Assembly (NCBI RefSeq): GCF_012927245.1
Contig: NZ_JABBGE010000005.1
Location: 1 to 64,000 of the forward strand
From: Streptomyces sp. R302
Lineage (GTDB): Bacteria > Actinomycetota > Actinomycetes > Streptomycetales > Streptomycetaceae
Reading direction: 5' to 3'
DNA: 64,000 nt
Shown here: positions 1 to 64,000 of the stretch, in pieces
How the letters are laid out: the number at the start of each line of letters is the position of its first letter
How positions within the stretch are numbered: position 1 is the stretch's first letter
Notes under the pieces: model-generated
The model's database searches: none
Told to the model about the DNA's origin: nothing
The model's input: the letters and a program-made list of their open reading frames with translations, nothing else
Program-made: the position numbers and the translations under genes

Positions 1-648
1 CACCAGTTCAAACGACTCCGCACCCGCTACGAGCGACGCGCCGATCTCCACCAGGGCCTGCTCGAACTGGCCTGCAGCCTCGTATGTCTCCGCCGCCTCC
101 GAACCGCATTCTGAAACGATCAGTAAGCCGGGGGAGTCGGCGTCACCTGCCTTGGCGGGGCGGGCCGGTGTGATCCCTCGGTGGAAGGACTGGGACAGCC
201 AGATGTGCGTGGGCTGTGAGGTTCCCGTTGCCGCTCCTGTGGCGGACGGCATCGGAGGCGTCTGCGTGGGGGGAGGAGACTCTCCGGCCAATCGCGGTGC
301 GAGCGCCGCAGCGATGACTGCTGCGAGGGTCGCCGCCCCTGCCGCTGTTGCTATGAGCGGATGGTGACGGACGATCTGACGGAGGACGGAAAGCGGCGTG
401 ATGGAGATGCCGTCGTACATGTCGAGATCCCGGAACGTGCGGCCCGCGGACGGCTGACCGGCCGGATTGGGCTTCGCCGGGAGGCCGATGGCCTCCAGGA
501 TCGTGTGTGTATCTCGTTCGACGCGGAGCTGTGTGAGCTGCCAGCTGATGGTACGTAGCTGCCGGAAGAGCAGACCAGCACAGAGTGCAGCCGCGGCGAG
601 CAAGGTGGAGAGAAGAACGATCACCCTCGGCCCCTTTGCTGACCACAT
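1..648 (-). CDS. Two-helix membrane-anchored protein, C-terminus beyond window
   Basis: No stop codon occurs in this frame before the left edge, so the gene is partial. The product starts MWSAKGPRV and has a first hydrophobic helix at about residues 9-28. A cytoplasmic-looking segment follows, then a second Ala-rich helix near residues 95-115 and a Pro/Thr-rich linker leading to an extracytoplasmic-looking domain. A GTG at 624 has a better-spaced AAAGGGG ribosome site, so the true start may be eight codons shorter. No family is recognised. It is transcribed away from the regulatory genes to its right. Confidence 0.6.
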   Translation of the reverse strand, partial: MWSAKGPRVIVLLSTLLAAAALCAGLLFRQLRTISWQLTQLRVERDTHTILEAIGLPAKPNPAGQPSAGRTFRDLDMYDGISITPLSVLRQIVRHHPLIATAAGAATLAAVIAAALAPRLAGESPPPTQTPPMPSATGAATGTSQPTHIWLSQSFHRGITPARPAKAGDADSPGLLIVSECGSEAAETYEAAGQFEQALVEIGASLVAGAESFELV

Positions 649-771
649 GACTCAAATTGCACTGTGCATGGATCAGTAGCGTGCCGGTAGTTCAGGGCTG
701 TACTAGGCGCATATTCCAGTTCCGTGACGAAAGTGTGACCATGTGTTCGATTGCGTGGAGGTGAGGAAGTG

Positions 772-1242
772 TCAGCTGGGTGACGCGTTCTCGTTCTTCG
801 CCTGGCGCTCGATCTGCTCCGCGAGGGTGTGGAGGAGAAGTGCCTTCTCTCGTGTGCTGCGCGGCTGGGCGTCCAGCACGTTGAGGATGGCCTTCTGTTG
901 CCAGTCCTCGAGCCCGGCGAAGGTGGCTGTACTGGGAGGTGCCGGCTGCGGCGCGGCGGTGGTCTCGATCTCGCGCAGGATGTCGGCCGCATCGCTGCGT
1001 CCGGCTGCTTCGAGGCGGTCGGGCGTGATCCCCAGGGCGTGCGCCATCTGGGCGAGGGTGGGGGCCTTCGCGACGACCTCGGAGGCGGTGTCCTTGCGGT
1101 AGGCGGCCTCGATCTGGCGCCAGCGGGAACCGGAGAACCGCACGGTCATCCGTGCGGCGGCGGATTCAGGGCTCAGGCCGGCCGCCTCCCGCGCCAGGCG
1201 GAGGAGTGTGGCCTCGGGCGGCGGATTCGGCGTCGCCGTCAT
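772..1242 (-). CDS. HTH-type transcriptional regulator
   Basis: The 156-residue product has an N-terminal helix-turn-helix region (residues about 10-75, LLRLAREAAGLSPESAAARM followed by a recognition-like helix and a SRWRQIEAAYR segment). The C-terminal part is acidic and helical. The start is fixed by GGAAGG seven bases upstream of ATG at 1242. An open frame continues upstream through the operator region, but I reject it as a longer start. The gene is divergent from the XRE gene at 1445 and shares its palindrome-rich intergenic region, so mutual or self regulation as in a lysogeny switch is likely. Confidence 0.75.
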   Translation of the reverse strand: MTATPNPPPEATLLRLAREAAGLSPESAAARMTVRFSGSRWRQIEAAYRKDTASEVVAKAPTLAQMAHALGITPDRLEAAGRSDAADILREIETTAAPQPAPPSTATFAGLEDWQQKAILNVLDAQPRSTREKALLLHTLAEQIERQAKNENASPS

Positions 1243-1444
1243 CAGGGCCTTCCTTCCGTGCTGTCTCGGTCTTGAACTTTCTTGAACTGTAGCGAACCCC
1301 ATGGGGTTCGGGGCTAGGGGACCCCACACGATCTACACATCCGGACGCGACTGGTACGAGACTCCTGCGCCAAAGTGAAAGCAAGTCGAAGAAAGTGGCG
1401 AGTGGTACTTGTACTGTCCGTCGGAGTCTCGTACTGTCTTTCAC
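1243..1444. promoter_or_regulatory. Divergent control region with several operators
   Basis: Three kinds of symmetric sequence lie between the two divergent regulators. A perfect 18-base palindrome, CGAACCCCATGGGGTTCG, occupies 1293-1310. A 12-base perfect inverted repeat has arms GTACGAGACTCC at 1354-1365 and GGAGTCTCGTAC at 1423-1434. A tandem TTGAACT pair spans 1272-1288, and GTACTGTC occurs twice near 1411 and 1431. The layout resembles a phage repressor/antirepressor switch. The binding proteins are inferred. Confidence 0.6.
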
Positions 1445-1690
1445 ATGAACCCCCAGATAGACCCCAAGCGCCTGGCGCGGAGGCGAGTCGAGGCGGGGCT
1501 GAGCATGACCGACCTCGGCCAGCGAGCTGGGGTGAGCAAGCAGCACGTCTCGATGGTCGAGCGCGGCCGCGCGAACTTCTCCCCGCGCAACATGGCCAAG
1601 ATCGCAACCGCCCTGGACTGCACCATCGCCGACCTGCTCGCGGATGCCGAGCCCGAAGTGGCTCCCCAGCCGGAGACCCCGTCGCGATGA
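1445..1690 (+). CDS. XRE-family (Cro/C1-type) repressor
   Basis: The 81-residue protein is almost entirely one XRE helix-turn-helix domain (residues 5-65: RLARRRVEAGLSMTDLGQRA, then GVSKQHVSMVERGRANFSP). The short tail is Pro/Glu rich. ATG at 1445 was chosen because translation from an upstream ATG would run through the operator repeats. Its stop overlaps the start of the next gene (ATGA), so it heads the rightward operon. It most likely acts as a dimer on the palindromes just upstream. Confidence 0.85.
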   Translation: MNPQIDPKRLARRRVEAGLSMTDLGQRAGVSKQHVSMVERGRANFSPRNMAKIATALDCTIADLLADAEPEVAPQPETPSR

Positions 1691-1869
1691 CCAGGGAAGA
1701 GCGGCACCGCATCCTCAGTACCGAAGAGATCGCCGATGCCCGCCGGCAGGCCCGCAAGGCCATCGACGAGGTCGGCATCCCGCCCGAGCTGATCGACCGC
1801 CTCCGCCCCGTGCTCGCCCCCGTCGCCGAAGCACTCGCCGACAGGCACCGCGCCCCCGAGGCCGCGTGA
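1687..1869 (+). CDS. Small helical protein of the regulator operon
   Basis: This 60-residue charged protein (MTREERHRILSTEEIADARR) is predicted to be all-helical. It overlaps the XRE gene by four bases (ATGA) and is itself overlapped by the next start (TGATG). It has no recognised family. The coupling suggests co-expression with the repressor. Confidence 0.65.
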   Translation: MTREERHRILSTEEIADARRQARKAIDEVGIPPELIDRLRPVLAPVAEALADRHRAPEAA

Positions 1870-1985
1870 TGGCCGCGCGCATCACCGGCGCCACCCAGCG
1901 CTGGATCTGCGAAGCCTGCCACCACCGCAACCCCGTCTGGCGCCTTGCCTGCCGCCGGTGCCGAACCGACCGCCCCACCAGCTAG
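1869..1985 (+). CDS. 38-residue zinc-ribbon microprotein
   Basis: The protein contains one W-x-C-x2-C ... C-x2-C unit (WICEACHHRNPVWRLACRRC), which resembles a RanBP2-type zinc finger or half zinc ribbon. It would bind one zinc and possibly nucleic acid. Its start overlaps the preceding stop as TGATG. It is very short, but the four cysteines and the coupling support it as real. Confidence 0.6.
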   Translation: MAARITGATQRWICEACHHRNPVWRLACRRCRTDRPTS

Positions 1986-2045
1986 GGCCCCGCCGGATCG
2001 CGCCGGCCGCCCGAGCACACCCCGCACCAGCAAGAAAGCGGACCA

Positions 2046-2186
2046 ATGCCGGACAGCACCCCACCCCCGCACGACCCGGACGCCTGTGACGCCTGCCGCA
2101 TGACCTGCACCCACCCGGCCTACCGCCGAACGCGCCGCGCTCTCAACCACACCCCCTTCCCGCGCCCGCGCCCGGCCACCCCATGA
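2046..2186 (+). CDS. Small Pro/Arg-rich Cys protein
   Basis: This 46-residue protein carries a C-x2-C-x4-C cluster (DACDACRMTCTHPAYRRTRR) and a basic, proline-rich C-terminus. Its stop overlaps the next start (ATGA). The RBS is poor (AAGAAAGCGG upstream). No function is recognised. A nucleic-acid-binding role is possible from the basic tail. Confidence 0.5.
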   Translation: MPDSTPPPHDPDACDACRMTCTHPAYRRTRRALNHTPFPRPRPATP

Positions 2187-2323
2187 GCAGGCCGAAGAAG
2201 GACACCCCGCGGGACGAGTCCACTCCGGCCAGGCCATCCGCGCGCGCCGCCAGGGTTGAGCGAATTCGGCTGCTCATCGCCCGCCAGCGCGCTGCCCAGC
2301 CCCCCACCGGCGGTACCGCATGA
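2183..2323 (+). CDS. Small basic protein
   Basis: This 46-residue protein starts MSRPKKDTPRDES and has one amphipathic Arg-rich helix (RVERIRLLIARQRAA). It overlaps both neighbours through ATGA junctions, which is the main support for it being coding. No family is recognised. Confidence 0.5.
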   Translation: MSRPKKDTPRDESTPARPSARAARVERIRLLIARQRAAQPPTGGTA

Positions 2324-2523
2324 CCACAGGCCCGTCGCACCTCCAGATCGTCCTGATCGCCCTCGGGTTCCACGCCGCCGGCTCGCTCCTGCTCATCAAG
2401 CTCACCGACGCCGAGAGCCTCAACCCCCTTCCGCACATCCGGGCCGCCATCTTCGGCCGGCTCCTGACCATCACCACCTTCCCCACCATCTCCACCCAGC
2501 CGCCCGACAGGAGGAGCCAGTGA
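2320..2523 (+). CDS. Small single-span membrane protein
   Basis: The 67-residue product has one hydrophobic helix near residues 9-26 (IVLIALGFHAAGSLLLI), followed by a polar C-terminus. It overlaps the preceding stop (ATGA) and ends inside the GTG start of the LuxR-like gene. It is probably inserted in the cytoplasmic membrane. Function unknown. Confidence 0.55.
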   Translation: MTTGPSHLQIVLIALGFHAAGSLLLIKLTDAESLNPLPHIRAAIFGRLLTITTFPTISTQPPDRRSQ

Positions 2524-2912
2524 CCACCCGCCCTACCCCCACCGCCGCGCCCATGCCCAGGGCACGCCTCGACGGGATCCGCCGCGCGGTCGAGGCCGGC
2601 GTCACTGGCGCCGAAGGCGCAGCCCTGCGTGAACTCCTGGCCGAGGTCGACCGCATGACCCCGTTCATGCCGCCGCCCAACCGGCCGTGCCTGCTGTCCC
2701 AGATCGAGCTAGACATCGTGCTCGGCATGGCGCGCGGCGAAACCTGCCCGATGACCGCCGAGCGCACGGGGCGCACGGTCAACACGGTCAAGACCCACCG
2801 TCTCCGGATCCACCGGCGGCTCGGTCTGCACACCGGTACGCACGTGGTCGGCATCGCCCTGGCGAACGGCTGGATCACCCCGCACGACGTTCTGCGGGCG
2901 AAGGAGCGCTGA
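2520..2912 (+). CDS. LuxR/GerE-type DNA-binding protein
   Basis: The C-terminal 65 residues form a LuxR-type helix-turn-helix (LSQIELDIVLGMARGETCPM, then GRTVNTVKTHRLRIHRRLGL). The N-terminal half is helical and carries no receiver domain, so this is a stand-alone regulator of 130 residues. The GTG start at 2520 overlaps the previous stop (GTGA). It probably controls transcription of this phage array. Its target is unknown. Confidence 0.75.
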   Translation: MTTRPTPTAAPMPRARLDGIRRAVEAGVTGAEGAALRELLAEVDRMTPFMPPPNRPCLLSQIELDIVLGMARGETCPMTAERTGRTVNTVKTHRLRIHRRLGLHTGTHVVGIALANGWITPHDVLRAKER

Positions 2913-2916
2913 CCAG

Positions 2917-3243
2917 GTGGACACCTCCCAGTACAAGGGCATCGTCGATGAGTCAGACGACTTCGCCGTCCACCTTGAGGTCCTCGCGGGCCTGATGCCC
3001 GTCGGCACGTCCGTCTGGCACAGGTCCGGCCGACAGGGCACCGTCATCACGGACCACGTCCCGCACATCCCCGGCGTGCACAGTGGGAAGCCGAGCCACG
3101 TCGCCTTCGCCGACGAGACGCTCACCGACGCCCTCGTGTGCGTCAGCTGGGACAACGAGCTGGGCCTCCGCTGGATCTGCTGGGCGCGCCTCGACGACAT
3201 CTCGAAGAAGCCCCCTGTGGTCCTCGGTGGGAGCAGGCGATGA
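2917..3243 (+). CDS. Hypothetical protein
   Basis: This 108-residue protein of mixed alpha/beta character starts at GTG 2917 and has a Trp-rich C-terminal half (VSWDNELGLRWICWARLDDI). Its stop overlaps the next ATG. The tryptophan spacing suggests a small beta barrel, as in SH3-like folds. This is inference from composition only. Confidence 0.55.
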   Translation: MDTSQYKGIVDESDDFAVHLEVLAGLMPVGTSVWHRSGRQGTVITDHVPHIPGVHSGKPSHVAFADETLTDALVCVSWDNELGLRWICWARLDDISKKPPVVLGGSRR

Positions 3244-3464
3244 GCCGCCCCGAGGCGCGGGGTGCCGGAAGGCGTCGACCGACCTCCGCCGAGCACGTCC
3301 TCGGGCAGATCGCGCGCGGTGAAGTCCGCGTCGGCCCCAAGGCGGCCCGCGAGATCGCCGCACAGCACCAGGCCGCCTACGGGGACGCAGTCTGGGGCCC
3401 GGCCCCGGGCCAGCCTTCCGCCGACGCCGAATGCGGCCCCGACCAGTCGACGGCCTCCCGATGA
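3240..3464 (+). CDS. Small basic hypothetical protein
   Basis: This 74-residue protein begins MSRPEARGAGRRRP and has a helical segment (TSAEHVLGQIARGEVRVG). It is coupled to the upstream gene by an ATGA overlap. It directly precedes the RusA-like resolvase, so a nucleic-acid role is possible but not shown. Confidence 0.5.
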   Translation: MSRPEARGAGRRRPTSAEHVLGQIARGEVRVGPKAAREIAAQHQAAYGDAVWGPAPGQPSADAECGPDQSTASR

Positions 3465-3607
3465 CCACCCGCCCGGCGTCAACGCCAGCCGCGCCCGACG
3501 TCGTTCCTCCGGGCGCGGCAGCCAAGGCGGAAGAGGGGTCTCTCCTTGCCCCCGCTGACTCCGCCTGCGCCGGGCGGGTTCCCCTCCACTTCCACTCGAA
3601 GGACCCC

Positions 3608-4123
3608 ATGCACCCGCCTGCCCTCAGCCTCACCGTCCGCGGGCTCCCCGGCCCCCAGGGCTCCAAGAGCCACAAGGGCCGCGGCCGGATGATCGAGTCC
3701 TCCGCCAAGGTCGCCCCGTGGCGCGAGGCCGTACGGCACGCCGCCGTCCTCGCCGTCGAAGCCACCCCCGGCTGGCAGCGCCTCGACGGCCCCCTCCGCC
3801 TGGACGTCGTCTTCTTCTTCGACCGGCCCAAGACCCACTTCGGCACCGGCCGCAACGCCGACGTGCTGAAAGCGTCCGCGCCGGCCACACCGATCGCGGC
3901 GCCCGACCTGTCGAAGCTGGTCCGCTCCACCGAGGACGCCATCACCGACTCCGGCGCCTGGCACGACGACTCCCGCGTCGCCGTCGTCACCGCCGCCAAG
4001 CGCTGGGTCCACGACCCCTACGACCCCTTCGGCGTCCTCGACAGCCCCGGAGCGCTCGACACCCCCGGCGCCCTCATCCGCATCTGGCACCTCGCCACCC
4101 CGCACCAGGAGACGACCCCGTGA
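3608..4123 (+). CDS. RusA-like Holliday junction resolvase
   Basis: The family signature is clear: an N-terminal strand LSLTVRGLPGPQGSKSHKGR, the stretch LRLDVVFFFDRP, then PDLSKLVRSTEDAITDSGAW-HDDSRV, which holds the catalytic acidic residues. RusA cuts four-way DNA junctions, and in phages it resolves replication or recombination intermediates. The start at 3608 (171 residues) is chosen for GAAGGA five bases upstream and agreement with family length. The same frame is open from an ATG at 3461 coupled to the preceding gene, which would add 49 residues. Confidence 0.85.
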   Translation: MHPPALSLTVRGLPGPQGSKSHKGRGRMIESSAKVAPWREAVRHAAVLAVEATPGWQRLDGPLRLDVVFFFDRPKTHFGTGRNADVLKASAPATPIAAPDLSKLVRSTEDAITDSGAWHDDSRVAVVTAAKRWVHDPYDPFGVLDSPGALDTPGALIRIWHLATPHQETTP

Positions 4124-4632
4124 CCACCCTCCGCCTCGAGCCCAAGGTCGGCACCGGCGCCCAGGAGGCCCTCGAGCCCCACGTCCGGCCCCTGTACGAC
4201 CTGCCCGCCGGCCGCCGCCTGTTCATCGGCGAGCTCGTCCACACCGAGCGCACCCAGCCCGCCCCCGGCTCCGACAAGGAGCCCGTGGTCAAGGTCCGCA
4301 TCAGTTCGCTCGAGATCCCGAACGAGGAGCAGGAGGAGCACGTCCGCGAGGCGCTGCGCTTCCTGTACCTGCAGCGCACCGCCCGCGGAACCCTCGACGA
4401 CGACGGCCAGCTCGAGCTCGACGAGCAGACCATCCGGCTCACCGGCGGGGTCCTCGCCTACATCGAGACCGCCCGCCTCGAGGCCGGCGTCCGGCACTGG
4501 GCCTCGTACGCCCGCCGCGCCTCCCAGGCCACCGAGCTCAGCGCGACCGAGGCCCGGCAGGAACTCAAGAACGTCGCCGACGCCCTCGCCGCCCTTCACG
4601 GCGACACCCGCAAGCCCAGCACCCGAAGCTGA
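4120..4632 (+). CDS. Hypothetical phage protein
   Basis: This 170-residue, acidic, largely helical protein starts at GTG 4120, overlapping the RusA stop. A central Glu/Gln-rich helix (PNEEQEEHVREALRFLYLQ) and a C-terminal helix (ATEARQELKNVADALAALHG) suggest coiled-coil contacts. It sits between a resolvase and a DNA-binding protein, so a DNA metabolism role is likely but unproven. Confidence 0.6.
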   Translation: MTTLRLEPKVGTGAQEALEPHVRPLYDLPAGRRLFIGELVHTERTQPAPGSDKEPVVKVRISSLEIPNEEQEEHVREALRFLYLQRTARGTLDDDGQLELDEQTIRLTGGVLAYIETARLEAGVRHWASYARRASQATELSATEARQELKNVADALAALHGDTRKPSTRS

Positions 4633-4674
4633 CCGACCCCGCCCCGCCGCACCCACAGAACGGAGGTGACCACC

Positions 4675-5973
4675 ATGTCCAGGCCCCAGCGAGTCCGCGT
4701 CCCCTGGCGGGTCGTCACCTCCTCGCTGTACGCGGACAGCGCCGTCACCGTGTACGTCAAGGTCGGCGCCCTCGCGCAGCGCCCTGAGGGCTGCACGGCG
4801 TCCGTCCGCTACCTCTCCGGCCTTCTCGGCATCGCCCGCTCCACCGTCGAACGAGCCCTCACCCAGCTGATGCGCCCCGCCCCGGACGACGAAGTCGTCG
4901 AGCTCACCTCCTACCGGCGCACACACCCTGGAGGCACCGGCACAACCGCCGTCCGCCGCGTCCGCCAGCAGTCCCGGACCGAGCTCGGCGCCTGGGTGCC
5001 CAGCCGCGCGGCGGAGGCGCTGTCGCCGCGCCAGCTGCGCGCCTACCTGGCTCTGTCGTACGCCGTCGCCACCAAGCACCACATCACCCTGGCCGAGATC
5101 GGCGAGGTGCTCCGGCACCGCACCGGGAAGAAGGCCGGCGAGGCGCTCAACACTCGCTCCGTCCGCAAGGTCCTCAACTCCCTTGAGGACCTGGGCTGGA
5201 TCACCATCGACCGCCGTGCAGGCCTCCACGGCCGCCACATCTACTCCGTCCACGAGGAGCCCGTGCAGCTCTGCCTGGAGGCAGACGGTGCTGACTCTGA
5301 AGAGGGATCGGGTGGCGATCTTGGTGAGGGATCCCTCGCGACTGAGGAAGACCTGAGGACTGACTCACCTGACGACGAGGCCGCTGGGGAGATCCGCCGT
5401 AGGCGAGAGCAGGTAGTAGCGCGTGGCCCTGTGGAAAACCCGGCCGTCGAGACCACCGGCGCCACCGGCAAGCAGGCCTACGCGGGACCTGGCCTGACTC
5501 TCGCTCCGCGGATCTGGCGAGTCCTCGAACCGGTCCACCACCTCCTCGGCGACATGACCACCTACGTGATCCGGCGCGCCGCCCGGGAGATCGGCAGCCA
5601 GCTGGATCGAGGGGTCGCCCCCGCTCAGCTGCACGCCCGACTGCAGCACCGCGTCGCCTGCACCGAGGAGATCCGCAACCCTGGAGGCTGGCTCCTCGGC
5701 GCCGGCCTCACCCACCGAGGCTGCGGACGCGCCACCTGCGAGTCGGGCACGGACTGGACCACCGGCGACCGCTGCCGCGAATGCCTCGCAGACGCCGCCC
5801 GTCAGACCGAGACACCCCCCAGAACCAAGCCGGTCCCGCGGCCGCCCAAACCCGCAGCCCGCCGCTCCTGGCATGAATGCGACGACTGCGGACGCCCCTC
5901 CCCACAGCCCATTCCGAGCGGCCGCTGCCGCGACTGCCGACCGAACCACGACACCGCCGGGAGACTCACATGA
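4675..5973 (+). CDS. Two-winged-helix DNA-binding protein with zinc tail (replication-type)
   Basis: This 432-residue protein has two winged-helix units. The first includes SVRYLSGLLGIARSTVERAL near residue 45. The second includes LNTRSVRKVLNSLEDLGWIT near residue 160 with wing DRRAGLHGRHIYSV. An acidic linker follows, then two zinc-type clusters at the C-terminus (CGRATCESG...CRECL and CDDCGR...CRDC). The start at 4675 follows a strong GGAGGTGA site. The twin winged helices fit a phage replication initiator or regulator, and the RusA neighbour agrees. The catalytic parts of a helicase or primase are absent. Confidence 0.65.
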   Translation: MSRPQRVRVPWRVVTSSLYADSAVTVYVKVGALAQRPEGCTASVRYLSGLLGIARSTVERALTQLMRPAPDDEVVELTSYRRTHPGGTGTTAVRRVRQQSRTELGAWVPSRAAEALSPRQLRAYLALSYAVATKHHITLAEIGEVLRHRTGKKAGEALNTRSVRKVLNSLEDLGWITIDRRAGLHGRHIYSVHEEPVQLCLEADGADSEEGSGGDLGEGSLATEEDLRTDSPDDEAAGEIRRRREQVVARGPVENPAVETTGATGKQAYAGPGLTLAPRIWRVLEPVHHLLGDMTTYVIRRAAREIGSQLDRGVAPAQLHARLQHRVACTEEIRNPGGWLLGAGLTHRGCGRATCESGTDWTTGDRCRECLADAARQTETPPRTKPVPRPPKPAARRSWHECDDCGRPSPQPIPSGRCRDCRPNHDTAGRLT

Positions 5974-6305
5974 GCAGCGCCACCGGCCACACCGTCCCGG
6001 TCCCCGCCCGACGCGAGCTCGCCGCCCTGGCAACCGTCACCCGGCCCGACTGGAACCCCCCGGACATCCACGAGGCCCTCGTCGCCGCCCACATCTCTCA
6101 GGTCACCTGGGGCCAGGTCCTCACCGAGATGGGCCGCCTCATGGCCGACCCGGAAGCCCGCCCCAGCGACCTCGCCACCACCGGCCCCGACGCCTGGCGC
6201 CGACGACGGCCACCCCCGCCACCGGAGACCGCACACCGTGGCGCAGCGGCCGCCCGAGCCGCTCTTCACACCGACCACGACACCACCCCCGACGCCACCC
6301 ACTGA
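5970..6305 (+). CDS. Hypothetical protein
   Basis: This 111-residue protein has an N-terminal helical domain (ARRELAALATVTRPDWNPPD, then HEALVAAHISQVTWGQVLTE). The tail is Pro/His-rich and probably disordered. ATGA coupling to the preceding DNA-binding protein suggests a helper of that protein, for example a replication accessory. No family is recognised. Confidence 0.6.
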   Translation: MSSATGHTVPVPARRELAALATVTRPDWNPPDIHEALVAAHISQVTWGQVLTEMGRLMADPEARPSDLATTGPDAWRRRRPPPPPETAHRGAAAARAALHTDHDTTPDATH

Positions 6306-6320
6306 CCGAAGGAGGCAGCG

Positions 6321-6812
6321 ATGGACGCCACCCCCGACACCGCGGACTACGAGCAGATCCGTGCCGGCCTGCCGGTGGCGAGCCCGGACGCCCACGACCT
6401 CGACTCGCCCGAGCTCGAGGTCGCCTTCGCCCAGCTCGCCATCGACCACCCCGAGGCCGTCACGCCCGGCCTCGACACCGACGCCCCCGCAGAGCCCGGT
6501 CTCAAGACCCCCGCCCGCGCGCGCCGGCGGATCGCCACCCTCCTCGACCGGCTCGTCGACCAGACGATCGCCGAAGTCCGCATCACCCCCGCGCGCGTCG
6601 GCACCAGGACCTTGATGTGCGTCATGCTCCTCAGCCCGGCGCGCACGGAGATCCCCGTCCCTCACGGCGGCTCCGCCAAGATCAGCAAGGCACTCCGAAC
6701 CGCTCTCCCCAAGGCCGACTGGACCGTCGCCCAGAACTACAACCCGGCCACCGGCGAGCTCACCCGCCACCTCTTCGCCATCCCCGCCTGCCTCCAGGGC
6801 GGCGCCCGATGA
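6321..6812 (+). CDS. Hypothetical protein
   Basis: This 163-residue protein begins with an acidic segment and ends with a beta-rich domain (RTLMCVMLLSPARTEIPVPH). A textbook GAAGGAGG site stands in front of the ATG at 6321. Its stop overlaps the next start. No family is recognised. Confidence 0.6.
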   Translation: MDATPDTADYEQIRAGLPVASPDAHDLDSPELEVAFAQLAIDHPEAVTPGLDTDAPAEPGLKTPARARRRIATLLDRLVDQTIAEVRITPARVGTRTLMCVMLLSPARTEIPVPHGGSAKISKALRTALPKADWTVAQNYNPATGELTRHLFAIPACLQGGAR

Positions 6813-7543
6813 CCCGGCGCCCCTTCGTCTACCACTCCCAGATCGCTGCCAAGGCCCGCACTGCCCCGGGCCAGTGGGTCTACGCCCAGACATACGCCAC
6901 CGGCTGCTCCGCCTCCTCCATGGCCCGCAAGGTCCGCGCCGGCGACGAGGGCGGAGGTCTCGCCTACCGGCCCGCCGGTCACTACGACGCCCGCATCGAC
7001 ACGGTCGACACCGGCGTCGCCGTCTGGGTCCGCTACCTCCCCGGCACCCCCGCCGCCCTCGCCGCCGGACTCCGCTGGCTCTTCGACACGGAACAGCCCG
7101 ACACCGCGATCGTCACCCACCTCGGGATGTCCATCCCGGGCGCCGGGAACCGCTGGTACGGCCTGTGCCCGTCCGGCGCTGACGGCCAGGTCGTCATCTC
7201 CACGAACGTCGCCCGCGTCACCTGGGCGCGGGCCGACGGTGACACCTATGCCGCCAACCCCATCGCGTACGGCGAGGTCGCATGGCTCAAGGGCTTCCTG
7301 GGGCACCTTGGGCACACCGTCACCGCAACCTGGAACGGTTACCCCGGCACCAGCGGCAGTCTCGCCCTGGCCGAGGCACCCCACCCCAGCCTCACCGCAG
7401 CCGTCGACCGCTACCGCGCCGGCTGCCCGGCACACCCTACGGCCGGCGTTTTCTGCGACTGCGAGGCCTGGAAGCAGGGCATCGCCGCCGCCGTCCGGCC
7501 CTCTTACACGGCAACCAAGCCCCGTACGGGGGTGGGCGCATGA
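6809..7543 (+). CDS. Hypothetical protein with C-terminal Cys cluster
   Basis: This 244-residue protein is globular, mixed alpha/beta and Trp/Tyr-rich, and ends in a metal-site-like cluster CPAHPTAGVFCDCEAW. ATGA coupling links it to both neighbours. No catalytic motif is recognised. Confidence 0.6.
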   Translation: MTRRPFVYHSQIAAKARTAPGQWVYAQTYATGCSASSMARKVRAGDEGGGLAYRPAGHYDARIDTVDTGVAVWVRYLPGTPAALAAGLRWLFDTEQPDTAIVTHLGMSIPGAGNRWYGLCPSGADGQVVISTNVARVTWARADGDTYAANPIAYGEVAWLKGFLGHLGHTVTATWNGYPGTSGSLALAEAPHPSLTAAVDRYRAGCPAHPTAGVFCDCEAWKQGIAAAVRPSYTATKPRTGVGA

Positions 7544-7971
7544 CGTACCGCGACCAGGGAGCCAAGGCGCTCGCCGACGCGGCGACCGAACTGGAGGCCG
7601 CCTGCCCCGACCATGGGGACGCCGAGGAGGCCTGGATGGTGTGCCACTGCGAGGCCGCCGGTGAGCTCCGCCGCAAGGCGGAGCTGGCCGAAGCCGCCCG
7701 TACGACCGGGCTGCGGAAGGGCTGGCGCTCGGCGGCCACGCGTATCGGCGTCAGCGACAGTGAGTACGTCGAGCGGTGTGACCGCGGCGAGAAGTGGTGC
7801 ACCGGATGCCGTGCCTGGCACCCCCGCGCAGACTTCGCCGCCGACCGCGGACGCGGCGACGGCCTGCAGCCCAGCTGCCGGATCTACGCCAACAGGATCC
7901 GACGCGACAGGCACACCGCGAAGAAGCAGGCCGTGCTCGCCCCGCCCGCCTCCGACAGGAGCCTCCGATGA
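7540..7971 (+). CDS. Actinophage zinc-finger protein
   Basis: This 143-residue protein has an N-terminal helical part with CPDH and CHCEA cysteines and a C-terminal zinc module (EKWCTGCRAWHPRADFAADR, then GDGLQPSCRIYANRIRR). The second module is a common actinophage half zinc-ribbon found before a basic helix, also seen as an appendage of phage HNH proteins. The catalytic His-Asn-His core is missing, so it is probably a nucleic-acid-binding protein. Confidence 0.6.
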   Translation: MTYRDQGAKALADAATELEAACPDHGDAEEAWMVCHCEAAGELRRKAELAEAARTTGLRKGWRSAATRIGVSDSEYVERCDRGEKWCTGCRAWHPRADFAADRGRGDGLQPSCRIYANRIRRDRHTAKKQAVLAPPASDRSLR

Positions 7972-8267
7972 CGAACGAGCAAACCGGGACCTGCGACATC
8001 AACCCCGTCGGATACACCTCGAAGGCGCACCCGCCGCAGCAGGCACAGACCGCCGAGATCCTGCGGCTGCGGGCCCAGGTGGCGGCGTTGGAGTCCCGGC
8101 TCGCCTACCTGCAGCAGGCGAACGAGGCCTCCTACCGCAACGACCAGGCCCTCACGGGTGGTCCCGTCCTCGACCCCGGACTGCCCTTCGGCTCCGAACT
8201 CCGGCGCCTCGGCACCCTTCTGCCCGCGTCCACCCGCGTCGTGATCTGGCGGATGGGGCGCATGTGA
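7968..8267 (+). CDS. Small coiled-coil protein
   Basis: This 99-residue protein has a central heptad-rich helix (TAEILRLRAQVAALESRLAY) that should form a coiled coil. It overlaps the previous gene by ATGA and ends within the GTG start of the next. No family is recognised. Confidence 0.55.
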   Translation: MTNEQTGTCDINPVGYTSKAHPPQQAQTAEILRLRAQVAALESRLAYLQQANEASYRNDQALTGGPVLDPGLPFGSELRRLGTLLPASTRVVIWRMGRM

Positions 8268-8389
8268 CCAGCTACCAGATCACCGCCGGCCTCATCGGCC
8301 TGGCCATGGCCGTCATGGCGACCTGGCCCTCCTTGTCGCCCAAGAGCTGCCATCACGCCCGGATCACCGCGAAGGACACCGACTCATGA
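8264..8389 (+). CDS. 41-residue single-span membrane peptide
   Basis: The peptide starts at GTG 8264 and overlaps the flanking genes (GTGA and ATGA). Residues 6-22 (ITAGLIGLAMAVMATWP) form one hydrophobic helix, and the tail is basic. Coupling on both sides is the main support. Function unknown. Confidence 0.5.
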   Translation: MTSYQITAGLIGLAMAVMATWPSLSPKSCHHARITAKDTDS

Positions 8390-8793
8390 ACCTCACCCCC
8401 TGGCGCGGCACCGGCACCCACCGCGCCCCCACCCGGGCCGAACTCGCCGCGGAGAACGCGCGCCTCCAGGCCCGCGAGGCTGCCGCCGACGACTTCTTCG
8501 CCCTTCTCCTTGCAGACCGCGACATCCTCGACCAGGCCCTTGAGATTGCCACCGCCCGCTACCTCGAGGCGGAGACCGTCGTCGGCTGCCAGGGCCGGCA
8601 GATCGCGGCGCTCGAGGCCCAGGCCGCCGAACTCACCGCACAGCTCGCCACCGCCCGCAGCGTGAGCCTGCCCGCTGGCCACCGATCCGTCGACCTCGGC
8701 GACGAGCCGACCGAGCCCGTCGGCATCAACGTCGTCCCCCTCCGCGAAGCCCTCAGCCCCCTTACCGGCTTGCCGGCCGCCGCACCGTCCTGA
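8386..8793 (+). CDS. Coiled-coil protein
   Basis: This 135-residue protein is dominated by two long heptad-patterned helices (AELAAENARLQAREAAADDF and IAALEAQAAELTAQLATARS) that would dimerise. It is the last gene of a coupled run, and the next gene starts after a 30-base gap with its own RBS. No enzymatic motif is seen. Confidence 0.6.
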   Translation: MNLTPWRGTGTHRAPTRAELAAENARLQAREAAADDFFALLLADRDILDQALEIATARYLEAETVVGCQGRQIAALEAQAAELTAQLATARSVSLPAGHRSVDLGDEPTEPVGINVVPLREALSPLTGLPAAAPS

Positions 8794-8823
8794 CCCCCTC
8801 CCACGCACCGACCGGAGACCACC

Positions 8824-9603
8824 ATGCTGAACCCCTTCAAGAAGAAGACCACCCCGGCCGCCGACGCCGCCCAGGGCGAGCCCAGCCACCGCCCCCTCGA
8901 CCTCGGCAGCCACACCTCCCTCGCCAAGACCGCGCGGGTGTCGCTGCAGAAGGCCGGCCTCGACGGCCTGCGCGCCTGCGTCTACCTCGTCCTCGACCGC
9001 TCCTACTCCATGAACGGCTACTACAGCAGCGGCGCCGTCCAGTACCTCGCCGAGCAGGCCCTCGGCCTCGCCGTGAACCTCGACGACGACGGCGTCGTGC
9101 CGGTCGTCTTCTTCGACGACAAGAGCTACCCCGTCACCGAGGTCGCCGTCGCCAACCGCACCGGAGTGATCGACCGGGAGCACCGGGGCCTGGGCGGCGA
9201 GCGCACCATGGGCGGCACCCGCTACGAGAAGGCCATCGGCACGGTCGTCGACCACTACCGTGCCTACCAGGGCAGCGGCGGCACCGACCCGGCCGTCGTC
9301 ATCTTTCAGACCGACGGCCACCCGCAGGGCCCCGCCGCCGCAACGACCGCCCTCGCGGCCGCGAGCAAGCTCCCGATCTTCTGGAGCTTCGTCTCCTTCG
9401 GCCCAGGCCCCGTCGACTATCTCCGCCAGCTCGACACCATGACCGGCCGCGCCGTCGACAACGCCTCCTACTGGCACGCCGGCTTCGACCCGCAGCGGCA
9501 GGTCAGCACGGACACCACGTACGACCAGGCCCTCTACAACCACCTCGTCGCCGAGATCCCGGCCTGGCTCACCGCCGCCCGCGCCGCCGGCGTCATCGCC
9601 TGA
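8824..9603 (+). CDS. vWA-domain protein (tellurite-resistance/TerF-like)
   Basis: The 259-residue product is mostly one von Willebrand A domain. The MIDAS metal site is intact: LVLDRSYSMNG (D58, S60, S62), a downstream GGTRYEKAI threonine and the FQTDGHPQG aspartate. The sequence pattern resembles the vWA proteins linked to TerD-family stress systems. No TerD, ATPase or other partner is adjacent, so its binding partner is unknown. A second vWA domain in the window belongs to the Ro60 protein at 39.5 kb. Confidence 0.75.
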   Translation: MLNPFKKKTTPAADAAQGEPSHRPLDLGSHTSLAKTARVSLQKAGLDGLRACVYLVLDRSYSMNGYYSSGAVQYLAEQALGLAVNLDDDGVVPVVFFDDKSYPVTEVAVANRTGVIDREHRGLGGERTMGGTRYEKAIGTVVDHYRAYQGSGGTDPAVVIFQTDGHPQGPAAATTALAAASKLPIFWSFVSFGPGPVDYLRQLDTMTGRAVDNASYWHAGFDPQRQVSTDTTYDQALYNHLVAEIPAWLTAARAAGVIA

Positions 9604-9619
9604 CTACAGCCGCAGCACG

Positions 9620-9642
9620 GCACGGGCCACCCCGGCCCGTGC
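9620..9642. terminator. Intergenic hairpin
   Basis: A nine-base perfect stem, GCACGGGCC/GGCCCGTGC with a five-base loop, follows the vWA gene by 16 bases. No U tract follows, as is usual for actinobacterial terminators. It separates the vWA gene from the HU-like gene. Confidence 0.55.
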
Positions 9643-9666
9643 CCCAACCCCCGCAGGAGGAGACCC

Positions 9667-10029
9667 GTGACACGTCGCATCATCGGCCCCGTCACGGCCG
9701 CCAGCATCGAGCAGCTGCTCAGCGCAGAGCTCGACCTGAACCCCGTCGACGCCGGACGGGCCGTCCACCTCGTCTTCCAGGCCATCACCACGGCCGTCGC
9801 CGCCGGACACAGCGCCGCCATCCCCGGCTTCGGCGTCTTCGCCGCCCACGAGACCACGGAGCCCACCCTCGGCGCGGTCGCGGGCCCCGAGGACCGGCCG
9901 GTCACCCTTCCGCCCCACCAGCAGATCCTCTTCTGGCCGGACGACCGGCTCAACCAGATCGTCCGCGTCCGCGACCTCCTCGGCAGCATCCGCACCTCCG
10001 CAGCCGAGACCACGGGGAGCACGGCATGA
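9667..10029 (+). CDS. HU-like DNA-binding protein (divergent)
   Basis: This 120-residue protein has the N-terminal helical dimer region of HU/IHF (SIEQLLSAELDLNPVDAGRA) and the signature AIPGFGVFA near residue 57. The beta-arm is short and the C-terminus departs from canonical HU, so DNA bending is plausible but unproven. GTG start at 9667 follows AGGAGG. Its stop overlaps the WhiB-like start. Confidence 0.65.
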   Translation: MTRRIIGPVTAASIEQLLSAELDLNPVDAGRAVHLVFQAITTAVAAGHSAAIPGFGVFAAHETTEPTLGAVAGPEDRPVTLPPHQQILFWPDDRLNQIVRVRDLLGSIRTSAAETTGSTA

Positions 10030-10664
10030 CGACCCCGTACGCCCGCACCGCCCCCGACACCCTCGACGCACCCCTCGCCTGGCTCGACGAGGGACTGTGC
10101 CGCCTCTTCCCGGACGAGTTCGCCTCGCTCGCGACCGCCCCCAGGGCGAAGCGGATCTGCCTGACCTGCCCCGTGCTCAGCCAGTGCCGGTCGTGGATCC
10201 GCAGGGTGGAGTCCGGCAACAGCGCCAGCCAGCGGGAGAACGTCGTCGGCGGCCTTAGCCCGGACGAGCGGGCCACCCTCGACCCCGTCCTCATCCAGCG
10301 GGCGAAGGAACGCGCCGCGCGCGCTGCAGCCTCCCAGGCGACGAAGGCGAAGAACGGGCCTGCCGCCTGGACCGGACCGCGGGTGAAGGCGCCCGTCAAG
10401 CGCCCGCAGTGCGGCACATACACGGGATACCGCCTGCACGAGCGGAATGGCGAGATCTACGACGAGGCGTGCCTCGCGGCCAACGCCGAGCGGCTGGCCC
10501 GTCGGCGGGCCGAGAAGAAGCTGCCGGAGGTCCGCCGGCACTGGGAGCAGGGCATGACGGACGCCGAGATCGCAGCCGCCCTGCGCTGCCGCCGCGGCAC
10601 CGTCCGCAAGGTCCGGGAAGTCGGCGGCCTGCAGGAGAACCTGCCGCCCCGCAGCAGTACCTGA
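10026..10664 (+). CDS. WhiB-like iron-sulfur regulator with extra C-terminal HTH
   Basis: The four WhiB cysteines are present (C25, C45, C48, C54, the last three as ICLTCPVLSQC), followed by the turn ENVVGGLSPDER that replaces the usual G[V/I]WGG. Such proteins bind a [4Fe-4S] cluster and contact the principal sigma factor. At 212 residues it is twice the usual length. The extension carries cysteines (RPQCGTYTGYRLHERNGEIY) and a helix-turn-helix (GMTDAEIAAALRCRRGTVRK). This suggests direct DNA recognition. Coupled to the HU-like gene. Confidence 0.75.
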   Translation: MTTPYARTAPDTLDAPLAWLDEGLCRLFPDEFASLATAPRAKRICLTCPVLSQCRSWIRRVESGNSASQRENVVGGLSPDERATLDPVLIQRAKERAARAAASQATKAKNGPAAWTGPRVKAPVKRPQCGTYTGYRLHERNGEIYDEACLAANAERLARRRAEKKLPEVRRHWEQGMTDAEIAAALRCRRGTVRKVREVGGLQENLPPRSST

Positions 10665-10707
10665 CACCACCCCGCACACCCACGAACCACCCGGCGAGGA
10701 GGCCCTG

Positions 10708-11508
10708 ATGTCCGACCGTCCCCACGGCTACGCCCGGTACAAGCTCGACGGCTGCCACTGCTACACCTGCGCCTGGGCCGTCTCCGAGTACAACCGTCAG
10801 CGAGAGGCCGCGATCAAGGCCGGAACGTGGCAGCCGTACGTCCCGGCGGCCCCTGTACGTGAGCACATCTGCCGCCTCCAGGAATGCGGCATGGGGCTCC
10901 GTACGATCGCCGCAGCGGCCGGTGTCGGCCGGAATCGGCTCCAGAGCATCCTCACCGGCCGGCCCGAGCGCGGCACCGGCCCCCAGGAGAAGGTGCGGCC
11001 CCACCTCGCGGTTGCCGTCCTACAGGTGGAGCCGACGCTGGACATGCTTGCACCGGCGGCCCTCGTCACCTCCGCCGGTACCCACCGGCGCCTCCAGGCG
11101 CTCGGGGCGGCCGGCTGGCCGACATCTCGCCTCGCGGACCGCATGGGCTGGACAGGCACCAACCTGGCGGTCCTCCTGGAGTCCGGGCGAGTCATGGTGC
11201 GGACCGCGCGCGCCGTCCGTGACCTGTACGACCAGCTGTGGAACGTCGACCCCGTCAGTCAGGGCGTCGCCGCCCACATCGCCGCCCGCACCCAGGCGCG
11301 CGCCGCTGACCGCCGCTGGGCGCCGGTCGGGGCCTGGGACGACGACACGATCGACGACCCCTCCACCCACCCGGACTGGACCGGCGCCTGCGGCACCGCC
11401 GAAGGCTTCCCCAGGCACCGACGCATGGGCCACCGGCCGTGCCGACCCTGCCGCGCCGCCTACCGCGAGGCCCACCAGACCAACCCTCCGATCAAGGAAG
11501 CCGCATGA
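10708..11508 (+). CDS. Actinophage DNA-binding protein with two HTH units and zinc ends
   Basis: The 266-residue product begins with a Cys-rich module (YARYKLDGCHCYTCAWAVSE) typical of actinophage and Streptomyces proteins. It contains two HTH-like stretches (GMGLRTIAAAAGVGRNRLQS and GWPTSRLADRMGWTGTNLAV). A C-terminal Cys module closes it (RPCRPCRAAYREA). The precise DNA target is unknown. The adjacent WhiB-like gene suggests a transcription-control segment. Confidence 0.65.
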   Translation: MSDRPHGYARYKLDGCHCYTCAWAVSEYNRQREAAIKAGTWQPYVPAAPVREHICRLQECGMGLRTIAAAAGVGRNRLQSILTGRPERGTGPQEKVRPHLAVAVLQVEPTLDMLAPAALVTSAGTHRRLQALGAAGWPTSRLADRMGWTGTNLAVLLESGRVMVRTARAVRDLYDQLWNVDPVSQGVAAHIAARTQARAADRRWAPVGAWDDDTIDDPSTHPDWTGACGTAEGFPRHRRMGHRPCRPCRAAYREAHQTNPPIKEAA

Positions 11509-11777
11509 CCTTCACCATGAGTCCGCCCCTGGCGCTCGCCCTCCTCCTGGCCGTCACGGTCAGCGTCGCGTTCCTGGCCGGCCGTCTCCCCAACCACCAG
11601 GCATACGGGCTGTACGCGATCGCCGTCGGCTTCGACGCGCTCCACTCCGTCCTCTACGGAAGGCACAGCTGGGCCCTCGCGAGCACCCTGCTCGCGAGCG
11701 CGCTCACCGTCGCGTGGTGGCGCGGCGGCGGCCGACTCACCATCCGCCGCGACCTGCGACGGGAGCCGCGCCGATGA
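11505..11777 (+). CDS. Small membrane protein, two to three helices
   Basis: This 90-residue protein has hydrophobic helices at about residues 6-26, 34-50 and 55-71 and ends in a basic Arg-rich tail, giving a cytoplasmic C-terminus. It overlaps both neighbours by ATGA. No family is recognised. Confidence 0.6.
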   Translation: MTFTMSPPLALALLLAVTVSVAFLAGRLPNHQAYGLYAIAVGFDALHSVLYGRHSWALASTLLASALTVAWWRGGGRLTIRRDLRREPRR

Positions 11778-12013
11778 CCACCAACCTGACAGCCACCGGG
11801 ATTGTCCTGCTCATCGTCGCGGGCAACCTGCTGACGGTCTTCGCTCTGCTCCTGGCCGCCGCGGTGACCTTCACGATCCACAAGCTCGTCGAACGCCTTG
11901 TGGACGCCCACGAGGAGTGGAAGCGGCGGCGGTTCCAGCGCCGCGACCTCGAGACCTGTCGGGCCATCGACGCGCTCGGCGCCAGCGGTCATCAGCAAGG
12001 CGACGTCCGATGA
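11774..12013 (+). CDS. Small membrane protein with basic cytoplasmic tail
   Basis: This 79-residue protein has one long hydrophobic segment (residues 8-33, GIVLLIVAGNLLTVFALLLA) followed by an amphipathic, strongly charged helix (HEEWKRRRFQRRDLETCRA). It is coupled to the previous membrane protein, and the two may form a complex. It is the last rightward gene before a leftward regulator. Confidence 0.6.
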   Translation: MTTNLTATGIVLLIVAGNLLTVFALLLAAAVTFTIHKLVERLVDAHEEWKRRRFQRRDLETCRAIDALGASGHQQGDVR

Positions 12014-12087
12014 CCGCCCCCACTCCTCCCGGCAACGGCGCGCGGGCTCAGGGGCGCCACGGTGGGGGAGCGGCAGTGCTGGCCGGG

Positions 12088-12348
12088 TCAGCCGTCGGCT
12101 TCGGACTTGCGGACCACCGGGGGCCGGCGCAGCTTGATGCCGGCAGCGCGGGCGAGCCGACGGAAGTACTCGTCGCTCATGCCCGTGAGGCGGGCCAGGT
12201 CGCCGACGGTGGCGCCGGCGTCGCGCATCTCGCGGATCGCCATGGCGCGCAGCGGCTCCTTGAGCTCCTCCTCGGCTTCGAGGAGCGCCTTCTTCTGCCG
12301 GAAGAGGGCGGCGGCGTCCTCGGTTGGGGTGTAGCTACTGCGGGCCAT
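12088..12348 (-). CDS. Small HTH regulator A
   Basis: The 86-residue protein has an N-terminal charged helix (LFRQKKALLEAEEELKEPLR) and a C-terminal helix-turn-helix (AGATVGDLARLTGMSDEYFR), with a basic tail. It resembles the leftward regulator at 22.8 kb in length, order of elements and HTH sequence. It is transcribed against the array, and its upstream region holds repeated TAGrCCAA operators, so autoregulation is likely. The start MARSSY at 12348 is preferred, and MCGMARSS just upstream is possible. Confidence 0.7.
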   Translation of the reverse strand: MARSSYTPTEDAAALFRQKKALLEAEEELKEPLRAMAIREMRDAGATVGDLARLTGMSDEYFRRLARAAGIKLRRPPVVRKSEADG

Positions 12349-12382
12349 GCCGCACATGGTCGCACGGCGACTCGGCCACTGC

Positions 12383-12469
12383 GTAGACCAACCCGTAGGC
12401 CAATGCCTCCCGAGAGGGCACCCCGGGGGCACGGATAGACACCCCCATAGGCCAACATGTTGGTCTATG
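12383..12469. promoter_or_regulatory. Operator cluster upstream of regulator A
   Basis: TAGACCAAC (12384-12392) and TAGGCCAAT (12396-12404) stand in tandem. A 24-base near-perfect palindrome at 12446-12469 is centred on CCAACATGTTGG with ATAG/CTAT arms. The same TAGGCCAA core recurs upstream of the related regulator at 23.0 kb. It lies between the leftward regulator and the rightward tRNA/gene run, so it could control both directions. Confidence 0.6.
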
Positions 12470-12562
12470 ATGAGTGGTGTAGCTCGAACTCCGTCTCCCC
12501 ATACGGCAGTCGGAGCCCGCGACCGGGTGGCCCGGACCTCCCCTCCCCAGGCCACCCCCCCC

Positions 12563-12637
12563 ACCTGCGTAGCTCAGCGGCAGAGCACCGGTCTTATAAG
12601 CCGAGGGTCGCGGGTTCGAATCCCGCCGCAGGTACCA
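12563..12637 (+). tRNA. tRNA-Ile (anticodon TAT)
   Basis: A full cloverleaf is visible. The acceptor ACCTGCG pairs with CGCAGGT, D-arm GCTC/GAGC, anticodon stem CCGGT/GCCGA (first pair mismatched), loop CTTATAA, T-arm GCGGG-TTCGAAT-CCCGC, discriminator A, and the CCA end is encoded at 12635-12637. TAT would read AUA directly, whereas bacteria normally decode AUA with a lysidine-modified CAT tRNA. Such a tRNA is typical of phage or plasmid accessory sets. Confidence 0.85.
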
Positions 12638-12661
12638 GCACTCCCAGAGGAAGGAATCACC

Positions 12662-13024
12662 ATGACCGCCACCACCCTCCCCACCACCCCGCAGGCCGTC
12701 GCCTCCGCCATCCTCAGCGCCGTCGAGAGCAACCCCCACGCCTTCGACATGGGCACCTGGTACTCGCCCACCGGTACGTCCCTGGACCTGGCCCCCGACG
12801 CCCCCATCCCCGCCGGCATCACCCTCGACGTCGCCAGCTGGGCCGCCCGCGTCACCGGATGGACCGTCACCACCGGCGGCCACGCCACCAAGGGCGGTAC
12901 CACCCAGCACGTCAGCAGCATCTGCCGCGCCGCCCTCGGCATCACGGAGCAGTCGCCCGCCCTTTTCTGGCTCTCCGACGACCACGCCCTCACCGCCCTG
13001 CGCAACCTCGCGGACCGGCGATGA
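12662..13024 (+). CDS. Hypothetical protein
   Basis: This 120-residue Thr/Ala-rich protein (AVASAILSAVESNPHAFDMG) follows the tRNA by 24 bases with GAGGAAGG as ribosome site. It looks globular and helical. Its stop overlaps the next ATG. It is probably cotranscribed with the tRNA from the 12.45-kb promoter region. Confidence 0.6.
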   Translation: MTATTLPTTPQAVASAILSAVESNPHAFDMGTWYSPTGTSLDLAPDAPIPAGITLDVASWAARVTGWTVTTGGHATKGGTTQHVSSICRAALGITEQSPALFWLSDDHALTALRNLADRR

Positions 13025-13740
13025 CGACCCGCACCGCATTCGGCAGCCCCACCCCCAGGCCGATACCGCGGCCCACGCCGGGCCCGCCGCCCGCACCGCC
13101 CGACCCCCTCGCGAGCGCCTTCGCCCGCGCGATCACCCGCGACTGCCACCTCACCGCCGCAGAAGCCGAAGCGTGGCAGCAGTCCCGCGCCGAGTCGAAG
13201 ACGCCGAAGGACACCACCCGCCCGTTCGACGCCTACCTCCCGCTCCTCCGCCGCTTCCACTGGCGCATCGAGACCAGTGGAGACCACCGCCTCGAGGCCG
13301 TGCACCGCTCCGGAGCCCGGATCATGCTCACCACCCGACGCGACCGGTACGGCGTCCGCCGCTACGTCCTCCTCCCGCCCGGAGAGAAGAGCCCGCGCTG
13401 GCACCAGGTCAGCTCCGAAGCCGTCACCGAGTTCATCCGGGTCCGCCGCCTCCCGCGCGGCACAGCCGCGCGCATCCCGCACACCGTCTGCCACTGCAAG
13501 AAGCGCAGGTACGTCAGCGAGTACACCGCCCTCCAGTACCTCGTCGAAGCCAAGCTCCTGCGACACCTCCACCGAGACCGCAAGCGCCGCGAATGCCGGG
13601 CCTACCGCTGCCCCACCGACCCCCGCGTCTGGCACCTCACCAGCTGGGCCACCGGACCCGACTCCCCGGCGCCCGCACCGCCCGCGCCCAAGGACAACGC
13701 CCAGACCGCAGACGCGACCCGAGGGGGTGTCACCCGATGA
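13021..13740 (+). CDS. Hypothetical protein with basic Cys-rich centre
   Basis: This 239-residue protein has a Pro-rich disordered N-terminus, a central beta-rich domain (RIMLTTRRDRYGVRRYVLLP) and a Cys/Lys-rich stretch (TVCHCKKRRYVSEYTALQYL with CRAYRCP downstream). The basic Cys-rich part suggests a zinc-stabilised nucleic-acid contact. Coupled on both sides by ATGA. Confidence 0.6.
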   Translation: MTTRTAFGSPTPRPIPRPTPGPPPAPPDPLASAFARAITRDCHLTAAEAEAWQQSRAESKTPKDTTRPFDAYLPLLRRFHWRIETSGDHRLEAVHRSGARIMLTTRRDRYGVRRYVLLPPGEKSPRWHQVSSEAVTEFIRVRRLPRGTAARIPHTVCHCKKRRYVSEYTALQYLVEAKLLRHLHRDRKRRECRAYRCPTDPRVWHLTSWATGPDSPAPAPPAPKDNAQTADATRGGVTR

Positions 13741-14096
13741 GGCCCCTCAGCCCTTGCGACTGCCCCCACTGCACGCCCCAGGCGCCCGTTCCCGCGGCCC
13801 CCGCCGACGAACTGGAGCCGACCTCGCTCCCGAGCCGCCCCCAGCTCTTCCGCGTCCACTACCCCGACGGCCGCACCCAGGACGCCACCCTCCACCCCGA
13901 CGGCCGGCTCTCCACCAACGTCGCCGGCCAGACCCACTGGTCCCCGCTCACCCTCGACGACATGCGTCGCGCGAACTGGGCGCCGCCCGCCCGCATCGAG
14001 TGGAACCCGGAGCCGACCACACCGCCCGCCTCCAGCCCGGCAGCCGTCCACCCGCCTTCCCCCGCAACCTTCGACGACGAGGAGCACACCTCATGA
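13737..14096 (+). CDS. Hypothetical protein with N-terminal Cys motif
   Basis: This 119-residue protein begins MRPLSPCDCPHCTP (three Cys and one His) and continues with a small beta domain (LFRVHYPDGRTQDATLHPDG) and a Pro-rich tail. It is coupled to both neighbours. No family is recognised. Confidence 0.55.
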   Translation: MRPLSPCDCPHCTPQAPVPAAPADELEPTSLPSRPQLFRVHYPDGRTQDATLHPDGRLSTNVAGQTHWSPLTLDDMRRANWAPPARIEWNPEPTTPPASSPAAVHPPSPATFDDEEHTS

Positions 14097-15295
14097 CCAC
14101 GCCCATGACCCCGCAGGACGCCCTCCTCCGGCTCCAGCAGTACGGCAAGCGCACGTCGACGTGGTCGACCGCGACGTACAACGACGGCACGGAGAAGGCC
14201 CTCCACCAGATCGCCACCGCCCTCGGCGCTGAGGCGGTCAGCCTCGGCCTCCAGGTCGACCGTCTCAACGCCGAAGGCGCCCAGCTGCGCGACCGCCTCG
14301 CCGAGCTCGAGGCCCTGGAGCTGGGAGCCGTCGACGGACGCGTCTCGGCGGCCTGCGGCACCCCGGGGCACCCGACGTGGCTCCGGTCGCCGGACGACAC
14401 CCGCGGCTGCCCCTGGTGCCGGGTCACCGACCTCGAGACCGAGCGGCACACCACCAACGCGGCGTTGAGCGACGCCGCCGAAGCGCTCCGCCGCGACCGC
14501 GACCGCATCGCCGAGTTGGAGGCCAGCCCGCCCTTCGCCGACAACACGGGCGAGCCCGTGCTCGCCGCGTTCGCCCAGGCCGTCCACAGCGAGTCCCTGG
14601 ACTACGCCGTCAAGTACGGGCACCTCCGCCGCTCCGACGGAACCACCCCCAGCGCAGAGACCGCCCGCATCGCCGAGCTTCAGTACGAGATCGTCCAGCT
14701 CCTCGACAATGCCGGGACCGTCACCTGGACCGACGTCCTGAAGATGATGACCTCCTCCATCCAGGCCGAGGCCGATCCCGCACAGCTCCGTGGCCACCTG
14801 CTCCGCACCGCGGTCCTCTGCGCCAGCTGGACCCGCGACATCAGCCAGCGCCACGATTCCGCCCTTCCCCACGACCCGTACATCACCGCCGTCGTCGACG
14901 CCCTCACCACCGCCGGTCTGGAACCCACCACCCACTGGACGTCCGACCTGGAGCTTGACCCGTACGACGACGGTCCGCACGCCGGCTGCACCACCATGCT
15001 CAACGCCTACCTTGACTGGAACGGCACCGAGAACGCCGCACACGAGCACGGCTTCGCCCTTCTCTGGGACCACCCCGCCGAGCAGTGGCAGTGGGCCCCG
15101 CGCGCCGAGAACGGCCACCTCGACAGCGCACCCGAGTTCCTCCCGAAGCTCGGCCGCTACGCCCACCCCGACGCCGTCGTCGCCACCGTCCGCGCCCTCA
15201 CCGCCGGCGAGCCCCTGCCCGAGGGCCACGCCCCCTACTGGCACGAGGCCGACGCCGTGAAGACCGCCGTCGCTGCCTGGGCCGCCGAGTCCTGA
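14093..15295 (+). CDS. Large hypothetical protein, DUF6292-like C-terminus
   Basis: This 400-residue protein has an N-terminal coiled-coil part with a Cys pair (GCPWCRVTDLETERHTTNAA) and a C-terminal domain (YLDWNGTENAAHEHGFALLW, then QWQWAPRAENGHLD) resembling the Streptomyces DUF6292 family. That family often carries a wHTH-associated or stand-alone domain of unknown role. ATGA coupling to the upstream gene. Confidence 0.6.
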   Translation: MTTPMTPQDALLRLQQYGKRTSTWSTATYNDGTEKALHQIATALGAEAVSLGLQVDRLNAEGAQLRDRLAELEALELGAVDGRVSAACGTPGHPTWLRSPDDTRGCPWCRVTDLETERHTTNAALSDAAEALRRDRDRIAELEASPPFADNTGEPVLAAFAQAVHSESLDYAVKYGHLRRSDGTTPSAETARIAELQYEIVQLLDNAGTVTWTDVLKMMTSSIQAEADPAQLRGHLLRTAVLCASWTRDISQRHDSALPHDPYITAVVDALTTAGLEPTTHWTSDLELDPYDDGPHAGCTTMLNAYLDWNGTENAAHEHGFALLWDHPAEQWQWAPRAENGHLDSAPEFLPKLGRYAHPDAVVATVRALTAGEPLPEGHAPYWHEADAVKTAVAAWAAES

Positions 15296-15347
15296 CCCGC
15301 CGCCAGGAGCACCAGACACCAATCCGGCCACCTCGAAGGAGCCCCAC

Positions 15348-15830
15348 ATGACCGCCCCGCTCTACCTCCAGACCCCCGGCCTCCGCCGGTTCACCACCGC
15401 CGTGGACATCGAGCGCCAGGCGCAGCTCGCGAAGTGGGGCGAGCAGAAGCACCCCGACGGCACCGGGAGCGCCGTCCAGGCGGCCGAGGCCGACAAGGCA
15501 CGCGCGGGATGCCAGGACGCCTTCGCCCGTGGGAAGGGCACGTGGATGCACGTCCTCGTCGAGGAGGTCTTCGAGGCCCTCGCCGAGGACGACCTCGTGA
15601 AGCTGCGCACCGAGCTGGTCCAGGTCGCCGCGGTCGCCGCCGCGTGGATCCGGGACATCGACACTCGCCCGCACCCCATGCTCTGCGCCCACTGCGGCAA
15701 GCCGATCCCGACCGACACCGGCCTGAACACCTGGCACGGCCCGGCCCCGCAACCGGGCCAGCCGGAGTGCACCGTCCCGCGCTACCACCTCGGCGTCGAC
15801 TACCCCGAGTGCCGCAAGGCCGGCGCCTGA
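15348..15830 (+). CDS. MazG-like nucleotide pyrophosphohydrolase
   Basis: This 160-residue protein has the MazG-type helical core: ERQAQLAKWGEQKHPDGTGS, then MHVLVEEVFEALAEDDLVKL with the E-E-x-x-E metal motif, and LVQVAAVAAAWIRDID. MazG enzymes hydrolyse NTPs or dNTPs to monophosphates, which in phages can adjust nucleotide pools. The C-terminus adds a Cys pair (CAHCGK). No other nucleotide gene is adjacent. Confidence 0.65.
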   Translation: MTAPLYLQTPGLRRFTTAVDIERQAQLAKWGEQKHPDGTGSAVQAAEADKARAGCQDAFARGKGTWMHVLVEEVFEALAEDDLVKLRTELVQVAAVAAAWIRDIDTRPHPMLCAHCGKPIPTDTGLNTWHGPAPQPGQPECTVPRYHLGVDYPECRKAGA

Positions 15831-16417
15831 TGCCGATCCGCCCCGAGAACCGCCACCGCTACCCGCCGAACTGGCCCGACATCAGCCATAGCATCCGAAC
15901 CGAGCGCGCCGCCGGCCGCTGTGAATGCCTCGGCGAGTGCGGGCGCGGCACCCACTCCGGCCGCTGCCCGAACCGCAACGGCACCCCGGCGTACGGCACC
16001 GGCTCGAAGGTCGTCCTCACCGTCGCTCACCTCGACCACACCCCCGAGAACTGCGACCCGGCCAACCTGCGCGCCTTCTGCCAGGCATGCCACCTGCACT
16101 ACGACCGCGAGCACCACCGCCAGACCGCCGCAGCGACCCGCCGAGCCGCGGTCGAGGCCGCCGGCCAGCTCACCCTCGACCACCAGGACCACGAGATGCC
16201 CGAGACCCGCCTCACCTGCATCAGCCCCGAAGCCGCTGCGGCCGTCGTCGCCGAAGCCACCCGCCCTGGGGACACCGCCCACACCGTGCGCCAGGACGGC
16301 GCCCAGGTCGTCATCGGCTACCACGACAAGCGGTGGCCCCTCGACGTCGCCGACTGGGCCGGCGAGCACGGCCACGCCCACGATGACGACGCTGCCCGCG
16401 TCATCGCCCAGCTCTGA
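15830..16417 (+). CDS. HNH-type nuclease-like protein
   Basis: This 195-residue protein has an HNH core near residues 60-95 (VLTVAHLDHTPENCDPANLR, then FCQACHLHYDREHH), with an upstream Cys cluster (CECLGECGRGTHSGRC) for structural zinc. HNH enzymes nick or cut DNA. The C-terminal domain may be separate. Its start overlaps the MazG-like stop (TGATG). A second HNH gene lies before the terminase. Confidence 0.75.
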   Translation: MPIRPENRHRYPPNWPDISHSIRTERAAGRCECLGECGRGTHSGRCPNRNGTPAYGTGSKVVLTVAHLDHTPENCDPANLRAFCQACHLHYDREHHRQTAAATRRAAVEAAGQLTLDHQDHEMPETRLTCISPEAAAAVVAEATRPGDTAHTVRQDGAQVVIGYHDKRWPLDVADWAGEHGHAHDDDAARVIAQL

Positions 16418-16427
16418 GCACGCAGCA

Positions 16428-16458
16428 GGGCCGCCCGCAATCGACATGCGGGCGGCCC
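16428..16458. terminator. Intergenic hairpin
   Basis: A perfect 12-base stem, GGGCCGCCCGCA/TGCGGGCGGCCC with a 7-base loop, follows the HNH gene stop by 11 bases. A CAGGAG ribosome site for the next gene comes right after it. Confidence 0.6.
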
Positions 16459-16480
16459 CACCACCACCAGGAGCAGCACC

Positions 16481-16927
16481 ATGACCGCCCCGCCGGCACC
16501 CCATATCACCGCCACAGCCGCGACCTGGATCCGCGATCACGTCCTCGCCCCGAAGGACATCCCCCCGGCATGGCCCGAGTGCCCGTGCCAAGGCGTCTCC
16601 AACGCCTGCGAGCACGGCAAGCACCACGACTGCGGCCATGACCAGTGGGTGGCCTGGTGGGGCAGAGAACCCGAAACCATCATCGGCGCCGGCTTCGGCC
16701 CCTTCCCCTGCCGCGGCTCCTTCGGCCTCGACTCCGGCCAGGCCACCGTCTACCTCGCCGACCGGGAGTGCTGGACCCGCTGCAACTGCCACTGCCACCA
16801 AGCGGTGCCGGAGCCGACGCCGAGCAACTCGGCCTGTTCGCCTGACGACGACAGCGGCCCCGCTCGCCCGCAATGCGAGCGGGGCCACCTCCAGCATCCC
16901 AGCAACTGCCAGGAGCAGCAGCCATGA
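16481..16927 (+). CDS. Cys-rich hypothetical protein, possible frameshift near C-terminus
   Basis: As read, the product has 148 residues with many Cys/His (CEHGKHHDCGH and CWTRCNCHCH), so zinc binding is likely. The frame then runs through a strong hairpin at 16856-16886. The -1 frame over 16800-16845 instead gives ...AEQLGLFA and a stop 11 bases before that hairpin. QLGLF matches the bacterial sliding-clamp-binding motif. A frameshift, natural or an assembly error, may therefore separate the true C-terminus from this reading. Confidence 0.6.
   Translation: MTAPPAPHITATAATWIRDHVLAPKDIPPAWPECPCQGVSNACEHGKHHDCGHDQWVAWWGREPETIIGAGFGPFPCRGSFGLDSGQATVYLADRECWTRCNCHCHQAVPEPTPSNSACSPDDDSGPARPQCERGHLQHPSNCQEQQP
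16856..16886. terminator. Hairpin, probably intergenic
   Basis: The stem GGCCCCGCTCGC/GCGAGCGGGGCC (12 base pairs, 7-base loop) lies within the formal 3' end of the Cys-rich gene but looks like the intergenic hairpin at 16428. Its position supports an earlier true stop at 16845. Confidence 0.5.
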
Positions 16928-17283
16928 CCGACCACATCGCCCCCGACCGCGCCGCAGAGATCCGCCGCGCAGCCGCCCGGCACGCCGCCGGGATGCTCGC
17001 CGTCTCCCTCGCCGAGTGGGCACCCCGCGAGTACGCCCCGGCCGACGCCCGCACCGTCGCCGAGGAGGAACTCCTCCGCGAGGAGATCAGCCAGATCGCA
17101 GACGAGCTGAAGGTCCGCGCGGTCATCGGTACCTACCAGCGCTGCGCAGCCTGCGGGCACCCCCGGCGGGTCACGGCGGTCGGACTCATCGGTCACCACC
17201 CCGGCACGGACGAGACCGGATCCTCCACCGGCGGAGCGTGCGCTGGTGCCGGCCGCCGCCCCGACCTCTCCGTCCGACCGTAA
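16924..17283 (+). CDS. Hypothetical helical protein
   Basis: This 119-residue protein has an N-terminal helical region (AAEIRRAAARHAAGMLAVSL) and a long Glu-rich helix (VAEEELLREEISQIADELKV), then a C-x2-C element (RCAACGHPRR). The C-terminus is Gly-rich. Preceded by CAGGAGCAGCAGCC. No family is recognised. Confidence 0.6.
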   Translation: MTDHIAPDRAAEIRRAAARHAAGMLAVSLAEWAPREYAPADARTVAEEELLREEISQIADELKVRAVIGTYQRCAACGHPRRVTAVGLIGHHPGTDETGSSTGGACAGAGRRPDLSVRP

Positions 17284-17329
17284 CCGCCTGCAGTCCACTG
17301 AGCCGGATCCCATCCACCAGGAGCTCGCC

Positions 17330-18181
17330 ATGGCCTACTTCAATCCGAAGATCGAGATCAAGCGCATCGTGAACGCCGCACTCGACGAAGCGCTCCCCGC
17401 CTGGGAGGCGCGCTACGAGCCCGGCAACGTCTCCGACTATCTCATCGGCTACGCCAACACTGAGGCCGCCGCCAAGGGCGCCGCCCTCGCCTGGCTCCAG
17501 TCCCAGAGCGACGCGAATCCGACCACTCTGGAGTGGGTGGAGCAGCCCACCGGCGACCAGCACGACCACTGGTACGGCCTGATCCAGAACGCCGACGGCG
17601 GGATGGCCCTGGACCTCGGCATCAACGTCCGCCACCGTCTGCCTGCTACGGTCCGGAACGCCGCCCCCCAGAACCCCAACGCACACCGCCCGCCCTGCAT
17701 CGACGGCGACCATTGCGGCGAGAGCGCCCACTGCCCGCCCATCACGACAGCACCCAGCCTCGACTCTGCGCTGCCGCTCCCTGACATCCAGTTCGGACGC
17801 CCCTTCGTTCTCGTTCGCGACGTCGACGTGTCCGGCGTCTCCGGCACCGGCATCGTCGCTAACGGCATCGAGTTCCCCGACGGACATGCCGCCATCCACT
17901 GGACCGGCAGCAGGTGGCCGACCACCACTCCTCACTCGTGCATGGAGTCCGTCACGGACATCCACAGCCACGAGGGAGCCACCCGCGTGGTCTGGGAGCC
18001 GACCGCCATCCCGCAGGCCGAGTACAGCAGCGTGTGGCCCGAGCTCATCGGCTGGGTGCAGGCCGCGCAGGAGGACGGCGAGCAGATCACCCCCGAGGAG
18101 CTGCTCGCGTACCTGAGCGAGCTGAAGCGCCGCGCGATGGAGCCCGTCCGCCGCTGGATGGAGGAGCAGCGCCGCGCCTGA
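17330..18181 (+). CDS. Hypothetical protein
   Basis: This 283-residue protein starts at ATG 17330 after CAGGAG. An in-frame extension to 17246 lies in the preceding gene and is rejected. The N-terminus is helical (IVNAALDEALPAWEARYEPG), a Cys-rich loop (PPCIDGDHCGESAHCPP) follows near residue 125, and the C-terminus is an acidic helix ending in basic residues. No function is recognised. Confidence 0.6.
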   Translation: MAYFNPKIEIKRIVNAALDEALPAWEARYEPGNVSDYLIGYANTEAAAKGAALAWLQSQSDANPTTLEWVEQPTGDQHDHWYGLIQNADGGMALDLGINVRHRLPATVRNAAPQNPNAHRPPCIDGDHCGESAHCPPITTAPSLDSALPLPDIQFGRPFVLVRDVDVSGVSGTGIVANGIEFPDGHAAIHWTGSRWPTTTPHSCMESVTDIHSHEGATRVVWEPTAIPQAEYSSVWPELIGWVQAAQEDGEQITPEELLAYLSELKRRAMEPVRRWMEEQRRA

Positions 18182-18235
18182 CCCCCACTGCCATCGGGCG
18201 GGCCACCGAGCCGGCCCCATCACCAGGAGCGCCGC

Positions 18236-18460
18236 ATGAGTCACCGGTGCCCGTCCAACTGTCACCGTTGCCCCGACCTTGACGACGACGTCATGCCCGG
18301 GTGCATGGGAACCGCTTCCAACCAGGGCAGCTCGGCAACGGCGCGGCTCCTCACCTGGTGCACCTGCTCCGCCAACCGGACGCTCCCTGCCGAGGACAGC
18401 ACCGCCGCTCGCATCGCCGCCCTCGAAGTCCGCATCGCCGAACTGGAGGCCCGCCTGTGA
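18236..18460 (+). CDS. Small Cys-rich coiled-coil protein
   Basis: This 74-residue protein begins MSHRCPSNCHRCPDLDDDVM, giving a compact Cys/His cluster, and ends in a heptad helix (ARIAALEVRIAELEARL). It may be a zinc-bearing dimer. Ribosome site CAGGAG upstream. No family is recognised. Confidence 0.55.
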   Translation: MSHRCPSNCHRCPDLDDDVMPGCMGTASNQGSSATARLLTWCTCSANRTLPAEDSTAARIAALEVRIAELEARL

Positions 18461-18512
18461 CCACCGTTCGGCGTCTTGTCACGACCCACACCCAACTCCG
18501 AGGAGCAGCACC

Positions 18513-19145
18513 GTGACCGAGCCCATCAACGATCACTTCACCGAGGCCGCCATCCGCTGCGGCGCCTACCTCGACGCCGACGCCGACGCCGTCCTCCAGG
18601 TCCTCGGCGAACCGTTGCCCGAGAGGAAAGAGTTCGCCGACCCGACGACCGCCGACGACCCCACCCCGCTCCGCTGGGGCCTCGGCGACGTCCTCCACGG
18701 CGACGACGACAGCGTCACCGTCTGCTTCTCCGGGCCAGACCGGGAGCCGTATGCGCTGCACCTGGACCCCGCACGGCGCGACGCCCTCCGCGACGACCTC
18801 ACGCCGCCCGGAGATGAGCAGCCGGAGGCCTGCCGCCTCGTCGAGACCAGCGGCACCACTGTCCTCGTCCGAGGCTCCGGCGACTGGACCGACGAGGACC
18901 AGGGCTACATGGCCGAGATCGTCGCTGCCGCCAAGCGGAAGTACGAGGCCGAGCACCCCGCTGTCGGGCAGCCGGCCGAAGCACACGGCGCGGACCGCAC
19001 CGCCGTCCTCAACGAGGCCATCGAGGCCGTCCTCGGCCGCGTAGAGGCTTACGGGGGCATGGGGCAGGACGCCGTTGACCGCAACCGCAAACGGTCCGCC
19101 ATCGTCGGCATGCTCCGCCGCATGGCCGTGGAGGGCGAGCGATGA
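18513..19145 (+). CDS. Hypothetical acidic protein
   Basis: This 210-residue protein starts at GTG 18513 after GAGGAGC. It is acidic, with an N-terminal alpha/beta domain and a C-terminal helical hairpin (VLNEAIEAVLGRVEAYGGMG, then RNRKRSAIVGMLRRMAVEGE). Its stop overlaps the DUF6085-like start. Function unknown. Confidence 0.6.
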   Translation: MTEPINDHFTEAAIRCGAYLDADADAVLQVLGEPLPERKEFADPTTADDPTPLRWGLGDVLHGDDDSVTVCFSGPDREPYALHLDPARRDALRDDLTPPGDEQPEACRLVETSGTTVLVRGSGDWTDEDQGYMAEIVAAAKRKYEAEHPAVGQPAEAHGADRTAVLNEAIEAVLGRVEAYGGMGQDAVDRNRKRSAIVGMLRRMAVEGER

Positions 19146-19411
19146 CCCAGCCCACCCCGAACCCCACCATCCAAGGCCAGTGCCCCGCCTGCCGAGGCAC
19201 CAGTCTCTTCCTCGGTACCGGCGGCCACGTCACCTGCGCCCGCATCGACTGCCCCAACCCGTGCGCCGCCGACGACCTCCTCCACTCCCCGGCCGGCCCC
19301 CTCATCACCGGCACCCTCAAGCAGCTCACTACAGCGACCGCCACTCTCACCGCCTGCCTCGACGAGCACGTCCAAGCCATGCGGCAGGCCGTAGACAGGA
19401 GCACCCGATGA
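19142..19411 (+). CDS. DUF6085-like zinc-ribbon protein
   Basis: This 89-residue protein carries a zinc ribbon at its N-terminus (QCPACRGTSLFLGTGGHVTC, then IDCPNPCAADDLL). It matches in layout the small Streptomyces/actinophage family DUF6085, whose role is unknown. ATGA coupling on both sides. Confidence 0.7.
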   Translation: MTQPTPNPTIQGQCPACRGTSLFLGTGGHVTCARIDCPNPCAADDLLHSPAGPLITGTLKQLTTATATLTACLDEHVQAMRQAVDRSTR

Positions 19412-19710
19412 CCACCCAGCCCTTCAACGTCAACACCGCTCGTGCCCAGCGCCAGGAGGCCCACGGCCGCACCTGGTCCTTCGAGTTGGACGGCGACACC
19501 TTCAGCCTCCCAACGGAACTCTCCCGCACGACGGCCAAGGCGCTCCGCAAGCTCGACGACAACGACGTGGACGGCCTGCTCGCGCTCCTCTTGGGCCCCG
19601 AGCAGTTCGCCCGCTTCGAGGAGCACGAGGTCACCATGCAGGACCTCGCCGCCATCTTGGAGGCGTACGGCAAGAAGACCGGGCTCGGTCTCGACGAGGG
19701 CGCCCGATGA
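19408..19710 (+). CDS. Hypothetical protein with tail-chaperone-like pattern
   Basis: This 100-residue protein reads WSFELDGDTFSLPTELSRTT, then LLALLLGPEQFARFEEHEVT and LAAILEAYGKKTGLGLDEG. The pattern resembles the first protein of actinophage tail assembly chaperones. However, no frameshifted partner, tape measure or tail gene is adjacent, and it lies in the early array. Call it unknown, with that resemblance noted. Confidence 0.5.
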   Translation: MTTQPFNVNTARAQRQEAHGRTWSFELDGDTFSLPTELSRTTAKALRKLDDNDVDGLLALLLGPEQFARFEEHEVTMQDLAAILEAYGKKTGLGLDEGAR

Positions 19711-20198
19711 CCCAGCACGACAGCGCCACCTACCTGCCGCCCGCGAAGTACACCCGCAGCGACAACGCCCAGTGCTGCCCCCACGCCACCCCCGTCGCCC
19801 CCGGCTCCTGCCCGTACTGCTGGGAACTGCACCAGGCCGCCTGCGCCCCGTGCTGGGGCAAGCACATGGCAGCGATACGCCAGCCTTCGCCGACTGCCGA
19901 GCTGCGGTCTGCTGCCCAGACCCTCCGCCGGCATGCCGACGAAGCCCAGGCCGCCGTCGACACCAACCCCTACTGGCAGTCCACCCTCGTCGACCGCTCT
20001 GACTGGTACACCCACGGTGTCCGCGGCGGCCTCGGCGGCCCGTCCGGAGAGCTCGCCGCCCTCATGCATCCCGGCACCGGCCACGTCCTCGCCCAGTGGC
20101 TCGACGCCGAGGCCGGACACCTCGACCACGATGGCCACCCCGCCCTCCACGAGCACGCCCTCGCTGTCGCCCGCGCCATCAACCGGAGCCAGCCGTGA
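19707..20198 (+). CDS. Hypothetical Cys/His-rich protein
   Basis: This 163-residue protein has an N-terminal metal-site-like stretch (QCCPHATPVAPGSCPYCWEL, then CAPCWGKHMAAIRQ) and a helical C-terminal half rich in His and Trp. It overlaps both neighbours. No enzyme motif is recognised. Confidence 0.6.
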   Translation: MTQHDSATYLPPAKYTRSDNAQCCPHATPVAPGSCPYCWELHQAACAPCWGKHMAAIRQPSPTAELRSAAQTLRRHADEAQAAVDTNPYWQSTLVDRSDWYTHGVRGGLGGPSGELAALMHPGTGHVLAQWLDAEAGHLDHDGHPALHEHALAVARAINRSQP

Positions 20199-20560
20199 AC
20201 CAGCCCACCTGCCCGTTCTGCGAGATCGTCGCCGGCCGTGCCCCCGCCACCATCGTTCAAGAGTGGGACGACGCCCTCGCCATCGTCCCCCTGAGCCCCG
20301 TCGTCGACGGCCACACCCTCGTCATTCCCCGCGACCACGTCACCGACTTCGGCACCGACCCCGAAATCTCCGCACTGACGATGCTCCGCGCCGCTGAGCT
20401 CGCCCAGGGGACACGGCCGATGAACCTCATCACCAGCCGCGGCCGCGAGGCCACACAGTCGGTGTTCCATCTCCACCTGCACCTCGTACCCCGCGTGGAG
20501 AACGACGGCCTGGCACTGCCCTGGTACAGCGGCAAGGGCGGACGAACCGCCCATCGATGA
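20195..20560 (+). CDS. HIT-family nucleotide hydrolase/transferase
   Basis: The 121-residue protein is a near-complete HIT domain. It has N-terminal zinc-type CPFCEIVAG, the strand DDALAIVPLSPVVDGHTLVI, and the catalytic triad motif VFHLHLHLVPR near residue 90. HIT enzymes act on nucleotide phosphate esters such as diadenosine polyphosphates or AMP conjugates. The GTG start at 20195 is coupled to the previous stop. An isolated HIT gene in a phage array may serve nucleotide salvage or signalling control. Confidence 0.85.
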   Translation: MNQPTCPFCEIVAGRAPATIVQEWDDALAIVPLSPVVDGHTLVIPRDHVTDFGTDPEISALTMLRAAELAQGTRPMNLITSRGREATQSVFHLHLHLVPRVENDGLALPWYSGKGGRTAHR

Positions 20561-20597
20561 CCGTTCCCAGCAACCCCCGCCCCCGCAAGGAGAGCAT

Positions 20598-20954
20598 GTG
20601 ATTCACCCCGGCCAGACGTACCGCTCCGCCGACCCCCGCGACAGCATCCGCATCCGCATCAAGGCCTACAACGCCGGCGAGAACCGTGCCCTCGTCGTCG
20701 ACGCCACCACCGGCAAGCGGCCCCGGCCCATGCTCGTCACCGCCCTCCACGCCACCGCCACCACCAAGGCTGGCAAGCCCCGGCGCACCGGCTACATCCT
20801 CGAGACGGCGGAGACCGAGGCCGCCGAGGAGGAAGAAGCGCTCCGCGCCCTTCACGCCCCGCAGCGTCACTGGCTCGCCGACCACGGGCGCAGCGCCGCT
20901 CGCGCCCAGATTCCCGGGCCCCGCGCGCTCCAGAACGTTCTCAAGACCCTGTGA
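20598..20954 (+). CDS. Hypothetical small protein
   Basis: This 118-residue protein starts at GTG 20598 after AAGGAGAG. The N-terminal half is beta-rich (YRSADPRDSIRIRIKAYNAG) as in small barrel proteins often found in actinophages, and the C-terminal half is a Glu-rich helix. No family is named. Confidence 0.6.
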   Translation: MIHPGQTYRSADPRDSIRIRIKAYNAGENRALVVDATTGKRPRPMLVTALHATATTKAGKPRRTGYILETAETEAAEEEEALRALHAPQRHWLADHGRSAARAQIPGPRALQNVLKTL

Positions 20955-20991
20955 TCGAGTCCCGTCACCAGCCCCAACCACAAGGAGCCCC

Positions 20992-21249
20992 GTGACCCGA
21001 CGCATCTACGCCAGCGACGTCGGCACCTACCTGGACCGCGGCGGCCACACCACCTCCGAAGGCCCGAAGTGGACCGCCGGCTACCGAGTCCGGCAGGACA
21101 GCCCGCGCACCGTCCGCGTCCACCACGACGGCCCCGACGAGCTCGACTTCCTCGACCAGTACGCCCGGACCCTCCAGGCCCGCGGCTACTTCGTGTACGT
21201 CACGCGCCCGGCCCGCCGCCGGCCCCACCTCCGCATCACCCACCCCTGA
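20992..21249 (+). CDS. Hypothetical small protein
   Basis: This 85-residue protein starts at GTG 20992 after AAGGAG. It is an alpha/beta miniprotein (TVRVHHDGPDELDFLDQYAR, then LQARGYFVYVTRPARRRP) with a basic end. No function is recognised. Confidence 0.55.
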   Translation: MTRRIYASDVGTYLDRGGHTTSEGPKWTAGYRVRQDSPRTVRVHHDGPDELDFLDQYARTLQARGYFVYVTRPARRRPHLRITHP

Positions 21250-21258
21250 GGAGAACCG

Positions 21259-21609
21259 ATGACCACCCGCAGTTTCACCATCGCCGAGCTGACCGCGCTC
21301 GGAGTCCCGCCGGACAGCCCGAAGGACATCGAGTACAGCGACATCCTCCAGGCCGACGAACCCGGCATGATCCTGAAGTACACGCAGCAGCGCACGTGCG
21401 TCTTCGAGGCCCCGGACGACGGCATCACGTACGCGGTGAAGTACGAGGCGCCCATCGACACCGGCGACTACGAGGTCGGCGACGGCATGCCCGACAACCA
21501 CGGCTGGCGCGGTGAGGTCGAGGCCGTCGAGGTCGAGCACCGTCCGGTCACCGTCTACCAGTGGGTCCCCGTGGACCAGGACGACACGGAGACGGACACC
21601 GCGCTGTGA
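21259..21609 (+). CDS. Hypothetical acidic protein
   Basis: This 116-residue protein has an acidic pI (DTGDYEVGDGMPDNHG) and a beta-rich core (VEVEHRPVTVYQWVPVDQDD). Start ATG 21259 follows GAGGAG. The stop overlaps the next GTG. No family is recognised. Confidence 0.6.
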   Translation: MTTRSFTIAELTALGVPPDSPKDIEYSDILQADEPGMILKYTQQRTCVFEAPDDGITYAVKYEAPIDTGDYEVGDGMPDNHGWRGEVEAVEVEHRPVTVYQWVPVDQDDTETDTAL

Positions 21610-22070
21610 CCGACAAACTCATCCCGAGCGGGGCGCCCGGCCGCGAGGCTGGCGCCCGCGCGGCGACCCCGGCTCCCGCAGCGTACGACGAACACTGGCA
21701 GGGGTACGAGGTCACTGCCGACGCCACCCACCGCTACCTCTGGCTCTGGCACGGCTACAACATCCGCGCCATCGCCGTCCCCAAGACGCCCGACGGCGAA
21801 TGGTCCTACGACTACGGCTGGTGCTACCCCCGCGACCCCGACCTCGTCACGGCCGCCCTCGCCGCCTGGGACCCCGACACGCAGGACGAACCCGTCGGCT
21901 GGCACAAGCGCCCCACAGCGTCCACCCGCCGCGCCCCGCACCGAGACCGCGACCCCGTCTACAACCGGCCCCGGTGCCAGCACGGCTGCTACATCGCCGA
22001 CGGCTGCCGCACCACGAACTGCCCCGACAGCATCGCCCCCGGAACACCCAGACCAGCCGATGTGACCTGA
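21606..22070 (+). CDS. Hypothetical protein
   Basis: This 154-residue protein has a Trp/Tyr-rich middle (HRYLWLWHGYNIRAIAVPKT) and a C-terminal Cys cluster (RCQHGCYIADGCRTTNCPD). The GTG start is coupled to the previous stop (GTGA). It is the last gene of a run closed by a hairpin at 22086. Confidence 0.6.
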   Translation: MTDKLIPSGAPGREAGARAATPAPAAYDEHWQGYEVTADATHRYLWLWHGYNIRAIAVPKTPDGEWSYDYGWCYPRDPDLVTAALAAWDPDTQDEPVGWHKRPTASTRRAPHRDRDPVYNRPRCQHGCYIADGCRTTNCPDSIAPGTPRPADVT

Positions 22071-22085
22071 CGCACCCCCGACTTG

Positions 22086-22114
22086 GGCCTGCGGACCAGA
22101 CCGCTCCGCAGGCC
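22086..22114. terminator. Rho-independent-like hairpin
   Basis: A perfect 10-base stem, GGCCTGCGGA/TCCGCAGGCC with a 9-base loop, follows the stop at 22070 by 16 bases. It closes the coupled run of genes starting near 20.6 kb. Confidence 0.65.
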
Positions 22115-22167
22115 GCCAATACCGTCCAGACGACCGTCTCCACCGCACTGTTTGAAGGAGTTCCTCG

Positions 22168-22632
22168 ATGAACAGCACCACCGCCGGCATCCGCTTCGCG
22201 GCCGCCTATGCCGTCCTCACCGCCGCCCACGAGGTCGGCGACTACTGGGCCCAGCGAGACGAGGACGCCGTGGCCAAGGGCCGGCCCGGAAGAGAAGGCC
22301 GCGCCGCATGCATCCGGCACGTTGCCTCGTACACCGCCGTCCAAGCCCTCGCCCTGGCCGCTGCGGACAAGGGCCTCGCCCTCGGCCTGACCTGGCGCCG
22401 GGCCGCCGCCGGACTCGCTGTCTCCGCCCTCACTCACTACGCGGCCGATCGCTGCGCCGGCCACTGGGCCGAGACCGGACCCGATGCCCCCGCGCTCGTC
22501 CGCGCCGCACACGGGACGGGACACACCGGCTGGCTCACCCGTGCGCCGGAGGCCGGCCCGTTGATGGACCAGTCCTGGCACAAGGGCTGGATCGCCGTAG
22601 CTGCGATGATCGTGGCTGGACGCCGGAGCTGA
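22168..22632 (+). CDS. Membrane protein, DUF3307-like
   Basis: This 154-residue protein has three or four hydrophobic segments and conserved-looking polar motifs (TAAHEVGDYWAQRDEDAVAK, then CIRHVASYTAVQALALAA and HYAADR). The HE..DYW.Q..... pattern resembles the DUF3307 membrane family, role unknown. GAAGGAG precedes the start. It is followed by a hairpin shared with the convergent regulator. Confidence 0.6.
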   Translation: MNSTTAGIRFAAAYAVLTAAHEVGDYWAQRDEDAVAKGRPGREGRAACIRHVASYTAVQALALAAADKGLALGLTWRRAAAGLAVSALTHYAADRCAGHWAETGPDAPALVRAAHGTGHTGWLTRAPEAGPLMDQSWHKGWIAVAAMIVAGRRS

Positions 22633-22728
22633 TGAGCTCGGCTCCCGCCGCGAGGATTCGGAAGAGACAGGGCGTGGCAGGCGGGCCGGGCGCCGCAGGG
22701 AGGACGCATCCTTGTGCCGGGCAGGAGA

Positions 22729-22763
22729 CGACCCCCGCTCCGAACGGATCCGAACGGGGGTCG
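22729..22763. terminator. Bidirectional terminator hairpin
   Basis: The stem CGACCCCCG/CGGGGGTCG lies between the rightward membrane gene (ending 22632) and the leftward regulator (ending 22776), so it can end both transcripts. Confidence 0.65.
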
Positions 22764-22775
22764 TAGAGGTGCTGG

Positions 22776-23018
22776 CTACTCCGTCGACGCTGACTCGGCC
22801 CGCTTGGTTTCGGCGTTCCGCTGCATGATCTGCCGGATTTGCTCGCGTGACCATCCGGTCCGTCGGGCGACATCGGCCTGGGCGCCGCGCTCCTCATTCC
22901 CCTCCAGTACGGCCACCACCTCAGTGATGAGTTCAGCGCGCGCCCTGTCGAGTGCTGCCTCGGCACGCCGGTAGCGCCGGGCGGCTGCGTCAAGGGCGGT
23001 GGTGTCCATGGCGGCCAT
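22776..23018 (-). CDS. Small HTH regulator B
   Basis: The 80-residue protein has an N-terminal charged helix (AARRYRRAEAALDRARAELI) and an HTH (ERGAQADVARRTGWSREQIR). It shares plan and HTH pattern (A..D.AR.TG.S.E..R) with the regulator at 12.1 kb. The start is uncertain by a few codons (ATG at 23021, 23018 or 23009), and no RBS is seen, so the transcript may be leaderless. The upstream TAGGCCAA-type operators suggest autoregulation. Confidence 0.7.
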   Translation of the reverse strand: MAAMDTTALDAAARRYRRAEAALDRARAELITEVVAVLEGNEERGAQADVARRTGWSREQIRQIMQRNAETKRAESASTE

Positions 23019-23042
23019 CATGCCACGCAACCAGCCAACCGA

Positions 23043-23092
23043 ATAGGCCAACCCCCTTGACAATAGCCAAGTTCATTGGCCAATCTTGTTGA
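23043..23092. promoter_or_regulatory. Operators and rightward promoter upstream of regulator B
   Basis: ATAGGCCAA (23043-23051), ATAGCCAA (23063-23070) and the palindrome TTGGCCAA (23077-23084) repeat the motif seen at 12.4 kb. A TTGACA at 23057-23062 is followed after 18 bases by CAATCT, giving a plausible promoter for the rightward gene at 23139 that the regulator could block. Confidence 0.6.
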
Positions 23093-23138
23093 CATCAGGG
23101 GGTGCCATCGGCGCCCTACTCCCACCGAAAGGCTCCCC

Positions 23139-23360
23139 ATGAACGCCACCACCATCACCGCCGGCACCCGAATTCGCGTCCGCCGCTACAACGGCGAAGG
23201 CAAGCTCCACTTCGTCAAGGAGGGGCGCGTTCTGGAGGCAGACGGCCGCTTCCTCCACTTCCACGACGACGAGACCGGCTACCGCGTCTGGCTCGACGCC
23301 AATCCCCTGGCCATCGGCGAGACCATGAAGGGCTGGACGCAGGCCTACGAGGTGATCTAG
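23139..23360 (+). CDS. Small beta-barrel-like hypothetical protein
   Basis: This 73-residue protein (ITAGTRIRVRRYNGEGKLHF, then RFLHFHDDETGYRVWLDAN) looks like a compact beta barrel. GAAAGG precedes ATG 23139. A longer frame to 23076 would include the promoter and is rejected. It is the first gene rightward of the operator cluster. Confidence 0.6.
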   Translation: MNATTITAGTRIRVRRYNGEGKLHFVKEGRVLEADGRFLHFHDDETGYRVWLDANPLAIGETMKGWTQAYEVI

Positions 23361-23369
23361 CACCTCGCC

Positions 23370-23400
23370 GCCCCGCCGAATGGCGGGGCCCTGACGTCAC
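23370..23400. repeat. Hairpin plus TGACGTCAC element, copy 1
   Basis: The hairpin GCCCCGCC-GAAT-GGCGGGGC (23370-23389) is followed immediately by CCTGACGTCAC. The same hairpin-then-CCCTGACGTCAC arrangement recurs at 23496-23558 and 24132-24180. Copy 1 lies just before the tRNA-like sequence. Confidence 0.6.
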
Positions 23401-23407
23401 TCCCCCC

Positions 23408-23475
23408 GCCCCGCAGAGGCAAGCCCATCCGGTGTCCCCAGCACCCGGGCACGCGGTTCGAATCCGCGGCGGGGC
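23408..23475 (+). other. tRNA-like sequence with shortened D-arm (Gly CCC-like)
   Basis: The acceptor GCCCCGC/GCGGGGC and the T-arm CGCGG-TTCGAAT-CCGCG are perfect. A 5-pair anticodon arm CGGTG/CACCC (one mismatch) has the loop TCCCCAG, which would place CCC as anticodon but with C at position 33. The D-arm region is about 4 bases too short and has no proper stem, and CCA is not encoded. It could be a decayed tRNA, a tRNA mimic or a remnant of an attachment site. Confidence 0.4.
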
Positions 23476-23495
23476 ACTCCACCCCTCACGCAAGC

Positions 23496-23558
23496 GGCCC
23501 CGGCCGGAGTTCGCAGCTCCACAGGCCGGGGCCATCCAACCCCTGACGTCACCAGGAG
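23496..23558. repeat. Hairpin plus TGACGTCAC element, copy 2
   Basis: The stem GGCCCCGGCC/GGCCGGGGCC encloses the loop sequence GGAGTTCGCAGCTCC, itself able to pair at its ends. CCCTGACGTCACCAGGAG follows and supplies the RBS of the gene at 23566. CGGCCGGAGTTCGCAGCTCC (23501-23520) is repeated exactly in copy 3. Confidence 0.65.
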
Positions 23559-23565
23559 CAGGCTT

Positions 23566-24111
23566 ATGGATGAGCGTACCCAATCCCGTGTTCCCGCAGA
23601 ACTGCGGCGTAGCGACCTTGCCGCCCAGGTTCGGGCCGCCCTCGGCGTCCCGGGGCAGGCGGGCCCCCAGCGCTCGCTCGGTGAGACCAACCGCCAGGTC
23701 CGCCTGTGGTCCGTCCTCGAGCTCGACGCCGCCTTTCAGCAGGTCGGCGGTCTCGTCACTGCCACCCCGCTCGACGCCCCGCCCGGGCGCACCTGGCTGA
23801 AGGTCAACCTCACGGCCTACATTCCCGGCCTCGGCCCGGTTCGAGCGTTCGCTCCGTGGGAGCCCGCCGCCGAGCGCTATGGGTTCGAACTCCGCGCCGT
23901 TCGTATTGCTGAGGGGGCCGAGATCGCCGCGGCTCGAGTCGCCGAGCTCCACCGCGAGGCGGCCGCCGACTACGCCGAAGCCGGGCGCCAGCGCGCCGAC
24001 ACCCTCACCGTCTGGACGGCCAACTGCGGCCTCGGGGCGGTGAGCGTGCCGACGGGCTACAACTACCCGCCGAGGCCCCTTCCGCCGACGCTGCCCCGCA
24101 CCCGCGCCTGA
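23566..24111 (+). CDS. Hypothetical protein
   Basis: This 181-residue protein has an N-terminal helical part (RSDLAAQVRAALGVPGQAGP) and a central beta-rich region (RTWLKVNLTAYIPGLGPVRA), then an Ala/Glu helix. ATG 23566 follows CAGGAGC from repeat copy 2. It stands alone between two copies of the hairpin element. No family is recognised. Confidence 0.6.
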   Translation: MDERTQSRVPAELRRSDLAAQVRAALGVPGQAGPQRSLGETNRQVRLWSVLELDAAFQQVGGLVTATPLDAPPGRTWLKVNLTAYIPGLGPVRAFAPWEPAAERYGFELRAVRIAEGAEIAAARVAELHREAAADYAEAGRQRADTLTVWTANCGLGAVSVPTGYNYPPRPLPPTLPRTRA

Positions 24112-24131
24112 ACCCCACCCTTCCACCGGTC

Positions 24132-24180
24132 CGGCCGGAGTTCGCAGCTCCCGCCGGCCCCACCCTGACGTCACCAGGAG
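24132..24180. repeat. Hairpin plus TGACGTCAC element, copy 3
   Basis: CGGCCGGAGTTCGCAGCTCC (24132-24151) is identical to copy 2, followed by CCGCCGGCCCC and then CCCTGACGTCACCAGGAG (24163-24180), again supplying the RBS of the next gene. Confidence 0.65.
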
Positions 24181-24188
24181 AAGGAACC

Positions 24189-24380
24189 ATGGCCCAGCCC
24201 ACCCCGGACGCCACCGCAGACCGGCACGTCCGCCACGCCCTCACCCGCCTCAAGGTCGCCAGCACCGACCGCCGGCGCCTCATCGAGGCCGCCGCCACCG
24301 AGTACCTCTCCCAGGTCCACCGGCACCGCCTCCCCGCCGGCTACTCCCAGCCGATCGCCGACGATGATGAGGATCTCTGA
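24189..24380 (+). CDS. Small helical hypothetical protein
   Basis: This 63-residue protein is helical and basic at its centre (HVRHALTRLKVASTDRRRLI) with an acidic C-terminus (ADDDEDL). Strong CAGGAGAAGG site upstream. It is the last array gene before the IS21-type element. Confidence 0.6.
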   Translation: MAQPTPDATADRHVRHALTRLKVASTDRRRLIEAAATEYLSQVHRHRLPAGYSQPIADDDEDL

Positions 24381-24461
24381 AAACGGCCAAGGGCGCTCTT
24401 CCCTCCGCTTCGTTGCGGCTTGAAACGAGTGGGGAATGTGGGGAGCGAAGAGCGCGTGTGA

Positions 24462-24490
24462 GGGCCCGGCGACCGAAGGTCGCCGGGCCC
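24462..24490. terminator. Strong hairpin at left edge of IS element
   Basis: A 13-base perfect stem, GGGCCCGGCGACC/GGTCGCCGGGCCC with a GAA loop, is followed by TGTTGATC. A weaker inverted repeat, GCGCTCTTC (24393) / GAAGAGCGC (24447), precedes it. It may end the array transcript or belong to the IS boundary. Confidence 0.65.
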
Positions 24491-24532
24491 TGTTGATCGG
24501 TGACGGTCAGGCGAAGTTGTTGCCCGCGGTGC

Positions 24533-25024
24533 TCACGGAGTCCGCCGCAGAGAGGTGATCTCAGGGACTCTGCTGGCGATGGTGGGACGGGCCGCTTCCG
24601 GGGTGGCCAGCAGGGCGACGATGGTGACGGGCTGATCGCAGTGCGGGCAGTTCCGGACAGCGGTAGGGGTCAGGGCCTGCTCCAGCTGTCCGGTGCTGGC
24701 TGCGACCGTCGGAGCCTGCCGGGGCTGCTGTCCGCCAAGCCGGATCGCCCGCTGTTCGTCGCGTTCCTGGTTGCGCTGCCTCTCCGCGTCGCGGCGGCAG
24801 TTGGGCGAGCAGTAGATCTGCCGAAGGCGAGGGTTGGCGGTGAAGACGCCCTGGCAGACAGGGCAAGTGTGGACTGCAGGGGGTGAGGGCGGGAGCCGGT
24901 GGGCTGCGGACTTGCAGCGGGGAGAACAGTAGATCTGTCGAGGATGTGGCACGAACTCGCCCTGGCGGACAGGGCAGTTGGCCGACAAGGGGGTGAGTGA
25001 GGTCGTGACGTTGTCAGGAGACAC
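24533..25024 (-). CDS. Zinc-ribbon accessory protein of the IS21 element
   Basis: The 163-residue product has repeated treble-clef-type units. NCPVRQGEFVPHPRQIYCSP with RCKSAAHR is the first, TCPVCQGVFTANPRLRQIYC with SPNCRRDAERQ the second, and a C-terminal NCPHCDQP is a third. The first unit has Arg in place of the second Cys (CPVR). The GTG start overlaps the istB stop. Such a gene after istB is seen in some actinobacterial IS21 relatives, and its role in transposition is unknown. Confidence 0.7.
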   Translation of the reverse strand: MSPDNVTTSLTPLSANCPVRQGEFVPHPRQIYCSPRCKSAAHRLPPSPPAVHTCPVCQGVFTANPRLRQIYCSPNCRRDAERQRNQERDEQRAIRLGGQQPRQAPTVAASTGQLEQALTPTAVRNCPHCDQPVTIVALLATPEAARPTIASRVPEITSLRRTP

Positions 25025-25823
25025 GGGCGTTCACTCCCTTGCGGATGGTGTCGGCCTGGGTCTGGTGATTGCGGAGCCGGTAGGAGGGGCCGTCGATGCC
25101 GGCGACGGCTGCCCGGTGCAGGAGCCGGTCGAGCATGGCGGCAGCGACGGTGGCGTCGCCGAAGGCTCCGGCCCAGTCGGCGATGCCGACGTTGGTCGTC
25201 AGGATCGTGCTCGACTTCAGATACCTCTGGTTGATCACCTGGAACAGCGCGGAGGCACCGTCCTCGGGAAGCGGGAGGTAGCCGAGCTCGTCGATGATCA
25301 AAAGCTTCGGACCTGCGAAGAAGCGCATGCAGGTCTTCCAGCGTCCTTCGAGGGCGGCCTTGTGGCACTTGGCCGCGAGCTCGGCGGCGGTGGTGAAGTA
25401 GACGCGGTGTCCGGCGTCGACCGCGGCCCGGCCGAGGGCGACGGACAGCATGGTCTTGCCGACGCCGGGAGGCCCGACGAACAGGACGTTGGAGGCGTCG
25501 TCGAGGAAGCGCAGGGTGGCCAGGTCGCGGATGAGTTTCTCGTCGACACCGGGCTGGGCGGCGAAGTCGAAGTCGTTCAGCGTCCAGGGTTCGGGCAGGC
25601 AGGCGAACCGGAGACGAGCCGCGAGCCGACGGGCCTCAGTCGCCTCGACTTCGATCTCCAGGAGCCGTTCCAGTGCGGCGGTCAGCGACATTCGCTCGGT
25701 CCGGGCCTGGTCCAGCACTCGGTTGAGTGCTTCGGCGGCGTCGTTGAGTTTGAGGTAGGAAAGGTGGCCTCGCAGCTGCTGGAAGCGGCGTGCTTCGCTC
25801 ATCTGCATCGGGGACGTACTCAC
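25014..25823 (-). CDS. istB: IS21 helper ATPase IstB
   Basis: The 269-residue AAA+ protein has Walker A GPPGVGKTMLSV near residue 117, Walker B LLIIDELGYLPL near residue 173, sensor STILTTNVG, and the typical C-terminal RLLHRAAVAGIDGPSYRL. IstB assembles on DNA and selects targets for the IstA transposase. Start ATG 25823 overlaps the istA stop. Length and motifs look intact, so the element may be active. Confidence 0.95.
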   Translation of the reverse strand: MSTSPMQMSEARRFQQLRGHLSYLKLNDAAEALNRVLDQARTERMSLTAALERLLEIEVEATEARRLAARLRFACLPEPWTLNDFDFAAQPGVDEKLIRDLATLRFLDDASNVLFVGPPGVGKTMLSVALGRAAVDAGHRVYFTTAAELAAKCHKAALEGRWKTCMRFFAGPKLLIIDELGYLPLPEDGASALFQVINQRYLKSSTILTTNVGIADWAGAFGDATVAAAMLDRLLHRAAVAGIDGPSYRLRNHQTQADTIRKGVNARVS

Positions 25824-27181
25824 TCCGTGTTCTCCTCCTTCGGTGAGGGAACGGTCCGCAGCCGGTCGGCCACGGCGGCATAGTGGGACAGGTCGATCAC
25901 GACCCGTTCGGCCGGATCACCAGCGGCGGCCTGCTGACCGCGCAACCGCTCGGCCTCGGCCCGCGCGGCCTCAGAAGGAGGCCTGCGGACCTTGTTCTTG
26001 CAGGGAGCCCGGTCCGAGAACGAGGCCAGGACCTCTCGCTCAAGCGCGAGGACATGCCCGGCGTCCCGCACCGTCTGACCGGATCCGCGCGGCGCCCGGC
26101 GGTGGCGGGCAACCACGGCCCGCCCGGCAGTGGCGATGTCGAGATGGTTCTCGCCGAGCCGGTGCAGGACCCTGACCTGGGTGCCGGCGAGTCCCGGCGG
26201 GACGGAATACAGATTCCCGTCGAAGGACACCAGGCACTGCGGGCTCACGGTCCGCTCAACCTCCAGCTCGGCCGGGAACGGCCGGACCGGGACGTCGAGC
26301 AACATTTCGGCGGCAGCGAGTTCACCGACGGTGACCTTGATCCCGTCCACCGACCGGCGGCGTTCATCCATGCGGACTGCGAGCTTGTCGATGCCGGACT
26401 GGGCCTGGACGACGGTCAGCGCGTCGGGAACCGTGCGCCACCAGCGTTGGGCTGCCGAATGGTTGGCCTTCTCGACAACGCCCTTCCGGTTGCCTCGACG
26501 GGGCGGACAGATGTCGACTCCGACGCCGTAGTACTTCGCGACCGCGGCGAAAGACGCGGTGACCTGCCCGCTGGAGGGGTAACAGACAGTGGCCATCCGG
26601 TCGAAGCGCCACCGCCTCGCGGTCCCGCCCAGCTTGCGGACCACCTGATCGAGGGCCTGGACCAGGTGCGGGAAGTCCTCGGACTCCGCCAGCACCGCCC
26701 GCCACCGGCCCGAATGCGCGAGCGCCCCGACCAGCAGGTGAGCGTGCTCGCCCACTCCCCACGACTCGGGCGCGTCCGGAAGCTCCAGCCAGTCGAACTG
26801 GATCTCCTCGCCCGGCGGATGTGCGATCACCGCGACGTTCCGGCCCGTCGCGGCATGACATGGTTCGCAGTGCGGGCGGACCTGGTAGCGGCGAAGAGCG
26901 CGGGTGAACGTTGAGTAGCCGCCTTCATAGCCCAAGTCCCTGACCTCGTCGAACAGGGTCGAGGCCCACAGATGTGGATCGTCCGCGAGCCGCTGCCGGC
27001 AGTACTGCAGGAACGGCACGAAGGCATCCGGGCTCTGACGGCGCTGGCCAGGGACCTGGTCGCCATTCAGATAGGCACGGATCGTCTTGCGGTCACGACC
27101 CAGATGCCGCGCGATCGCCGAGATCGTCCAACCCTGACGACGCAGAGCATGAGCATCCACGTCTTCCTCCCGCGTGAGCAT
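25820..27181 (-). CDS. istA: IS21 transposase IstA
   Basis: The 453-residue protein has an N-terminal HTH (LRRQGWTISAIARHLGRDRK) and a DDE integrase core with IQFDWLELPD, the RWRFDRMATVC region and the catalytic-Glu region GNRKGVVEKANH. A C-terminal beta domain (LVSFDGNLYSVPPGLAGTQV) follows. It cuts and joins the IS ends. Start ATG 27181 (MLTREEDVDA) is chosen because the HTH begins right after it; an upstream frame to 27232 has no RBS. No disabling change is seen. Confidence 0.95.
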   Translation of the reverse strand: MLTREEDVDAHALRRQGWTISAIARHLGRDRKTIRAYLNGDQVPGQRRQSPDAFVPFLQYCRQRLADDPHLWASTLFDEVRDLGYEGGYSTFTRALRRYQVRPHCEPCHAATGRNVAVIAHPPGEEIQFDWLELPDAPESWGVGEHAHLLVGALAHSGRWRAVLAESEDFPHLVQALDQVVRKLGGTARRWRFDRMATVCYPSSGQVTASFAAVAKYYGVGVDICPPRRGNRKGVVEKANHSAAQRWWRTVPDALTVVQAQSGIDKLAVRMDERRRSVDGIKVTVGELAAAEMLLDVPVRPFPAELEVERTVSPQCLVSFDGNLYSVPPGLAGTQVRVLHRLGENHLDIATAGRAVVARHRRAPRGSGQTVRDAGHVLALEREVLASFSDRAPCKNKVRRPPSEAARAEAERLRGQQAAAGDPAERVVIDLSHYAAVADRLRTVPSPKEENTE

Positions 27182-27324
27182 CCAGGCCCCCGAACAGGCC
27201 GAACTTGCGCACGCAGGCTCTCCACGACACACCGATACCAGTTCGACACGCCGGGCAGGACCACACGAAAGACGGGGAGATCAACTGAGCAGGTTTGGCC
27301 GCAGAGGGAGCAGAGCCAGGGGAG

Positions 27325-27600
27325 TTAGCCGCGGGTCAGCATGACCACGGAAATAGGCACCGCCACCATCCCGCAGATCGCCAGGAACCCGCCTACGAAT
27401 CGCACGAAACCCTCAGACACAGCACGGGCTTCCGCCTGCTGCCGGGAAGCCCGCTCCAGGCCGTTCACGATGAGGGAACGAATCCCTGCAGCCCCTCGCT
27501 TCGTGGCAAAGGCTCCCCCCACGAAGATGACCGCCAGCCCCCAGATCAACAGGAACACAGCACCCGCGGCGGGGCCGCTCTGACCGGCGAGAAGCAGCAT
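27325..27600 (-). CDS. Small membrane protein
   Basis: This 91-residue protein has hydrophobic helices at about residues 2-30 (SGPAAGAVFLLIWGLAVIFV) and 68-88, separated by a basic amphipathic helix. ATG 27600 follows GAAGGA with 7-base spacing. It is adjacent to the istA 5' side but in the same direction, and may be imported with or before the IS. No family is recognised. Confidence 0.65.
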   Translation of the reverse strand: MLLLAGQSGPAAGAVFLLIWGLAVIFVGGAFATKRGAAGIRSLIVNGLERASRQQAEARAVSEGFVRFVGGFLAICGMVAVPISVVMLTRG

Positions 27601-27758
27601 GCCCGAATCCTTCACGGCCAGGACCACACCGGTCAACAGCTGCGAGCCACAGAGGGCGGGGAACAACGGCGAGCACGCCTGAGGAGAGCCTGAGCGCAGG
27701 GTGGGGAAATTCAAGTATCGCCATCAACGACCGCCAGAACCGCGCCGACGCCTTCCAC

Positions 27759-28211
27759 ATGCGCCGCGGCGACCAGCTCGCCCAGCTCCTCGGCCTCGCC
27801 GCCCGCCCCGACGACCCGCACCTGCCCGTCGTCGCCCAGGCCGTCCTCACCGAGCTCGACGCGCCCGTCCGCCAGCTCACCGAGTACGCCACCCTCACCG
27901 GCCAGCCCGAAGCCGTCGCCCTCCTCCACCTCGCCACCACGCTCACCACCGACTCCGGCGACGGAGACGACATCACCGTCGGCCTCCAGTGGATCGCCCG
28001 TCGTCTTGAGACCGTCCGCCCCCACGGCGAGATGACCCCCGCGGCCCGCCGCGCCCTCGCCGACCGCGCCGGGATCGACCGGCACGGCTTCGGCAACCCG
28101 GCCTCCCACGCCCTCACCGAAGCCCTCCTCCAGCACCTGCCCACCCCCACCGCCGGCATCAACCGCGCGGACTACGCCGCCACCATCCCCACCATCGGAG
28201 CCGCACGATGA
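27759..28211 (+). CDS. Hypothetical protein, apparently missing its native 5' end
   Basis: The frame reads like coding sequence upstream of the first ATG (SIAINDRQNRADAFHMRRGD) back to about 27714, but no start codon with RBS exists there. The native N-terminus was probably lost when the IS/membrane-gene segment joined. From ATG 27759 the product has 150 helical residues (LTEYATLTGQPEAVALLHLA). The stop overlaps the next ATG. No family is recognised. Confidence 0.55.
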   Translation: MRRGDQLAQLLGLAARPDDPHLPVVAQAVLTELDAPVRQLTEYATLTGQPEAVALLHLATTLTTDSGDGDDITVGLQWIARRLETVRPHGEMTPAARRALADRAGIDRHGFGNPASHALTEALLQHLPTPTAGINRADYAATIPTIGAAR

Positions 28212-29497
28212 ACAACCGCGCCTGGACCGCCTCCCGGGTGGTCGTCTCCGTCGCCGCGCTCATCACCGCCGGCTGGTCCCTCTACGCCGTCAGCCGCCAC
28301 TACGGCGCCCCCATCCTCATCGCCGGCGCCTCCGTCGCCGTCTTCGACGGCATCGCCTACGGCTGCCAGTACCTCGCCACCGTCGCCTCCACCGCCGGCC
28401 GCTCCGGCTTCGGCGCCCGCCTCGCCGCCCTCTTCATGGTCGGCGTCTCCGTCGCCCTCAACATCAAGCACGCCCAGCTCATCGCCGGCGGCCCCACCGC
28501 CGCACTCCTCTTCGCCGTCCCCAGCATCGGCCTCCTCGCCATCGCCGAACTCGACTGGGCCGGCGGCCGCGCCGACGCCCGCACCGCCCGCGGTGAGCAG
28601 CCCTACCGCCTGCCCGCATACGGCGGCTGGGCCTGGCTCCTCGCCCCCCGCACCGCCGCCCAGTCCGTCCGCACCGCCGCACTCGCCCACATCCAGCACA
28701 CCCACACGAACGACCAGCCCCTCCTGTCCGGACAGTCCGGACCGAGTCCGGACACCGCCCTCACTAAAACCGGCACCGACGCCGTCCGCGAGTACTTCGC
28801 CATGGTCAACCCGATCGACGCGATCCACGTCGCGCACAACTCCCAGCCCGCCCTCTCCTCGGCCGAACTCGCCTCCCTCCTCGTCAGCTACGGCGTCCCC
28901 GTCGACCAGGTCCAGGTCGACATCGTCCTCGGCCGCCGCGGCCCCGCCGGCAACGTCGAGCGGAGCGGCGCCCTGCCGGCCCCTGGCCCCCAGCCGGAAC
29001 TCGTCGCCGCCCAGTCCGGACCGTCCGGACTCGCCCCGGACCCGCTCCGCGTCGCCCTTGCTCAGCTCCAGGACCGCTTCGCCGCCATGGACCCCGGCGA
29101 GGTCATCCGGATCATCGACAAACTGCAGCCCGCCCTCAGCTCCCAGCGCCTCGCCGACCTCCTGGCCGACTACGGCCTGAACGTCACCCGGCCTGCAGTC
29201 GACCTCGCCCTCCGCCGACCCCAGGCCGAACTTCTCGCCGTGCTGTCCGGACAGTCCGGATCCGGTCCTGCCGCAGCCACCGCCACCACCGCCGTCGAGG
29301 CCCTGATCGAGTACGGCGTCCGGGACGTCGACCTCGCCATCCCCGCCGTCTGCGCCCACCTCGGGCCGGCCGTCCGCGAGGACACCGTCCGCCGGCTCTT
29401 CGACCGCAAGGTCAAACCGATCCGAGAGGCCGAGACCGCACAGACCACGGAGGCCGCCGAAGCTGACAGCATCGGCAAGGGCGGCGGCTACAACTAG
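28208..29497 (+). CDS. DUF2637-like membrane protein with internal repeats
   Basis: The 429-residue protein has four N-terminal membrane helices (about residues 10-110), as in DUF2637/Spd-type proteins of Streptomyces plasmids, integrative elements and phages. The cytoplasmic part holds two related units of about 40 residues (QPALSSAELASLLVSYGVPV and QPALSSQRLADLLADYGLNV) joined by LSGQSG-type linkers, whose DNA repeats CTGTCCGGACAGTCCGG. The repeats look like HTH-like mini-domains. ATGA coupling to the truncated upstream gene. Confidence 0.7.
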   Translation: MNNRAWTASRVVVSVAALITAGWSLYAVSRHYGAPILIAGASVAVFDGIAYGCQYLATVASTAGRSGFGARLAALFMVGVSVALNIKHAQLIAGGPTAALLFAVPSIGLLAIAELDWAGGRADARTARGEQPYRLPAYGGWAWLLAPRTAAQSVRTAALAHIQHTHTNDQPLLSGQSGPSPDTALTKTGTDAVREYFAMVNPIDAIHVAHNSQPALSSAELASLLVSYGVPVDQVQVDIVLGRRGPAGNVERSGALPAPGPQPELVAAQSGPSGLAPDPLRVALAQLQDRFAAMDPGEVIRIIDKLQPALSSQRLADLLADYGLNVTRPAVDLALRRPQAELLAVLSGQSGSGPAAATATTAVEALIEYGVRDVDLAIPAVCAHLGPAVREDTVRRLFDRKVKPIREAETAQTTEAAEADSIGKGGGYN

Positions 29498-29577
29498 CCG
29501 TCCCCACACCCTCCTCGCCCGACCCACCGGCGGCCGCCCCCACACCGCGGCCGCCCCCACCCAGGAAGGACCTCGCC

Positions 29578-30270
29578 ATGAGGATCCGCACCGGACACGC
29601 CAGCCGCGAAGGCACGCGCGAGGACAACGCCGACGCCGCCACCGTTCACCAGCTGTCGACCGGCGCCATCGGCGCGGCCGTCATCGACGGCATTGGCCAC
29701 GGTCCCCGCACCTCCGACACTGCCCCGCTCCTCGCCGCCGTGGCCGCCCGCACCACCGCCCACCGCGGCCCCCTCGCCGGCCTCCTCACCGCCGGCCTCC
29801 TCATCTCCGACCCCGGCTACGACGACAACGAGGCCAACGCCGTCGGCGTCGCCGCCGCCCTCGAGCCCCTCGACGCGCTCTTCCGCATCGCCTGGGTCGG
29901 CGACTGCCGCGCCTACGGCTGGAGCCACGAGGCCGGCCTGCGCAACTACACCACCGACCACACCGTCGGCGAGCAGCTGCGCCGCAACGGCGCCCCGTGG
30001 GACCTGGCTGCGGATCACGACAACTGGATTCGGACCTCCCTCGGCGACGCGACGGTCGCCAGCGTGTACGAGGTCCTGATCCCGGACGGGCTCGTCATCC
30101 TCACCTCCGACGGCGTCCACGACTACGTCGAGCACGGACACCTCGAGGACCTGGTCCGCGAGCACGCGACCGACCCGCAGGCCCTCGCCGACGTCCTCGT
30201 CTCCGCCGGCGAGTGGGGCACCGGCGGGTACCGGGACGACGCCACCGCTGTCGTCCTTCGGCGGGGATGA
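29578..30270 (+). CDS. PP2C-type Ser/Thr phosphatase
   Basis: The 230-residue protein carries the PP2C motif series: REDNAD (metal), VIDGIGHG, WVGDCRAYGW, LTSDGVHDYV and YRDDATAVVLRR. All metal-binding aspartates are present, so it is probably active on phosphoserine/threonine. No partner kinase is seen in the window, so it may act on host kinase signalling. ATG 29578 follows AAGGA. Confidence 0.85.
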   Translation: MRIRTGHASREGTREDNADAATVHQLSTGAIGAAVIDGIGHGPRTSDTAPLLAAVAARTTAHRGPLAGLLTAGLLISDPGYDDNEANAVGVAAALEPLDALFRIAWVGDCRAYGWSHEAGLRNYTTDHTVGEQLRRNGAPWDLAADHDNWIRTSLGDATVASVYEVLIPDGLVILTSDGVHDYVEHGHLEDLVREHATDPQALADVLVSAGEWGTGGYRDDATAVVLRRG

Positions 30271-30277
30271 TGGCCTC

Positions 30278-30745
30278 ATGGAAGCCCTGATCGCGTTCCT
30301 CCAGGCCCGCCTCGACGAGGACGCCGCAGCCGCCCACGCTGCCACTCCCGGCCCCTGGTGGTACCACCCTGGCAAGCAGTGGCTGGAGGGCGAGTCGTTC
30401 GAGAGCTACGACCTGACCAAAGGGCTGGAGTTCGTCGGCTACGGCGGCCCCCACCCGTTCACCGGCGCCGTGGCCGGCACAGGGCCCGCCGACCACCCCC
30501 AGAGCATGGCCGACGCAGCACACATCGCCCGGCACGACCCCGCGCGAGCGCTTCGCGGCGCGGAGGCGCTCCGCAGCCTGCTGCACGCCTACGAGCACCC
30601 CGAGACCAGCCCCGAGCTGCCGGACTCCGTGAACACGCTGACCACGGCCATCCAGCGACAGGTGCTTGAGAAGGCCCTCCGCCTCCTGGCCATCGCGTAC
30701 AACGACCACCCCGACTACCGGCCCGAGTGGGCCCCCACCACCTGA
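30278..30745 (+). CDS. DUF6221-like protein
   Basis: This 155-residue protein matches the Streptomyces/actinophage DUF6221 layout: FLQARLDEDAAAAHAATPGPW at the N-terminus, HIARHDPARALRGAEALRSL in the middle and a C-terminal LAIAYNDHPDYRPEW. Function unknown. A second member lies at 42859-43296. The spacing of 7 bases after the phosphatase suggests co-transcription. Confidence 0.75.
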   Translation: MEALIAFLQARLDEDAAAAHAATPGPWWYHPGKQWLEGESFESYDLTKGLEFVGYGGPHPFTGAVAGTGPADHPQSMADAAHIARHDPARALRGAEALRSLLHAYEHPETSPELPDSVNTLTTAIQRQVLEKALRLLAIAYNDHPDYRPEWAPTT

Positions 30746-30755
30746 GGAGAGCACG

Positions 30756-31103
30756 ATGAGCGAGCGCGTGAACGTGAAGGTCCTGCTGCTGATCGGCCGC
30801 GAAGCCGAGATCGTCGCCGACGCGGACGACGCGACCACCCCGGAGCGGTACCCCGCGGTCGAGATCGCCGCCGCGGTGAGCCTTCCCGAGGGCCAGCTGC
30901 CGGGGACCCGGCTGACGGCCCGGGTCGGGGCCGGCCACCGGCTCTTCGACTGGCGCCTGGCGAGCGACCAGCGGCCGACGGCCGGCGGCCGCACGCCCAC
31001 GCCGATCGTCGAGCTCACCGCGCCCGCGAGCGGAGCGCTGGGGGAGCGGATCACGGACCACCTCGGTACGGCCCACCGGCTGCTCGGCGAAAGCCCGGCG
31101 TAG
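30756..31103 (+). CDS. Hypothetical protein
   Basis: This 115-residue alpha/beta protein (MSERVNVKVLLLIGREAEIV) starts at ATG 30756 after GAGGAG. It is followed by a strong terminator at 31117. No family is recognised. Confidence 0.6.
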   Translation: MSERVNVKVLLLIGREAEIVADADDATTPERYPAVEIAAAVSLPEGQLPGTRLTARVGAGHRLFDWRLASDQRPTAGGRTPTPIVELTAPASGALGERITDHLGTAHRLLGESPA

Positions 31104-31116
31104 GCAGCGACACGAC

Positions 31117-31150
31117 GACGGCCCCAACACGCTTCAGAGTTGGGGCCGTC
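31117..31150. terminator. Strong hairpin terminator
   Basis: The stem GACGGCCCCAAC/GTTGGGGCCGTC (12 pairs) follows the stop at 31103 by 13 bases and is followed by TCTC. It isolates the next gene, which has its own promoter box. Confidence 0.75.
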
Positions 31151-31166
31151 TCTCAGACCGTAAGTG

Positions 31167-31195
31167 TTGCAATTCGGGGCAGTTGGGTGCATGCT
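31167..31195 (+). promoter_or_regulatory. Promoter box, copy 1
   Basis: TTGCAA (31167-31172), a 17-base spacer and CATGCT lie upstream of the gene at 31258. The sequence AGTGTTGCAA..CGGGGCAGTT is repeated at 32724 upstream of the paralogous gene, so it is likely a promoter plus activator/repressor site shared by the two units. Confidence 0.55.
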
Positions 31196-31257
31196 GGAGT
31201 CACAAGGAACCGGGCCGCGAACCCGGGACCACCACCCACCACAGAAAGGCGGACCTC

Positions 31258-31632
31258 ATGTCCGACCAGCGCGACGAGATCCTGGCGCACATCGCCCACG
31301 ACCTCTCCCTCACCTACTCGAAGCTGGCCATGGCCTGCGGCAACCTCCCCGTCCCGGTCGCCATCCCCACCGGGTCGGTCAGCAACGTCGAGGCTATCCC
31401 TGCCGTGCGCCGCGTCGCGGAGCTCGCCGAGGACGTCACGATGCCGGTCGACCAGCAGGCGCAGCTCTTCGCCAGCTGCTGCTTCTGGCTCGGGGCCATG
31501 GACATCTACGGGCTGCTCTTCGCCAGCTTCCACGACGTCCGGGCCCACTCGGCGCTCGCCAACCTGATCATGGCGAACGAGAGCCTGGAGGACCTCCTCG
31601 CCTGGCTTCGGGCCCACACCGAGATGAAGTAA
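31258..31632 (+). CDS. Hypothetical protein, paralog 1
   Basis: This 124-residue helical protein (EILAHIAHDLSLTYSKLAMA) is related to the gene at 32828. Both start MSDQ-x-DE and share LP-x-PV-x2-PTG, a later IPAV-x-RV pattern and similar length. Each has the same promoter box and the same terminator type. The start at 31258 is chosen by that alignment. Role unknown. Confidence 0.65.
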   Translation: MSDQRDEILAHIAHDLSLTYSKLAMACGNLPVPVAIPTGSVSNVEAIPAVRRVAELAEDVTMPVDQQAQLFASCCFWLGAMDIYGLLFASFHDVRAHSALANLIMANESLEDLLAWLRAHTEMK

Positions 31633-31639
31633 CCCCCAC

Positions 31640-31664
31640 GGCCCCCGGCAGCCAGCCGGGGGCC
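31640..31664. terminator. Hairpin terminator
   Basis: The stem GGCCCCCGGC-AGCCA-GCCGGGGGCC follows the stop by 7 bases. Nearly the same hairpin follows the paralogous gene at 33206. Confidence 0.7.
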
Positions 31665-31688
31665 TTCCCGTGCCCCCAGAATGTAGAC

Positions 31689-31756
31689 GGACCGGCAGGG
31701 CCAGGCCGAAGCCCAGACGCCCGCTCGCGCGGACGCTCGCGAAACCCTGCCGGTCC
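31689..31756 (-). other. Three-helix structured element, copy A
   Basis: Read on the minus strand, a 12-pair outer stem (GGACCGGCAGGG/CCCTGCCGGTCC) encloses TTTCGCGAGCG, a small hairpin CCGC-GCGA-GCGG and a second hairpin with TTCG loop in GTCTGGGCTTCGGCCTGGC. Copy B at 33590-33655 (plus strand) keeps the conserved segments while changing both strands of the outer stem and of the first hairpin. This supports a folded RNA or DNA. It sits upstream of the gene at 31785. Confidence 0.6.
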
Positions 31757-31784
31757 CACCCAGCCCCAGAGAGGCCAGGCCACC

Positions 31785-32180
31785 ATGGTAAACACGCCAC
31801 CCGCCAGCGAGACGCTCAGCGAGATCGCCGCCCGCCACGGCCGCTCCGAGAAGACGATCCGCAACACCTGGGCCCGACACCCCGACTGGCCGGCCGCGGT
31901 CGGCAAGCGCGGCAGGGCGTACGTGTACGACCCCGCCGCCGTCGACCAGGTCGTCGCCGACCACTTCGCCCGCCCGGCCGCCGACCTCGAGCCCCGCCGC
32001 CTCTACACCACTGCCGAGATCGCCACCGCCACCGGCCTCAAGGCCGTCACGATCCGCGCCGAAGTCTCCAAGGGCCGATGGCCGGCCGCCGACGACACCG
32101 CCGGCCGAGTACACCGCTGGTACGGCTCCACCGTCCTCAAGGCCCTCCAGGACCGACGCGGCTACCGCTCCACCGACTGA
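31785..32180 (+). CDS. HTH DNA-binding protein (excisionase/MerR-like)
   Basis: The 131-residue protein holds two HTH-like units, ETLSEIAARHGRSEKTIRNT near residue 10 and LYTTAEIATATGLKAVTIRA near residue 70. The second is followed by a GRWPAADDTAGRVHRW wing, as in excisionase-type winged helices. It could direct recombination or transcription. It lies between the inverted structured elements A and B. Start ATG 31785 after GAGGCCAGG. Confidence 0.65.
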   Translation: MVNTPPASETLSEIAARHGRSEKTIRNTWARHPDWPAAVGKRGRAYVYDPAAVDQVVADHFARPAADLEPRRLYTTAEIATATGLKAVTIRAEVSKGRWPAADDTAGRVHRWYGSTVLKALQDRRGYRSTD

Positions 32181-32723
32181 GCGGCGAAACCTGTCCAGCC
32201 CGCCCGCCCTCGACAGCGAGCGCCGGAACTCGACATCGCCGCCGAGTAGCCGCCATCGACGCGCAGCCGGCCGATCCCTGGGGGATGTCCGGCGTGCCGT
32301 GACCGCCGTCGACCTGGCGACCGACGGCCTCCGCAGCGGACGTCGACCGCCCGGCGAAGGGGGGCGCAGCTCGGCCCCGACCGGGCCGTCTCGGGGCGCG
32401 CCTGGGTGGACGCGCGCGGGGCCGGGGGTGGGGGAGCAGCTCGCCGGGGGCGCGGGCCGGTGGGCCGCTGCGGGAGGGGCGCCCTCCGGGCCCTGGCGGG
32501 CCCTGCGGGTGATCCCCGGGCGCCCTTCGGGCGCGTTCACCGGGGATCAGTCCGCGCAAGCGCGGACCGCTCTGGCCTGCGCCTTCGGCGCGCACCGGCC
32601 AGAGTTCCGGCCCCTGCGCCTTCGGCGCGCACCGGGGCCTCCACCCCTCCCTTCCGGCCCACCGGCCCGCGCCCCCGGCGGCGAACTCGTCGTGAAATGA
32701 ACGGAGTTGACCAATCCCGAGTG
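32181..32723. repeat. Non-coding GC-rich region with short hairpins and a 23-base direct repeat
   Basis: I see no convincing gene here. The stretch contains hairpins with TTCG-like loops, for example GCGCCCTTCGGGCGC near 32520 and TCCGCGCAAGCGCGGA near 32551. A 23-base direct repeat (32576-32598 and 32613-32635) is built around GCGCCTTCGGCGCGC. Such clusters occur at replication or packaging sites and in structured RNAs. Which applies here is open. Confidence 0.6.
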
Positions 32724-32752
32724 TTGCAAAACGGGGCAGTTAAGAGGAGAAT
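32724..32752 (+). promoter_or_regulatory. Promoter box, copy 2
   Basis: TTGCAA (32724-32729), a 17-base spacer and GAGAAT (32747-32752) form a good sigma-70-type promoter about 75 bases before the paralogous gene at 32828. GTGTTGCAA..CGGGGCAGTT is shared with copy 1. Confidence 0.6.
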
Positions 32753-32827
32753 GGAAACCGAGGGCAGCAAGGGGCCGCAAACCCTAAGCCCTCACCAGCC
32801 AGCAACACTCAACAGGAAGAAGACACC

Positions 32828-33199
32828 ATGTCCGACCAGTACGACGAGGACATCCAGAAGGTCGGGGCCGCCCTGATCGCCACCTACGACATCCTCGTCC
32901 GGGTCTGCCTCCGCCTCCCGATCCCCGTCACCCTCCCGACCGGCCCGCTCCTCGACTCCGCCGAGCTGATCCCGGCCGTCGCCCGCGTGGTCGACCTCAT
33001 GGAGGAGATGCCCGCATCGACGGACCTGAAGCTGTCCGTCTTCACCGCCAGTCTCAACTGGCTCGCGGCCGGGAAGCTGTTCAGCCGCTACCTGGACCAC
33101 CCCGAGGACACCACGGCCAAGCCGGAGATCGAACTGATCCTCTGCGGAGCCGCTGAAGCCCTCGCCAACGCGGCGGCACTCCTGCACACGGAGGACTGA
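32828..33199 (+). CDS. Hypothetical protein, paralog 2
   Basis: This 123-residue helical protein (VGAALIATYDILVRVCLRLP) is related to the protein at 31258 (MSDQ start, LPIPVTLPTG, ELIPAVARV). ATG 32828 follows AACAGGAAG. It has its own promoter box and terminator. Function unknown. The two units look like a segmental duplication that diverged. Confidence 0.65.
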   Translation: MSDQYDEDIQKVGAALIATYDILVRVCLRLPIPVTLPTGPLLDSAELIPAVARVVDLMEEMPASTDLKLSVFTASLNWLAAGKLFSRYLDHPEDTTAKPEIELILCGAAEALANAAALLHTED

Positions 33200-33205
33200 C
33201 CGAAC

Positions 33206-33232
33206 GGCCCCCCGGCACCCAGCCGGGGGGCC
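33206..33232. terminator. Hairpin terminator
   Basis: The stem GGCCCCCCGGC-ACCCA-GCCGGGGGGCC follows the stop by 6 bases and mirrors the terminator of the paralog at 31640. Confidence 0.7.
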
Positions 33233-33480
33233 ACCCGCGCGCCGAAAGGACGGCCCTACGGGCCGGGCCGCCCCTATGTGGCCTGCGGCCACGGGCGACC
33301 GAAATGGAAAGGCGGCCCCCTATGTGCCCTTCGGGCACGGGCCACCTGCCCGCCCTGCCGGGCGGGGGCGCTCCGCGCCCGGCCCCCTCAAGGCGCTTCG
33401 CGCCGGGGCCGCCCCTGCGGGGCCAAGGAGCGCGCTCCGCGCGCACCCGGGACGGGCCTACGGCCCGCCCCGGATCCCCT
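33233..33480. repeat. Non-coding cluster of small GC hairpins with compensatory changes
   Basis: About nine hairpins with 3-4 base loops follow one another. Examples are GTGGCCTGCGGCCAC (33278-33292), GTGCCCTTCGGGCAC (33324-33338), GGGCGCTCCGCGCCC, GGCGCTTCGCGCC and CGGGCCTACGGCCCG. The first two lie in a tandem repeat CCTATGTG...CACGGGC whose stem bases change in pairs. No gene is seen. Confidence 0.6.
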
Positions 33481-33589
33481 CCCCTCGGACTCGCCGGGCC
33501 GCAGCGCGCAGCAGTCTCCAGGGGCACGTGGAGGGCTCTGCGCTCTCGCTACGATGAAAGTGTTGGCCTCCCTGGGGAGGCTGGCTGGT

Positions 33590-33655
33590 GACCGGTGGGG
33601 TTTTGCGAGCGCCTGCTCTGCCAGGCGTCTGGGCTTCGGCCTGGCCCCACCGGTC
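33590..33655 (+). other. Three-helix structured element, copy B
   Basis: The outer stem GACCGGTGGGG/CCCCACCGGTC encloses TTTTGCGAGCG, the hairpin GCCTG-CTCT-GCCAGGC and a TTCG-looped hairpin in GTCTGGGCTTCGGCCTGGC. It matches copy A (31689-31756, opposite strand) with paired substitutions. It lies between the convergent paralog-2 and methyltransferase genes. Confidence 0.6.
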
Positions 33656-33737
33656 TTGCTGTCTGGAGTGCGAGCGAAGCGGCGCTCCGCAGCGTCCAGG
33701 CGGCATCACGACCACGGCGTGTCTGCAGCCGAGTCGG

Positions 33738-34757
33738 CTACGCCAGACGCAGGCGCCACCCGGGCTCCGGACCGTCGAAAACGGGGACGAGCGTGGCCGA
33801 GTAGCTCTCCACCGCCGGCCGGGCGGCCTCCTCCCAAGCGCCCAGCCACCTGCGCAGCACCGCGAGGGAAGCAGAGCCGGGGGCATCGGCGAAGATCGTG
33901 CCGTTCTCCTCGATCACGGCGGCCGACGTCGGCGTGCTGTGCCCGATGGCCCACCGGCCGCCGCGCACTGCGCCCACGGTCAGTTGCGGGTCCGCCTGAG
34001 CCGCGACGAACGCCTGGAATGACGCCCACGGCAGGGCACCGCCCGCGTACGTCCCTGTGTGCGCCCCCGGGTCCTGCAGCCGCTCCAGCGTGGCCCGGGC
34101 CCCACTGCGCAACCGGTCGTCCCGGTCCCGCCAGCCGATCGAGATCCACGCCGGCGCGGGCACCCGGGTCTCCCAGTCGACCCACCGGCCCGGCGCGTCC
34201 AGGTCCTGCTTCGGCGAGGTGGTGGCGTCGACGTACTCGCCGTGGAAGACCTCCTCCACCACCGGCTTCCCGCCGCTCACCCGGACCTTCACCACCGCGG
34301 TCATGTGCGGCAGCTCGGCGACCGGCAGAGGCGTCACGATGACCGCCTCGTCCGTGCTCTGCGCGACCCACTCGGCCGGCAGGAGCGGGGGAGTGCACCA
34401 CGCCACCGTGCGGTGGAACGGCGCGTGCGCGGCACGGGCCGGGTCGTCGGCGAGGTAGCAGCGGACGTGGAAGTCCGCCTGCTGGTGGTGGATGAGGTTC
34501 GCCCACGAGACGAGGTAGGGGTCGATGTCCAGGCTCGTGACGCTGCCCGTGCCCCCGACGAGCTGCGCCAGCAGCGCACCGGAGTACCCGGACCCGGTGC
34601 CGTGCTCGATGACCTTCATCCCGGGCTGCACGTCCAGGGAGGTCAGCTCGCGGTGGATGACCCGCGGAGCGGAGCGGTGCGGGGTTTCGCCGCGCCCGTC
34701 GTGGTGGGTGTAGTGGCGCTCGGGGACGGTGTCGGCGGCCTCGGCGACGACGGTCAT
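33738..34757 (-). CDS. PIMT-type O-methyltransferase of the lasso peptide cluster
   Basis: This 339-residue protein has an N-terminal SAM-methyltransferase domain of the protein-L-isoaspartate type (RVIHRELTSLDVQPGMKVIE, then HGTGSGYSGALLAQLVGG and SLDIDP), and a C-terminal extension. In cellulonodin-2/lihuanodin-type clusters, a homologous enzyme methylates an Asp in the lasso ring, which then closes to an aspartimide. This is the last gene of the minus-strand cluster, 82 bases after the protease gene. The precursor has the expected Asp-Thr in its ring. Confidence 0.85.
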   Translation of the reverse strand: MTVVAEAADTVPERHYTHHDGRGETPHRSAPRVIHRELTSLDVQPGMKVIEHGTGSGYSGALLAQLVGGTGSVTSLDIDPYLVSWANLIHHQQADFHVRCYLADDPARAAHAPFHRTVAWCTPPLLPAEWVAQSTDEAVIVTPLPVAELPHMTAVVKVRVSGGKPVVEEVFHGEYVDATTSPKQDLDAPGRWVDWETRVPAPAWISIGWRDRDDRLRSGARATLERLQDPGAHTGTYAGGALPWASFQAFVAAQADPQLTVGAVRGGRWAIGHSTPTSAAVIEENGTIFADAPGSASLAVLRRWLGAWEEAARPAVESYSATLVPVFDGPEPGWRLRLA

Positions 34758-34839
34758 AGCACTCCTTCAGGTGACACAGGGTGGGCACTTGCTTGCGATA
34801 ACTGCTCCGGGCGGGTGATGGACACGGCCGCCCGGAAGG

Positions 34840-35274
34840 TCAGATCTTGAGGGCCGGCAGGTGGTGCCAGCCCCCCGCCGTGTACTCGCCGACGGGTCCG
34901 TGGCCAGGGAGCTCCACCCAGGCGTGGTACTCCACCGGCGGGGGAACGAACCGGGCCCCGACGCACCAGTCGAGCCGGCCGCCGAGGAGAGCCACCGCGA
35001 GGACGGCGCTGAGGGACGTCTCGAGGCATGCGGCCCGCCCGGGCCACCAGCGAGCCGCATGCCTCACAGCTTCCACGACTGCCTCCGCCCGAGCCGGCGC
35101 CACCGGCCGTCGGCCGAGCCAGCGCGCGATGCGCACCGCGCGCGCCGTGCGCCGGAACGGGAACCGCAGCAGTACCAGCGCCGCCGCGAACCCGACCACG
35201 GCGGCCGCGCGCTCGACGGTAGACCCGGTACGGGAGGTCGAGTACGCCTCCATGCTGCTCATCGCGACCACCAC
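34840..35274 (-). CDS. Lasso peptide leader protease (B2, transglutaminase-like)
   Basis: The 144-residue protein has a hydrophobic N-terminal helix (AAAVVGFAAALVLLRF) and the cysteine protease core: GRAACLETSLSA with catalytic C83, then VEYHAWVEL with H117, and the C-terminal EYTAGGWHHLPALKI. B2 removes the leader peptide so that the core can be cyclised. Its start overlaps the B1 gene by 16 bases, indicating a coupled operon. Confidence 0.9.
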   Translation of the reverse strand: MVVAMSSMEAYSTSRTGSTVERAAAVVGFAAALVLLRFPFRRTARAVRIARWLGRRPVAPARAEAVVEAVRHAARWWPGRAACLETSLSAVLAVALLGGRLDWCVGARFVPPPVEYHAWVELPGHGPVGEYTAGGWHHLPALKI

Positions 35275-35558
35275 CGGCGCTGTGCGGGCTCGGGCGCACC
35301 GTCGTGGGCAAGGCCGAGGCGGACCAGGGAGCCCGCCACCTCGCCGACATCCGCAGCGGCCCGCTCCCGGCCGATGCTGTACCGCGCGGCGTACCGTTCC
35401 ACTGCCTGCTCACGGCCCGGCCCGGCCAGGAGCAGGAGCACGGCGGCCGAGCTGGTGGGGGAGAGGTACTGCCATCGGCCGGTGTGCTCGTCCAGGATCG
35501 CGCCGCCCTCATCCGTCAGCACCGGGTGCGCGTGCTCACACAGCTGCCACACGGTCAC
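35259..35558 (-). CDS. Lasso peptide recognition protein (B1, PqqD-like RRE)
   Basis: This 99-residue protein has the PqqD-like recognition element fold: GGAILDEHTGRWQYLSPTSS, then a long helix (SAAVLLLLAGPGREQAVERY) and a C-terminal helix. It binds the precursor leader, typically via the YxxP motif, and delivers it to the protease. It overlaps the cyclase gene by 23 bases and the protease gene by 16 bases. Confidence 0.9.
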   Translation of the reverse strand: MTVWQLCEHAHPVLTDEGGAILDEHTGRWQYLSPTSSAAVLLLLAGPGREQAVERYAARYSIGRERAAADVGEVAGSLVRLGLAHDGAPEPAQRRWWSR

Positions 35559-37371
35559 CGGCCTCCTCCCACCAGCCGATCGCCGCGGCGTCGAGCTGTC
35601 GCAGCCACACCTCGGCCGCGATCGCCGAGTGGATCGCGCCCTGTGGCGCCGGCTGCCCGGCGACCGCTCGCGCGAGCGCCTCGGCCACGGGCTGCTCGGT
35701 CAGCAGGCCCATCGTGGCGAGCCGCGACGACGGCCCGAGCAACTCCCGCATCCGGACGGCGGTCGCCTGGATCCCCGCGTACGCGACCCCGTTGAAGCCT
35801 CCCTTCGTCCGCCGCTCCAGGACGAACGACGGCACAGGCCCCGCCTTGAACGCGGCCCCGAGCAGCGGCTTGAACTCGTAGGGCACCCCGCGCTGCTGAG
35901 CGGGGACCGCCAGGCAGGCCCTCATCACCTCGGAGTCCAGGTACGGGGCCGCGATGTCGACGCCGTGACCATGCCTGGCGAGCGCCCGCAGCCCAGCAGT
36001 GTCCGCGCCGACACGGGCGAGATCCTGGCGCTCGGTCCACACCGCCAGCTGGTCCGGAGCGTCATCAACCTCGGCCGCAGCGTCGTCGAGGAGCGATGCG
36101 AGCATCAGCCGCGCCCCGCGGGTCATCCAGTCTGCGGTGGCCAGCAACGGTGTCCACGCCACCGGCCGCTGCGCCTGGGGAACCCACGGCCGCGGGTCGG
36201 CGCGGAGCTCGCGGGCGACGGCAAGCCACCCCCCGGGCAGGTCCAAGCGGCTGGCCGGCAGCGCGCGGCGGAACGTCTCGATCCCGGACGTCCTGCGCAG
36301 GCGCGCGTGCCCCTGGGCGTGAGACCACGCGCGTCGGCCCTTTCGCTGCCGGAGCAAGTCGGCGATGTATTCGGCGCCCGCCGACAGTACTCCGTCCCCG
36401 CCGACGCCTGTCAGATGGGCGCCGCCCGGCCCGTTCATCTCCACGACCGCGTCCAGCACCGCCCGCTTGATGGGCGCGGTCACGACGTACGCGGACGGGG
36501 CGTCCGTCACCGGCAGGTGCGTCAAGTCATCGAGGCCCGCGTAGTACACCGTGCCCGCGTTCCCGGGCGCGATGCGGTGCCGGATGCTGTCGACCGTCAT
36601 GGCGGTGCGGGCCGCGTACGTGAGGTCGTCGTCACGCAGCCGCTCGTCCGCGAAGGTGACAGCCGCGACCGGGCCTCGCTCGGCCGCCAGGCATGCGAGC
36701 GTCGTCGAGTCCAGACCGGCGAGATCCGCACTCACCGACCGGCCGTCGGCGCGCAGGGCCACAGCCGCGCGCAGCGCTGCCTGCACCCGTGCCGCTCCCG
36801 TACGCAGGTCCACCGGCTCGTATGCCACCGGCTCGTATCGCACGACCCGTGCCCCGGAGGGCGTCAGCTCCAGCAGCGATCCGGTGGGCACCCGCTGTAC
36901 CCCGCGGAACAACGAGCGCCGGCCGGTCACGTCGGGCTGCCCGAACGCCAGATGCGCGGCGAGCGCGGTCGTATCGACTGGTGCTCCGTCCAGCGAAGCG
37001 AGAGGGATTGCCGCGGTCGACCACCAGGTGCCGCCCGTCTCCGGCCGGAAGTACACCGGATGCTGCCCGGACAGGTCCCCGATGATCACGGTCGACTCCC
37101 CGTGCCGGGCGACCACCGTGTACGAGCCGGGCCAGCGGGTCAGCTCTGCCCACCGGCCGGCCACGACATGCCGCAGGCCGGCCAGGAGGTGCTCCTCGTC
37201 GGCCGCGCATTCACCGACGACCGCCACCGCTGCAGCGTCGACGGATGTGGACAGGACTCGGTCATGCGGCCATTCGGCCGTCCACACGTGCTGAAACCCC
37301 GTGACCGGCCGGCCCGCCGCCGGCCTCTGGACGGGGGAGTGGCCACCGGACCACCCCGCGCTCCACCTCAT
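35536..37371 (-). CDS. Lasso cyclase (C, asparagine-synthetase-like)
   Basis: The 611-residue protein has an N-terminal degenerate glutaminase-type domain without the catalytic Cys2, and a synthetase domain whose ATP loop reads SADLAGLDSTTLACL near residue 220. Further signature segments are HLTGVGGDGVLSAGAEYI and ERRTKGGFNGVAY near the C-terminus. It adenylates the ring Asp/Glu side chain and closes the isopeptide bond. Start ATG 37371 follows GGGAGG. Upstream in-frame codons have no start. Confidence 0.9.
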   Translation of the reverse strand: MRWSAGWSGGHSPVQRPAAGRPVTGFQHVWTAEWPHDRVLSTSVDAAAVAVVGECAADEEHLLAGLRHVVAGRWAELTRWPGSYTVVARHGESTVIIGDLSGQHPVYFRPETGGTWWSTAAIPLASLDGAPVDTTALAAHLAFGQPDVTGRRSLFRGVQRVPTGSLLELTPSGARVVRYEPVAYEPVDLRTGAARVQAALRAAVALRADGRSVSADLAGLDSTTLACLAAERGPVAAVTFADERLRDDDLTYAARTAMTVDSIRHRIAPGNAGTVYYAGLDDLTHLPVTDAPSAYVVTAPIKRAVLDAVVEMNGPGGAHLTGVGGDGVLSAGAEYIADLLRQRKGRRAWSHAQGHARLRRTSGIETFRRALPASRLDLPGGWLAVARELRADPRPWVPQAQRPVAWTPLLATADWMTRGARLMLASLLDDAAAEVDDAPDQLAVWTERQDLARVGADTAGLRALARHGHGVDIAAPYLDSEVMRACLAVPAQQRGVPYEFKPLLGAAFKAGPVPSFVLERRTKGGFNGVAYAGIQATAVRMRELLGPSSRLATMGLLTEQPVAEALARAVAGQPAPQGAIHSAIAAEVWLRQLDAAAIGWWEEAGDRVAAV

Positions 37372-37517
37372 CTGATGCCTCCCGAACGTCTGAACTGCAT
37401 GTAGAAGAGCGAAGACGCCGGTCCTGCCGTCCTGCCGGGACGGGGCAGGACGGCAGGACCGGCGCCTCCAGAGGCGGGGCAGCCGACGACAGCTGCCCGC
37501 CCCGCCGCGCGGTGAGA

Positions 37518-37658
37518 TCAGTGCTTGTACTGGGTGTCGTCCGCGGTGTCGAAGGACTGCGTGCCGAGGGTGACCTCGGCGACGGTGCCCACGGCGATGA
37601 CCACGGGGGCCTCGTAGGCGGGGGTGACGATCTCGACCTCGGTGATCTGCTGGGCCAT
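37518..37658 (-). CDS. Lasso peptide precursor (A)
   Basis: The 46-residue peptide starts at ATG 37658 after GAAGGGAAG. The leader (residues 1-31) has the recognition motif YEAP (Y15-P18, YxxP) and Thr30 at the penultimate position. The predicted core is GTQSFDTADDTQYKH. Gly1 would join Asp9 to give a nine-residue ring, with Asp6-Thr7 inside the ring as the methylation/aspartimide site. The tail would be DTQYKH. It is the first gene of the minus-strand cluster. Confidence 0.9.
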   Translation of the reverse strand: MAQQITEVEIVTPAYEAPVVIAVGTVAEVTLGTQSFDTADDTQYKH

Positions 37659-37808
37659 GACGGCTTCCCTTCGTCAGTGCCCGGCACCTCTGCGGCGCCG
37701 GGGCGATGACGATTAGTGAACTCGTGTCTGCGGAGCGCCAACAGCTGCCACAATGTCCCCCAGCTGTAGTCCAGTTGTAGCCCAGCTCGGGACAGGATCG
37801 TCGAGACG
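37659..37808. promoter_or_regulatory. Divergent promoter region with TGTAG repeats
   Basis: Between the lasso precursor and the XRE-TPR regulator, CAGCTGTAGTCCAGTTGTAG and a following CCCAGCTC form tandem CAG-[CT]TGTAG repeats near 37760-37785. They would suit binding by the adjacent regulator and could control both directions. The promoter hexamers are not clear. Confidence 0.5.
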
Positions 37809-39089
37809 ATGACCACTGGGGACCGCATCCGCACAGCGCGCGAGAAGCGCGGCTGGAGCCAGATCCGCCTCGCAAAGGAGTTATCCACCGCACGCTGGGG
37901 CGTCGAGGACTACCTCGGCCGGCAGCAGGTCTACCGATGGGAGAAAGGCGGCCGCGCCCCCAAGGACTGGCGCCCGTTCATCGAGCAAGTCCTCGACATC
38001 AGCCTGGAGATCAACCCGACCGCCACCATTCAGACACCCGATCTCGATACGGTGGCCTCAGTCATGCAGCTGGGAGGCACTGACGTGGACCGACGGACCC
38101 TACTCGTAGCCACGGCCGCCGCCAGCCTGGCCGCGCTCGACCTCACCGACGCCGAAGCCGTCACCCGCCGCGTCAGCAAGCCCGGCCCGGTCGCAGTGGG
38201 CGCCGGCGATGTCTCCGCGGTACGGATCATGACCACCACCTTGGGCGACGCGGCCTCCGAACTCGGTGGCGGACACGCCCGCCACCTCGCCGTCCGCTAC
38301 CTCACCGTCGACGTCAAACGCCTCCTCGACGGCCGCTACACCGACAAGACCGGCCGCGACCTGTTCGCCGCCGCCTCCGAGCTCGTCCACCTCATCGGCT
38401 GGATGGCCCGCGACGAAGGCGACTACGGCCTCAGCCAGCGCTACAACGTCCACGCCTACAAACTCGCCGCCGAAGCCGGCGAGAACGAACTCGCCGCCAC
38501 CGCCCTGCGCGCCCTCGCCGACCAAGCCATCGACCTCGGCCACATCCCCACCGCCGTACGCCTCGCCGAAGCCTGCGAGCAACGAGGCCGCAAGCTCGAC
38601 AACCCGAAGGCGCTGGCCTACTACCGCAACACCCTCGCCCGCGCCCTGGCCGCCGACCGCGACGACACCGCCGCCGCCCGCCTGCTCACCTCCGCGCAGA
38701 CCGCCATCGAACGCGCCCCCGCCCGGCCCGGCCAATCCTGGGCCAGCCACTACAGCCACGGCCGATGGGCCCACGAGTCCGGCATGATCCACGCCCGCAT
38801 GGGCGACTGGTCCGCCGCAGAGGAACACCTCCGCCTCGCCCTCGACATCCACGGCCTCGACCGAAAACGCACCCGCGCGATCGTCCTCGCCGACCTCGGG
38901 CACGTGCAGGTGCGCCGCGGCAACACCCAGGAAGCCCTCACCACCTGGGACGAGTTCCTCGACATCGCCGACGGCATCCAGTCCGTCCGCATCACCGACG
39001 GCCTCACCAACATCGCTGCCCGCCTCTCCTCCCTACCTCCCTCCGGAAGCCAGCAGGAGCTGCTCGAACGCGTCAGCGCCCGCCTGTAA
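37809..39089 (+). CDS. XRE-family regulator with TPR domain
   Basis: The 426-residue protein has an N-terminal XRE domain (IRTAREKRGWSQIRLAKELS, then QQVYRWEKGGRAPKDW) and a C-terminal helical repeat region (residues about 150-420, for example ALRALADQAIDLGHIPTAVR and EEHLRLALDIHGLDR). This layout is common in Streptomyces and responds to small signals or peptides. It is divergent from the lasso cluster, so it may sense the lasso peptide or control it. That link is inferred from position only. Confidence 0.8.
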   Translation: MTTGDRIRTAREKRGWSQIRLAKELSTARWGVEDYLGRQQVYRWEKGGRAPKDWRPFIEQVLDISLEINPTATIQTPDLDTVASVMQLGGTDVDRRTLLVATAAASLAALDLTDAEAVTRRVSKPGPVAVGAGDVSAVRIMTTTLGDAASELGGGHARHLAVRYLTVDVKRLLDGRYTDKTGRDLFAAASELVHLIGWMARDEGDYGLSQRYNVHAYKLAAEAGENELAATALRALADQAIDLGHIPTAVRLAEACEQRGRKLDNPKALAYYRNTLARALAADRDDTAAARLLTSAQTAIERAPARPGQSWASHYSHGRWAHESGMIHARMGDWSAAEEHLRLALDIHGLDRKRTRAIVLADLGHVQVRRGNTQEALTTWDEFLDIADGIQSVRITDGLTNIAARLSSLPPSGSQQELLERVSARL

Positions 39090-39219
39090 CGCATCGGGCC
39101 GCGCGAGTACGAGGCGGCTCTTCACATTGATCCGTCCGCACCCCATGAGAATCTCCAAAGGAAGTAACCCAGTTGTACGGCGGCACCGGTCGTGCCTACC
39201 GTGATGCCCACGACGTAAG

Positions 39220-39297
39220 CACCTCCCGGTGCGCAGGCCGCGGTTACTTCTCTTGGAATGAAAATGTGCCGCTGCCGACCTTGATCTCGGGAGGCGT
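39220..39297 (+). ncRNA. Y-RNA-like RNA without tRNA domain
   Basis: The outer stem CCTCCCG (39222-39228) / CGGGAGG (39288-39294) encloses GTGCGCAGGCC-GCGG-TTACTTC and GCCGACCTTGATCT, both shared with the larger RNA that follows. GCGG pairs with CCGC across a short loop. The position 190 bases upstream of the Ro60 gene and the shared Ro-stem-like sequences suggest a second, short Y RNA. The 5' and 3' ends are not determined. Confidence 0.6.
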
Positions 39298-39304
39298 GAG
39301 CTTC

Positions 39305-39446
39305 GGGGTGCCCGGTGCGCAGGCCGGGGTTACTTCCCACTGCTAATGGGGTGGTCGCGGGTTCGAATCCCGCCGAGGGCCTTGGCCCTCGTAGCTCAGC
39401 GGCCAGAGCACCTTGTACCCCAGCCGACCTTGATCTCGGGCACCCC
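39305..39446 (+). ncRNA. yrlA: YrlA-type Y RNA with permuted tRNA-like domain
   Basis: A 10-pair perfect outer stem GGGGTGCCCG/CGGGCACCCC closes the RNA. The Ro-side strands contain GTGCGCAGGCC-GGGG-TTACTTCC and CCCC-AGCCGACCTTGATCT. Inside is a tRNA-like domain in permuted order: T-arm GCGGG-TTCGAAT-CCCGC, an acceptor-like hairpin GAGGGC-CTTG-GCCCTC, then D-arm GCTCAGCGGCCAGAGC, with no anticodon arm. Bacterial YrlA RNAs are known to mimic tRNA in this way and to bind Ro60, whose gene follows 37 bases downstream. Confidence 0.8.
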
Positions 39447-39482
39447 GCGCTCATCCTCCCCTCCCTGCAGAGGGGTTGCACC

Positions 39483-41147
39483 ATGTCCCGCTTCAACACC
39501 CGCGCCGCCCGCCCCCGCGCCACCTCGCCCGTGACCACCACCGGGGAGCACACGGCCACCTACGAGGCCGCCACCGGGTACCTCCGCGACAGTAAGAGCG
39601 AGCTCTACCTCCTCGCCGTCCACAACCGCGTCGCGACCGACACCTTCTACGAGACCGGCACCACCCGCGACGACCGCTACCGCCAGCTCGTCCGCGAACT
39701 CGCTGTCCTCGACCCGGCCTGGACCGCCAGCTTCCTCGCCTGGCTCCGCACCCACGGCAACATGCGCACCGCCGCGATCGTCGGCGCCGCCGAGTTCGTT
39801 CACGCCCGCCTCCACGCCTCCAAGACCGCCGCCCTCCGCCCGGGCCCCATCGCCGTGGACATCGCGCCGCACTCCGACCGCGCCGTCATCGCCTCGGTCC
39901 TCCAGCGCCCCGACGAGCCCGGCGAACTGCTCGGCTACTGGACCACCCACTACGGCCGACGCCTGCCCCAGCCGCTCAAGCGCGGCATCGCCGACGCCAC
40001 CCAGCGCCTCTACACCGAGCGCGCCCTCCTCAAGTACGACACCGACTCCCACGGCTACCGCTTCGGCGACGTCCTCGAGCTCGTTCACGCCGCGCCCGCC
40101 GCGAACAGGCCCTGGCAGGGCGACCTCTTCAAGCACGCCATCGACCGCCGCCACAACCGAGCTGAGGACGTCCCCGCCCAGCTCGCCACCATCCGCGCGC
40201 GCAACGACCTCCACCGCGTCCCCGTCCAGGAGCGCCGCGCCCTCCTCGCCGGCGGCGCTGACCGGCTCGCGGCCGCGGGCATGACCTGGGAGTCGCTCGC
40301 CGGCTGGCTCCAGGGCCCCCTCGACGCCGCAGCCTGGGAGGCCGTCATCCCGAGCATGGGCCTCATGGCCCTCGCCCGGAACCTGCGCAACTTCGACGAG
40401 GCTGGCGTCTCCGACGCCGTCGCCCAAGCCGTCGCGGCGCGGCTCGCCGATCCCGACGAGGTCCGCCGCTCCCGCATGTTCCCCTTCCGGGTCTGGGCCG
40501 CCTACAAGGCCGCCCCCAACCTGCGCTGGGCCCACCCCCTCGAGCAGGCCCTCAACCACTCCCTCGCGAACGTCCCCGCTCTCAGCGGGCACACCCTGAT
40601 CCTCGTCGACCGCTCGCCCAGCATGTTCCCCGGCTTCTACTACTCCACGGCGAACACCTCCGACATCTCACTCGCCGAGCAGGCCGCCATCTTCGGTGCC
40701 GCGCTCGCGCTGCGCGCCGAGAACCCCACCCTGGTGGAGTTCGGCGGCACCTCCCGGGAGATCACCCCGAAGAAGGGCGGCAGCGCCCTGCCCCTGGTCG
40801 AACAGTTCGGCAGCATAGACGGCACCGACATCCCCTCCGCCGTGAAGAAGCACTTCTCCGGCCACGACCGCGTTATCGTCGTCACCGACGAGCAGACCCG
40901 CCCTGGCTGGCTCCCGTCCAACATGATCAGCTACCAGGGCATGCCGGAGACCCGGATCGACGACCTCATCCCGGCCAGCGTCCCCGTGTACATGTGGAAC
41001 ATGGCCGGCTACCGGCCCGGAGCCACGCCCGCCGGTGGCCGCAACCGGCACACCCTCGGAGGTCTCAGCGACGCCGCCTTCAGCCTTATCCCGCTCCTCG
41101 ACGCCGGCCGCGACGCCCGCTGGCCCTGGGAACAGGCCGACGCGTAG
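39483..41147 (+). CDS. rsr: Ro60-family protein (TROVE domain plus vWA)
   Basis: The 554-residue protein has an N-terminal helical-repeat TROVE region (residues about 10-360, with LYLLAVHNRVATDTFYETG and the AIVGAAEFVHARLH segment) and a C-terminal vWA domain with intact MIDAS LILVDRSPSM near residue 376 and VIVVTDEQT. Ro60 forms a ring that binds Y RNA and misfolded or structured RNA. In Deinococcus the Y RNA links it to polynucleotide phosphorylase. ATG 39483 follows AGAGGGG. A Y RNA pair directly upstream confirms the pairing. Confidence 0.92.
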   Translation: MSRFNTRAARPRATSPVTTTGEHTATYEAATGYLRDSKSELYLLAVHNRVATDTFYETGTTRDDRYRQLVRELAVLDPAWTASFLAWLRTHGNMRTAAIVGAAEFVHARLHASKTAALRPGPIAVDIAPHSDRAVIASVLQRPDEPGELLGYWTTHYGRRLPQPLKRGIADATQRLYTERALLKYDTDSHGYRFGDVLELVHAAPAANRPWQGDLFKHAIDRRHNRAEDVPAQLATIRARNDLHRVPVQERRALLAGGADRLAAAGMTWESLAGWLQGPLDAAAWEAVIPSMGLMALARNLRNFDEAGVSDAVAQAVAARLADPDEVRRSRMFPFRVWAAYKAAPNLRWAHPLEQALNHSLANVPALSGHTLILVDRSPSMFPGFYYSTANTSDISLAEQAAIFGAALALRAENPTLVEFGGTSREITPKKGGSALPLVEQFGSIDGTDIPSAVKKHFSGHDRVIVVTDEQTRPGWLPSNMISYQGMPETRIDDLIPASVPVYMWNMAGYRPGATPAGGRNRHTLGGLSDAAFSLIPLLDAGRDARWPWEQADA

Positions 41148-41327
41148 CCGCTGGTGGAGCGGGAGGCCCATTCCGTGAGTACGCCGTATGGATGAACAGG
41201 GCTAGGCGGGAAGCGCGTTGGCGGCCACCATGACGGATGTCCCACTCGTCATGGGCACCGCGGACGACCGTCTGTCGCTGGGAAACCGCGACACCCGCCA
41301 GGGGCGGCGTAAGCCGGTCGACGCAGA

Positions 41328-41356
41328 GAGGACCTCGACCCCCAGTCGAGGTCCTC
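41328..41356. terminator. Bidirectional terminator
   Basis: The perfect stem GAGGACCTCGAC/GTCGAGGTCCTC with CCCCA loop is followed by GCCCGTTTT. It lies between the Ro60 gene and the convergent gene at 41378. The 180 bases between Ro60 and this hairpin show no gene. Confidence 0.75.
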
Positions 41357-41377
41357 GCCCGTTTTCCAGGCCACCGG

Positions 41378-41911
41378 CTACTTGCCGCGCACCCACTTCC
41401 ATCTCGCCGACCACCAGCCCACGCGGTACAGCTGCCACCACCGAGGCGCGTACCACAGATCCTCCCGGCACCGGTCCGTGAACGCCCTGTGTGCTTCCAG
41501 CGCCTTCTCCAGCGCAGCGCCGAAGGCGTGTTCATCGAAGGAAGGCCCCGTGTCCATCAGATTGGACGTCGCCGACATGAGGTCGTCGGCCGCGGCGAGG
41601 GGCCCGGGGTTGGCCACCAGCCGGACCTCCAGGTACGCGGACAGCAACTCTGTCTGCCGCTCCTGCGTCATGGCGAGCAGAGTGCGCATGCGCCCCTGCC
41701 CCATGAACGTGGAGGCGAACTTCTTCTCCATCCGCAAGGCCTGTGCGAACGATGCCGCGTCGGCATGCGCATGCGAGTACCGCGCGTACACACCCCGCCG
41801 CTCTTCACGCCCACCGAGACGTGGCGCCAGACGGGCGGGGGACTTCTTCAGGAGCGCACTGGCTATGGCGCGAGTGCCGGCCGAAGCCGCAGCGCTGGTG
41901 GGATCAATCAT
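41378..41911 (-). CDS. Hypothetical protein
   Basis: This 177-residue protein is helical (ALRMEKKFASTFMGQGRMRT, then LLSAYLEVRLVANPGPLAAA) and ends in a Trp/Arg-rich segment (RWWQLYRVGWWSARWKWVRG) that could contact membrane or nucleic acid. It is monocistronic and convergent with Ro60. No family is recognised. Confidence 0.6.
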   Translation of the reverse strand: MIDPTSAAASAGTRAIASALLKKSPARLAPRLGGREERRGVYARYSHAHADAASFAQALRMEKKFASTFMGQGRMRTLLAMTQERQTELLSAYLEVRLVANPGPLAAADDLMSATSNLMDTGPSFDEHAFGAALEKALEAHRAFTDRCREDLWYAPRWWQLYRVGWWSARWKWVRGK

Positions 41912-42031
41912 GACCAGATCTAACCAGTGCCGCGAAGAGTCACGGGCCCGAACGGACGAGCGTCAACCAGGCAGACTGGAGACATACCCCGCCGCCCCGG
42001 CCCCGGACCCCTACGCACCGAGGAGCCCGCT

Positions 42032-42862
42032 GTGCACACCGCCCCCGACGTCAGCGACTACGAGTGGCCCACCTGCACCAACCCCCGCTGCGGCCGCGCC
42101 CTGTGGCCCGAGGAAGCGCACCGTCACGTCTGCCGCCCCTGCGAGCAGACCGTGAACCGGCTCCTTGGTGAACTCCCCGCGCTCTTCGTGCGCCTGTCCA
42201 CCACCTCAGCCCTCCTGCGCCGCGTCGGCAACCGCAGCGCCGCCGCCAGCGGCCGCGACACCCCGCCGATCCCTGGCCGCCTCGAGGTTCTCGACCTCAC
42301 CGGCCCCGGAGGCGCCGCTGCCCGGCTCCAGGCCATCGAAGACTCGTGGCGAGCCGCCCTCGGCCGGCGCATCGGCACCTGGGCTGGCTCCCCGGCCCAA
42401 GCCCTCCCCGTCCACGTCACCTTCCTCCGCATCAACCTGGAGTGGGCCTGCGAGCAGTACGCCGCCGTCGACCAGGACCTCGAGGTCATCCGCCGACTCC
42501 ACCGCGACTGCACCACCGCCGTCTCCGGGACCCCGCGCCCCGCCCACGTCGGGATCGGCACCTGTCCCGCCCGCGACGCCGATGGCGCTCTGTGCGGCGA
42601 AGATCTCTCCGCGACCACTGCCCACCACCGCATCCACTGCCCCCGCTGCGGCGCCCGCTGGGACGGCCTCGCCGACTGGCGCACCCTCCGTCGCGCTCAG
42701 GAGGCAGCAGCAGCTTCCACCGCGCTGATGGACGAGGAGCCGACCGAGTTCGCCAGCCAGACTCTGGAGAAGGCCACCGCCTACACAGCGGACGATGACG
42801 ACGTTGAGACTGGCGAGCTCCCCGTCTACGCGTACAGCGGAGGAGCGTGGGTGCAGCGATGA
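42032..42862 (+). CDS. Zinc-ribbon protein, hypothetical
   Basis: This 276-residue protein has an N-terminal zinc finger (CTNPRCGRALWPEEAHRHVC, then RPCEQTV) and a C-terminal zinc ribbon (GTCPARDADGALCGEDLSAT, then HCPRCGARWDG), separated by a helical domain. The GTG start at 42032 follows GAGGAG. Such proteins are frequent in actinophage genomes, and the role is unknown. The stop overlaps the DUF6221-like gene. Confidence 0.65.
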   Translation: MHTAPDVSDYEWPTCTNPRCGRALWPEEAHRHVCRPCEQTVNRLLGELPALFVRLSTTSALLRRVGNRSAAASGRDTPPIPGRLEVLDLTGPGGAAARLQAIEDSWRAALGRRIGTWAGSPAQALPVHVTFLRINLEWACEQYAAVDQDLEVIRRLHRDCTTAVSGTPRPAHVGIGTCPARDADGALCGEDLSATTAHHRIHCPRCGARWDGLADWRTLRRAQEAAAASTALMDEEPTEFASQTLEKATAYTADDDDVETGELPVYAYSGGAWVQR

Positions 42863-43296
42863 CCCAGCAGACAAGGACGCCCACCGGCCCGACGCCCGCC
42901 CCCGTGCAGCTGCGCCTGGACGTCGGCGAGTTCCTCCTCGCGCGTCTCTTGGAGGCCCGGGAGCTCGCCCAAGCGGCCAGCCCCGGTACGTGGAGGTCCA
43001 ACGAGGAGCACGACGAGGTCCTCGCCGTCGACGACGTCACCGTCGCGGACGGCTTCGCGCTCAGCGGGCGTCAGCTACGCGCCACCGTCGACCACATCGC
43101 GCACCACCATCCCGTCAGGGTTCTCGCCGACATCGCCGCCAAGGAGGAGCTCGTCCGGGAGTACCTCCTCGCAGCCCGCGACCCCGCCTGCCGAACGGAT
43201 CCGGCGTTCCATCTCCAGGTGCACATCCTGCGCATGGTGGTCACCGCCCTCGCCCGTGCCTACGACGACCACCCGGACTACCGGTCCGGGTGGTGA
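42859..43296 (+). CDS. DUF6221-like protein
   Basis: This 145-residue protein shows the same layout as the protein at 30278: FLLARLLEARELAQAASPGTW, HIAHHHPVRVLADIAAKEEL and the C-terminal ALARAYDDHPDYRSGW. ATGA-coupled to the zinc-ribbon gene. Function unknown. It supports phage ancestry for this part of the island. Confidence 0.75.
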   Translation: MTQQTRTPTGPTPAPVQLRLDVGEFLLARLLEARELAQAASPGTWRSNEEHDEVLAVDDVTVADGFALSGRQLRATVDHIAHHHPVRVLADIAAKEELVREYLLAARDPACRTDPAFHLQVHILRMVVTALARAYDDHPDYRSGW

Positions 43297-43380
43297 CCCG
43301 CCTTCAGTGGGCCGGGAGAGCTGGCCTGGAGACGATCTAGCGACCCGCGGCCCCCTGGATACGCTCCTGCCCGTGACTAC

Positions 43381-43692
43381 ATGCAGGTCTCCACTGCTAC
43401 GGAGACCGAAGAGCAGGCCATCGAGCTGGCCAGCGACGCAGTGAGGAACCGACTCGCCGTTGGCGCGCAGATCACCAAGGTCAAGTCCGTCTTCTGGCAC
43501 CACGGCGAGTACGGCACCGGCGAGGAGCGGCAGATTCGTCTCAAGACGACGGCGGACCGGTACCCGGAACTGGAGGCGTACCTCCTGGAAGCGTACCCGT
43601 GGGACAACCCCGAGGTCTGCGCGGTCCCGATCGTGGCCAGCGCTGAGCGGTGGAAGCAGCGGATCGACACCGTGGTCGAGGAGCAGCGCTAG
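43381..43692 (+). CDS. cutA: CutA-family protein
   Basis: This 103-residue protein matches CutA: TEEQAIELASDAVRNRLAVG, then VKSVFWHHGEYGTGEERQIR, and RYPELEAYLLEAYPWDNPEV followed by VCAVPIVASAERW. CutA proteins are trimeric and associated with divalent metal tolerance or signalling. The N-terminus is a few residues shorter than usual. It is uncommon in phage genomes, so host origin is likely. Confidence 0.8.
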   Translation: MQVSTATETEEQAIELASDAVRNRLAVGAQITKVKSVFWHHGEYGTGEERQIRLKTTADRYPELEAYLLEAYPWDNPEVCAVPIVASAERWKQRIDTVVEEQR

Positions 43693-43774
43693 GACTGGCG
43701 GTCGCTCGCCATGGCGCATATCGGCCACGTGGCTTCCCCTGACATGCAGTGATCTGAATTTGTACGATCGCTGC

Positions 43775-44437
43775 ATGATTCGTGCAGTGGTGTTTGACGT
43801 CGGTGAGTGCCTGGTGGACGAGACCAGGGAGTACGGCACGTGGGCCGACTGGCTCGGGGTGCCACGGCACACCTTCGCGGCCATGTTCGGCGCCGTGATC
43901 GCCCAAGGGCGCGACTACCGGGACGTCTTCCAGGAGTTCCAGCCGGGCTTCGACCTCTACGAGCAGCGCGAGGCCCGCGCCGCCGCCGGTCAGCCCGAGC
44001 ACTTCGGCGAGGAAGACCTCTACCCGGACGTCCGGCCCGCGCTCGCGCAGCTCCGCGCCGACGGCCTGTGGCTCGGCATCGCCGGCAACCAGACCACCCG
44101 GGCGGGGAAGATCCTTCGCGAGCTGTTCACCGAGGACGTCGACTTCATCGGCACCTCCGACGACTGGGGCGCGTCCAAGCCCGACGTCGAGTTCTTCCGG
44201 CGGGTCGCCGAGGTCGTGCCCTTCGAGAACTCGGAGATCCTTTATGTCGGCGACCGAGTCGACAACGACCTTCGCCCGGCCGTGAAGGCCGGGATGGAGT
44301 CGGCCCTCGTCCGCCGCGGCCCCTGGGCGACCATCCAGTGGAACACCGAGGAAGCCGAAAAGCTCCCGACCTTCCGGGTCGAGAGCCTTGCGGAACTGTC
44401 CGGCAACATCATCCAGTTCAACGGCCGAGGGCGCTGA
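43775..44437 (+). CDS. HAD-superfamily hydrolase
   Basis: The 220-residue protein shows the HAD motifs: I is VVFDVGECLVDE (nucleophile Asp in DVGE; the usual second Asp is Glu), II is GIAGNQTT, III is the Lys in ASKPDVEFF, and IV is YVGDRVDNDLRPA. HAD enzymes act mostly as phosphatases or phosphonatases. The substrate is unknown. The D-x-D to D-x-E variation at motif I may alter activity. The 3' end overlaps the convergent regulator gene by 20 bases. Confidence 0.75.
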   Translation: MIRAVVFDVGECLVDETREYGTWADWLGVPRHTFAAMFGAVIAQGRDYRDVFQEFQPGFDLYEQREARAAAGQPEHFGEEDLYPDVRPALAQLRADGLWLGIAGNQTTRAGKILRELFTEDVDFIGTSDDWGASKPDVEFFRRVAEVVPFENSEILYVGDRVDNDLRPAVKAGMESALVRRGPWATIQWNTEEAEKLPTFRVESLAELSGNIIQFNGRGR

Positions 44438-45644
44438 CGGTCGTTTCCCAGCCGTACAGCCGGTCATCGAGGTCGCGGACACAGCGCTCGTGCTGCCACG
44501 GTGCGAGCGCGCGGCGCACGTCGCGGACGCGGTCCATGCCCGTGCTGTACCAGGTGCGGCGGAGCTGCTCGAGGGCGGCGACGGCGTACTCGCACGCCTT
44601 CTCCGGGTTGCGGTCGGCGGCCTCGACAGCAGCCAGGTCGCCGAAGATCACCGTGCGCTGCTTGTCCTCGCTCGGCTCCAGACCGTCAAGGACCCCGAGC
44701 AGCGTTTCGCGTGCCTGAGGCAGGTGGCCGGCTGTGAGCTGCGTGTGCCCCTTGAAAGCGGCGAGGCGGACCGGGCTGAACCAGTCCATCCACTCCGGCG
44801 AAGGGATATCGGGGCCGGCGGTGAGGACCTCCTCGGCGTGCCCGAGGAGGGAGAGCGCCGTCTGGGTGTGGCCGCATCGGGTCTCGCATTCGGCCTCGAC
44901 GGCGTCGAGCCACGCGAGGAAGGCTGCGGAAGCTTCCCCGCGCCGGGCGTACGTCCGGGCGGCTGTCATCCGCTCCACCGCGGCCTGCCGGTCGCCGGCC
45001 CACCCGGGGATGAAGGCGGAGTGCGCGAGGATCGCGGCGCCGAGGAGCTGATCGTCGGCCTGGCTGGCGGCCTGGAGGGCACGGGTCCATGTCTCCTTGG
45101 CCGTGTCCGGCTCCTGGCTGTCGAAGAACTGGATTCGCCCTGCGAGGAGGAAGGACTCCGCGAGCGCGGCCGCGACCGTCCGCCGGGCGATGCCGGCTGT
45201 TTCGGGGAGCAGGGCGCAGCCGAGGGCAGTGTGGGCGGCGATCGCCGGGTGGAGGGTCGCGGGGGCGACGGTCCAGTAGAGGCGGCGGTGCCGCCGGGTG
45301 ACCTCAGCGAAGTCCTCACCGGCAGTGGCCGGCTGGAGGGTAACGCCGGGCACGGGCACGGTAACCATGCCCCTGGTCCGCGGCAGCTCCCGCGGCTGGC
45401 CGTCCCGCTGTGCGCGGATGCCGTCCGGCGGAGTGAAGCCGAGGTCTTCCATGTTCTGGCCGAGGAGGCTCGTCAGCGCGCGCCGGACCGCGTCCCGGGG
45501 CCATGGCGGGTTCGCCGATTCCCAGCGCCGGACCTGCCGGACGGCCACGCCGACGGCGTCGGCGAGGGCTTCCTGGGTGCCGTAGCCTGCCGCGATCCGG
45601 GCCGCGCGAAGCAGCACGTTGCCGTCGTTCTCCACGTCTCTCAC
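44418..45644 (-). CDS. HTH-TPR transcriptional regulator
   Basis: The 408-residue protein has an N-terminal HTH (LRAARIAAGYGTQEALADAV, then GVAVRQVRRWESANPPWPRD) and long helical repeats resembling tetratricopeptides (for example AECETRCGHTQTALSLLGHA). It is similar in plan to the regulator at 37809. Divergent to the operon starting at 45820, which it probably regulates. Confidence 0.8.
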   Translation of the reverse strand: MRDVENDGNVLLRAARIAAGYGTQEALADAVGVAVRQVRRWESANPPWPRDAVRRALTSLLGQNMEDLGFTPPDGIRAQRDGQPRELPRTRGMVTVPVPGVTLQPATAGEDFAEVTRRHRRLYWTVAPATLHPAIAAHTALGCALLPETAGIARRTVAAALAESFLLAGRIQFFDSQEPDTAKETWTRALQAASQADDQLLGAAILAHSAFIPGWAGDRQAAVERMTAARTYARRGEASAAFLAWLDAVEAECETRCGHTQTALSLLGHAEEVLTAGPDIPSPEWMDWFSPVRLAAFKGHTQLTAGHLPQARETLLGVLDGLEPSEDKQRTVIFGDLAAVEAADRNPEKACEYAVAALEQLRRTWYSTGMDRVRDVRRALAPWQHERCVRDLDDRLYGWETTVSALGR

Positions 45645-45819
45645 CTCCGTATGCGATGTGCAGCACCAGTGTGGAGAAGAGTCCTGTGGAACGCCAGAAA
45701 TCCCCCCAACGGATGAGAGAAAGTCCGGTATTTGGTCAGGAGAGACCTCTCAAAGACCTCGTAGGTGTCGGACCTGAGGACCAAGGTTGTGCCATCGACC
45801 CAACAGATGAGGGAACGTG

Positions 45820-46224
45820 ATGGCTGACCCGGAGCTACTGACCACGAGTAAGACCGAAAGTGAACCGAAGACCGTCGGCGCGGAGTGGGACGCCATCCAG
45901 GTCCCGCGCAGCGTTGGCCTCGTTGCCCTGAACATTCTCGGCGCGCGCAGCGGCGCCGTCATCGAGGACGAGACGGCCCTCTACTGGCTGCTCCCCGCCG
46001 GCTCGACGGAAGGATGGAGCACTCGCGGTACGAAGGCGCTCCCCACGGGAACGACGCTGGACGTGCCGGTCGCCCGCTGCACCACCGGGCCCGGACCGCA
46101 CTGGCGGATCTGCCCCGGCGAGGACCGGCTCCTCACCTCCGTGGACGCCCTTCGGGCGGCTGTGGTCGACGCATCCGGACTGGCCGGAGGGCAGCCCTCC
46201 CCGAGTGGGACCGCCGCGCGATGA
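45820..46224 (+). CDS. Hypothetical protein
   Basis: This 134-residue protein contains VGLVALNILGARSGAVIEDE, then ALYWLLPAGSTEGW, a pattern shared with the next protein (PRSAAGRWSVPGTEALG). The two may be related. ATG 45820 follows GAGGGA. It begins an operon with the unknown gene and the SpoIIAB-like ATPase. No family is recognised. Confidence 0.6.
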   Translation: MADPELLTTSKTESEPKTVGAEWDAIQVPRSVGLVALNILGARSGAVIEDETALYWLLPAGSTEGWSTRGTKALPTGTTLDVPVARCTTGPGPHWRICPGEDRLLTSVDALRAAVVDASGLAGGQPSPSGTAAR

Positions 46225-46781
46225 CGGGCTTCCCCCACGGACCGGTTGAGGCAGCGCCCGGCGTGCTCGTCCACTCGCGCAGCGACCGCGAGGCCGGCGC
46301 CGAGACCTGGTTGATCCTGGCCGCGCACGACAAACGTCAGGCCCAGCGGGAGTGGGCGGAGTACGGTGTCGCGCTTCTGCGCTGCGGCAAGACGTTCACT
46401 GCCATCCGTGTCCCCGCCGAGATCGTTCACGCCGTGGCCGGTACCTCGGACCGGGACGAGGTGGCGTCCTACCTGGCGACGGCCCTCGACCGCGGGCCCT
46501 GTTTCTTCGACGGCAACAGCCAGTCGTACTACGCCCTCGCCCCGCGCAGTGCCGCAGGACGTTGGAGCGTGCCCGGCACGGAGGCCCTGGGCGGCGACTT
46601 CTTCCTCGGTGTCCCGGCGACCACGATCACGGCGCCCGACCCGCGGTGCGCGGCCTGGTGGGTCGTGCCGATGGAAGGGCCGGCCGCGCTGTGCGACGTG
46701 GGCATCGTGCGGTGGCTGGTAGAGCGGGGCAGGATGCGGCTCGCGGAGGTCCGGGCGTTGGAGGCGAGCGAGGATGCTTGA
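46221..46781 (+). CDS. Hypothetical protein
   Basis: This 186-residue protein has AVALLRCGKTFTAIRVPAEI-like features typical of small Streptomyces regulatory operons (LLRCGKTFTAIRVPAEIVHA, then CFFDGNSQSYYALAPRSAAG). ATGA coupling upstream and an 8-base overlap with the ATPase downstream show one transcript. Role unknown; a partner of the ATPase is possible. Confidence 0.65.
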   Translation: MTGFPHGPVEAAPGVLVHSRSDREAGAETWLILAAHDKRQAQREWAEYGVALLRCGKTFTAIRVPAEIVHAVAGTSDRDEVASYLATALDRGPCFFDGNSQSYYALAPRSAAGRWSVPGTEALGGDFFLGVPATTITAPDPRCAAWWVVPMEGPAALCDVGIVRWLVERGRMRLAEVRALEASEDA

Positions 46782-47202
46782 CGCCCCCGCCCGCCGGCCG
46801 GAGTTCTTCCTCACTGCAGACGAGCCGTCCCAGTCCCGCACGCTGCGGTGCGACCCGATGTCGGTCGCCGTCGCGCGGCGCCTGGTCGTCGCCGTCCTCG
46901 GCCGATGGGAGCTTTCGGAGGACCTGGCGGAGAGGGCCGAGCTCGTCGTCTCCGAGCTGGCCACCAACGCGATCGTGCACGCCCGTACGTGCGGCGCCCC
47001 GATCCGGGTCGCCATCACGCGCGGCGAGGACGACCACATCCAGGTCGCCGTGACCGATCTGGACCGGCGTCCGCTGGGCCCAGCGCGGACGGACCCGTAC
47101 GCCGAGGGCGGCCGCGGCCTGGACCTCGTCGCCGCGCTCTCCGTGCGCTGGGGCTGCGAGCGTCGGCGCTGGGGTAAGCGCGTGTGGGCCGAGCTCGCTT
47201 AG
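46774..47202 (+). CDS. RsbW/SpoIIAB-type ATP-binding regulator
   Basis: This 142-residue protein is a HATPase_c domain: N-box VVSELATNAIVHART, the loop TDLDRRPLGP and the G-box EGGRGLDLVAALSVRWG. Such proteins act as anti-sigma kinases or as stand-alone signalling ATPases in Streptomyces. No anti-anti-sigma factor is seen. The phosphatase at 29.6 kb belongs to a different segment. Confidence 0.8.
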   Translation: MLDAPARRPEFFLTADEPSQSRTLRCDPMSVAVARRLVVAVLGRWELSEDLAERAELVVSELATNAIVHARTCGAPIRVAITRGEDDHIQVAVTDLDRRPLGPARTDPYAEGGRGLDLVAALSVRWGCERRRWGKRVWAELA

Positions 47203-47289
47203 CCGAACTCACCTAGATGTCCTGGCCGCGTCGACGGCGGTGGCCGGCCAGGAAAGGGGCCCTCCCCGCGAGCCCGGAGGGGGTGGTGC

Positions 47290-48135
47290 GTGACCGACGC
47301 CGACCGGCACGCACCCCGGCCACTGGCCCGTCCACGACGGGCCGGTGGCCGGCCCGCCCCACTAATGCCCTCCGCCAGGACGTTCCTGGCGCAGGTCCCC
47401 CGTGCCACGCTGTGGCCCTGGCGGAGGGCTCCCTACTCCTCACCGGGATACGCCTTGCGTCTTCACACCCTGCCCGTACACCGCGGCTTACGCGTGCCGC
47501 ACGTCGTCCGCTGGACCGGCGAGGAGGACATCAGCCCCGCCGTCGTCAACGCCGGCGGCGTCCTGCGGTACGTGGACCCGATCGTCGATGCCGCGTGCCG
47601 GTGGCAGGGCACTCTGTGGCGACGGCACGCTCGCGCCCAGGGCAAGGGGACGCCGATCTTCGAGGCGCTGCATCCCGTCCGGCAGCGCCGGGCGATGTGG
47701 GAGCAGTTATGCCAAGTGTGCGACGGCCCGACCCTCGCGGAGGCCGCCCGTCATGGCGGGGCGCTGTACCTCGTCGGCGCGAGCGACGACTCGGGCACGG
47801 TGGAGCCGATCCAGGAGGGGGAGCGTACGGAGAATCCGCCGGTCCACATCGCGTGCGCCTGGGAGTCCGTGGGGCACTGCCGCTACCTCTTGGAGGGCTA
47901 CACCGCCGCCCGGGTCGCCCGGCCCGTGCAATGGGGCATCGGCGGCGTCCTCCACATGCCCTCCGGCAGGGCGGTGGTCCCGCTGCCTCAGAGGGTCGAG
48001 CTGGCCCACGGCACACGGGAGCTGCGGTGGATGCTCGCCGAGCGGGCCGTCGCCCAGCTGCGCGGGGTGACCCCCATCGACCTAGTCGCCGAGGCCGAGC
48101 GCGCCGGCCTCCTCGCCGAGGGGGGCCGACGATGA
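47290..48135 (+). CDS. Hypothetical protein
   Basis: This 281-residue protein starts at GTG 47290 after GGAGGG; an ATG at 47365 is possible but has no RBS. It is Arg/Trp-rich with alpha/beta character (HVVRWTGEEDISPAVVNAGG, then VHIACAWESVGHCRYLLEGY). Its stop overlaps the next gene. No domain is recognised. Confidence 0.6.
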   Translation: MTDADRHAPRPLARPRRAGGRPAPLMPSARTFLAQVPRATLWPWRRAPYSSPGYALRLHTLPVHRGLRVPHVVRWTGEEDISPAVVNAGGVLRYVDPIVDAACRWQGTLWRRHARAQGKGTPIFEALHPVRQRRAMWEQLCQVCDGPTLAEAARHGGALYLVGASDDSGTVEPIQEGERTENPPVHIACAWESVGHCRYLLEGYTAARVARPVQWGIGGVLHMPSGRAVVPLPQRVELAHGTRELRWMLAERAVAQLRGVTPIDLVAEAERAGLLAEGGRR

Positions 48136-48683
48136 CCGGGCCCGTCCGGTCGTACCTGCCGCAGACGCCGTACGCCGTGCTAACTGTGGACGAGACGTGG
48201 TGCGCGATGACGGTGCCGCTGGACTGGGCCGGGCTCATGGCTGCCGCCCTCGGCGACGAGGCCGGCCCCATTTTCGCCGACGCTGGCCTGAACCTCGCGA
48301 CGGTCTTCCTGCCGTCCGGCGCGGGCGAGGACTGGCCGGACCTGAGCGGCGCTGCGGTCCAGTGGCACCGGGCCGGAGCGTCGCTCCTCGTTCCTGGCCC
48401 GGAGGGCTGTGCCTCCATGTCGTGGCTCCGCTGGCCTCTCGACGACGTCCCCGTCTTCACCGACCCCAGCGACCTCCGGACGATCCTGGAGCGGCTCCTC
48501 GGCCCGTTGGAGACGGCCAGCGCCCTCGGACCGATCGCCGTGTGCAGTATCTGCAACGCGCCGTCTCGCGACGTCAAGGTGATCGCCTGGGGTGAGCAGA
48601 TGAGCGGGCCCGGGTGGTCGAAGTACGCCTGCGCGCTCTGCCGAGACGTCCCCGATCTCCGCGATGCCCTGGAGGACCTGTGA
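48132..48683 (+). CDS. Hypothetical protein with C-terminal Cys pairs
   Basis: This 183-residue protein has an acidic alpha/beta N-terminal domain and a C-terminal zinc-type motif (IAVCSICNAPSRDVKVIAWG, then YACALCRDVPDLRD). ATGA overlap with the upstream gene and GTGA overlap with the downstream membrane peptide show a coupled operon. No function is recognised. Confidence 0.6.
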   Translation: MTGPVRSYLPQTPYAVLTVDETWCAMTVPLDWAGLMAAALGDEAGPIFADAGLNLATVFLPSGAGEDWPDLSGAAVQWHRAGASLLVPGPEGCASMSWLRWPLDDVPVFTDPSDLRTILERLLGPLETASALGPIAVCSICNAPSRDVKVIAWGEQMSGPGWSKYACALCRDVPDLRDALEDL

Positions 48684-48763
48684 GCGAGGGTGCGCGGCGA
48701 GCGATCTACCTCGCGTGGCTGATCGGCCTGGCCGCGCTCATCGTCTGGGGGGTGGCCCGGTGA
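48680..48763 (+). CDS. 27-residue membrane peptide
   Basis: GTG 48680 overlaps the previous stop. The peptide is a single hydrophobic helix with charged N-terminus (MSEGARRAIYLAWLIGLAAL, then IVWGVAR). It is very short, and the coupling and hydrophobicity are the only support. It could be a regulatory membrane miniprotein. Confidence 0.4.
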   Translation: MSEGARRAIYLAWLIGLAALIVWGVAR

Positions 48764-48831
48764 CCTTGTTGAGGCTAGCGTCACTTCATCGGCGCAGCAC
48801 GAGCGCGCTACGCACAGGGAGGGGAACAGCC

Positions 48832-48924
48832 ATGGCCGACAGCGGATGGGGATACGGCGACGTGGGATGGGGCATCACCAGCGACCCGAACTGGAACCGT
48901 AGGCCCGATATCGGCTGGGGCTGA
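48832..48924 (+). CDS. Trp/Gly-rich 30-residue peptide
   Basis: ATG 48832 follows a strong GGGAGGGG site. The peptide starts MADSGWGYGDVGWG and ends RRPDIGWG, giving three GWG units plus one WN. It is soluble-looking and closes the operon, just before a strong terminator. It could be a signalling peptide or ribosomal peptide precursor. No modifying enzyme is adjacent. Confidence 0.55.
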   Translation: MADSGWGYGDVGWGITSDPNWNRRPDIGWG

Positions 48925-48938
48925 GCCGCCCCAAGCAG

Positions 48939-48989
48939 CATGCCGCGGCCCGTCTACTCCGTTCACAGGGGTAGGCGGGCCGCGGCATG
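48939..48989. terminator. Long hairpin terminator
   Basis: A 19-pair stem (one G-U wobble) runs from CATGCCGCGGCCCGTCTAC to GTAGGCGGGCCGCGGCATG with a 13-base loop. It ends the host-like island operon. A weak TTGACT (49070) / CACTAT pair follows before the next gene. Confidence 0.75.
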
Positions 48990-49178
48990 CGATCGATGGC
49001 CTTTCCGCAGTGAAACTCACGGCCACGAGGCTCCAGTAGCACGAAGTACTTAACGCGACGAGGCCGAGATTGACTTTCTGACCTGCAGCGAAGTCACTAT
49101 GGATCAAGGTGCCTGCACTGCGTCTCCCGGAGGCCCGCCTGACCAGCGGGCCTTGATCATGTCCTGGAGGTGCGCACC

Positions 49179-49421
49179 GTGGCCTCGTCTCCCGCCCGCG
49201 TTACCGCGCAGGACGCCGCCTACTGGGCCGGCCGCTCGGTCGGAACGATCTGGCGATGGGCCTCAGAGGGCCGGATCACCGTCTACGGCCAGGGCAAGAA
49301 CGCCCGGTACGACGTCATGGAGATCGAGCCGGCCCGCCGAGACCCCGACACCCGCGAACTGATCGAACCCGCACCAGCGCCACCGGTCACAGGCCGCCGT
49401 CGGATCCTCGACGCAGCCTGA
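49179..49421 (+). CDS. HTH protein (excisionase/MerR-like)
   Basis: This 80-residue protein has one winged-helix-type unit (VTAQDAAYWAGRSVGTIWRW, then ASEGRITVYGQGKNARYDVM). The start GTG 49179 is chosen for GGAGG ten bases upstream; GTG 49170 is too close. It could be a DNA-binding excisionase or small regulator. It begins the phage block after the cargo island. Confidence 0.65.
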   Translation: MASSPARVTAQDAAYWAGRSVGTIWRWASEGRITVYGQGKNARYDVMEIEPARRDPDTRELIEPAPAPPVTGRRRILDAA

Positions 49422-49485
49422 CCCCACAGACCCCTGCGCGAACGGTGCACGCGCAGGCCGGCCGGAGCGTACGCGCTCTCGGCCC

Positions 49486-49522
49486 GTGTCCGCCCGGCTC
49501 TGGGCAGCAGCCGGGCGGACAC
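49486..49522. terminator. Hairpin terminator
   Basis: The perfect 14-pair stem GTGTCCGCCCGGCT/AGCCGGGCGGACAC with a 9-base loop separates the HTH gene from the glycosyltransferase gene. Confidence 0.7.
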
Positions 49523-49611
49523 ACCCCACCGCTCCCCGCCGCCTGCATCCACACGCCCGCGCGGCGGGGCCCACCCTCACCTGCCCGACCCGCTGCCCCG
49601 GAGGTCACGCC

Positions 49612-50319
49612 ATGCCCGCACCCCGCACCCGCGACGACCTCCTCGTCATCGTCCCCACCCGCAGCCGCCCCGACAGCGTCCCCCAGCTGCTCACCGCCTG
49701 GCGAGAGACCGGCGCCACTGCCGACCTGCTCTTCGCGATCGACGAGGACGACCCCCGCCGCGACGACTACCTCGCCCACAAGGGCGCGCAGTTCACCGTC
49801 GGCCCCCGCCTCCGCCTCGTCGGCACCCTCAACGACGTCGCCGTCGGCCAGGCCCCCCGCTACCGGTACCTCGCCTTCATGGGCGACGACCACCGCCCCC
49901 GCCCCGCTGACCGCCCCTGGGACGCCCGAATCCGCGAATGCCTCTCCGGCGGCCCCGGCATCGTCTACGGCAACGACCTTCTCCAGGGCGAGAACATGCC
50001 GACCGCCGTCGCAATGACCTCCGACATCGTCACCGCCCTCGGCTACATGGCCCCGCCCAGCATGATCCACCTCTGCGTCGACCTCGTCTGGAAGGACTGG
50101 GGGACCGGCATGGGCCGCATCACCTACCTCCCCGACATGATCATCGAGCACCTCCACCCCGCCAACGGGAAGGCCGAGCTCGACCCGGGCTACGAGGAGT
50201 GCAACAGCACCGCGATGGTCGACCACGACAACGCCGCCTATCACGCCTACCGCGACGGCGGCGGCCTCAATACCGACCTCACCCGCCTCCGCGCGCTCCT
50301 CGAGGACGGACCCCGATGA
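49612..50319 (+). CDS. GT-A-type glycosyltransferase-like protein
   Basis: The 235-residue protein begins with an LLVIVPTRSRPDSVPQLLTA segment typical of family 2-like glycosyltransferases. It has a probable metal/nucleotide motif MGDDHRPR (DDH) near residue 90. It might add sugars to DNA or to virion proteins. ATG 49612 follows CCGGAGG. It opens a run of decoration genes. Confidence 0.7.
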   Translation: MPAPRTRDDLLVIVPTRSRPDSVPQLLTAWRETGATADLLFAIDEDDPRRDDYLAHKGAQFTVGPRLRLVGTLNDVAVGQAPRYRYLAFMGDDHRPRPADRPWDARIRECLSGGPGIVYGNDLLQGENMPTAVAMTSDIVTALGYMAPPSMIHLCVDLVWKDWGTGMGRITYLPDMIIEHLHPANGKAELDPGYEECNSTAMVDHDNAAYHAYRDGGGLNTDLTRLRALLEDGPR

Positions 50320-50765
50320 CAGCGCAGCCCCGCCCCAGGTTCTTCACGCTTCAGCTCGCCGACGGCCGCAGCTGGTCCGGCATCCAGTTTCCCTCCGGCC
50401 ACGTCGCTGTGAACCATCCCGACGAGCCGCTGGCCTTCACGATCGCCATCAGCCTCGACGGCCTTCTCGACGGCGCCAGCAGCGACCCTGCCCTCGTCGA
50501 CGCCCGCGTCGTCATGGGCAACGACGACCACGCCCTCTACGAGAGCGCCGAACGCGACGTCCTCGCCGTCCAAGCGCTCATCGAGCACTGGAGCACCGTC
50601 GCCCCGCCCACCCACGCCCGCCGCGACCTCGAAGCGGCCCTCGCCGGTGCCCGCGCCGGCCACGTCGAGCCGAGCTGGCACTGCCCCACCTGCGGCACCG
50701 GCGGCCCCCGCACCGAACGCCACTACCACCCCCGCTGCTGTACCCCCGAAAGCGAGGAAGCGTGA
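50316..50765 (+). CDS. Hypothetical protein
   Basis: This 149-residue protein has a beta-rich N-terminus (RFFTLQLADGRSWSGIQFPS) and a C-terminal Cys cluster (WHCPTCGTGG with HYHPRCCTPE). It is coupled by ATGA and GTGA overlaps to the glycosyltransferase and methyltransferase genes. Role unknown. Confidence 0.6.
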   Translation: MTAQPRPRFFTLQLADGRSWSGIQFPSGHVAVNHPDEPLAFTIAISLDGLLDGASSDPALVDARVVMGNDDHALYESAERDVLAVQALIEHWSTVAPPTHARRDLEAALAGARAGHVEPSWHCPTCGTGGPRTERHYHPRCCTPESEEA

Positions 50766-51355
50766 GCGCCGCCAACATCATCACCGCCTGGGACCAGGCC
50801 GACCCGGCCGCCATCCACCCCAGCCGCGACCTCGGCGAAGACGCCTACGACGCCTCCGGCCGCGCCCAGGCCAACCACCTCGCCACCGTCATCCCCGACG
50901 GTGCCCGCGTCCTCGACTTCGGCGCCGGCGACGGCCGCGTCACCCTCCCCCTCGCCGAACTCGGCTACCAGGTCACCGCCGCCGACTCCTCCCCGCGGAT
51001 GCTCGCCCGGCTCACCACCCGCGCGCCCGGCATCACCACCGTCCACACCGACGGCACCGACCTCCTCGCCAAGGTCGGCCGCAAGCAGGACGCCGCCGTC
51101 TGCCTCGCCGTCCTCATCCACCACGCCCGCGCCACCGGCGCCGCCCTCGTCACCCAGCTCCGCGACACCGTGAAGACCGGCGGCCTCCTCATCCTCGACT
51201 GGCCCACCTCGGACCACCCCGAGGAAGCCCGCAGCTGGCTCGAGGTCACCACCTGGGACCCGGCCGAGCAGGACGCCCTCTGCGCCCGCCTCGGCCTCAA
51301 GGCCCTCGACACCGACCTCCCCTGGTCCGTCTACCGTGCGGTCAAACCCACATGA
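50762..51355 (+). CDS. SAM-dependent methyltransferase
   Basis: The 197-residue protein carries motif I VLDFGAGDGRVTLPLA and motif II-type VTAADSSPRMLARL, and a post-motif segment LIHHARATGAALVTQLRDTV. It is a class I methyltransferase. The substrate is unknown; sugar, small molecule or DNA are possible. It is coupled to the unknown gene upstream. Confidence 0.8.
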   Translation: MSAANIITAWDQADPAAIHPSRDLGEDAYDASGRAQANHLATVIPDGARVLDFGAGDGRVTLPLAELGYQVTAADSSPRMLARLTTRAPGITTVHTDGTDLLAKVGRKQDAAVCLAVLIHHARATGAALVTQLRDTVKTGGLLILDWPTSDHPEEARSWLEVTTWDPAEQDALCARLGLKALDTDLPWSVYRAVKPT

Positions 51356-51600
51356 CCACACCCCCCGGCGACACCCCGGCCCGCTCCCGGCTCCGCCCTG
51401 CCGAGCCGCGCCCCACCCGCTGGTACGAGTACAGCCACACCGCGACCGGCCCGGAGTACTGGCTCCGCTACCTCATCGGCGAGCCCCACGACTTCGCATA
51501 CGCCGTCCCCCGCCGGATCGCCTGCCGCATCCTGCGCCGCCACAACGCCACCTGCGCCGGTCGCCTCGACCACCAGCACCTGAGGAGGCGCACCTCGTGA
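51352..51600 (+). CDS. Small basic hypothetical protein
   Basis: This 82-residue protein is Arg-rich with an aromatic centre (TRWYEYSHTATGPEYWLRYL). Coupled ATGA/GTGA to neighbours. No family is recognised. Confidence 0.5.
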   Translation: MTTPPGDTPARSRLRPAEPRPTRWYEYSHTATGPEYWLRYLIGEPHDFAYAVPRRIACRILRRHNATCAGRLDHQHLRRRTS

Positions 51601-51776
51601 AGGTCCTCCTCCGCCGGCTGTTCCGCGTGCGCCCCGGCACGGGAGGTCGCCTTCCCCGCTACACGCCCGCCCCCGACAGCCGCCCGCTGCTGCTCTCGCC
51701 CGGCCACCGCATCGTCGACCCCGGTAAAGCCGAAGCCCTCGGGCTGACCGCCGACGCCGAACGCCTCAGGAGGTAG
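51597..51776 (+). CDS. Small basic hypothetical protein
   Basis: This 59-residue protein starts at GTG 51597 and overlaps the preceding stop. It has an Arg-rich N-terminus (VKVLLRRLFRVRPGTGGRLP). It ends two bases before the epimerase start. Function unknown. Confidence 0.5.
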   Translation: MKVLLRRLFRVRPGTGGRLPRYTPAPDSRPLLLSPGHRIVDPGKAEALGLTADAERLRR

Positions 51777-51778
51777 CG

Positions 51779-52669
51779 ATGCGCGTGCTCATCACCGGCG
51801 CCGCCGGCTTCATCGGCCGCCACCTCCACCGCCGGCTCCTCGACGCCGGCCACGAGGTCCTCGGCATCGACCTCACCCCGACCCCGCTGGCCCACGGCCG
51901 CGACGCCCTGGAGCTCTTCCGCCGCCCCGCACCGCCCCGCAGCGAATTCGACCTCGCGATCCACTGCGCCGCGATCGTCGGCGGCCGCGCCAGCATCGAC
52001 GGCAGCCCCCTCGCCGTCGCCACCAACCTCGGCCTCGACGCCTGGTACATGCGCTGGCTCACCCGCGCCCGCGTCCCCCGCGCCGTGTACTTCTCCTCCT
52101 CGGCCGCCTACCCCGTCGCCCTCCAGCAGCCCGGCCCCCTCCGCCGGCTCACCGAGACCGACATCGACTTCGAGCGCCCCGGCCGCCCCGACGCCACCTA
52201 CGGCCTCGCCAAGCTCGCCGGCGAGCAGCTCTGCGCCTACGCCGAAGCCGAAGGCACCCGCCTCACGGTCCTGCGCCCCTTCTCCGGCTACGGCGCCGAC
52301 CAGGACCCGGCCTACCCCTTCCCGGCCTTCATCCGCCGGGCGAAGCAGCAGCAAGACCCGTTTGAGATCTGGGGCGACGGCAGCAGCACCCGCGACTGGA
52401 TCCACGTCGACGACGTCGTCGACGCCACCCTCGCCGCCGTCGCCGAAGGCGTACAGGGGCCGGTGAACCTCGGCACCGGGCGGGCAACCTCCTTCGACGA
52501 GCTCGCCGCCCTGGTCACGGAGGAGCACGGCTACCGACCCGAGTTCAAGCACCTGCCCGCCGCACCTCAGGGCGTGCACCACCGCGTCGCCGACACCGCC
52601 CGGCTCCGCGACTTCTACGAGCCCCGCATCACCCTCGAAGAGGGCATCGCCCGCGCCCTCTCCGCCTGA
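51779..52669 (+). CDS. NAD-dependent sugar epimerase/dehydratase
   Basis: The 296-residue short-chain dehydrogenase-type protein has the NAD motif LITGAAGFIGRHLHRRLLDA, the Ser of YFSSSAAYP, and the catalytic YGLAK. The C-terminal part includes GDGSSTRDWIHVDDVVDATL, typical of nucleotide-sugar epimerases. It would make a modified sugar nucleotide, probably used by the adjacent glycosyltransferase. Start ATG 51779 follows AGGAGGT. Confidence 0.85.
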   Translation: MRVLITGAAGFIGRHLHRRLLDAGHEVLGIDLTPTPLAHGRDALELFRRPAPPRSEFDLAIHCAAIVGGRASIDGSPLAVATNLGLDAWYMRWLTRARVPRAVYFSSSAAYPVALQQPGPLRRLTETDIDFERPGRPDATYGLAKLAGEQLCAYAEAEGTRLTVLRPFSGYGADQDPAYPFPAFIRRAKQQQDPFEIWGDGSSTRDWIHVDDVVDATLAAVAEGVQGPVNLGTGRATSFDELAALVTEEHGYRPEFKHLPAAPQGVHHRVADTARLRDFYEPRITLEEGIARALSA

Positions 52670-52689
52670 CCCAGCAGGAGCACCGCACC

Positions 52690-53742
52690 GTGTACCTCCA
52701 CACCGTCGACTACCGCCCCGACACCCCCACCAGCCGCCGCGCCCTCTACAACCGAGGCCACTTCCTCGGCTACATCCCCAGGCCGCTCCTGACCTGCCGT
52801 CTCCTCGGGCACCGGCCCGTCGTCGACGGCACCACCGGCTTCCGCGCCGACGACCCCGGCTCCCGTTGGGTCTGCTGCGACCGCTGCGGCGTACGCCCCG
52901 AGCCCCAGGGCAACCTCGACCCCGCCCACTGGAACATCGGCGACCGCTACACCGGCCCATGGCTCAGCGAAGAACCGCCACCCCTCAGCCGCGCCGAGAT
53001 CGAGGCCATCGCCCGCGCGGGCAAGCCCTTCACGCGCCCGCCGGAGCCCGGCCCCTGGCCCACGAACCCCACCGGCGAAGTCGGAGCCCAGCTCATCATC
53101 GGCCGCTCATTCCCGGGGTGGGGTATCAGCTTCAAGCTCGGCAACTGCGGCAGCGAGCACACCCTCGCCGCGCACATTCGGCTCCACCCCTTCGGCGCCC
53201 TGTACCTCCACACCGAGCGCTTCGGGACCTGGCTCCAGCGCCGCCTCAACCCTCGCGGCTACCAGTCTCGCGTCACCGAGCTCCGCCTCGGCGACGGCCG
53301 CCTCGAGTGGGCCCTGTGGGCGCGCCGCGACAGCTCCGACATCGACCCCTGGTGGATGCGCGGCAGCGTCACCCTCGACCCGCGCGACCGAATTCTCGGC
53401 CACCGCCGCTACAGCTACGAGAAGGTCGGCGACCCCACCACCGTCACCGTCCGCCTTCCGCACGGCGACGAGCACACCGTCACCCTCCAGCTCGAACGCT
53501 GCGACTACGGCCGCACCCGCCGGCGCCGCTTCCACTCCTGGTCCGTCGACTGGAACACCCGCCCCGGCATCCCGACCAAGCCCGGCGACCGCGGCCGGAT
53601 CCTCGGCAGCGGTGTCGAAGCCACCACGGCCGCCGTCACCGCCGGCACCTGGCCCGCAGAAGCCGCCGCCCGCATCGCCCTCCAGATCAGCGAGGACCGC
53701 GCCCGCTACGGCTACCGCCCCACCAGCGAACCCGCCGAGTAG
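52690..53742 (+). CDS. Hypothetical protein
   Basis: This 350-residue protein starts at GTG 52690. It has a Cys cluster (CCDRCGV) near residue 62 and a beta-rich body (TVTLQLERCDYGRTRRRRFH). The composition suggests a structural or binding domain. No family is recognised. It follows the epimerase by 20 bases. Confidence 0.6.
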   Translation: MYLHTVDYRPDTPTSRRALYNRGHFLGYIPRPLLTCRLLGHRPVVDGTTGFRADDPGSRWVCCDRCGVRPEPQGNLDPAHWNIGDRYTGPWLSEEPPPLSRAEIEAIARAGKPFTRPPEPGPWPTNPTGEVGAQLIIGRSFPGWGISFKLGNCGSEHTLAAHIRLHPFGALYLHTERFGTWLQRRLNPRGYQSRVTELRLGDGRLEWALWARRDSSDIDPWWMRGSVTLDPRDRILGHRRYSYEKVGDPTTVTVRLPHGDEHTVTLQLERCDYGRTRRRRFHSWSVDWNTRPGIPTKPGDRGRILGSGVEATTAAVTAGTWPAEAAARIALQISEDRARYGYRPTSEPAE

Positions 53743-53758
53743 GCAGGAGCACCCAGCC

Positions 53759-54019
53759 GTGGCCCACCCCATCCACCGGTACGAGATCCCCGTCGACGAC
53801 CGATGGCACACCATCGCCGGCTGCGGCACGCTCCTCCACGTTGACTGCCGCAACCCCAACCTCGTCGAGTTCTGGGCATGGGCACGCGACGACCAGCCCG
53901 CCCGCGAGTTCCGCGTCTACGGCACCGGCCAGCTCATCCCCGACGAAGGCACCACCCACCGAGGAACCGCCATCGCACCCGGCGGCCAGCTCGTCTGGCA
54001 CCTCATCGAACGCCGCTGA
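53759..54019 (+). CDS. DUF7352-like small protein
   Basis: This 86-residue protein contains HRYEIPVDDRWHTIAGCGTL, then VEFWAWARDDQPAREFRVYG and GGQLVWHLIERR, a small beta-rich protein pattern common in actinophages (tentatively DUF7352). The GTG start at 53759 follows AGGAGC. Confidence 0.6.
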   Translation: MAHPIHRYEIPVDDRWHTIAGCGTLLHVDCRNPNLVEFWAWARDDQPAREFRVYGTGQLIPDEGTTHRGTAIAPGGQLVWHLIERR

Positions 54020-54036
54020 CCCGAAAGGCACGCACC

Positions 54037-54372
54037 ATGCCCCGCCTCCAGATCCTCGAACTCCCCGAAGGCGCCGACGACGACCGCCCCCCGTTCGCCC
54101 TCGTCATCGACCAGGCCGACGAAGCGCTCATCGGCTCACTCCTGTGTACGAAGCGAGAAGACCCCGACTTCGACCTCGCCAGCCGAATCGGCGCCCGAAC
54201 CGTCCTCGTCTTCGAAGAGACCATGGAAATCCCCGCCAACGACCTCCCCGTCGACGAGCACGGCCTCCCGCTCACCATCCACATCGAAGCCGACACCACC
54301 GTCTTCCACGAGCAGGTGGAGGCCGCAGCCCGATGGGCAGCGGACCGACTCCGCACCCACCCCCAGCTCTAG
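54037..54372 (+). CDS. Hypothetical protein, paralog of next
   Basis: This 111-residue protein starts MPRLQILELPEGADDDRPPF. It shares its N-terminal motif RLQIL-x-LP and PFALV-x-DQ with the following protein. Such a pair suggests a local duplication. ATG 54037 follows CGAAAGG. Role unknown. Confidence 0.6.
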   Translation: MPRLQILELPEGADDDRPPFALVIDQADEALIGSLLCTKREDPDFDLASRIGARTVLVFEETMEIPANDLPVDEHGLPLTIHIEADTTVFHEQVEAAARWAADRLRTHPQL

Positions 54373-54384
54373 GAGGCGTCCCCC

Positions 54385-54687
54385 ATGGCCCGCCTCCAGA
54401 TCCTTCCGCTGCCCAACCCCACCGGCGACATCCCCGGCGCCCAGCCCTTCGCCCTCGTCCTCGACCAGGTGCAGAAAGACCTCCCCCCGGAGCAACGCGA
54501 GCAGCTCGCCAACGACGCGGAGACCTTCCGCTACCGCTGCGCCGCCGCAGCCATCCTCGTCACCACCCAGAGCATCGACATCCCCACCGGGCCCACCGAG
54601 CCCCCGCCCAGCGACCCCCGGATGGTCACCGACCACCTGCCCTTCGAACTCCAGCCCAGCCGGAACCAAGACACCACCGGGGGCTGA
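54385..54687 (+). CDS. Hypothetical protein, paralog of previous
   Basis: This 100-residue protein starts MARLQILPLPNPTGDIPGAQ and shares PFALVLDQ with its neighbour. The C-terminus is Pro-rich. GGAGGC precedes the ATG. Role unknown. Confidence 0.6.
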   Translation: MARLQILPLPNPTGDIPGAQPFALVLDQVQKDLPPEQREQLANDAETFRYRCAAAAILVTTQSIDIPTGPTEPPPSDPRMVTDHLPFELQPSRNQDTTGG

Positions 54688-54690
54688 GCG

Positions 54691-54885
54691 ATGCCCGCCT
54701 ACCTCATCCAGCACCCCGCCGAGCAACGCCGCGAGGACATCCTCCTCGAGGACCCGCACCTCACCCTCAGCTTCCAGGGGGACTGGGCCGTCTTCACCGA
54801 CGCCGACGGCATCTGCCTCGCCCTCCCCAGCGGCAAAGGCGCACACATCCAACGCGTCGACCCCAAGGACCTGGCACCCGAGTAG
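54691..54885 (+). CDS. Small acidic hypothetical protein
   Basis: This 64-residue protein (DILLEDPHLTLSFQGDWAVF) is acidic with a beta-rich centre. It is separated by three bases from the previous stop. No family is recognised. Confidence 0.55.
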   Translation: MPAYLIQHPAEQRREDILLEDPHLTLSFQGDWAVFTDADGICLALPSGKGAHIQRVDPKDLAPE

Positions 54886-54893
54886 GAGGACCC

Positions 54894-55151
54894 ATGGCCG
54901 CCGGCCGCGAGACCACCCCCCAGGACGCCGCCGCCACCCAGCGCCTCATGGCCTACTGGACCGAAGGACCCGGCGCCGCCAAGATCCAATGGGGCGTACC
55001 CGGAGACTTCGACCGCTGCGTCACCCAGCTCTCCAAGCACGTCGGCCCCGGCATCGTGAAGGGTCTCTGCTCCAACCTCCACCTGCGCGCCACCGGTGCC
55101 CGCCCCGGCCACGCCGTCAGCGAGCAAGCCGCCCACCGAGGAGACAGCTGA
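54894..55151 (+). CDS. Hypothetical protein
   Basis: This 85-residue helical protein (TQRLMAYWTEGPGAAKIQWG, then CVTQLSKHVGPGIVKGLCSN) starts at ATG 54894 after GGAGGA. It overlaps the HNH gene start (TGATG) and often accompanies HNH/terminase genes in actinophages. Its biochemical role is unknown. Confidence 0.65.
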   Translation: MAAGRETTPQDAAATQRLMAYWTEGPGAAKIQWGVPGDFDRCVTQLSKHVGPGIVKGLCSNLHLRATGARPGHAVSEQAAHRGDS

Positions 55152-55465
55152 TGCCCAGTCAGGGACGACGCAGCTCACCTCTCCCCAAGGGATGGGAAAG
55201 CCGCACCAGGCCGCGCATCCTCCGCCGCGACAAGCACATCTGCCAGTGGCCCATGGAGCTCGGGCCCAACGGGATCTGCAGCGAGCCGGCTAACCAGGTC
55301 GACCACAAGATCCCCACCCACCTCGGCGGCCCCGAGACCGACGACAACTACTGGGCCCTGTGCGAGTGGCACCACAACCGCAAAACCGCCCACGAAGCCA
55401 GCGCCGTCGCCCACGCCCGCCCACCCCGCGCCCGCCCCACCGAGCCCCACCCCGGACTCCTGTAA
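55151..55465 (+). CDS. HNH endonuclease (packaging-associated)
   Basis: The 104-residue protein has a zinc site (HICQW...C at the N-terminal side), the core QVDHKIPTHLGGPETDDNYW and WHHNRKTA, matching the HNH nuclease pattern. Small HNH proteins just upstream of terminase genes are required for DNA cleavage during packaging in several cos-type phages. The following 650-base gap then holds a candidate packaging site. Confidence 0.85.
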   Translation: MPSQGRRSSPLPKGWESRTRPRILRRDKHICQWPMELGPNGICSEPANQVDHKIPTHLGGPETDDNYWALCEWHHNRKTAHEASAVAHARPPRARPTEPHPGLL

Positions 55466-56119
55466 CCACACCACCCACCACCACAACGCCCCAGCCCCAC
55501 CAGAACCACGCCGCGCTGACCAGCACCACCACACGCCACACTCCCACAGCTGCGCCCCACGGGCTTGCTCTGCGGCCGGCCTGGCTGCCCCGCCCGGCCG
55601 GCCCCCGCGCGGGGCGGCCCGCGCCGCGAGGCCCCGCCGCCGGGCCGGGCGCGGCCCAGGGTCCGGGCCGCTCCGGGGCGCGGCGCGGGCGGGCCGGGCG
55701 CCGGGCGCCGGCCGCCCCGCCCGGCAGGGCCCGCCTGGGCAGGAGGGGAGCCGTGGGCGGGCCTGCTGGCCCTGGCTGGCCGAGGGGCAAGCGGCCAGGG
55801 GTGAGGGGCGCCGGGCCCGGGCCGCTGGCGCCGTGGGTAGGGGCAGGGGGTATGCGATCCAGCGCGCCCCTCGGCGGCCGGCCCAAGCTGATCGCTAGTA
55901 CCCCTGGGGGGTATCCCCTCCGACTTCAAGATCCAGGGATCGGGCACGTTAGCTTCTCGCGGTGCGCGTAACTCTGGGGAAGCGATGATCATGGACTGAC
56001 CTGCGGTGATCTCGGAGGGTGATTCAGGGGGCGGCCGGCGATCCGGAGGGGGAGTTACTGGGGAAGTGAATTCGCAGGTCAGGGCGCATATTGGCGTTAC
56101 AGAATGGTAGACTCTCTCC
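55466..56119. other. Non-coding GC-extreme gap before the terminase region
   Basis: I find no convincing gene. The centre (55560-55850) is almost pure G and C with many overlapping inverted repeats. Near 55898 the sequence TACCCCTGGGGGGTA is symmetric. Toward 56119 the composition becomes lower in GC, with TAGACT just before the start of the primase-like gene. The position between HNH and terminase genes suits a cos or pac site or a late promoter. Confidence 0.55.
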
Positions 56120-56731
56120 ATGCGAACCCCCCGATGCGAGCAGTGCGACCAGCACCTCGGAGCCCGGCACGCGGCCAACGCGCGCTACTGCTCCGGCCGC
56201 TGCCGCACCGCCGCCTGCCGGGATCGCAAGCGCACCAACGTCGACCCGATCCCCGACGCCCTCACCCGCCGCCGGCAGTGGGTCCGCCACACCGCCAACA
56301 AGGTCCCGCTCGTCGCAGCCCCCGCCGGCCGCCGGCCGCGCGCCGCATCCTCGACCGACCCCGCCACCTGGCGCTCCCACCAGGAAGCGACCGAGTCAAC
56401 GGTCGGCGTCGGCCGCGGATTCGTCCTCTCGGAGACCGACGACCTCGTCTGCATCGACCTCGACCACGCCATCACCGACGGCACGCTGCTCCCGTGGGCC
56501 CGCCAGATCCTCGACCAGCTCCCGCCGACCTACGTCGAGGTCTCCCCGTCCGGCACCGGACTGCACATCTGGGGCCACGGCACCGTAGGCCGCGGCCGCC
56601 GGATCCGCCGCGGCGACCGCTGCATCGAGCTGTACGACCGCGAGCGGTACGTCACCATCACCGGCCGCCCCTGGGCCGGCGCACCGTCCGTCCTCGGAGA
56701 CCTCACCGAGGTGCTGTCCACCCTGGCGTAG
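56120..56731 (+). CDS. Zinc-finger plus primase/polymerase-like domain protein
   Basis: The 203-residue protein starts with a zinc motif (RCEQCDQHLGARHAANARYC, then SGRCRTAAC). The second half resembles the N-terminal PrimPol-like domain of phage primases (GFVLSETDDLVCIDLDHAIT, then EVSPSGTGLHIWGHG). The D-x-D in CIDLDHA is the metal motif. No helicase domain follows, so it may be a stand-alone primase-like protein. It sits directly before the terminase. Confidence 0.65.
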   Translation: MRTPRCEQCDQHLGARHAANARYCSGRCRTAACRDRKRTNVDPIPDALTRRRQWVRHTANKVPLVAAPAGRRPRAASSTDPATWRSHQEATESTVGVGRGFVLSETDDLVCIDLDHAITDGTLLPWARQILDQLPPTYVEVSPSGTGLHIWGHGTVGRGRRIRRGDRCIELYDRERYVTITGRPWAGAPSVLGDLTEVLSTLA

Positions 56732-56769
56732 CCGCACCGGCGCCGCCCACTCCGGAAGGAGGTGGCGGC

Positions 56770-57231
56770 ATGGCCGGACGAGGCATGGCGCCCAAGGCCA
56801 CCCGATCCCGCGCCCGCGACACCAAGGCCCGCGACTCCGAGATGACCCGGATCGAGGAGGACGGCGAACTCCGAGGGCCCGACCTCGCCGACGGCATCCT
56901 GCCCGACGGCGAAGAGTGGAACGAGCAAACCCGGGCGTGGTGGGACACCTGGCGCCGCTCCCCGCAGGCGCAGACCTTCACCCAGACCGACTGGGACTTC
57001 CTGGTCGACACCGCCCTGCTGCACCACATCTTCTGGACCAAGGGCCGCTGGGAGTACGCCAGCGAGCTCCGCCTGAGGGCCGCCAAATTCGGCGCAACCC
57101 CCGAGGACCGGATGAGGCTCAAGCTCAAGGTCGAGGCACCCGGCGCACCCCCGGCAGCCGCGCCCGGGCCCACAGCGATCCACGCGCGCCGGAAGAGTCT
57201 GCGGATCGTGAACGAAGACACCGCCGGCTGA
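56770..57231 (+). CDS. Terminase small subunit-like protein
   Basis: This 153-residue protein has a basic N-terminus (MAGRGMAPKATRSRARDTKA) and a helical core (WWDTWRRSPQAQTFTQTDWD, then LLHHIFWTKGRWEYASELRL). Position immediately before the large terminase and basic DNA-binding character support a small subunit. GGAAGGAGG lies seven bases upstream of the ATG. Confidence 0.75.
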   Translation: MAGRGMAPKATRSRARDTKARDSEMTRIEEDGELRGPDLADGILPDGEEWNEQTRAWWDTWRRSPQAQTFTQTDWDFLVDTALLHHIFWTKGRWEYASELRLRAAKFGATPEDRMRLKLKVEAPGAPPAAAPGPTAIHARRKSLRIVNEDTAG

Positions 57232-57256
57232 CATAGACGACGGCCGGGGGTGAACG

Positions 57257-58906
57257 ATGCCCTGGCGCGGACCGTCGTACGAGGGGGAGTTCCCGAGCCT
57301 CGGCCACCAGCTCGTCGAGCACATCGAGGGGTACCTCTGCCACGGGCCGGGCGACATCGTGGGCCAGCCCATCGAGCTGGACGACGAGTTCTACGCCTTC
57401 GTGGTAAAGGCGTACCGGCTCCACCCGGAGACGGGGCGGCGTGTCTACAACCGGGCCTTCCTGTCCCGTGCGAAGGGCAGGGCCAAGTCGGAGCTCGCCG
57501 GCATGCTCGTCTGCGCGGAAGCCCTCTTCCCGGTCCGCTTCGACGGGTGGGACGCGAACGGGGAGCCGGTCGGCCGGCCGATGCAGTCGCCGATCATCCG
57601 CTGCATGGCCACCGAGGAGGGCCAGGCCGGTAACACGTACGACAACGTCAGCACGATGATGGAGTACGTCGCCGAGCACCACGGCGACACCTACCCGGGC
57701 ATCGACATCGGCAAGACGACGGCCTCGTCGAGCCGGGTGGTCCTCCATCAGCAGCGGGGCGAGATCATCCCGTCCACCGCGTCCGCCCTGTCGAAGGACG
57801 GCGGCCGCGAGACCTTCGCCGTCTTCGACGAGACGCACCTGTACGTCCTGCCGGTGCTCCACTCGATGCACACGACGATCCGACGCAACCTCCGCAAGCG
57901 GCCGGCTGCCGAGGGATGGGCGCTCGAGACCAGCACGATGTACGAGCCGGGGCAGAACTCGGTCGCCGAGGCCACCCACGCCTACTACAAGGCCATCCGG
58001 GACGGCCGGATTCGCGACGCCGAAGCCGCCGCGCTCCTCTTCGACCACAAGCAGGCGCCCGACGGCACCGACCTCGCCGACCGCGGCGAGCTCCTTGCCG
58101 GCCTGCGCGCCGCGTACGGGCCGGCCGCGGAGTGGATGGACCTTGACGGCATCATCTCCGACATCTGGGACCCCCAGTCGTCGCCGTCGGATTCCCGCCG
58201 CTTCTGGCTGAACCAGCCGGTCGCGGCCGAGGACGCGCTCCTGGATCCGGGGGACTGGGCGAAGTGCTCGTCCGAGGACCGGCTGCAGCCCGGCGACACC
58301 ATCGTCATCGGGTTCGACGGCGGCAAGACGGACGACGCGACAGCGATCATTGCTCTTCGCGTCGCCGACCGGCTCGCGCAGCCGCTCGGGATCTGGGAGC
58401 GGCCCGAGGGCCCTCTCGGCAAGAACTGGGAGGTCGACCGGATCGCCGTCGGCGAGCTCGTCGAGCACGCCTTCGGGACGTACGACGTCGTCGGCTTCTT
58501 TGCCGACGTCAAGTTGTGGGAGTCGTACATCGACACCTGGTCGGAGAAATACGCCGATCGGCTCCTGGTGAAGGCGACCCCGAAGTCGCCGGTCGGCTAC
58601 GACATGCGCGGCCACCAGCAGGAGCTCACCAAGGCCACCGAGGCCCTCGTCCAGGCGATCGAGGACCAGCAGATCAGGCACACCGACCACGCCGCGCTGA
58701 ACCGGCACGTGGGGAACTGCCGCCGGCGCCCCAACCGATGGGGCGTCAGCTTCGGAAAGGAAAGTCGCGAGAGCCCGAAGAAGGTCGACGGCTTCGCGGC
58801 CATGCAGCTCGCCGACATGGCGCGCCGGGCCCTCCTCGCCTCGCCGGAGTGGGCCAAGCGGAAGAAGAAGCGCACGAGGACAGGACGCGTCCATGGATTC
58901 GCGTAA
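57257..58906 (+). CDS. Terminase large subunit
   Basis: The 549-residue motor protein has a Walker-A-like loop SRAKGRAKSELAG near residue 70, Walker B TFAVFDETHLY near residue 190, and a C-terminal nuclease domain starting at GFDGGKTDDATA near residue 353, with VGFFADVKLWE further on. It pumps and cuts phage DNA at the portal. Start ATG 57257. Confidence 0.93.
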   Translation: MPWRGPSYEGEFPSLGHQLVEHIEGYLCHGPGDIVGQPIELDDEFYAFVVKAYRLHPETGRRVYNRAFLSRAKGRAKSELAGMLVCAEALFPVRFDGWDANGEPVGRPMQSPIIRCMATEEGQAGNTYDNVSTMMEYVAEHHGDTYPGIDIGKTTASSSRVVLHQQRGEIIPSTASALSKDGGRETFAVFDETHLYVLPVLHSMHTTIRRNLRKRPAAEGWALETSTMYEPGQNSVAEATHAYYKAIRDGRIRDAEAAALLFDHKQAPDGTDLADRGELLAGLRAAYGPAAEWMDLDGIISDIWDPQSSPSDSRRFWLNQPVAAEDALLDPGDWAKCSSEDRLQPGDTIVIGFDGGKTDDATAIIALRVADRLAQPLGIWERPEGPLGKNWEVDRIAVGELVEHAFGTYDVVGFFADVKLWESYIDTWSEKYADRLLVKATPKSPVGYDMRGHQQELTKATEALVQAIEDQQIRHTDHAALNRHVGNCRRRPNRWGVSFGKESRESPKKVDGFAAMQLADMARRALLASPEWAKRKKKRTRTGRVHGFA

Positions 58907-58918
58907 GGGGGTGTCCCG

Positions 58919-60313
58919 GTGCTCTCCAACGACCAGGCCCTGAAGGTCGGGCGACAGCTGCTGGAGCTTCGAGAGGCGGAGCAGCCTCGGCTGGAGAAGA
59001 TCGCCGCGTACATGCGGGGCGAGCACGATTCGGTGTACGTGCCGAACGGCGCGCGAGCGGAGTACCGGTGGCTGATCGACCGGGCGAAGCAGAACGTCCT
59101 GCCGTTGGTGGTGTCGGTGGTTTCCCAGAACCTGTACGTCGACGGCTACCGGTCGACGGGGTCGGACGAGAACGCGGCTTCCTGGAAGGTGTGGCAGGCC
59201 AACCGGATGGACGCGCGCCAGCACGGGATCCACCGGTCGGTGCTTACCTACGGCGCGGCGTACAACGTCGTGATGCCGGGCCGGCCGGTGCCACTGATCA
59301 CGCCGAGTTCGCCGCGGCGGATGACGGCGCTGTACGAGGACCCGATCAACGACGAGTGGCCGCGGTACGGCATCGAAGTGCGGCAGGTGGTGACTCCGAA
59401 GGGCCCGGCGCGGCAGGTCTTCATGTACGACGACGACGCCCGGTACCCGATGGTCGCGAAGAAGGACGGCAGCGGGCTCCAGATGGACGGGGCGCGCCAG
59501 GTGATGAAGCACGGCCTGGGCGTGTGTCCGATCGTCCGGTACGTCAACATGATCGACCTAGACGGCGACGGGGTGATCGGCGAGGTCGAGCCGCTGATCA
59601 CGGCTCAGGACCAGCTGAACATGACCACGTTCAACCTGCTGATGGCGCAGCAGTACGCGGCGTTCCGTCAGCGATGGGTCACGGGCATGGTGCCGCAGGC
59701 CGACGAGGAGGGGAACCCGACCGCACCGTTCCGGTCGCGGGTCGACAGCCTGTTCGTCGCCGAGGACAGCGAGACGAAGTTCGGAGAGTTCGGGCAGACC
59801 GACCTCAAGGGCTACCTGGAGTCCCGGGAGGCCACGAACCGGCACATGGCCACCGTTTCCCAGATCCCGCCGTACCACCTGCTCGGGCAGGTCGCGAACC
59901 TGTCCGCCGAGGCCCTCGCGGCCGCGCGCGACGGCCTCGACGGGAAGATCGACGAGCACGAGAGCGTGCTCGGGGAGTCTCACGAGCAGACCATGCGGCT
60001 CGTCGGGCTCGCCTCCGGCGACACCGCGGCGTGGGAGGACGTCTCCGCGCAGGTCGTCTGGCGTGACACCTCCGCCCGCTCCCTCGCCCAGACCGTCGAC
60101 GCGCTCGGCAAGCTCGCTACCATGCTCGGCGTCCCGCCGCAGGAGCTGTGGGAGAAGATCCCCGGCGTCACGCAGACCGACGTCGCGCGCTGGAGGGCCG
60201 CCCTCGCTGAAGGCGACGCCTTCACCCGGCTCGCCGCCGACATCGAACGGCAGATGGACGTCCCCGACACGGCCATCGAGCCCGACCCGGCGCCGGAACC
60301 GGCGGCCGCCTGA
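58919..60313 (+). CDS. Portal protein (SPP1 gp6-like)
   Basis: The 464-residue protein matches the portal family: LVVSVVSQNLYVDGYRSTGS near residue 65, PIVRYVNMIDLDGDGVIGEV, and the C-terminal helical region TDLKGYLESREATNRHMATV. It forms the DNA entry ring at the capsid vertex. The GTG start at 58919 follows GGGGG. Overlaps the next gene by one base. Confidence 0.92.
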   Translation: MLSNDQALKVGRQLLELREAEQPRLEKIAAYMRGEHDSVYVPNGARAEYRWLIDRAKQNVLPLVVSVVSQNLYVDGYRSTGSDENAASWKVWQANRMDARQHGIHRSVLTYGAAYNVVMPGRPVPLITPSSPRRMTALYEDPINDEWPRYGIEVRQVVTPKGPARQVFMYDDDARYPMVAKKDGSGLQMDGARQVMKHGLGVCPIVRYVNMIDLDGDGVIGEVEPLITAQDQLNMTTFNLLMAQQYAAFRQRWVTGMVPQADEEGNPTAPFRSRVDSLFVAEDSETKFGEFGQTDLKGYLESREATNRHMATVSQIPPYHLLGQVANLSAEALAAARDGLDGKIDEHESVLGESHEQTMRLVGLASGDTAAWEDVSAQVVWRDTSARSLAQTVDALGKLATMLGVPPQELWEKIPGVTQTDVARWRAALAEGDAFTRLAADIERQMDVPDTAIEPDPAPEPAAA

Positions 60314-61122
60314 TGGCGCAGAGCGCGGCGCGCCTCGCGCTCCCGTACCGCCGCCGCCAGGCCCAGCTGTCCGCCCGGCTCGTCCGGCAGCTGGCCGGCG
60401 CCTGGCGAGACCTCGTCGACCGCAGGAACGTGGACGCGGCCTGGCCCGCGCTGCGCAGCGTCCTGGCCCCGCTGATCGTCCAGGCCCGGGACGAGTCTGC
60501 CGCCCTCGCGCGGGCCGTGTTCCTCGAGGCCCGCGAGGCCGCCGGGGCGCCCGGCCGGTTCGTCCCCGAACCGGCTCCGGCGCTGGACCGGGACCGGCTC
60601 GAGCGGACCCTCGACATCACCGGGCCAGCGGAGTTCAAGAGGGCCATCGCCCGCGGCCGCACCGAGCAGCAGGCCGCCGACGCGGCCGCCGTACGGATCG
60701 CGGCCTCCGGGCAGTACCTCGCGCAGGAGGGCGGCCGGCAGCTGATGCAGCAGGCCATCGCTGACGACGTCACCGTCACCGGGTGGGCCCGCGTCACCGA
60801 CGGCGACCCCTGCGCCTGGTGCGCGATGCTCGCCTCGCGCGGTCCCGTCTACAAGTCGGCGCAGACCGCCGGCCGCGCCCAGAACTCGAACTTCGAAGGC
60901 CCCGGCCAGTTCAAGTACCACGACATGTGCGGCTGCACCGCCTGGCCGAGCTTCACCTACGACGAGCCGTTCGTCGGCATCGCCGAGGACCTGTACACGG
61001 CCTGGCGCGAGCAGACCCGCGGCCACGGCGGCCGCGAGGCCGTCAACGCCTGGCGCCGCTGGTGGGAGGCCGAAGGACGCGCGGCATACACCTCGCCCCG
61101 CGAGAGCGAACCCACCCCCTGA
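60313..61122 (+). CDS. Minor head protein (SPP1 gp7/VG15-like)
   Basis: The 269-residue protein has a long helical N-terminus and a C-terminal domain with conserved DGDPCAWCAMLASRGPVYKS, then QFKYHDMCGCTAWPSFTY, as in actinophage capsid maturation/minor head (VG15) proteins. It binds the portal in related phages, and some family members have protease activity; no catalytic triad is evident here. Start ATG 60313 directly at the portal stop. Confidence 0.8.
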   Translation: MAQSAARLALPYRRRQAQLSARLVRQLAGAWRDLVDRRNVDAAWPALRSVLAPLIVQARDESAALARAVFLEAREAAGAPGRFVPEPAPALDRDRLERTLDITGPAEFKRAIARGRTEQQAADAAAVRIAASGQYLAQEGGRQLMQQAIADDVTVTGWARVTDGDPCAWCAMLASRGPVYKSAQTAGRAQNSNFEGPGQFKYHDMCGCTAWPSFTYDEPFVGIAEDLYTAWREQTRGHGGREAVNAWRRWWEAEGRAAYTSPRESEPTP

Positions 61123-61252
61123 ACCCGGCCGGCCTTATGTGACTGGTCGTCAGCAACACCCGGGCGCGCGCCGACACGGAGCGCGCCCTTCGTCATGTCC
61201 CCCTAAGCGCCGGCCGACAGGGCGGTGCGCGTCCCGACACGGGAGCACCTTT

Positions 61253-61885
61253 ATGTCCACCCCCGCCCAGCCCGCTGCGGAGCCGACAGGCGCCGCCCCC
61301 GCCGTGCCGACCCCGGCTGACGTCGCCGCCCTCCACCAGCCCGCCCCGGCCCCCGCACCGGTGACCCCGGACGCCGCGCCCGCGGCCGCCGGCGGAACCG
61401 GCGGCGAGGAGCCGAAGGACTGGGAAGCCGAGGCGGCGAAATGGAAGGCCCTGGCCCGCCAGCACGAGGGCAAGCACCTTTCGGCTCTCGGCCTCAAGTC
61501 GAAGTCCGAGCTGGACGACCTGCGCGCCGCCGCCCAGAAATGGGCCGACGCTGAGGACGCCCAGAAGACGGAGATCCAGCGGGCCACCGAGCAGGCCCAG
61601 ACCGTGCAGAAGCAACTGGAACAGGAACGCGCGCAGAACGCCCGCCTCCTGGCCGCCGCCGCGCACGGCATCCCGCCCGAGCTCATCGACCTCCTCGGCG
61701 CCGGCAGCGCCGAGGAGATCAACGCCCGGGCCGAGGCCCTCGCCTCGCAGCTCAAGCCGGCCGCCGCGCCGGCGGCGCGCCCGGTCGAGTCCCTCACCCC
61801 CGGCGCCACCCCCGCCTCGAACGGCGGCGATGCCACCCCTGATCAGTGGATCCGCCGCCTCGCCGGCCGCAACGCCACCCCGTAA
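61253..61885 (+). CDS. Capsid scaffolding protein
   Basis: The 210-residue protein has a Pro/Ala-rich N-terminus, a long coiled-coil (LDDLRAAAQKWADAEDAQKT, then QTVQKQLEQERAQNARLLAA) and a basic C-terminal tail (PDQWIRRLAGRNATP). This and its place right before the capsid gene match phage scaffold proteins. The 131-base gap upstream holds no gene. Confidence 0.85.
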   Translation: MSTPAQPAAEPTGAAPAVPTPADVAALHQPAPAPAPVTPDAAPAAAGGTGGEEPKDWEAEAAKWKALARQHEGKHLSALGLKSKSELDDLRAAAQKWADAEDAQKTEIQRATEQAQTVQKQLEQERAQNARLLAAAAHGIPPELIDLLGAGSAEEINARAEALASQLKPAAAPAARPVESLTPGATPASNGGDATPDQWIRRLAGRNATP

Positions 61886-61951
61886 CCCTCTGCAGCACCG
61901 GCATCTCCCCGGCACGGGGCCCGGCGCGCTGCACATCCGAAGGGAGTCCCC

Positions 61952-62902
61952 GTGCCCACGTACAACAGCCTCATCTCTCGCGACGCCAGCAACGACCCGC
62001 TGGTCCCGACCCCCGTCAGCGCCGAGATCATCCAGGAGCTGCCGGCGCAGTCCGCGATCCTGCAGCGCGCCGCGCGGGTGCCGATGTCGGCGAAGTCCCA
62101 GCGGCAGCCCGTGCTCGACGTCATGCCGCTCGCGTACTTCGTCGGCGGGGACACCGGCCTCAAGCAGACCTCGGCGCAGGACTGGAAGAACGTCGACCTG
62201 GTCGCCGAGGAGATCGCCGCGATCGTCCCGATCCCCGAGGCGTACCTCGACGACGCCCAGATGCCGATCTGGGGCCAGGTCAAGCCGCGGCTGACCGAGG
62301 CGATCGGCGCCCTCCTCGACGGCGCCTGCCTCTTCGGCATCAACAAGCCGTCGACCTGGTCGCCGTCGGTGTACTCCTCCGCCGTCGCCGCCGGCAACGC
62401 CACGATCGCGGGCACCGGCGACGACTTCGCGCAGGACGTCACCGTGGTCGCCGAGAAGGTCGCCCAGGACGGCTTCGCCGTGAACGGCTTCGTCTCCCGG
62501 GCCGGTCTGACGTGGAAGCTCAACGGTCTCCGGTCCACCGACGGTCACCCGATCTACCAGCCGAACCTCCAGGGCGCGCCGGGCGGCACGCTGTACGGCT
62601 ACCCGATGTCGGAGCTCACCAACGGCGGCTTCGACACCAGCGAGGCCGAGCTCCTGATGGGCGACTGGCGCAAGGCCATCATCGGCGTCCGCCAGGACAT
62701 CAGCTTCAAGATGTTCACCGAGGGCGTCATCTCCGACGACGACGGCAAGGTCATCCTCAACCTGATGCAGCAGGACAGCGTGGCCATGCGCGTCGTGGCG
62801 CGTTTCGCGTTCGCCACGGCCAACCCGGCGACCCGCCTCAACACCAACAGCGCGACGAGGTCGCCGTTCGGTGTCGTCCAGGCGACCACCGCCGCGAGCT
62901 GA
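61952..62902 (+). CDS. Major capsid protein (HK97 fold)
   Basis: The 316-residue protein has the HK97-type pattern: VSAEIIQELPAQSAILQRAA at the start, VDLVAEEIAAIVPIPEAYLD in the spine helix region, and GVISDDDGKVILNLMQQDSV, then AMRVVARFAFATANP toward the end. The GTG start at 61952 follows AAGGGAG. Length is typical. It forms the icosahedral shell. Confidence 0.92.
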   Translation: MPTYNSLISRDASNDPLVPTPVSAEIIQELPAQSAILQRAARVPMSAKSQRQPVLDVMPLAYFVGGDTGLKQTSAQDWKNVDLVAEEIAAIVPIPEAYLDDAQMPIWGQVKPRLTEAIGALLDGACLFGINKPSTWSPSVYSSAVAAGNATIAGTGDDFAQDVTVVAEKVAQDGFAVNGFVSRAGLTWKLNGLRSTDGHPIYQPNLQGAPGGTLYGYPMSELTNGGFDTSEAELLMGDWRKAIIGVRQDISFKMFTEGVISDDDGKVILNLMQQDSVAMRVVARFAFATANPATRLNTNSATRSPFGVVQATTAAS

Positions 62903-62963
62903 CGCGTTCTCCGCCGGGCCCCCGTCCGGGCCCGGCGGAGGTTCGCCCGAAGGAGCACCGTCC

Positions 62964-63986
62964 TTGCGAGTCCTCGCGATGCTGCATGCCTACCCGCCCG
63001 CCCACAACGCGGGCGCCGAGTGGGCCGCCCACTCCCTGCTGCGGGAGCTTGCCGCCCGCGGCCACCAGGTCGACGTCCTGCTCTCGCAGGCCGCGGCCGC
63101 CGACGCCCCGTACGACCTCGACGGCGTCGCCGTCCACCCCTACCGGGGCAAGGGCGACCCGTCACCCTGGCTGTGCGGTGACGGCCGCGCCGACGCCATC
63201 GTCACCCACCTGGAGAACACCGCGCGCGCGTCGATCCTCGGTGAGCTGAACCGGATCCCGGTGGTGCACCTGCTCCACAACACCTACGAGAAGTCGAAGG
63301 CGTGGCTGGCCAAGGGCCGTCCGGCGCTCGTCGTCCACAACACGGACTGGATGCGGGCCGACGTCGAGGCGTGGTGGCAGATCCACCGCAGCAGCTACCC
63401 GATACCCTCCAGCATCACCGTCCGGCCGCCGGTCGCCGTCGCCGACTACGAGGCCACCCGCGGCGGCTGCATCACCCTCATCAACCTCACCGCCGAGAAG
63501 GGCGCCCACACTTTCTACCGGCTCGCCGAGGCCATGCCGAAGCGCAAGTTCCTCGGCGTCATCGGCGGCTACGGCAAGCAGATCGTCCGCGACGACCTCC
63601 CCAACGTCGAGATCGCCCCGCACACCCCCGGACACCGCATGCGCGACGAGGTGTACGGGCGCACCCGCGTCCTTTTGACCCCGTCCGACTACGAGTCGTA
63701 CGGCCGCGTCGCCGTCGAGGCGATGTGCTCCGGGATCCCCGTCATCGCCCACCCCACCCCCGGGCTGAGGGAGTCCCTTGGTGAGGCCGGCACCTTCTGC
63801 GACCGCGACGACACCGGCGCCTGGGCGGCGGCCATCCGCCGCATCACCAGCCCCAGGATCTACCCCGGCATGGCGAAGGCCGCCCGCGCCCGCGCCGAAG
63901 CACTCGACCCCAGCACCGATCTCGACACCTGGTGCACCAGCATGGAGGAGGTGGCGCGACGTGGCCGCCTTGGCCGACACGACTGA
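62964..63986 (+). CDS. GT-B-type glycosyltransferase
   Basis: The 340-residue protein is of the GT4/GT1 type: RVLAMLHAYPPAHNAGAEWA at the N-terminus, IPVVHLLHNTYEKSKAWLA, and the C-terminal nucleotide-binding region VLLTPSDYESYGRVAVEAMC with the E-x7-E-type motif. The rare TTG start at 62964 follows AAGGAG; ATG 62979 would remove five residues. Placed right after the capsid gene, it might glycosylate the virion. Its 3' end overlaps the next gene. Confidence 0.8.
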   Translation: MRVLAMLHAYPPAHNAGAEWAAHSLLRELAARGHQVDVLLSQAAAADAPYDLDGVAVHPYRGKGDPSPWLCGDGRADAIVTHLENTARASILGELNRIPVVHLLHNTYEKSKAWLAKGRPALVVHNTDWMRADVEAWWQIHRSSYPIPSSITVRPPVAVADYEATRGGCITLINLTAEKGAHTFYRLAEAMPKRKFLGVIGGYGKQIVRDDLPNVEIAPHTPGHRMRDEVYGRTRVLLTPSDYESYGRVAVEAMCSGIPVIAHPTPGLRESLGEAGTFCDRDDTGAWAAAIRRITSPRIYPGMAKAARARAEALDPSTDLDTWCTSMEEVARRGRLGRHD

Positions 63987-64000
63987 CCTCGAGGCCCGCC
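63961..64000 (+). CDS. Head-tail connector protein, N-terminus only
   Basis: GTG 63961 with GGAGGAGG upstream opens a frame MAALADTTDLEARL that runs off the right edge. The DLEARL start and position after the capsid and glycosyltransferase genes resemble actinophage head-tail adaptor proteins. The start lies inside the preceding gene's end. Confidence 0.5.
   Translation, partial: MAALADTTDLEAR

What the first reader, a model, noticed from the sequence alone, without database searches (positions are those of the whole stretch)
33738..37658. Complete lasso peptide cluster with PIMT methyltransferase inside a phage-like genome
Precursor, cyclase, RRE protein and protease are all present and tightly overlapping, followed by a PIMT-type methyltransferase as in aspartimide lasso peptides. 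Natural-product clusters inside phage replicons are rare and could give the lysogen a competitive advantage.
Basis: partly seen in the sequence, partly recalled or inferred. Interest (0 to 1): 0.88.

Follow-up and report, generated by a model that had tools for sequence, protein, structure and literature searches.

The report
Lasso peptide cassette inside a prophage
A virus integrated in a Streptomyces chromosome carries a complete, self-regulated set of genes predicted to make a knotted, chemically modified peptide; relatives of the set occur on Streptomyces plasmids and in other Streptomyces genomes, but no other phage carrier was found in the collections searched.

Summary
Window 33738-37658 (minus strand) encodes a lasso precursor, cyclase, RRE, B2 protease and PIMT-type methyltransferase. 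The predicted core, GTQSFDTADDTQYKH, has the DTAD motif at positions 6-9 that marks group-1 aspartimide lasso peptides. The same six-gene cassette sits on four linear Streptomyces plasmids and in many Streptomyces genomes. Over 31 loci no exporter or immunity gene recurs at a fixed place.

The phage setting is real: an integrated prophage. A host AMP-ligase gene is split between contigs C21 and C10, with a serine integrase at the C10 end; in five of five relatives examined it is whole. Phage-shared genes lie on both sides of the cassette. In 29 other genomes or plasmids with the cassette, no terminase (phrog_9) or portal (phrog_104) match lies near it. The cyclase has no relative in 50,697 phage records, and four IMG/VR scans for cassette proteins or the core found none.

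The chemistry is a new member of a known kind; prophage carriage is the new part. Product, topology and role are untested. Missing exporter and immunity genes and a little-varying core argue against a textbook bacteriocin.

The parts
37518..37658 (-). lasso precursor, 46 aa; predicted core GTQSFDTADDTQYKH (Asp6 predicted aspartimide, Asp9 predicted ring closure)
   Evidence: NF033521 lasso leader 28.8 bits, cut-off 19; aligned with 15 relatives; Asp6 and Asp9 in 31 of 31 precursors
35536..37371 (-). lasso cyclase (asparagine-synthase type, albusnodin/ikarugamycin family), 611 aa
   Evidence: NF033561 334.7 bits, cut-off 300; PF00733; 46-64% identity to 14 relatives
35259..35558 (-). RRE (PqqD-like leader-binding protein), 99 aa
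   Evidence: PF05402 31.0 bits, cut-off 23.4; NF033530 below its cut-off (49.6 of 70); overlaps the cyclase gene by 23 bp
34840..35274 (-). B2 leader peptidase (transglutaminase-like), 144 aa
   Evidence: NF033537 67.3 bits, cut-off 33; PF13471; Cys- and His-bearing blocks shared with relatives
33738..34757 (-). PIMT-type O-methyltransferase with a C-terminal extension, 339 aa; GTGSG SAM loop; WEEAARP in place of WxxxGxP
   Evidence: PF01135; best NCBIfam models are RiPP methyltransferases TIGR04188/TIGR04364, far below cut-off; alignment of 17
37809..39089 (+). divergent HTH-TPR regulator (NsdA family), 426 aa
   Evidence: NF053720 295 bits, cut-off 75; directly upstream with clear similarity in 24 of 31 cassette loci; fold model
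37659..37808 (.). shared divergent control region; block ACAACTGG-CTACAGCTGG-ACATT-TGGCAGCT
   Evidence: block recognisable in 9 of 13 type-A intergenic regions incl. the window's; changed in L186, L188, L193, absent in L192
1..64000 (.). prophage DNA: the whole window lies inside a prophage that runs to about C21:83807; its integrase end is inferred to be on C10
   Evidence: terminase 57257-58906, portal 58919-60313, protease 60313-61122, capsid 61952-62902; related phage records; split host gene
39483..41147 (+). Ro/Rsr (TROVE) gene: phage-shared marker right of the cassette
   Evidence: PF05731; homologues in 2 of 12 related phage records
29578..30745 (+). two genes (SpoIIE/PP2C-like; DUF6221): phage-shared markers left of the cassette
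   Evidence: homologues in phage records G416 (49%) and G422 (39%); Pfam

Best explanation
This is an accessory ('moron') cassette of a temperate Streptomyces prophage that should make an aspartimidylated lasso peptide. The precursor is bound by the RRE, cut after ...VTL by the B2 protease, and closed by the cyclase between Gly1 and Asp9 into a lasso. The PIMT then methylates Asp6 and methanol is lost to leave an aspartimide. A divergently transcribed HTH-TPR regulator probably controls the shared promoter region. Shown here: gene content and order, conservation, prophage location. Inferred from characterised relatives: the chemistry. Inferred only: regulation and role. The cassette has no recurrent exporter or immunity gene and a little-varying core, so I favour action inside the producer or between kin (defence of the lysogen or signalling) over a classical secreted bacteriocin. 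My split is: antibacterial 0.3, intracellular phage defence or exclusion 0.25, signal 0.2, other 0.25.
For: Family matches. Core with DTAD at 6-9, the group-1 lassimiditide motif (PMC13001092 section 8). Same six-gene order on four plasmids. Only the six genes recur at fixed places in 31 loci. dN below dS for the four enzymes against L006, L007 and L195 (pairwise dN/dS about 0.2-0.4). Conserved intergenic blocks. Prophage: structural genes; 29 of 35 predicted genes from 49.6 to 78 kb match at least one of four related phage records, and phage-shared genes lie on both sides of the cassette; serine integrase; host gene split here and whole in 5 of 5 relatives examined.
Against: The PIMT lacks the exact WxxxGxP motif (WEEAARP), as does one other of 17 (WEDADRP, L059). 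The window's cyclase is on a long branch (0.51), so relaxed function in this copy is possible; pairwise dN/dS does not isolate the phage branch. No promoter or terminator matched the consensus scans. Most early genes are not shared with known phages: 66 of 75 predicted genes left of 49 kb match none of the four records. The link of C21 to C10 is inferred from the split gene, not read in one contig; both contig ends stop in a repeat that also begins C23, and no identical attachment core of 9 bp or more was found at the junction. No expression data.
Confidence: 0.78

Rival explanations
1. Classical bacteriocin moron: the lasso peptide is secreted by a host exporter and kills competing actinomycetes, as prophage-encoded sublancin does for Bacillus.
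For: Prophage-borne RiPP bacteriocin precedent, sublancin in SPbeta (PMC6391423, abstract and outline only). The cassette is found on plasmids, in genomes and in a phage.
Against: No exporter or immunity gene recurs at a fixed place in 31 loci, whereas sublancin's immunity gene lies on its prophage. The core varies little across the genus.
Confidence: 0.3
2. Lysogen defence: an intracellular lasso peptide blocks other phages, as intracellular lanthipeptides do in Streptomyces.
For: Intracellular lanthipeptides protect Streptomyces from phages (PMC12360287 section 14). A marine lasso family was reported co-expressed with defence systems and near mobile elements (PMC11118758, passages only). No recurrent exporter gene; carriage on a prophage and plasmids.
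Against: PADLOC gave only weak methyltransferase and TPR hits for the cassette proteins (10 window proteins scanned, 3 of them from the cassette). No search for neighbouring defence islands was made.
Confidence: 0.25
3. The cassette is chromosomal and the phage genes are only neighbours (wrong prophage boundary or misassembly).
For: The prophage is split over two contigs whose ends carry a repeated element of about 127 bp, and early genes match known phages poorly (9 of 75 predicted genes left of 49 kb).
Against: Phage-shared genes lie left (29578, 30278) and right (39483, 42032) of the cassette on one contig. Parts of one host gene lie outside the two ends of the element.
Confidence: 0.06
4. 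Decaying cassette: the genes are open but the modification no longer works in this copy.
For: WEEAARP in place of WxxxGxP; long cyclase branch; PIMT fragments or stop-bearing copies in several other genomes.
Against: All six frames are open, the SAM loop is kept, and dN is well below dS.
Confidence: 0.12

Closest known systems
Lihuanodin and cellulonodin-2 clusters (group-1 lassimiditides; from PMC13001092 sections 8 and 11; their own sequences were not compared here)
   Same: Lasso genes plus a PIMT with a C-terminal extension; core DTAD at 6-9 with the same predicted ring and aspartimide positions
   Different: Carried on a prophage; divergent HTH-TPR regulator (not known to me for those two); WEEAARP instead of the conserved WxxxGxP; product not shown
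Lassimiditide-type cassettes on Streptomyces plasmids NZ_CP134606, NZ_CP108348, NZ_CP109045, NZ_CP118575
   Same: Six genes in the same order with the divergent regulator; cyclases 60-64% identical; closely similar cores
   Different: Plasmid, not phage; no phrog_9 terminase or phrog_104 portal match anywhere on those four records
Sublancin in prophage SPbeta (PMC6391423, abstract and outline)
   Same: RiPP gene carried by a prophage
   Different: Glycocin with an immunity gene on the prophage; no lasso chemistry
RRNPP receptor-peptide pairs such as Rap-Phr and NprR-NprX (recalled; PDB rows; PMC10075063 seen only as a search listing)
   Same: TPR-type regulator coded beside a small-peptide gene, also on phages and plasmids; TPR fold alike
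   Different: The peptide here is a predicted modified lasso; no ligand binding shown; unrelated TPR proteins score equally

Membership tests
Lasso peptide cluster | precursor with lasso leader, conserved Thr at -2, core Gly1 with acidic residue at 7-9 | tested here: met
   NF033521 above cut-off...VTL|GTQSFDTAD. The Thr -2 rule is recalled
Lasso peptide cluster | cyclase, RRE and B2 protease genes | tested here: met
Lasso peptide cluster | threaded macrolactam product | not testable with these tools
   needs expression, mass spectrometry and NMR
Group-1 lassimiditide | D(T/S)AD at core 6-9 | tested here: met
   DTAD in the window's core against PMC13001092 section 8; 18 of 31 cassette precursors have D(T/S)AD, the other 13 vary at 7 or 8
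Group-1 lassimiditide | PIMT homologue with extra C-terminal domain in the cluster | tested here: met
   339 aa, PCMT match at 28-179 only; full-length alignment of 17
Group-1 lassimiditide | WxxxGxP in the PIMT C-terminal domain (conserved, not treated as defining: the W is dispensable in LihM per PMC13001092) | tested here: not met
   WEEAARP; exact in 15 of 17 aligned
Group-1 lassimiditide | aspartimide at Asp6 in the product | not testable with these tools
   predicted [M+H]+ 1677.71
Temperate tailed prophage | terminase, portal, protease, capsid, tape-measure-size gene, lysis gene | tested here: met
   the 1613-aa gene at 68712-73553 is called tape measure from size and place only
Temperate tailed prophage | integrase and a disrupted host gene at the ends | tested here: met
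   serine integrase C10:347-1900; host gene split near C21:83807 and C10:1937, whole in 5 of 5 relatives examined; the C10-C21 link is inferred and no identical core of 9 bp or more was seen
RRNPP peptide receptor (regulator) | HTH plus TPR domain | tested here: met
   TPR_12 above cut-off, HTH_3 just below it (22.0 of 23); model mean pLDDT 81 with N-terminal helices
RRNPP peptide receptor (regulator) | relationship to known RRNPP receptors | tested here: inconclusive
   Rap and NprR among the top rows (Z 16.7-19.5) but unrelated TPR proteins score as high; only a designed TPR protein found by sequence
RRNPP peptide receptor (regulator) | binds the adjacent peptide | not testable with these tools
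   needs a binding or reporter assay

The most novel reading that the evidence does not exclude
The lasso peptide is the signal for its own divergently coded HTH-TPR regulator: an arbitrium-like system in which a knotted, aspartimide-bearing peptide (an aspartimide that hydrolyses with time) reports kin or element density and controls a plasmid or prophage programme.
Probability: 0.12. Interest if true: 0.88.

Novelty: new variant of a known kind. Interest (0 to 1): 0.6.

Why it matters
It places a lasso peptide gene set on a phage, a carrier not seen in the phage collections or papers searched here. It also defines a minimal six-gene lasso module, regulator included, that is found on plasmids, in genomes and in a prophage. 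No function is stated for the two characterised aspartimide lasso peptides in the review sections I read (PMC13001092, sections 8, 10 and 11). A phage-borne copy without a recurrent exporter or immunity gene makes three testable roles concrete: killing, phage exclusion, signalling.

Tried and rejected
Composition: cassette GC3 (0.90) does not differ from the surrounding phage genes, and cassettes elsewhere range from 0.75 to 0.95, so composition cannot date the transfer. Cyclase tree: the window's place is weakly supported (80/72) on a long branch, so no donor lineage is named; rows L213-L219 and loci whose best single cyclase match was short (L205, L207, L208, L209) were left out of its 30 rows. 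Structural-gene DNA in 61 genomes: 56 had a match at E<=0.001, but outside G000 the listed ones are short (up to about 170 bases), so no close prophage was found. Flanking repeats: a 66-nt inverted repeat pair (31690-31755 / 33590-33655) lies to one side of the cassette and does not bracket it. Consensus promoters and terminators: none found. Cyclase profile against PDB sequences: no match. PIMT in phage records: 9 partial matches, 30-32% over 37-44% of the protein. Contig C11 was fetched as a possible left end; only 3 weak matches to related phages.

Limits: the IMG/VR scans use short patterns and can miss relatives. Records of this genome or very near ones may be left out of the collections. 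49 of 96 predicted window genes were scanned against a family library; genes come from a simple GC-frame caller written here. The terminase and portal searches used one family each (phrog_9, phrog_104); L203's genome was not held; several cassette contigs are short (3.6-19 kb), so absence there says little. The precursor count (31) leaves out loci without a precursor match (L209, L211-L219).
Full report
WHAT WAS CHECKED. The window is bases 1-64000 of contig C21 (635,866 bp) of a 7.95-Mb genome in 25 contigs. Precursor 37518-37658 matches the lasso leader model NF033521; cyclase 35536-37371 matches NF033561; RRE 35259-35558 matches PqqD; B2 34840-35274 matches NF033537; 33738-34757 is a PCMT/PIMT-family methyltransferase. 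Cyclase/RRE overlap by 23 bp and RRE/B2 by 16 bp; the precursor and the PIMT are set off by 146 and 82 bp.

THE PEPTIDE. The predicted core is GTQSFDTADDTQYKH, cut after ...VTL. It carries DTAD at positions 6-9, which PMC13001092 (outline with abstract, sections 8, 10 and 11 read) gives as the motif of the two characterised aspartimide lasso peptides, with Asp6 modified and Asp9 closing the ring. In 31 precursors read from cassette loci, Asp6 and Asp9 are present in 31 of 31, Gly1 in 30 of 31, Thr or Ser at position 7 in 29 of 31 (His in L009, Lys in L204), exact DTAD in 15 and D(T/S)AD in 18. In 16 aligned precursors a leader Tyr, a leader Pro and the core Gly are invariant too. The cyclase loop DLAGLDS is invariant in 15 of 15 cyclases. 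The PIMT keeps GTGSG but reads WEEAARP where 15 of 17 aligned PIMTs have WxxxGxP; L059 also differs. This is a caution, not a disproof: per PMC13001092 replacing the Trp stops TceM but not LihM.

THE CASSETTE IS A SIX-GENE UNIT ON SEVERAL KINDS OF REPLICON. The same genes in the same order, with a divergent regulator upstream, lie on four linear Streptomyces plasmids. A profile scan of one genome per species (84,980 species) gave 36 loci, 26 of them close (L184-L209; 24 Streptomyces, one Actinoalloteichus, one Actinosynnema). In a sample of 392 genomes of the genus the PIMT was found in 23, this one included, at E<=1e-20, some of them fragments or more distant forms. Clustering predicted neighbours over 31 loci (window, four plasmids, 26 genomes) found only the six cassette genes at fixed positions: cyclase 29, PIMT 28, regulator 27, RRE 24, B2 22, precursor 13 of 31 (the caller misses short genes, and direct search found a precursor in 30 of the 31). 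Two further families occur in 5 and 4 loci at scattered positions. No exporter or immunity gene recurs. The regulator is directly upstream at clear similarity in 24 of 31 loci, in two types: type A (the window's; relatives 51-76% identical to it) and type B (about 30%). All 12 aligned type-B intergenic regions keep a palindrome-like GTATAC...TATAC; a different block is kept in 9 of 13 type-A regions (related sequences, no statistic computed). Seven distant clusters without a PIMT match (L213-L219) also have a TPR regulator upstream.

THE PHAGE. Window genes include terminase, portal, head protease and major capsid, and an amidase lies beyond the window. IMG/VR holds relatives: 13 loci for the terminase and 80 kept of 98 for the portal. 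Of 35 predicted genes from 49.6 to 78 kb, 29 match at least one of four related phage records of 84-102 kb; of 75 predicted genes left of 49 kb, 9 do. Of these 9, 29578 and 30278 lie just left of the cassette and 39483 and 42032 just right of it. The right end is about C21:83807, where a host AMP-ligase gene (PF00501) breaks off. A C-terminal part of such a gene (PF14535) lies at C10:1937-2458 beside a serine integrase at C10:347-1900. Five of five relatives examined carry the gene whole; the two parts meet there with an alignment overlap of 14 bp in four and a 9-bp gap in the fifth. No identical stretch of 9 bp or more was found at the junction; serine integrases are recalled to need only a short core. 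Both contig ends stop in a copy of a repeated element of about 127 bp that also begins contig C23, so the repeat alone does not pick C10; the split gene does. The prophage is then at least 83.8 + 1.9 kb plus whatever lies in the gap. The link is inferred.

IS PHAGE CARRIAGE UNUSUAL? Cyclase against 50,697 phage records: no match at E<=1e-5, while the same search of plasmids found 45 records, the 40 listed going down to about 26% identity. IMG/VR scans with the cyclase, a cyclase profile, a PIMT profile and the core pattern: none. The PIMT has 9 partial matches in phage records. In 29 genomes or plasmid records that carry the cassette, terminase family phrog_9 hit 13 and portal family phrog_104 hit 12. 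Contig lengths or coordinates put these hits on other contigs than the cassette, except in one complete chromosome (G440), where the nearest is about 0.75 Mb away. The plasmids had no hit. L203 was not searched, and several cassette contigs are too short to judge. In the open-access papers searched I saw no report of a phage-borne lasso cluster; listings were partial where many papers matched (15 of 56, 10 of 2,479, 30 of 66) and I saw mostly titles and abstract starts. A prophage RiPP precedent is sublancin in SPbeta (PMC6391423, abstract and outline).

HOW IT LIKELY WORKS. Biosynthesis follows characterised relatives; the role is open. Purifying selection is suggested in all four enzymes (pairwise dN/dS about 0.2-0.4 against L006, L007 and L195). 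The little-varying core and the absence of recurrent export and immunity genes fit an arms-race bacteriocin poorly. Intracellular lanthipeptides protect Streptomyces against phages (PMC12360287, passages and section 14 read), which makes superinfection defence a reasonable rival; PMC11118758 (passages) reports a lasso family co-expressed with defence systems. The regulator model is an N-terminal helical part plus a TPR superhelix (mean pLDDT 81). Rap proteins (Z 17.8-19.5) and NprR (16.7-17.0) are among its best structural matches, but so are unrelated TPR proteins (up to 21.9). That leaves open, without proving it, that the regulator senses a peptide, possibly the lasso itself.

VERDICT. Observation confirmed. 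Chemistry: predicted new member of the group-1 aspartimide lasso peptides. Setting: a new variant, in that the cassette is prophage cargo with its own regulator. PMC10787088 (passages and section 8 read) counts 67 PIMT-associated lasso clusters; whether this genome's is among them was not checked.

Noticed in passing
window 39300-39482 and 39483-41147: A tRNA-like element (ARAGORN tRNA-Ser at 39307-39382, not reported by Rfam at gathering score) sits just upstream of the Ro/Rsr (TROVE) gene; a related phage record also has a tRNA call about 100 bp upstream of its Rsr match (L157 14530-14600). Candidate phage Y RNA-Ro pair.
   Followed up: partly
L237 3591-4930 (Streptomyces phage PapayaSalad gp25-gp24): A PAMT-like methyltransferase (TIGR04188 337 bits, cut-off 380; no WxxxGxP) beside a 48-aa Gly/Ser-rich, Asp-containing peptide, between endolysin and integrase; relatives in 8 Streptomyces phage records (5 named phages). 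Candidate phage-borne imiditide (type I pamtide) pair.
   Followed up: partly
G000 C21:83807 and C10:347-2458: Inferred prophage ends: a split AMP-ligase gene and a 517-aa serine integrase on another contig.
   Followed up: yes
window 25014-27019: IS21-like element inside the prophage.
   Followed up: no
window 43787-45635 and C21:81275-83170: Two HAD hydrolase plus HTH regulator pairs in one prophage; a similar annotated pair follows the PIMT on plasmid NZ_CP109045.
   Followed up: no
window 62964-63986 and C21:64590-65606: Two genes interleaved with the capsid genes and conserved in related phages; the first matches phrog_26352 (unknown function) and, weakly, a glycosyltransferase family.
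   Followed up: no
window 30278-30745 and 42859-43296: Two DUF6221 genes, one on each side of the lasso cassette.
   Followed up: no
L038, L046 and L036/L047: Stop-bearing or frame-split PIMT copies in other genomes of the genus, suggesting loss of the cassette there.
   Followed up: partly
window 12563-12637: tRNA-Ile with anticodon TAT inside the prophage.
   Followed up: no
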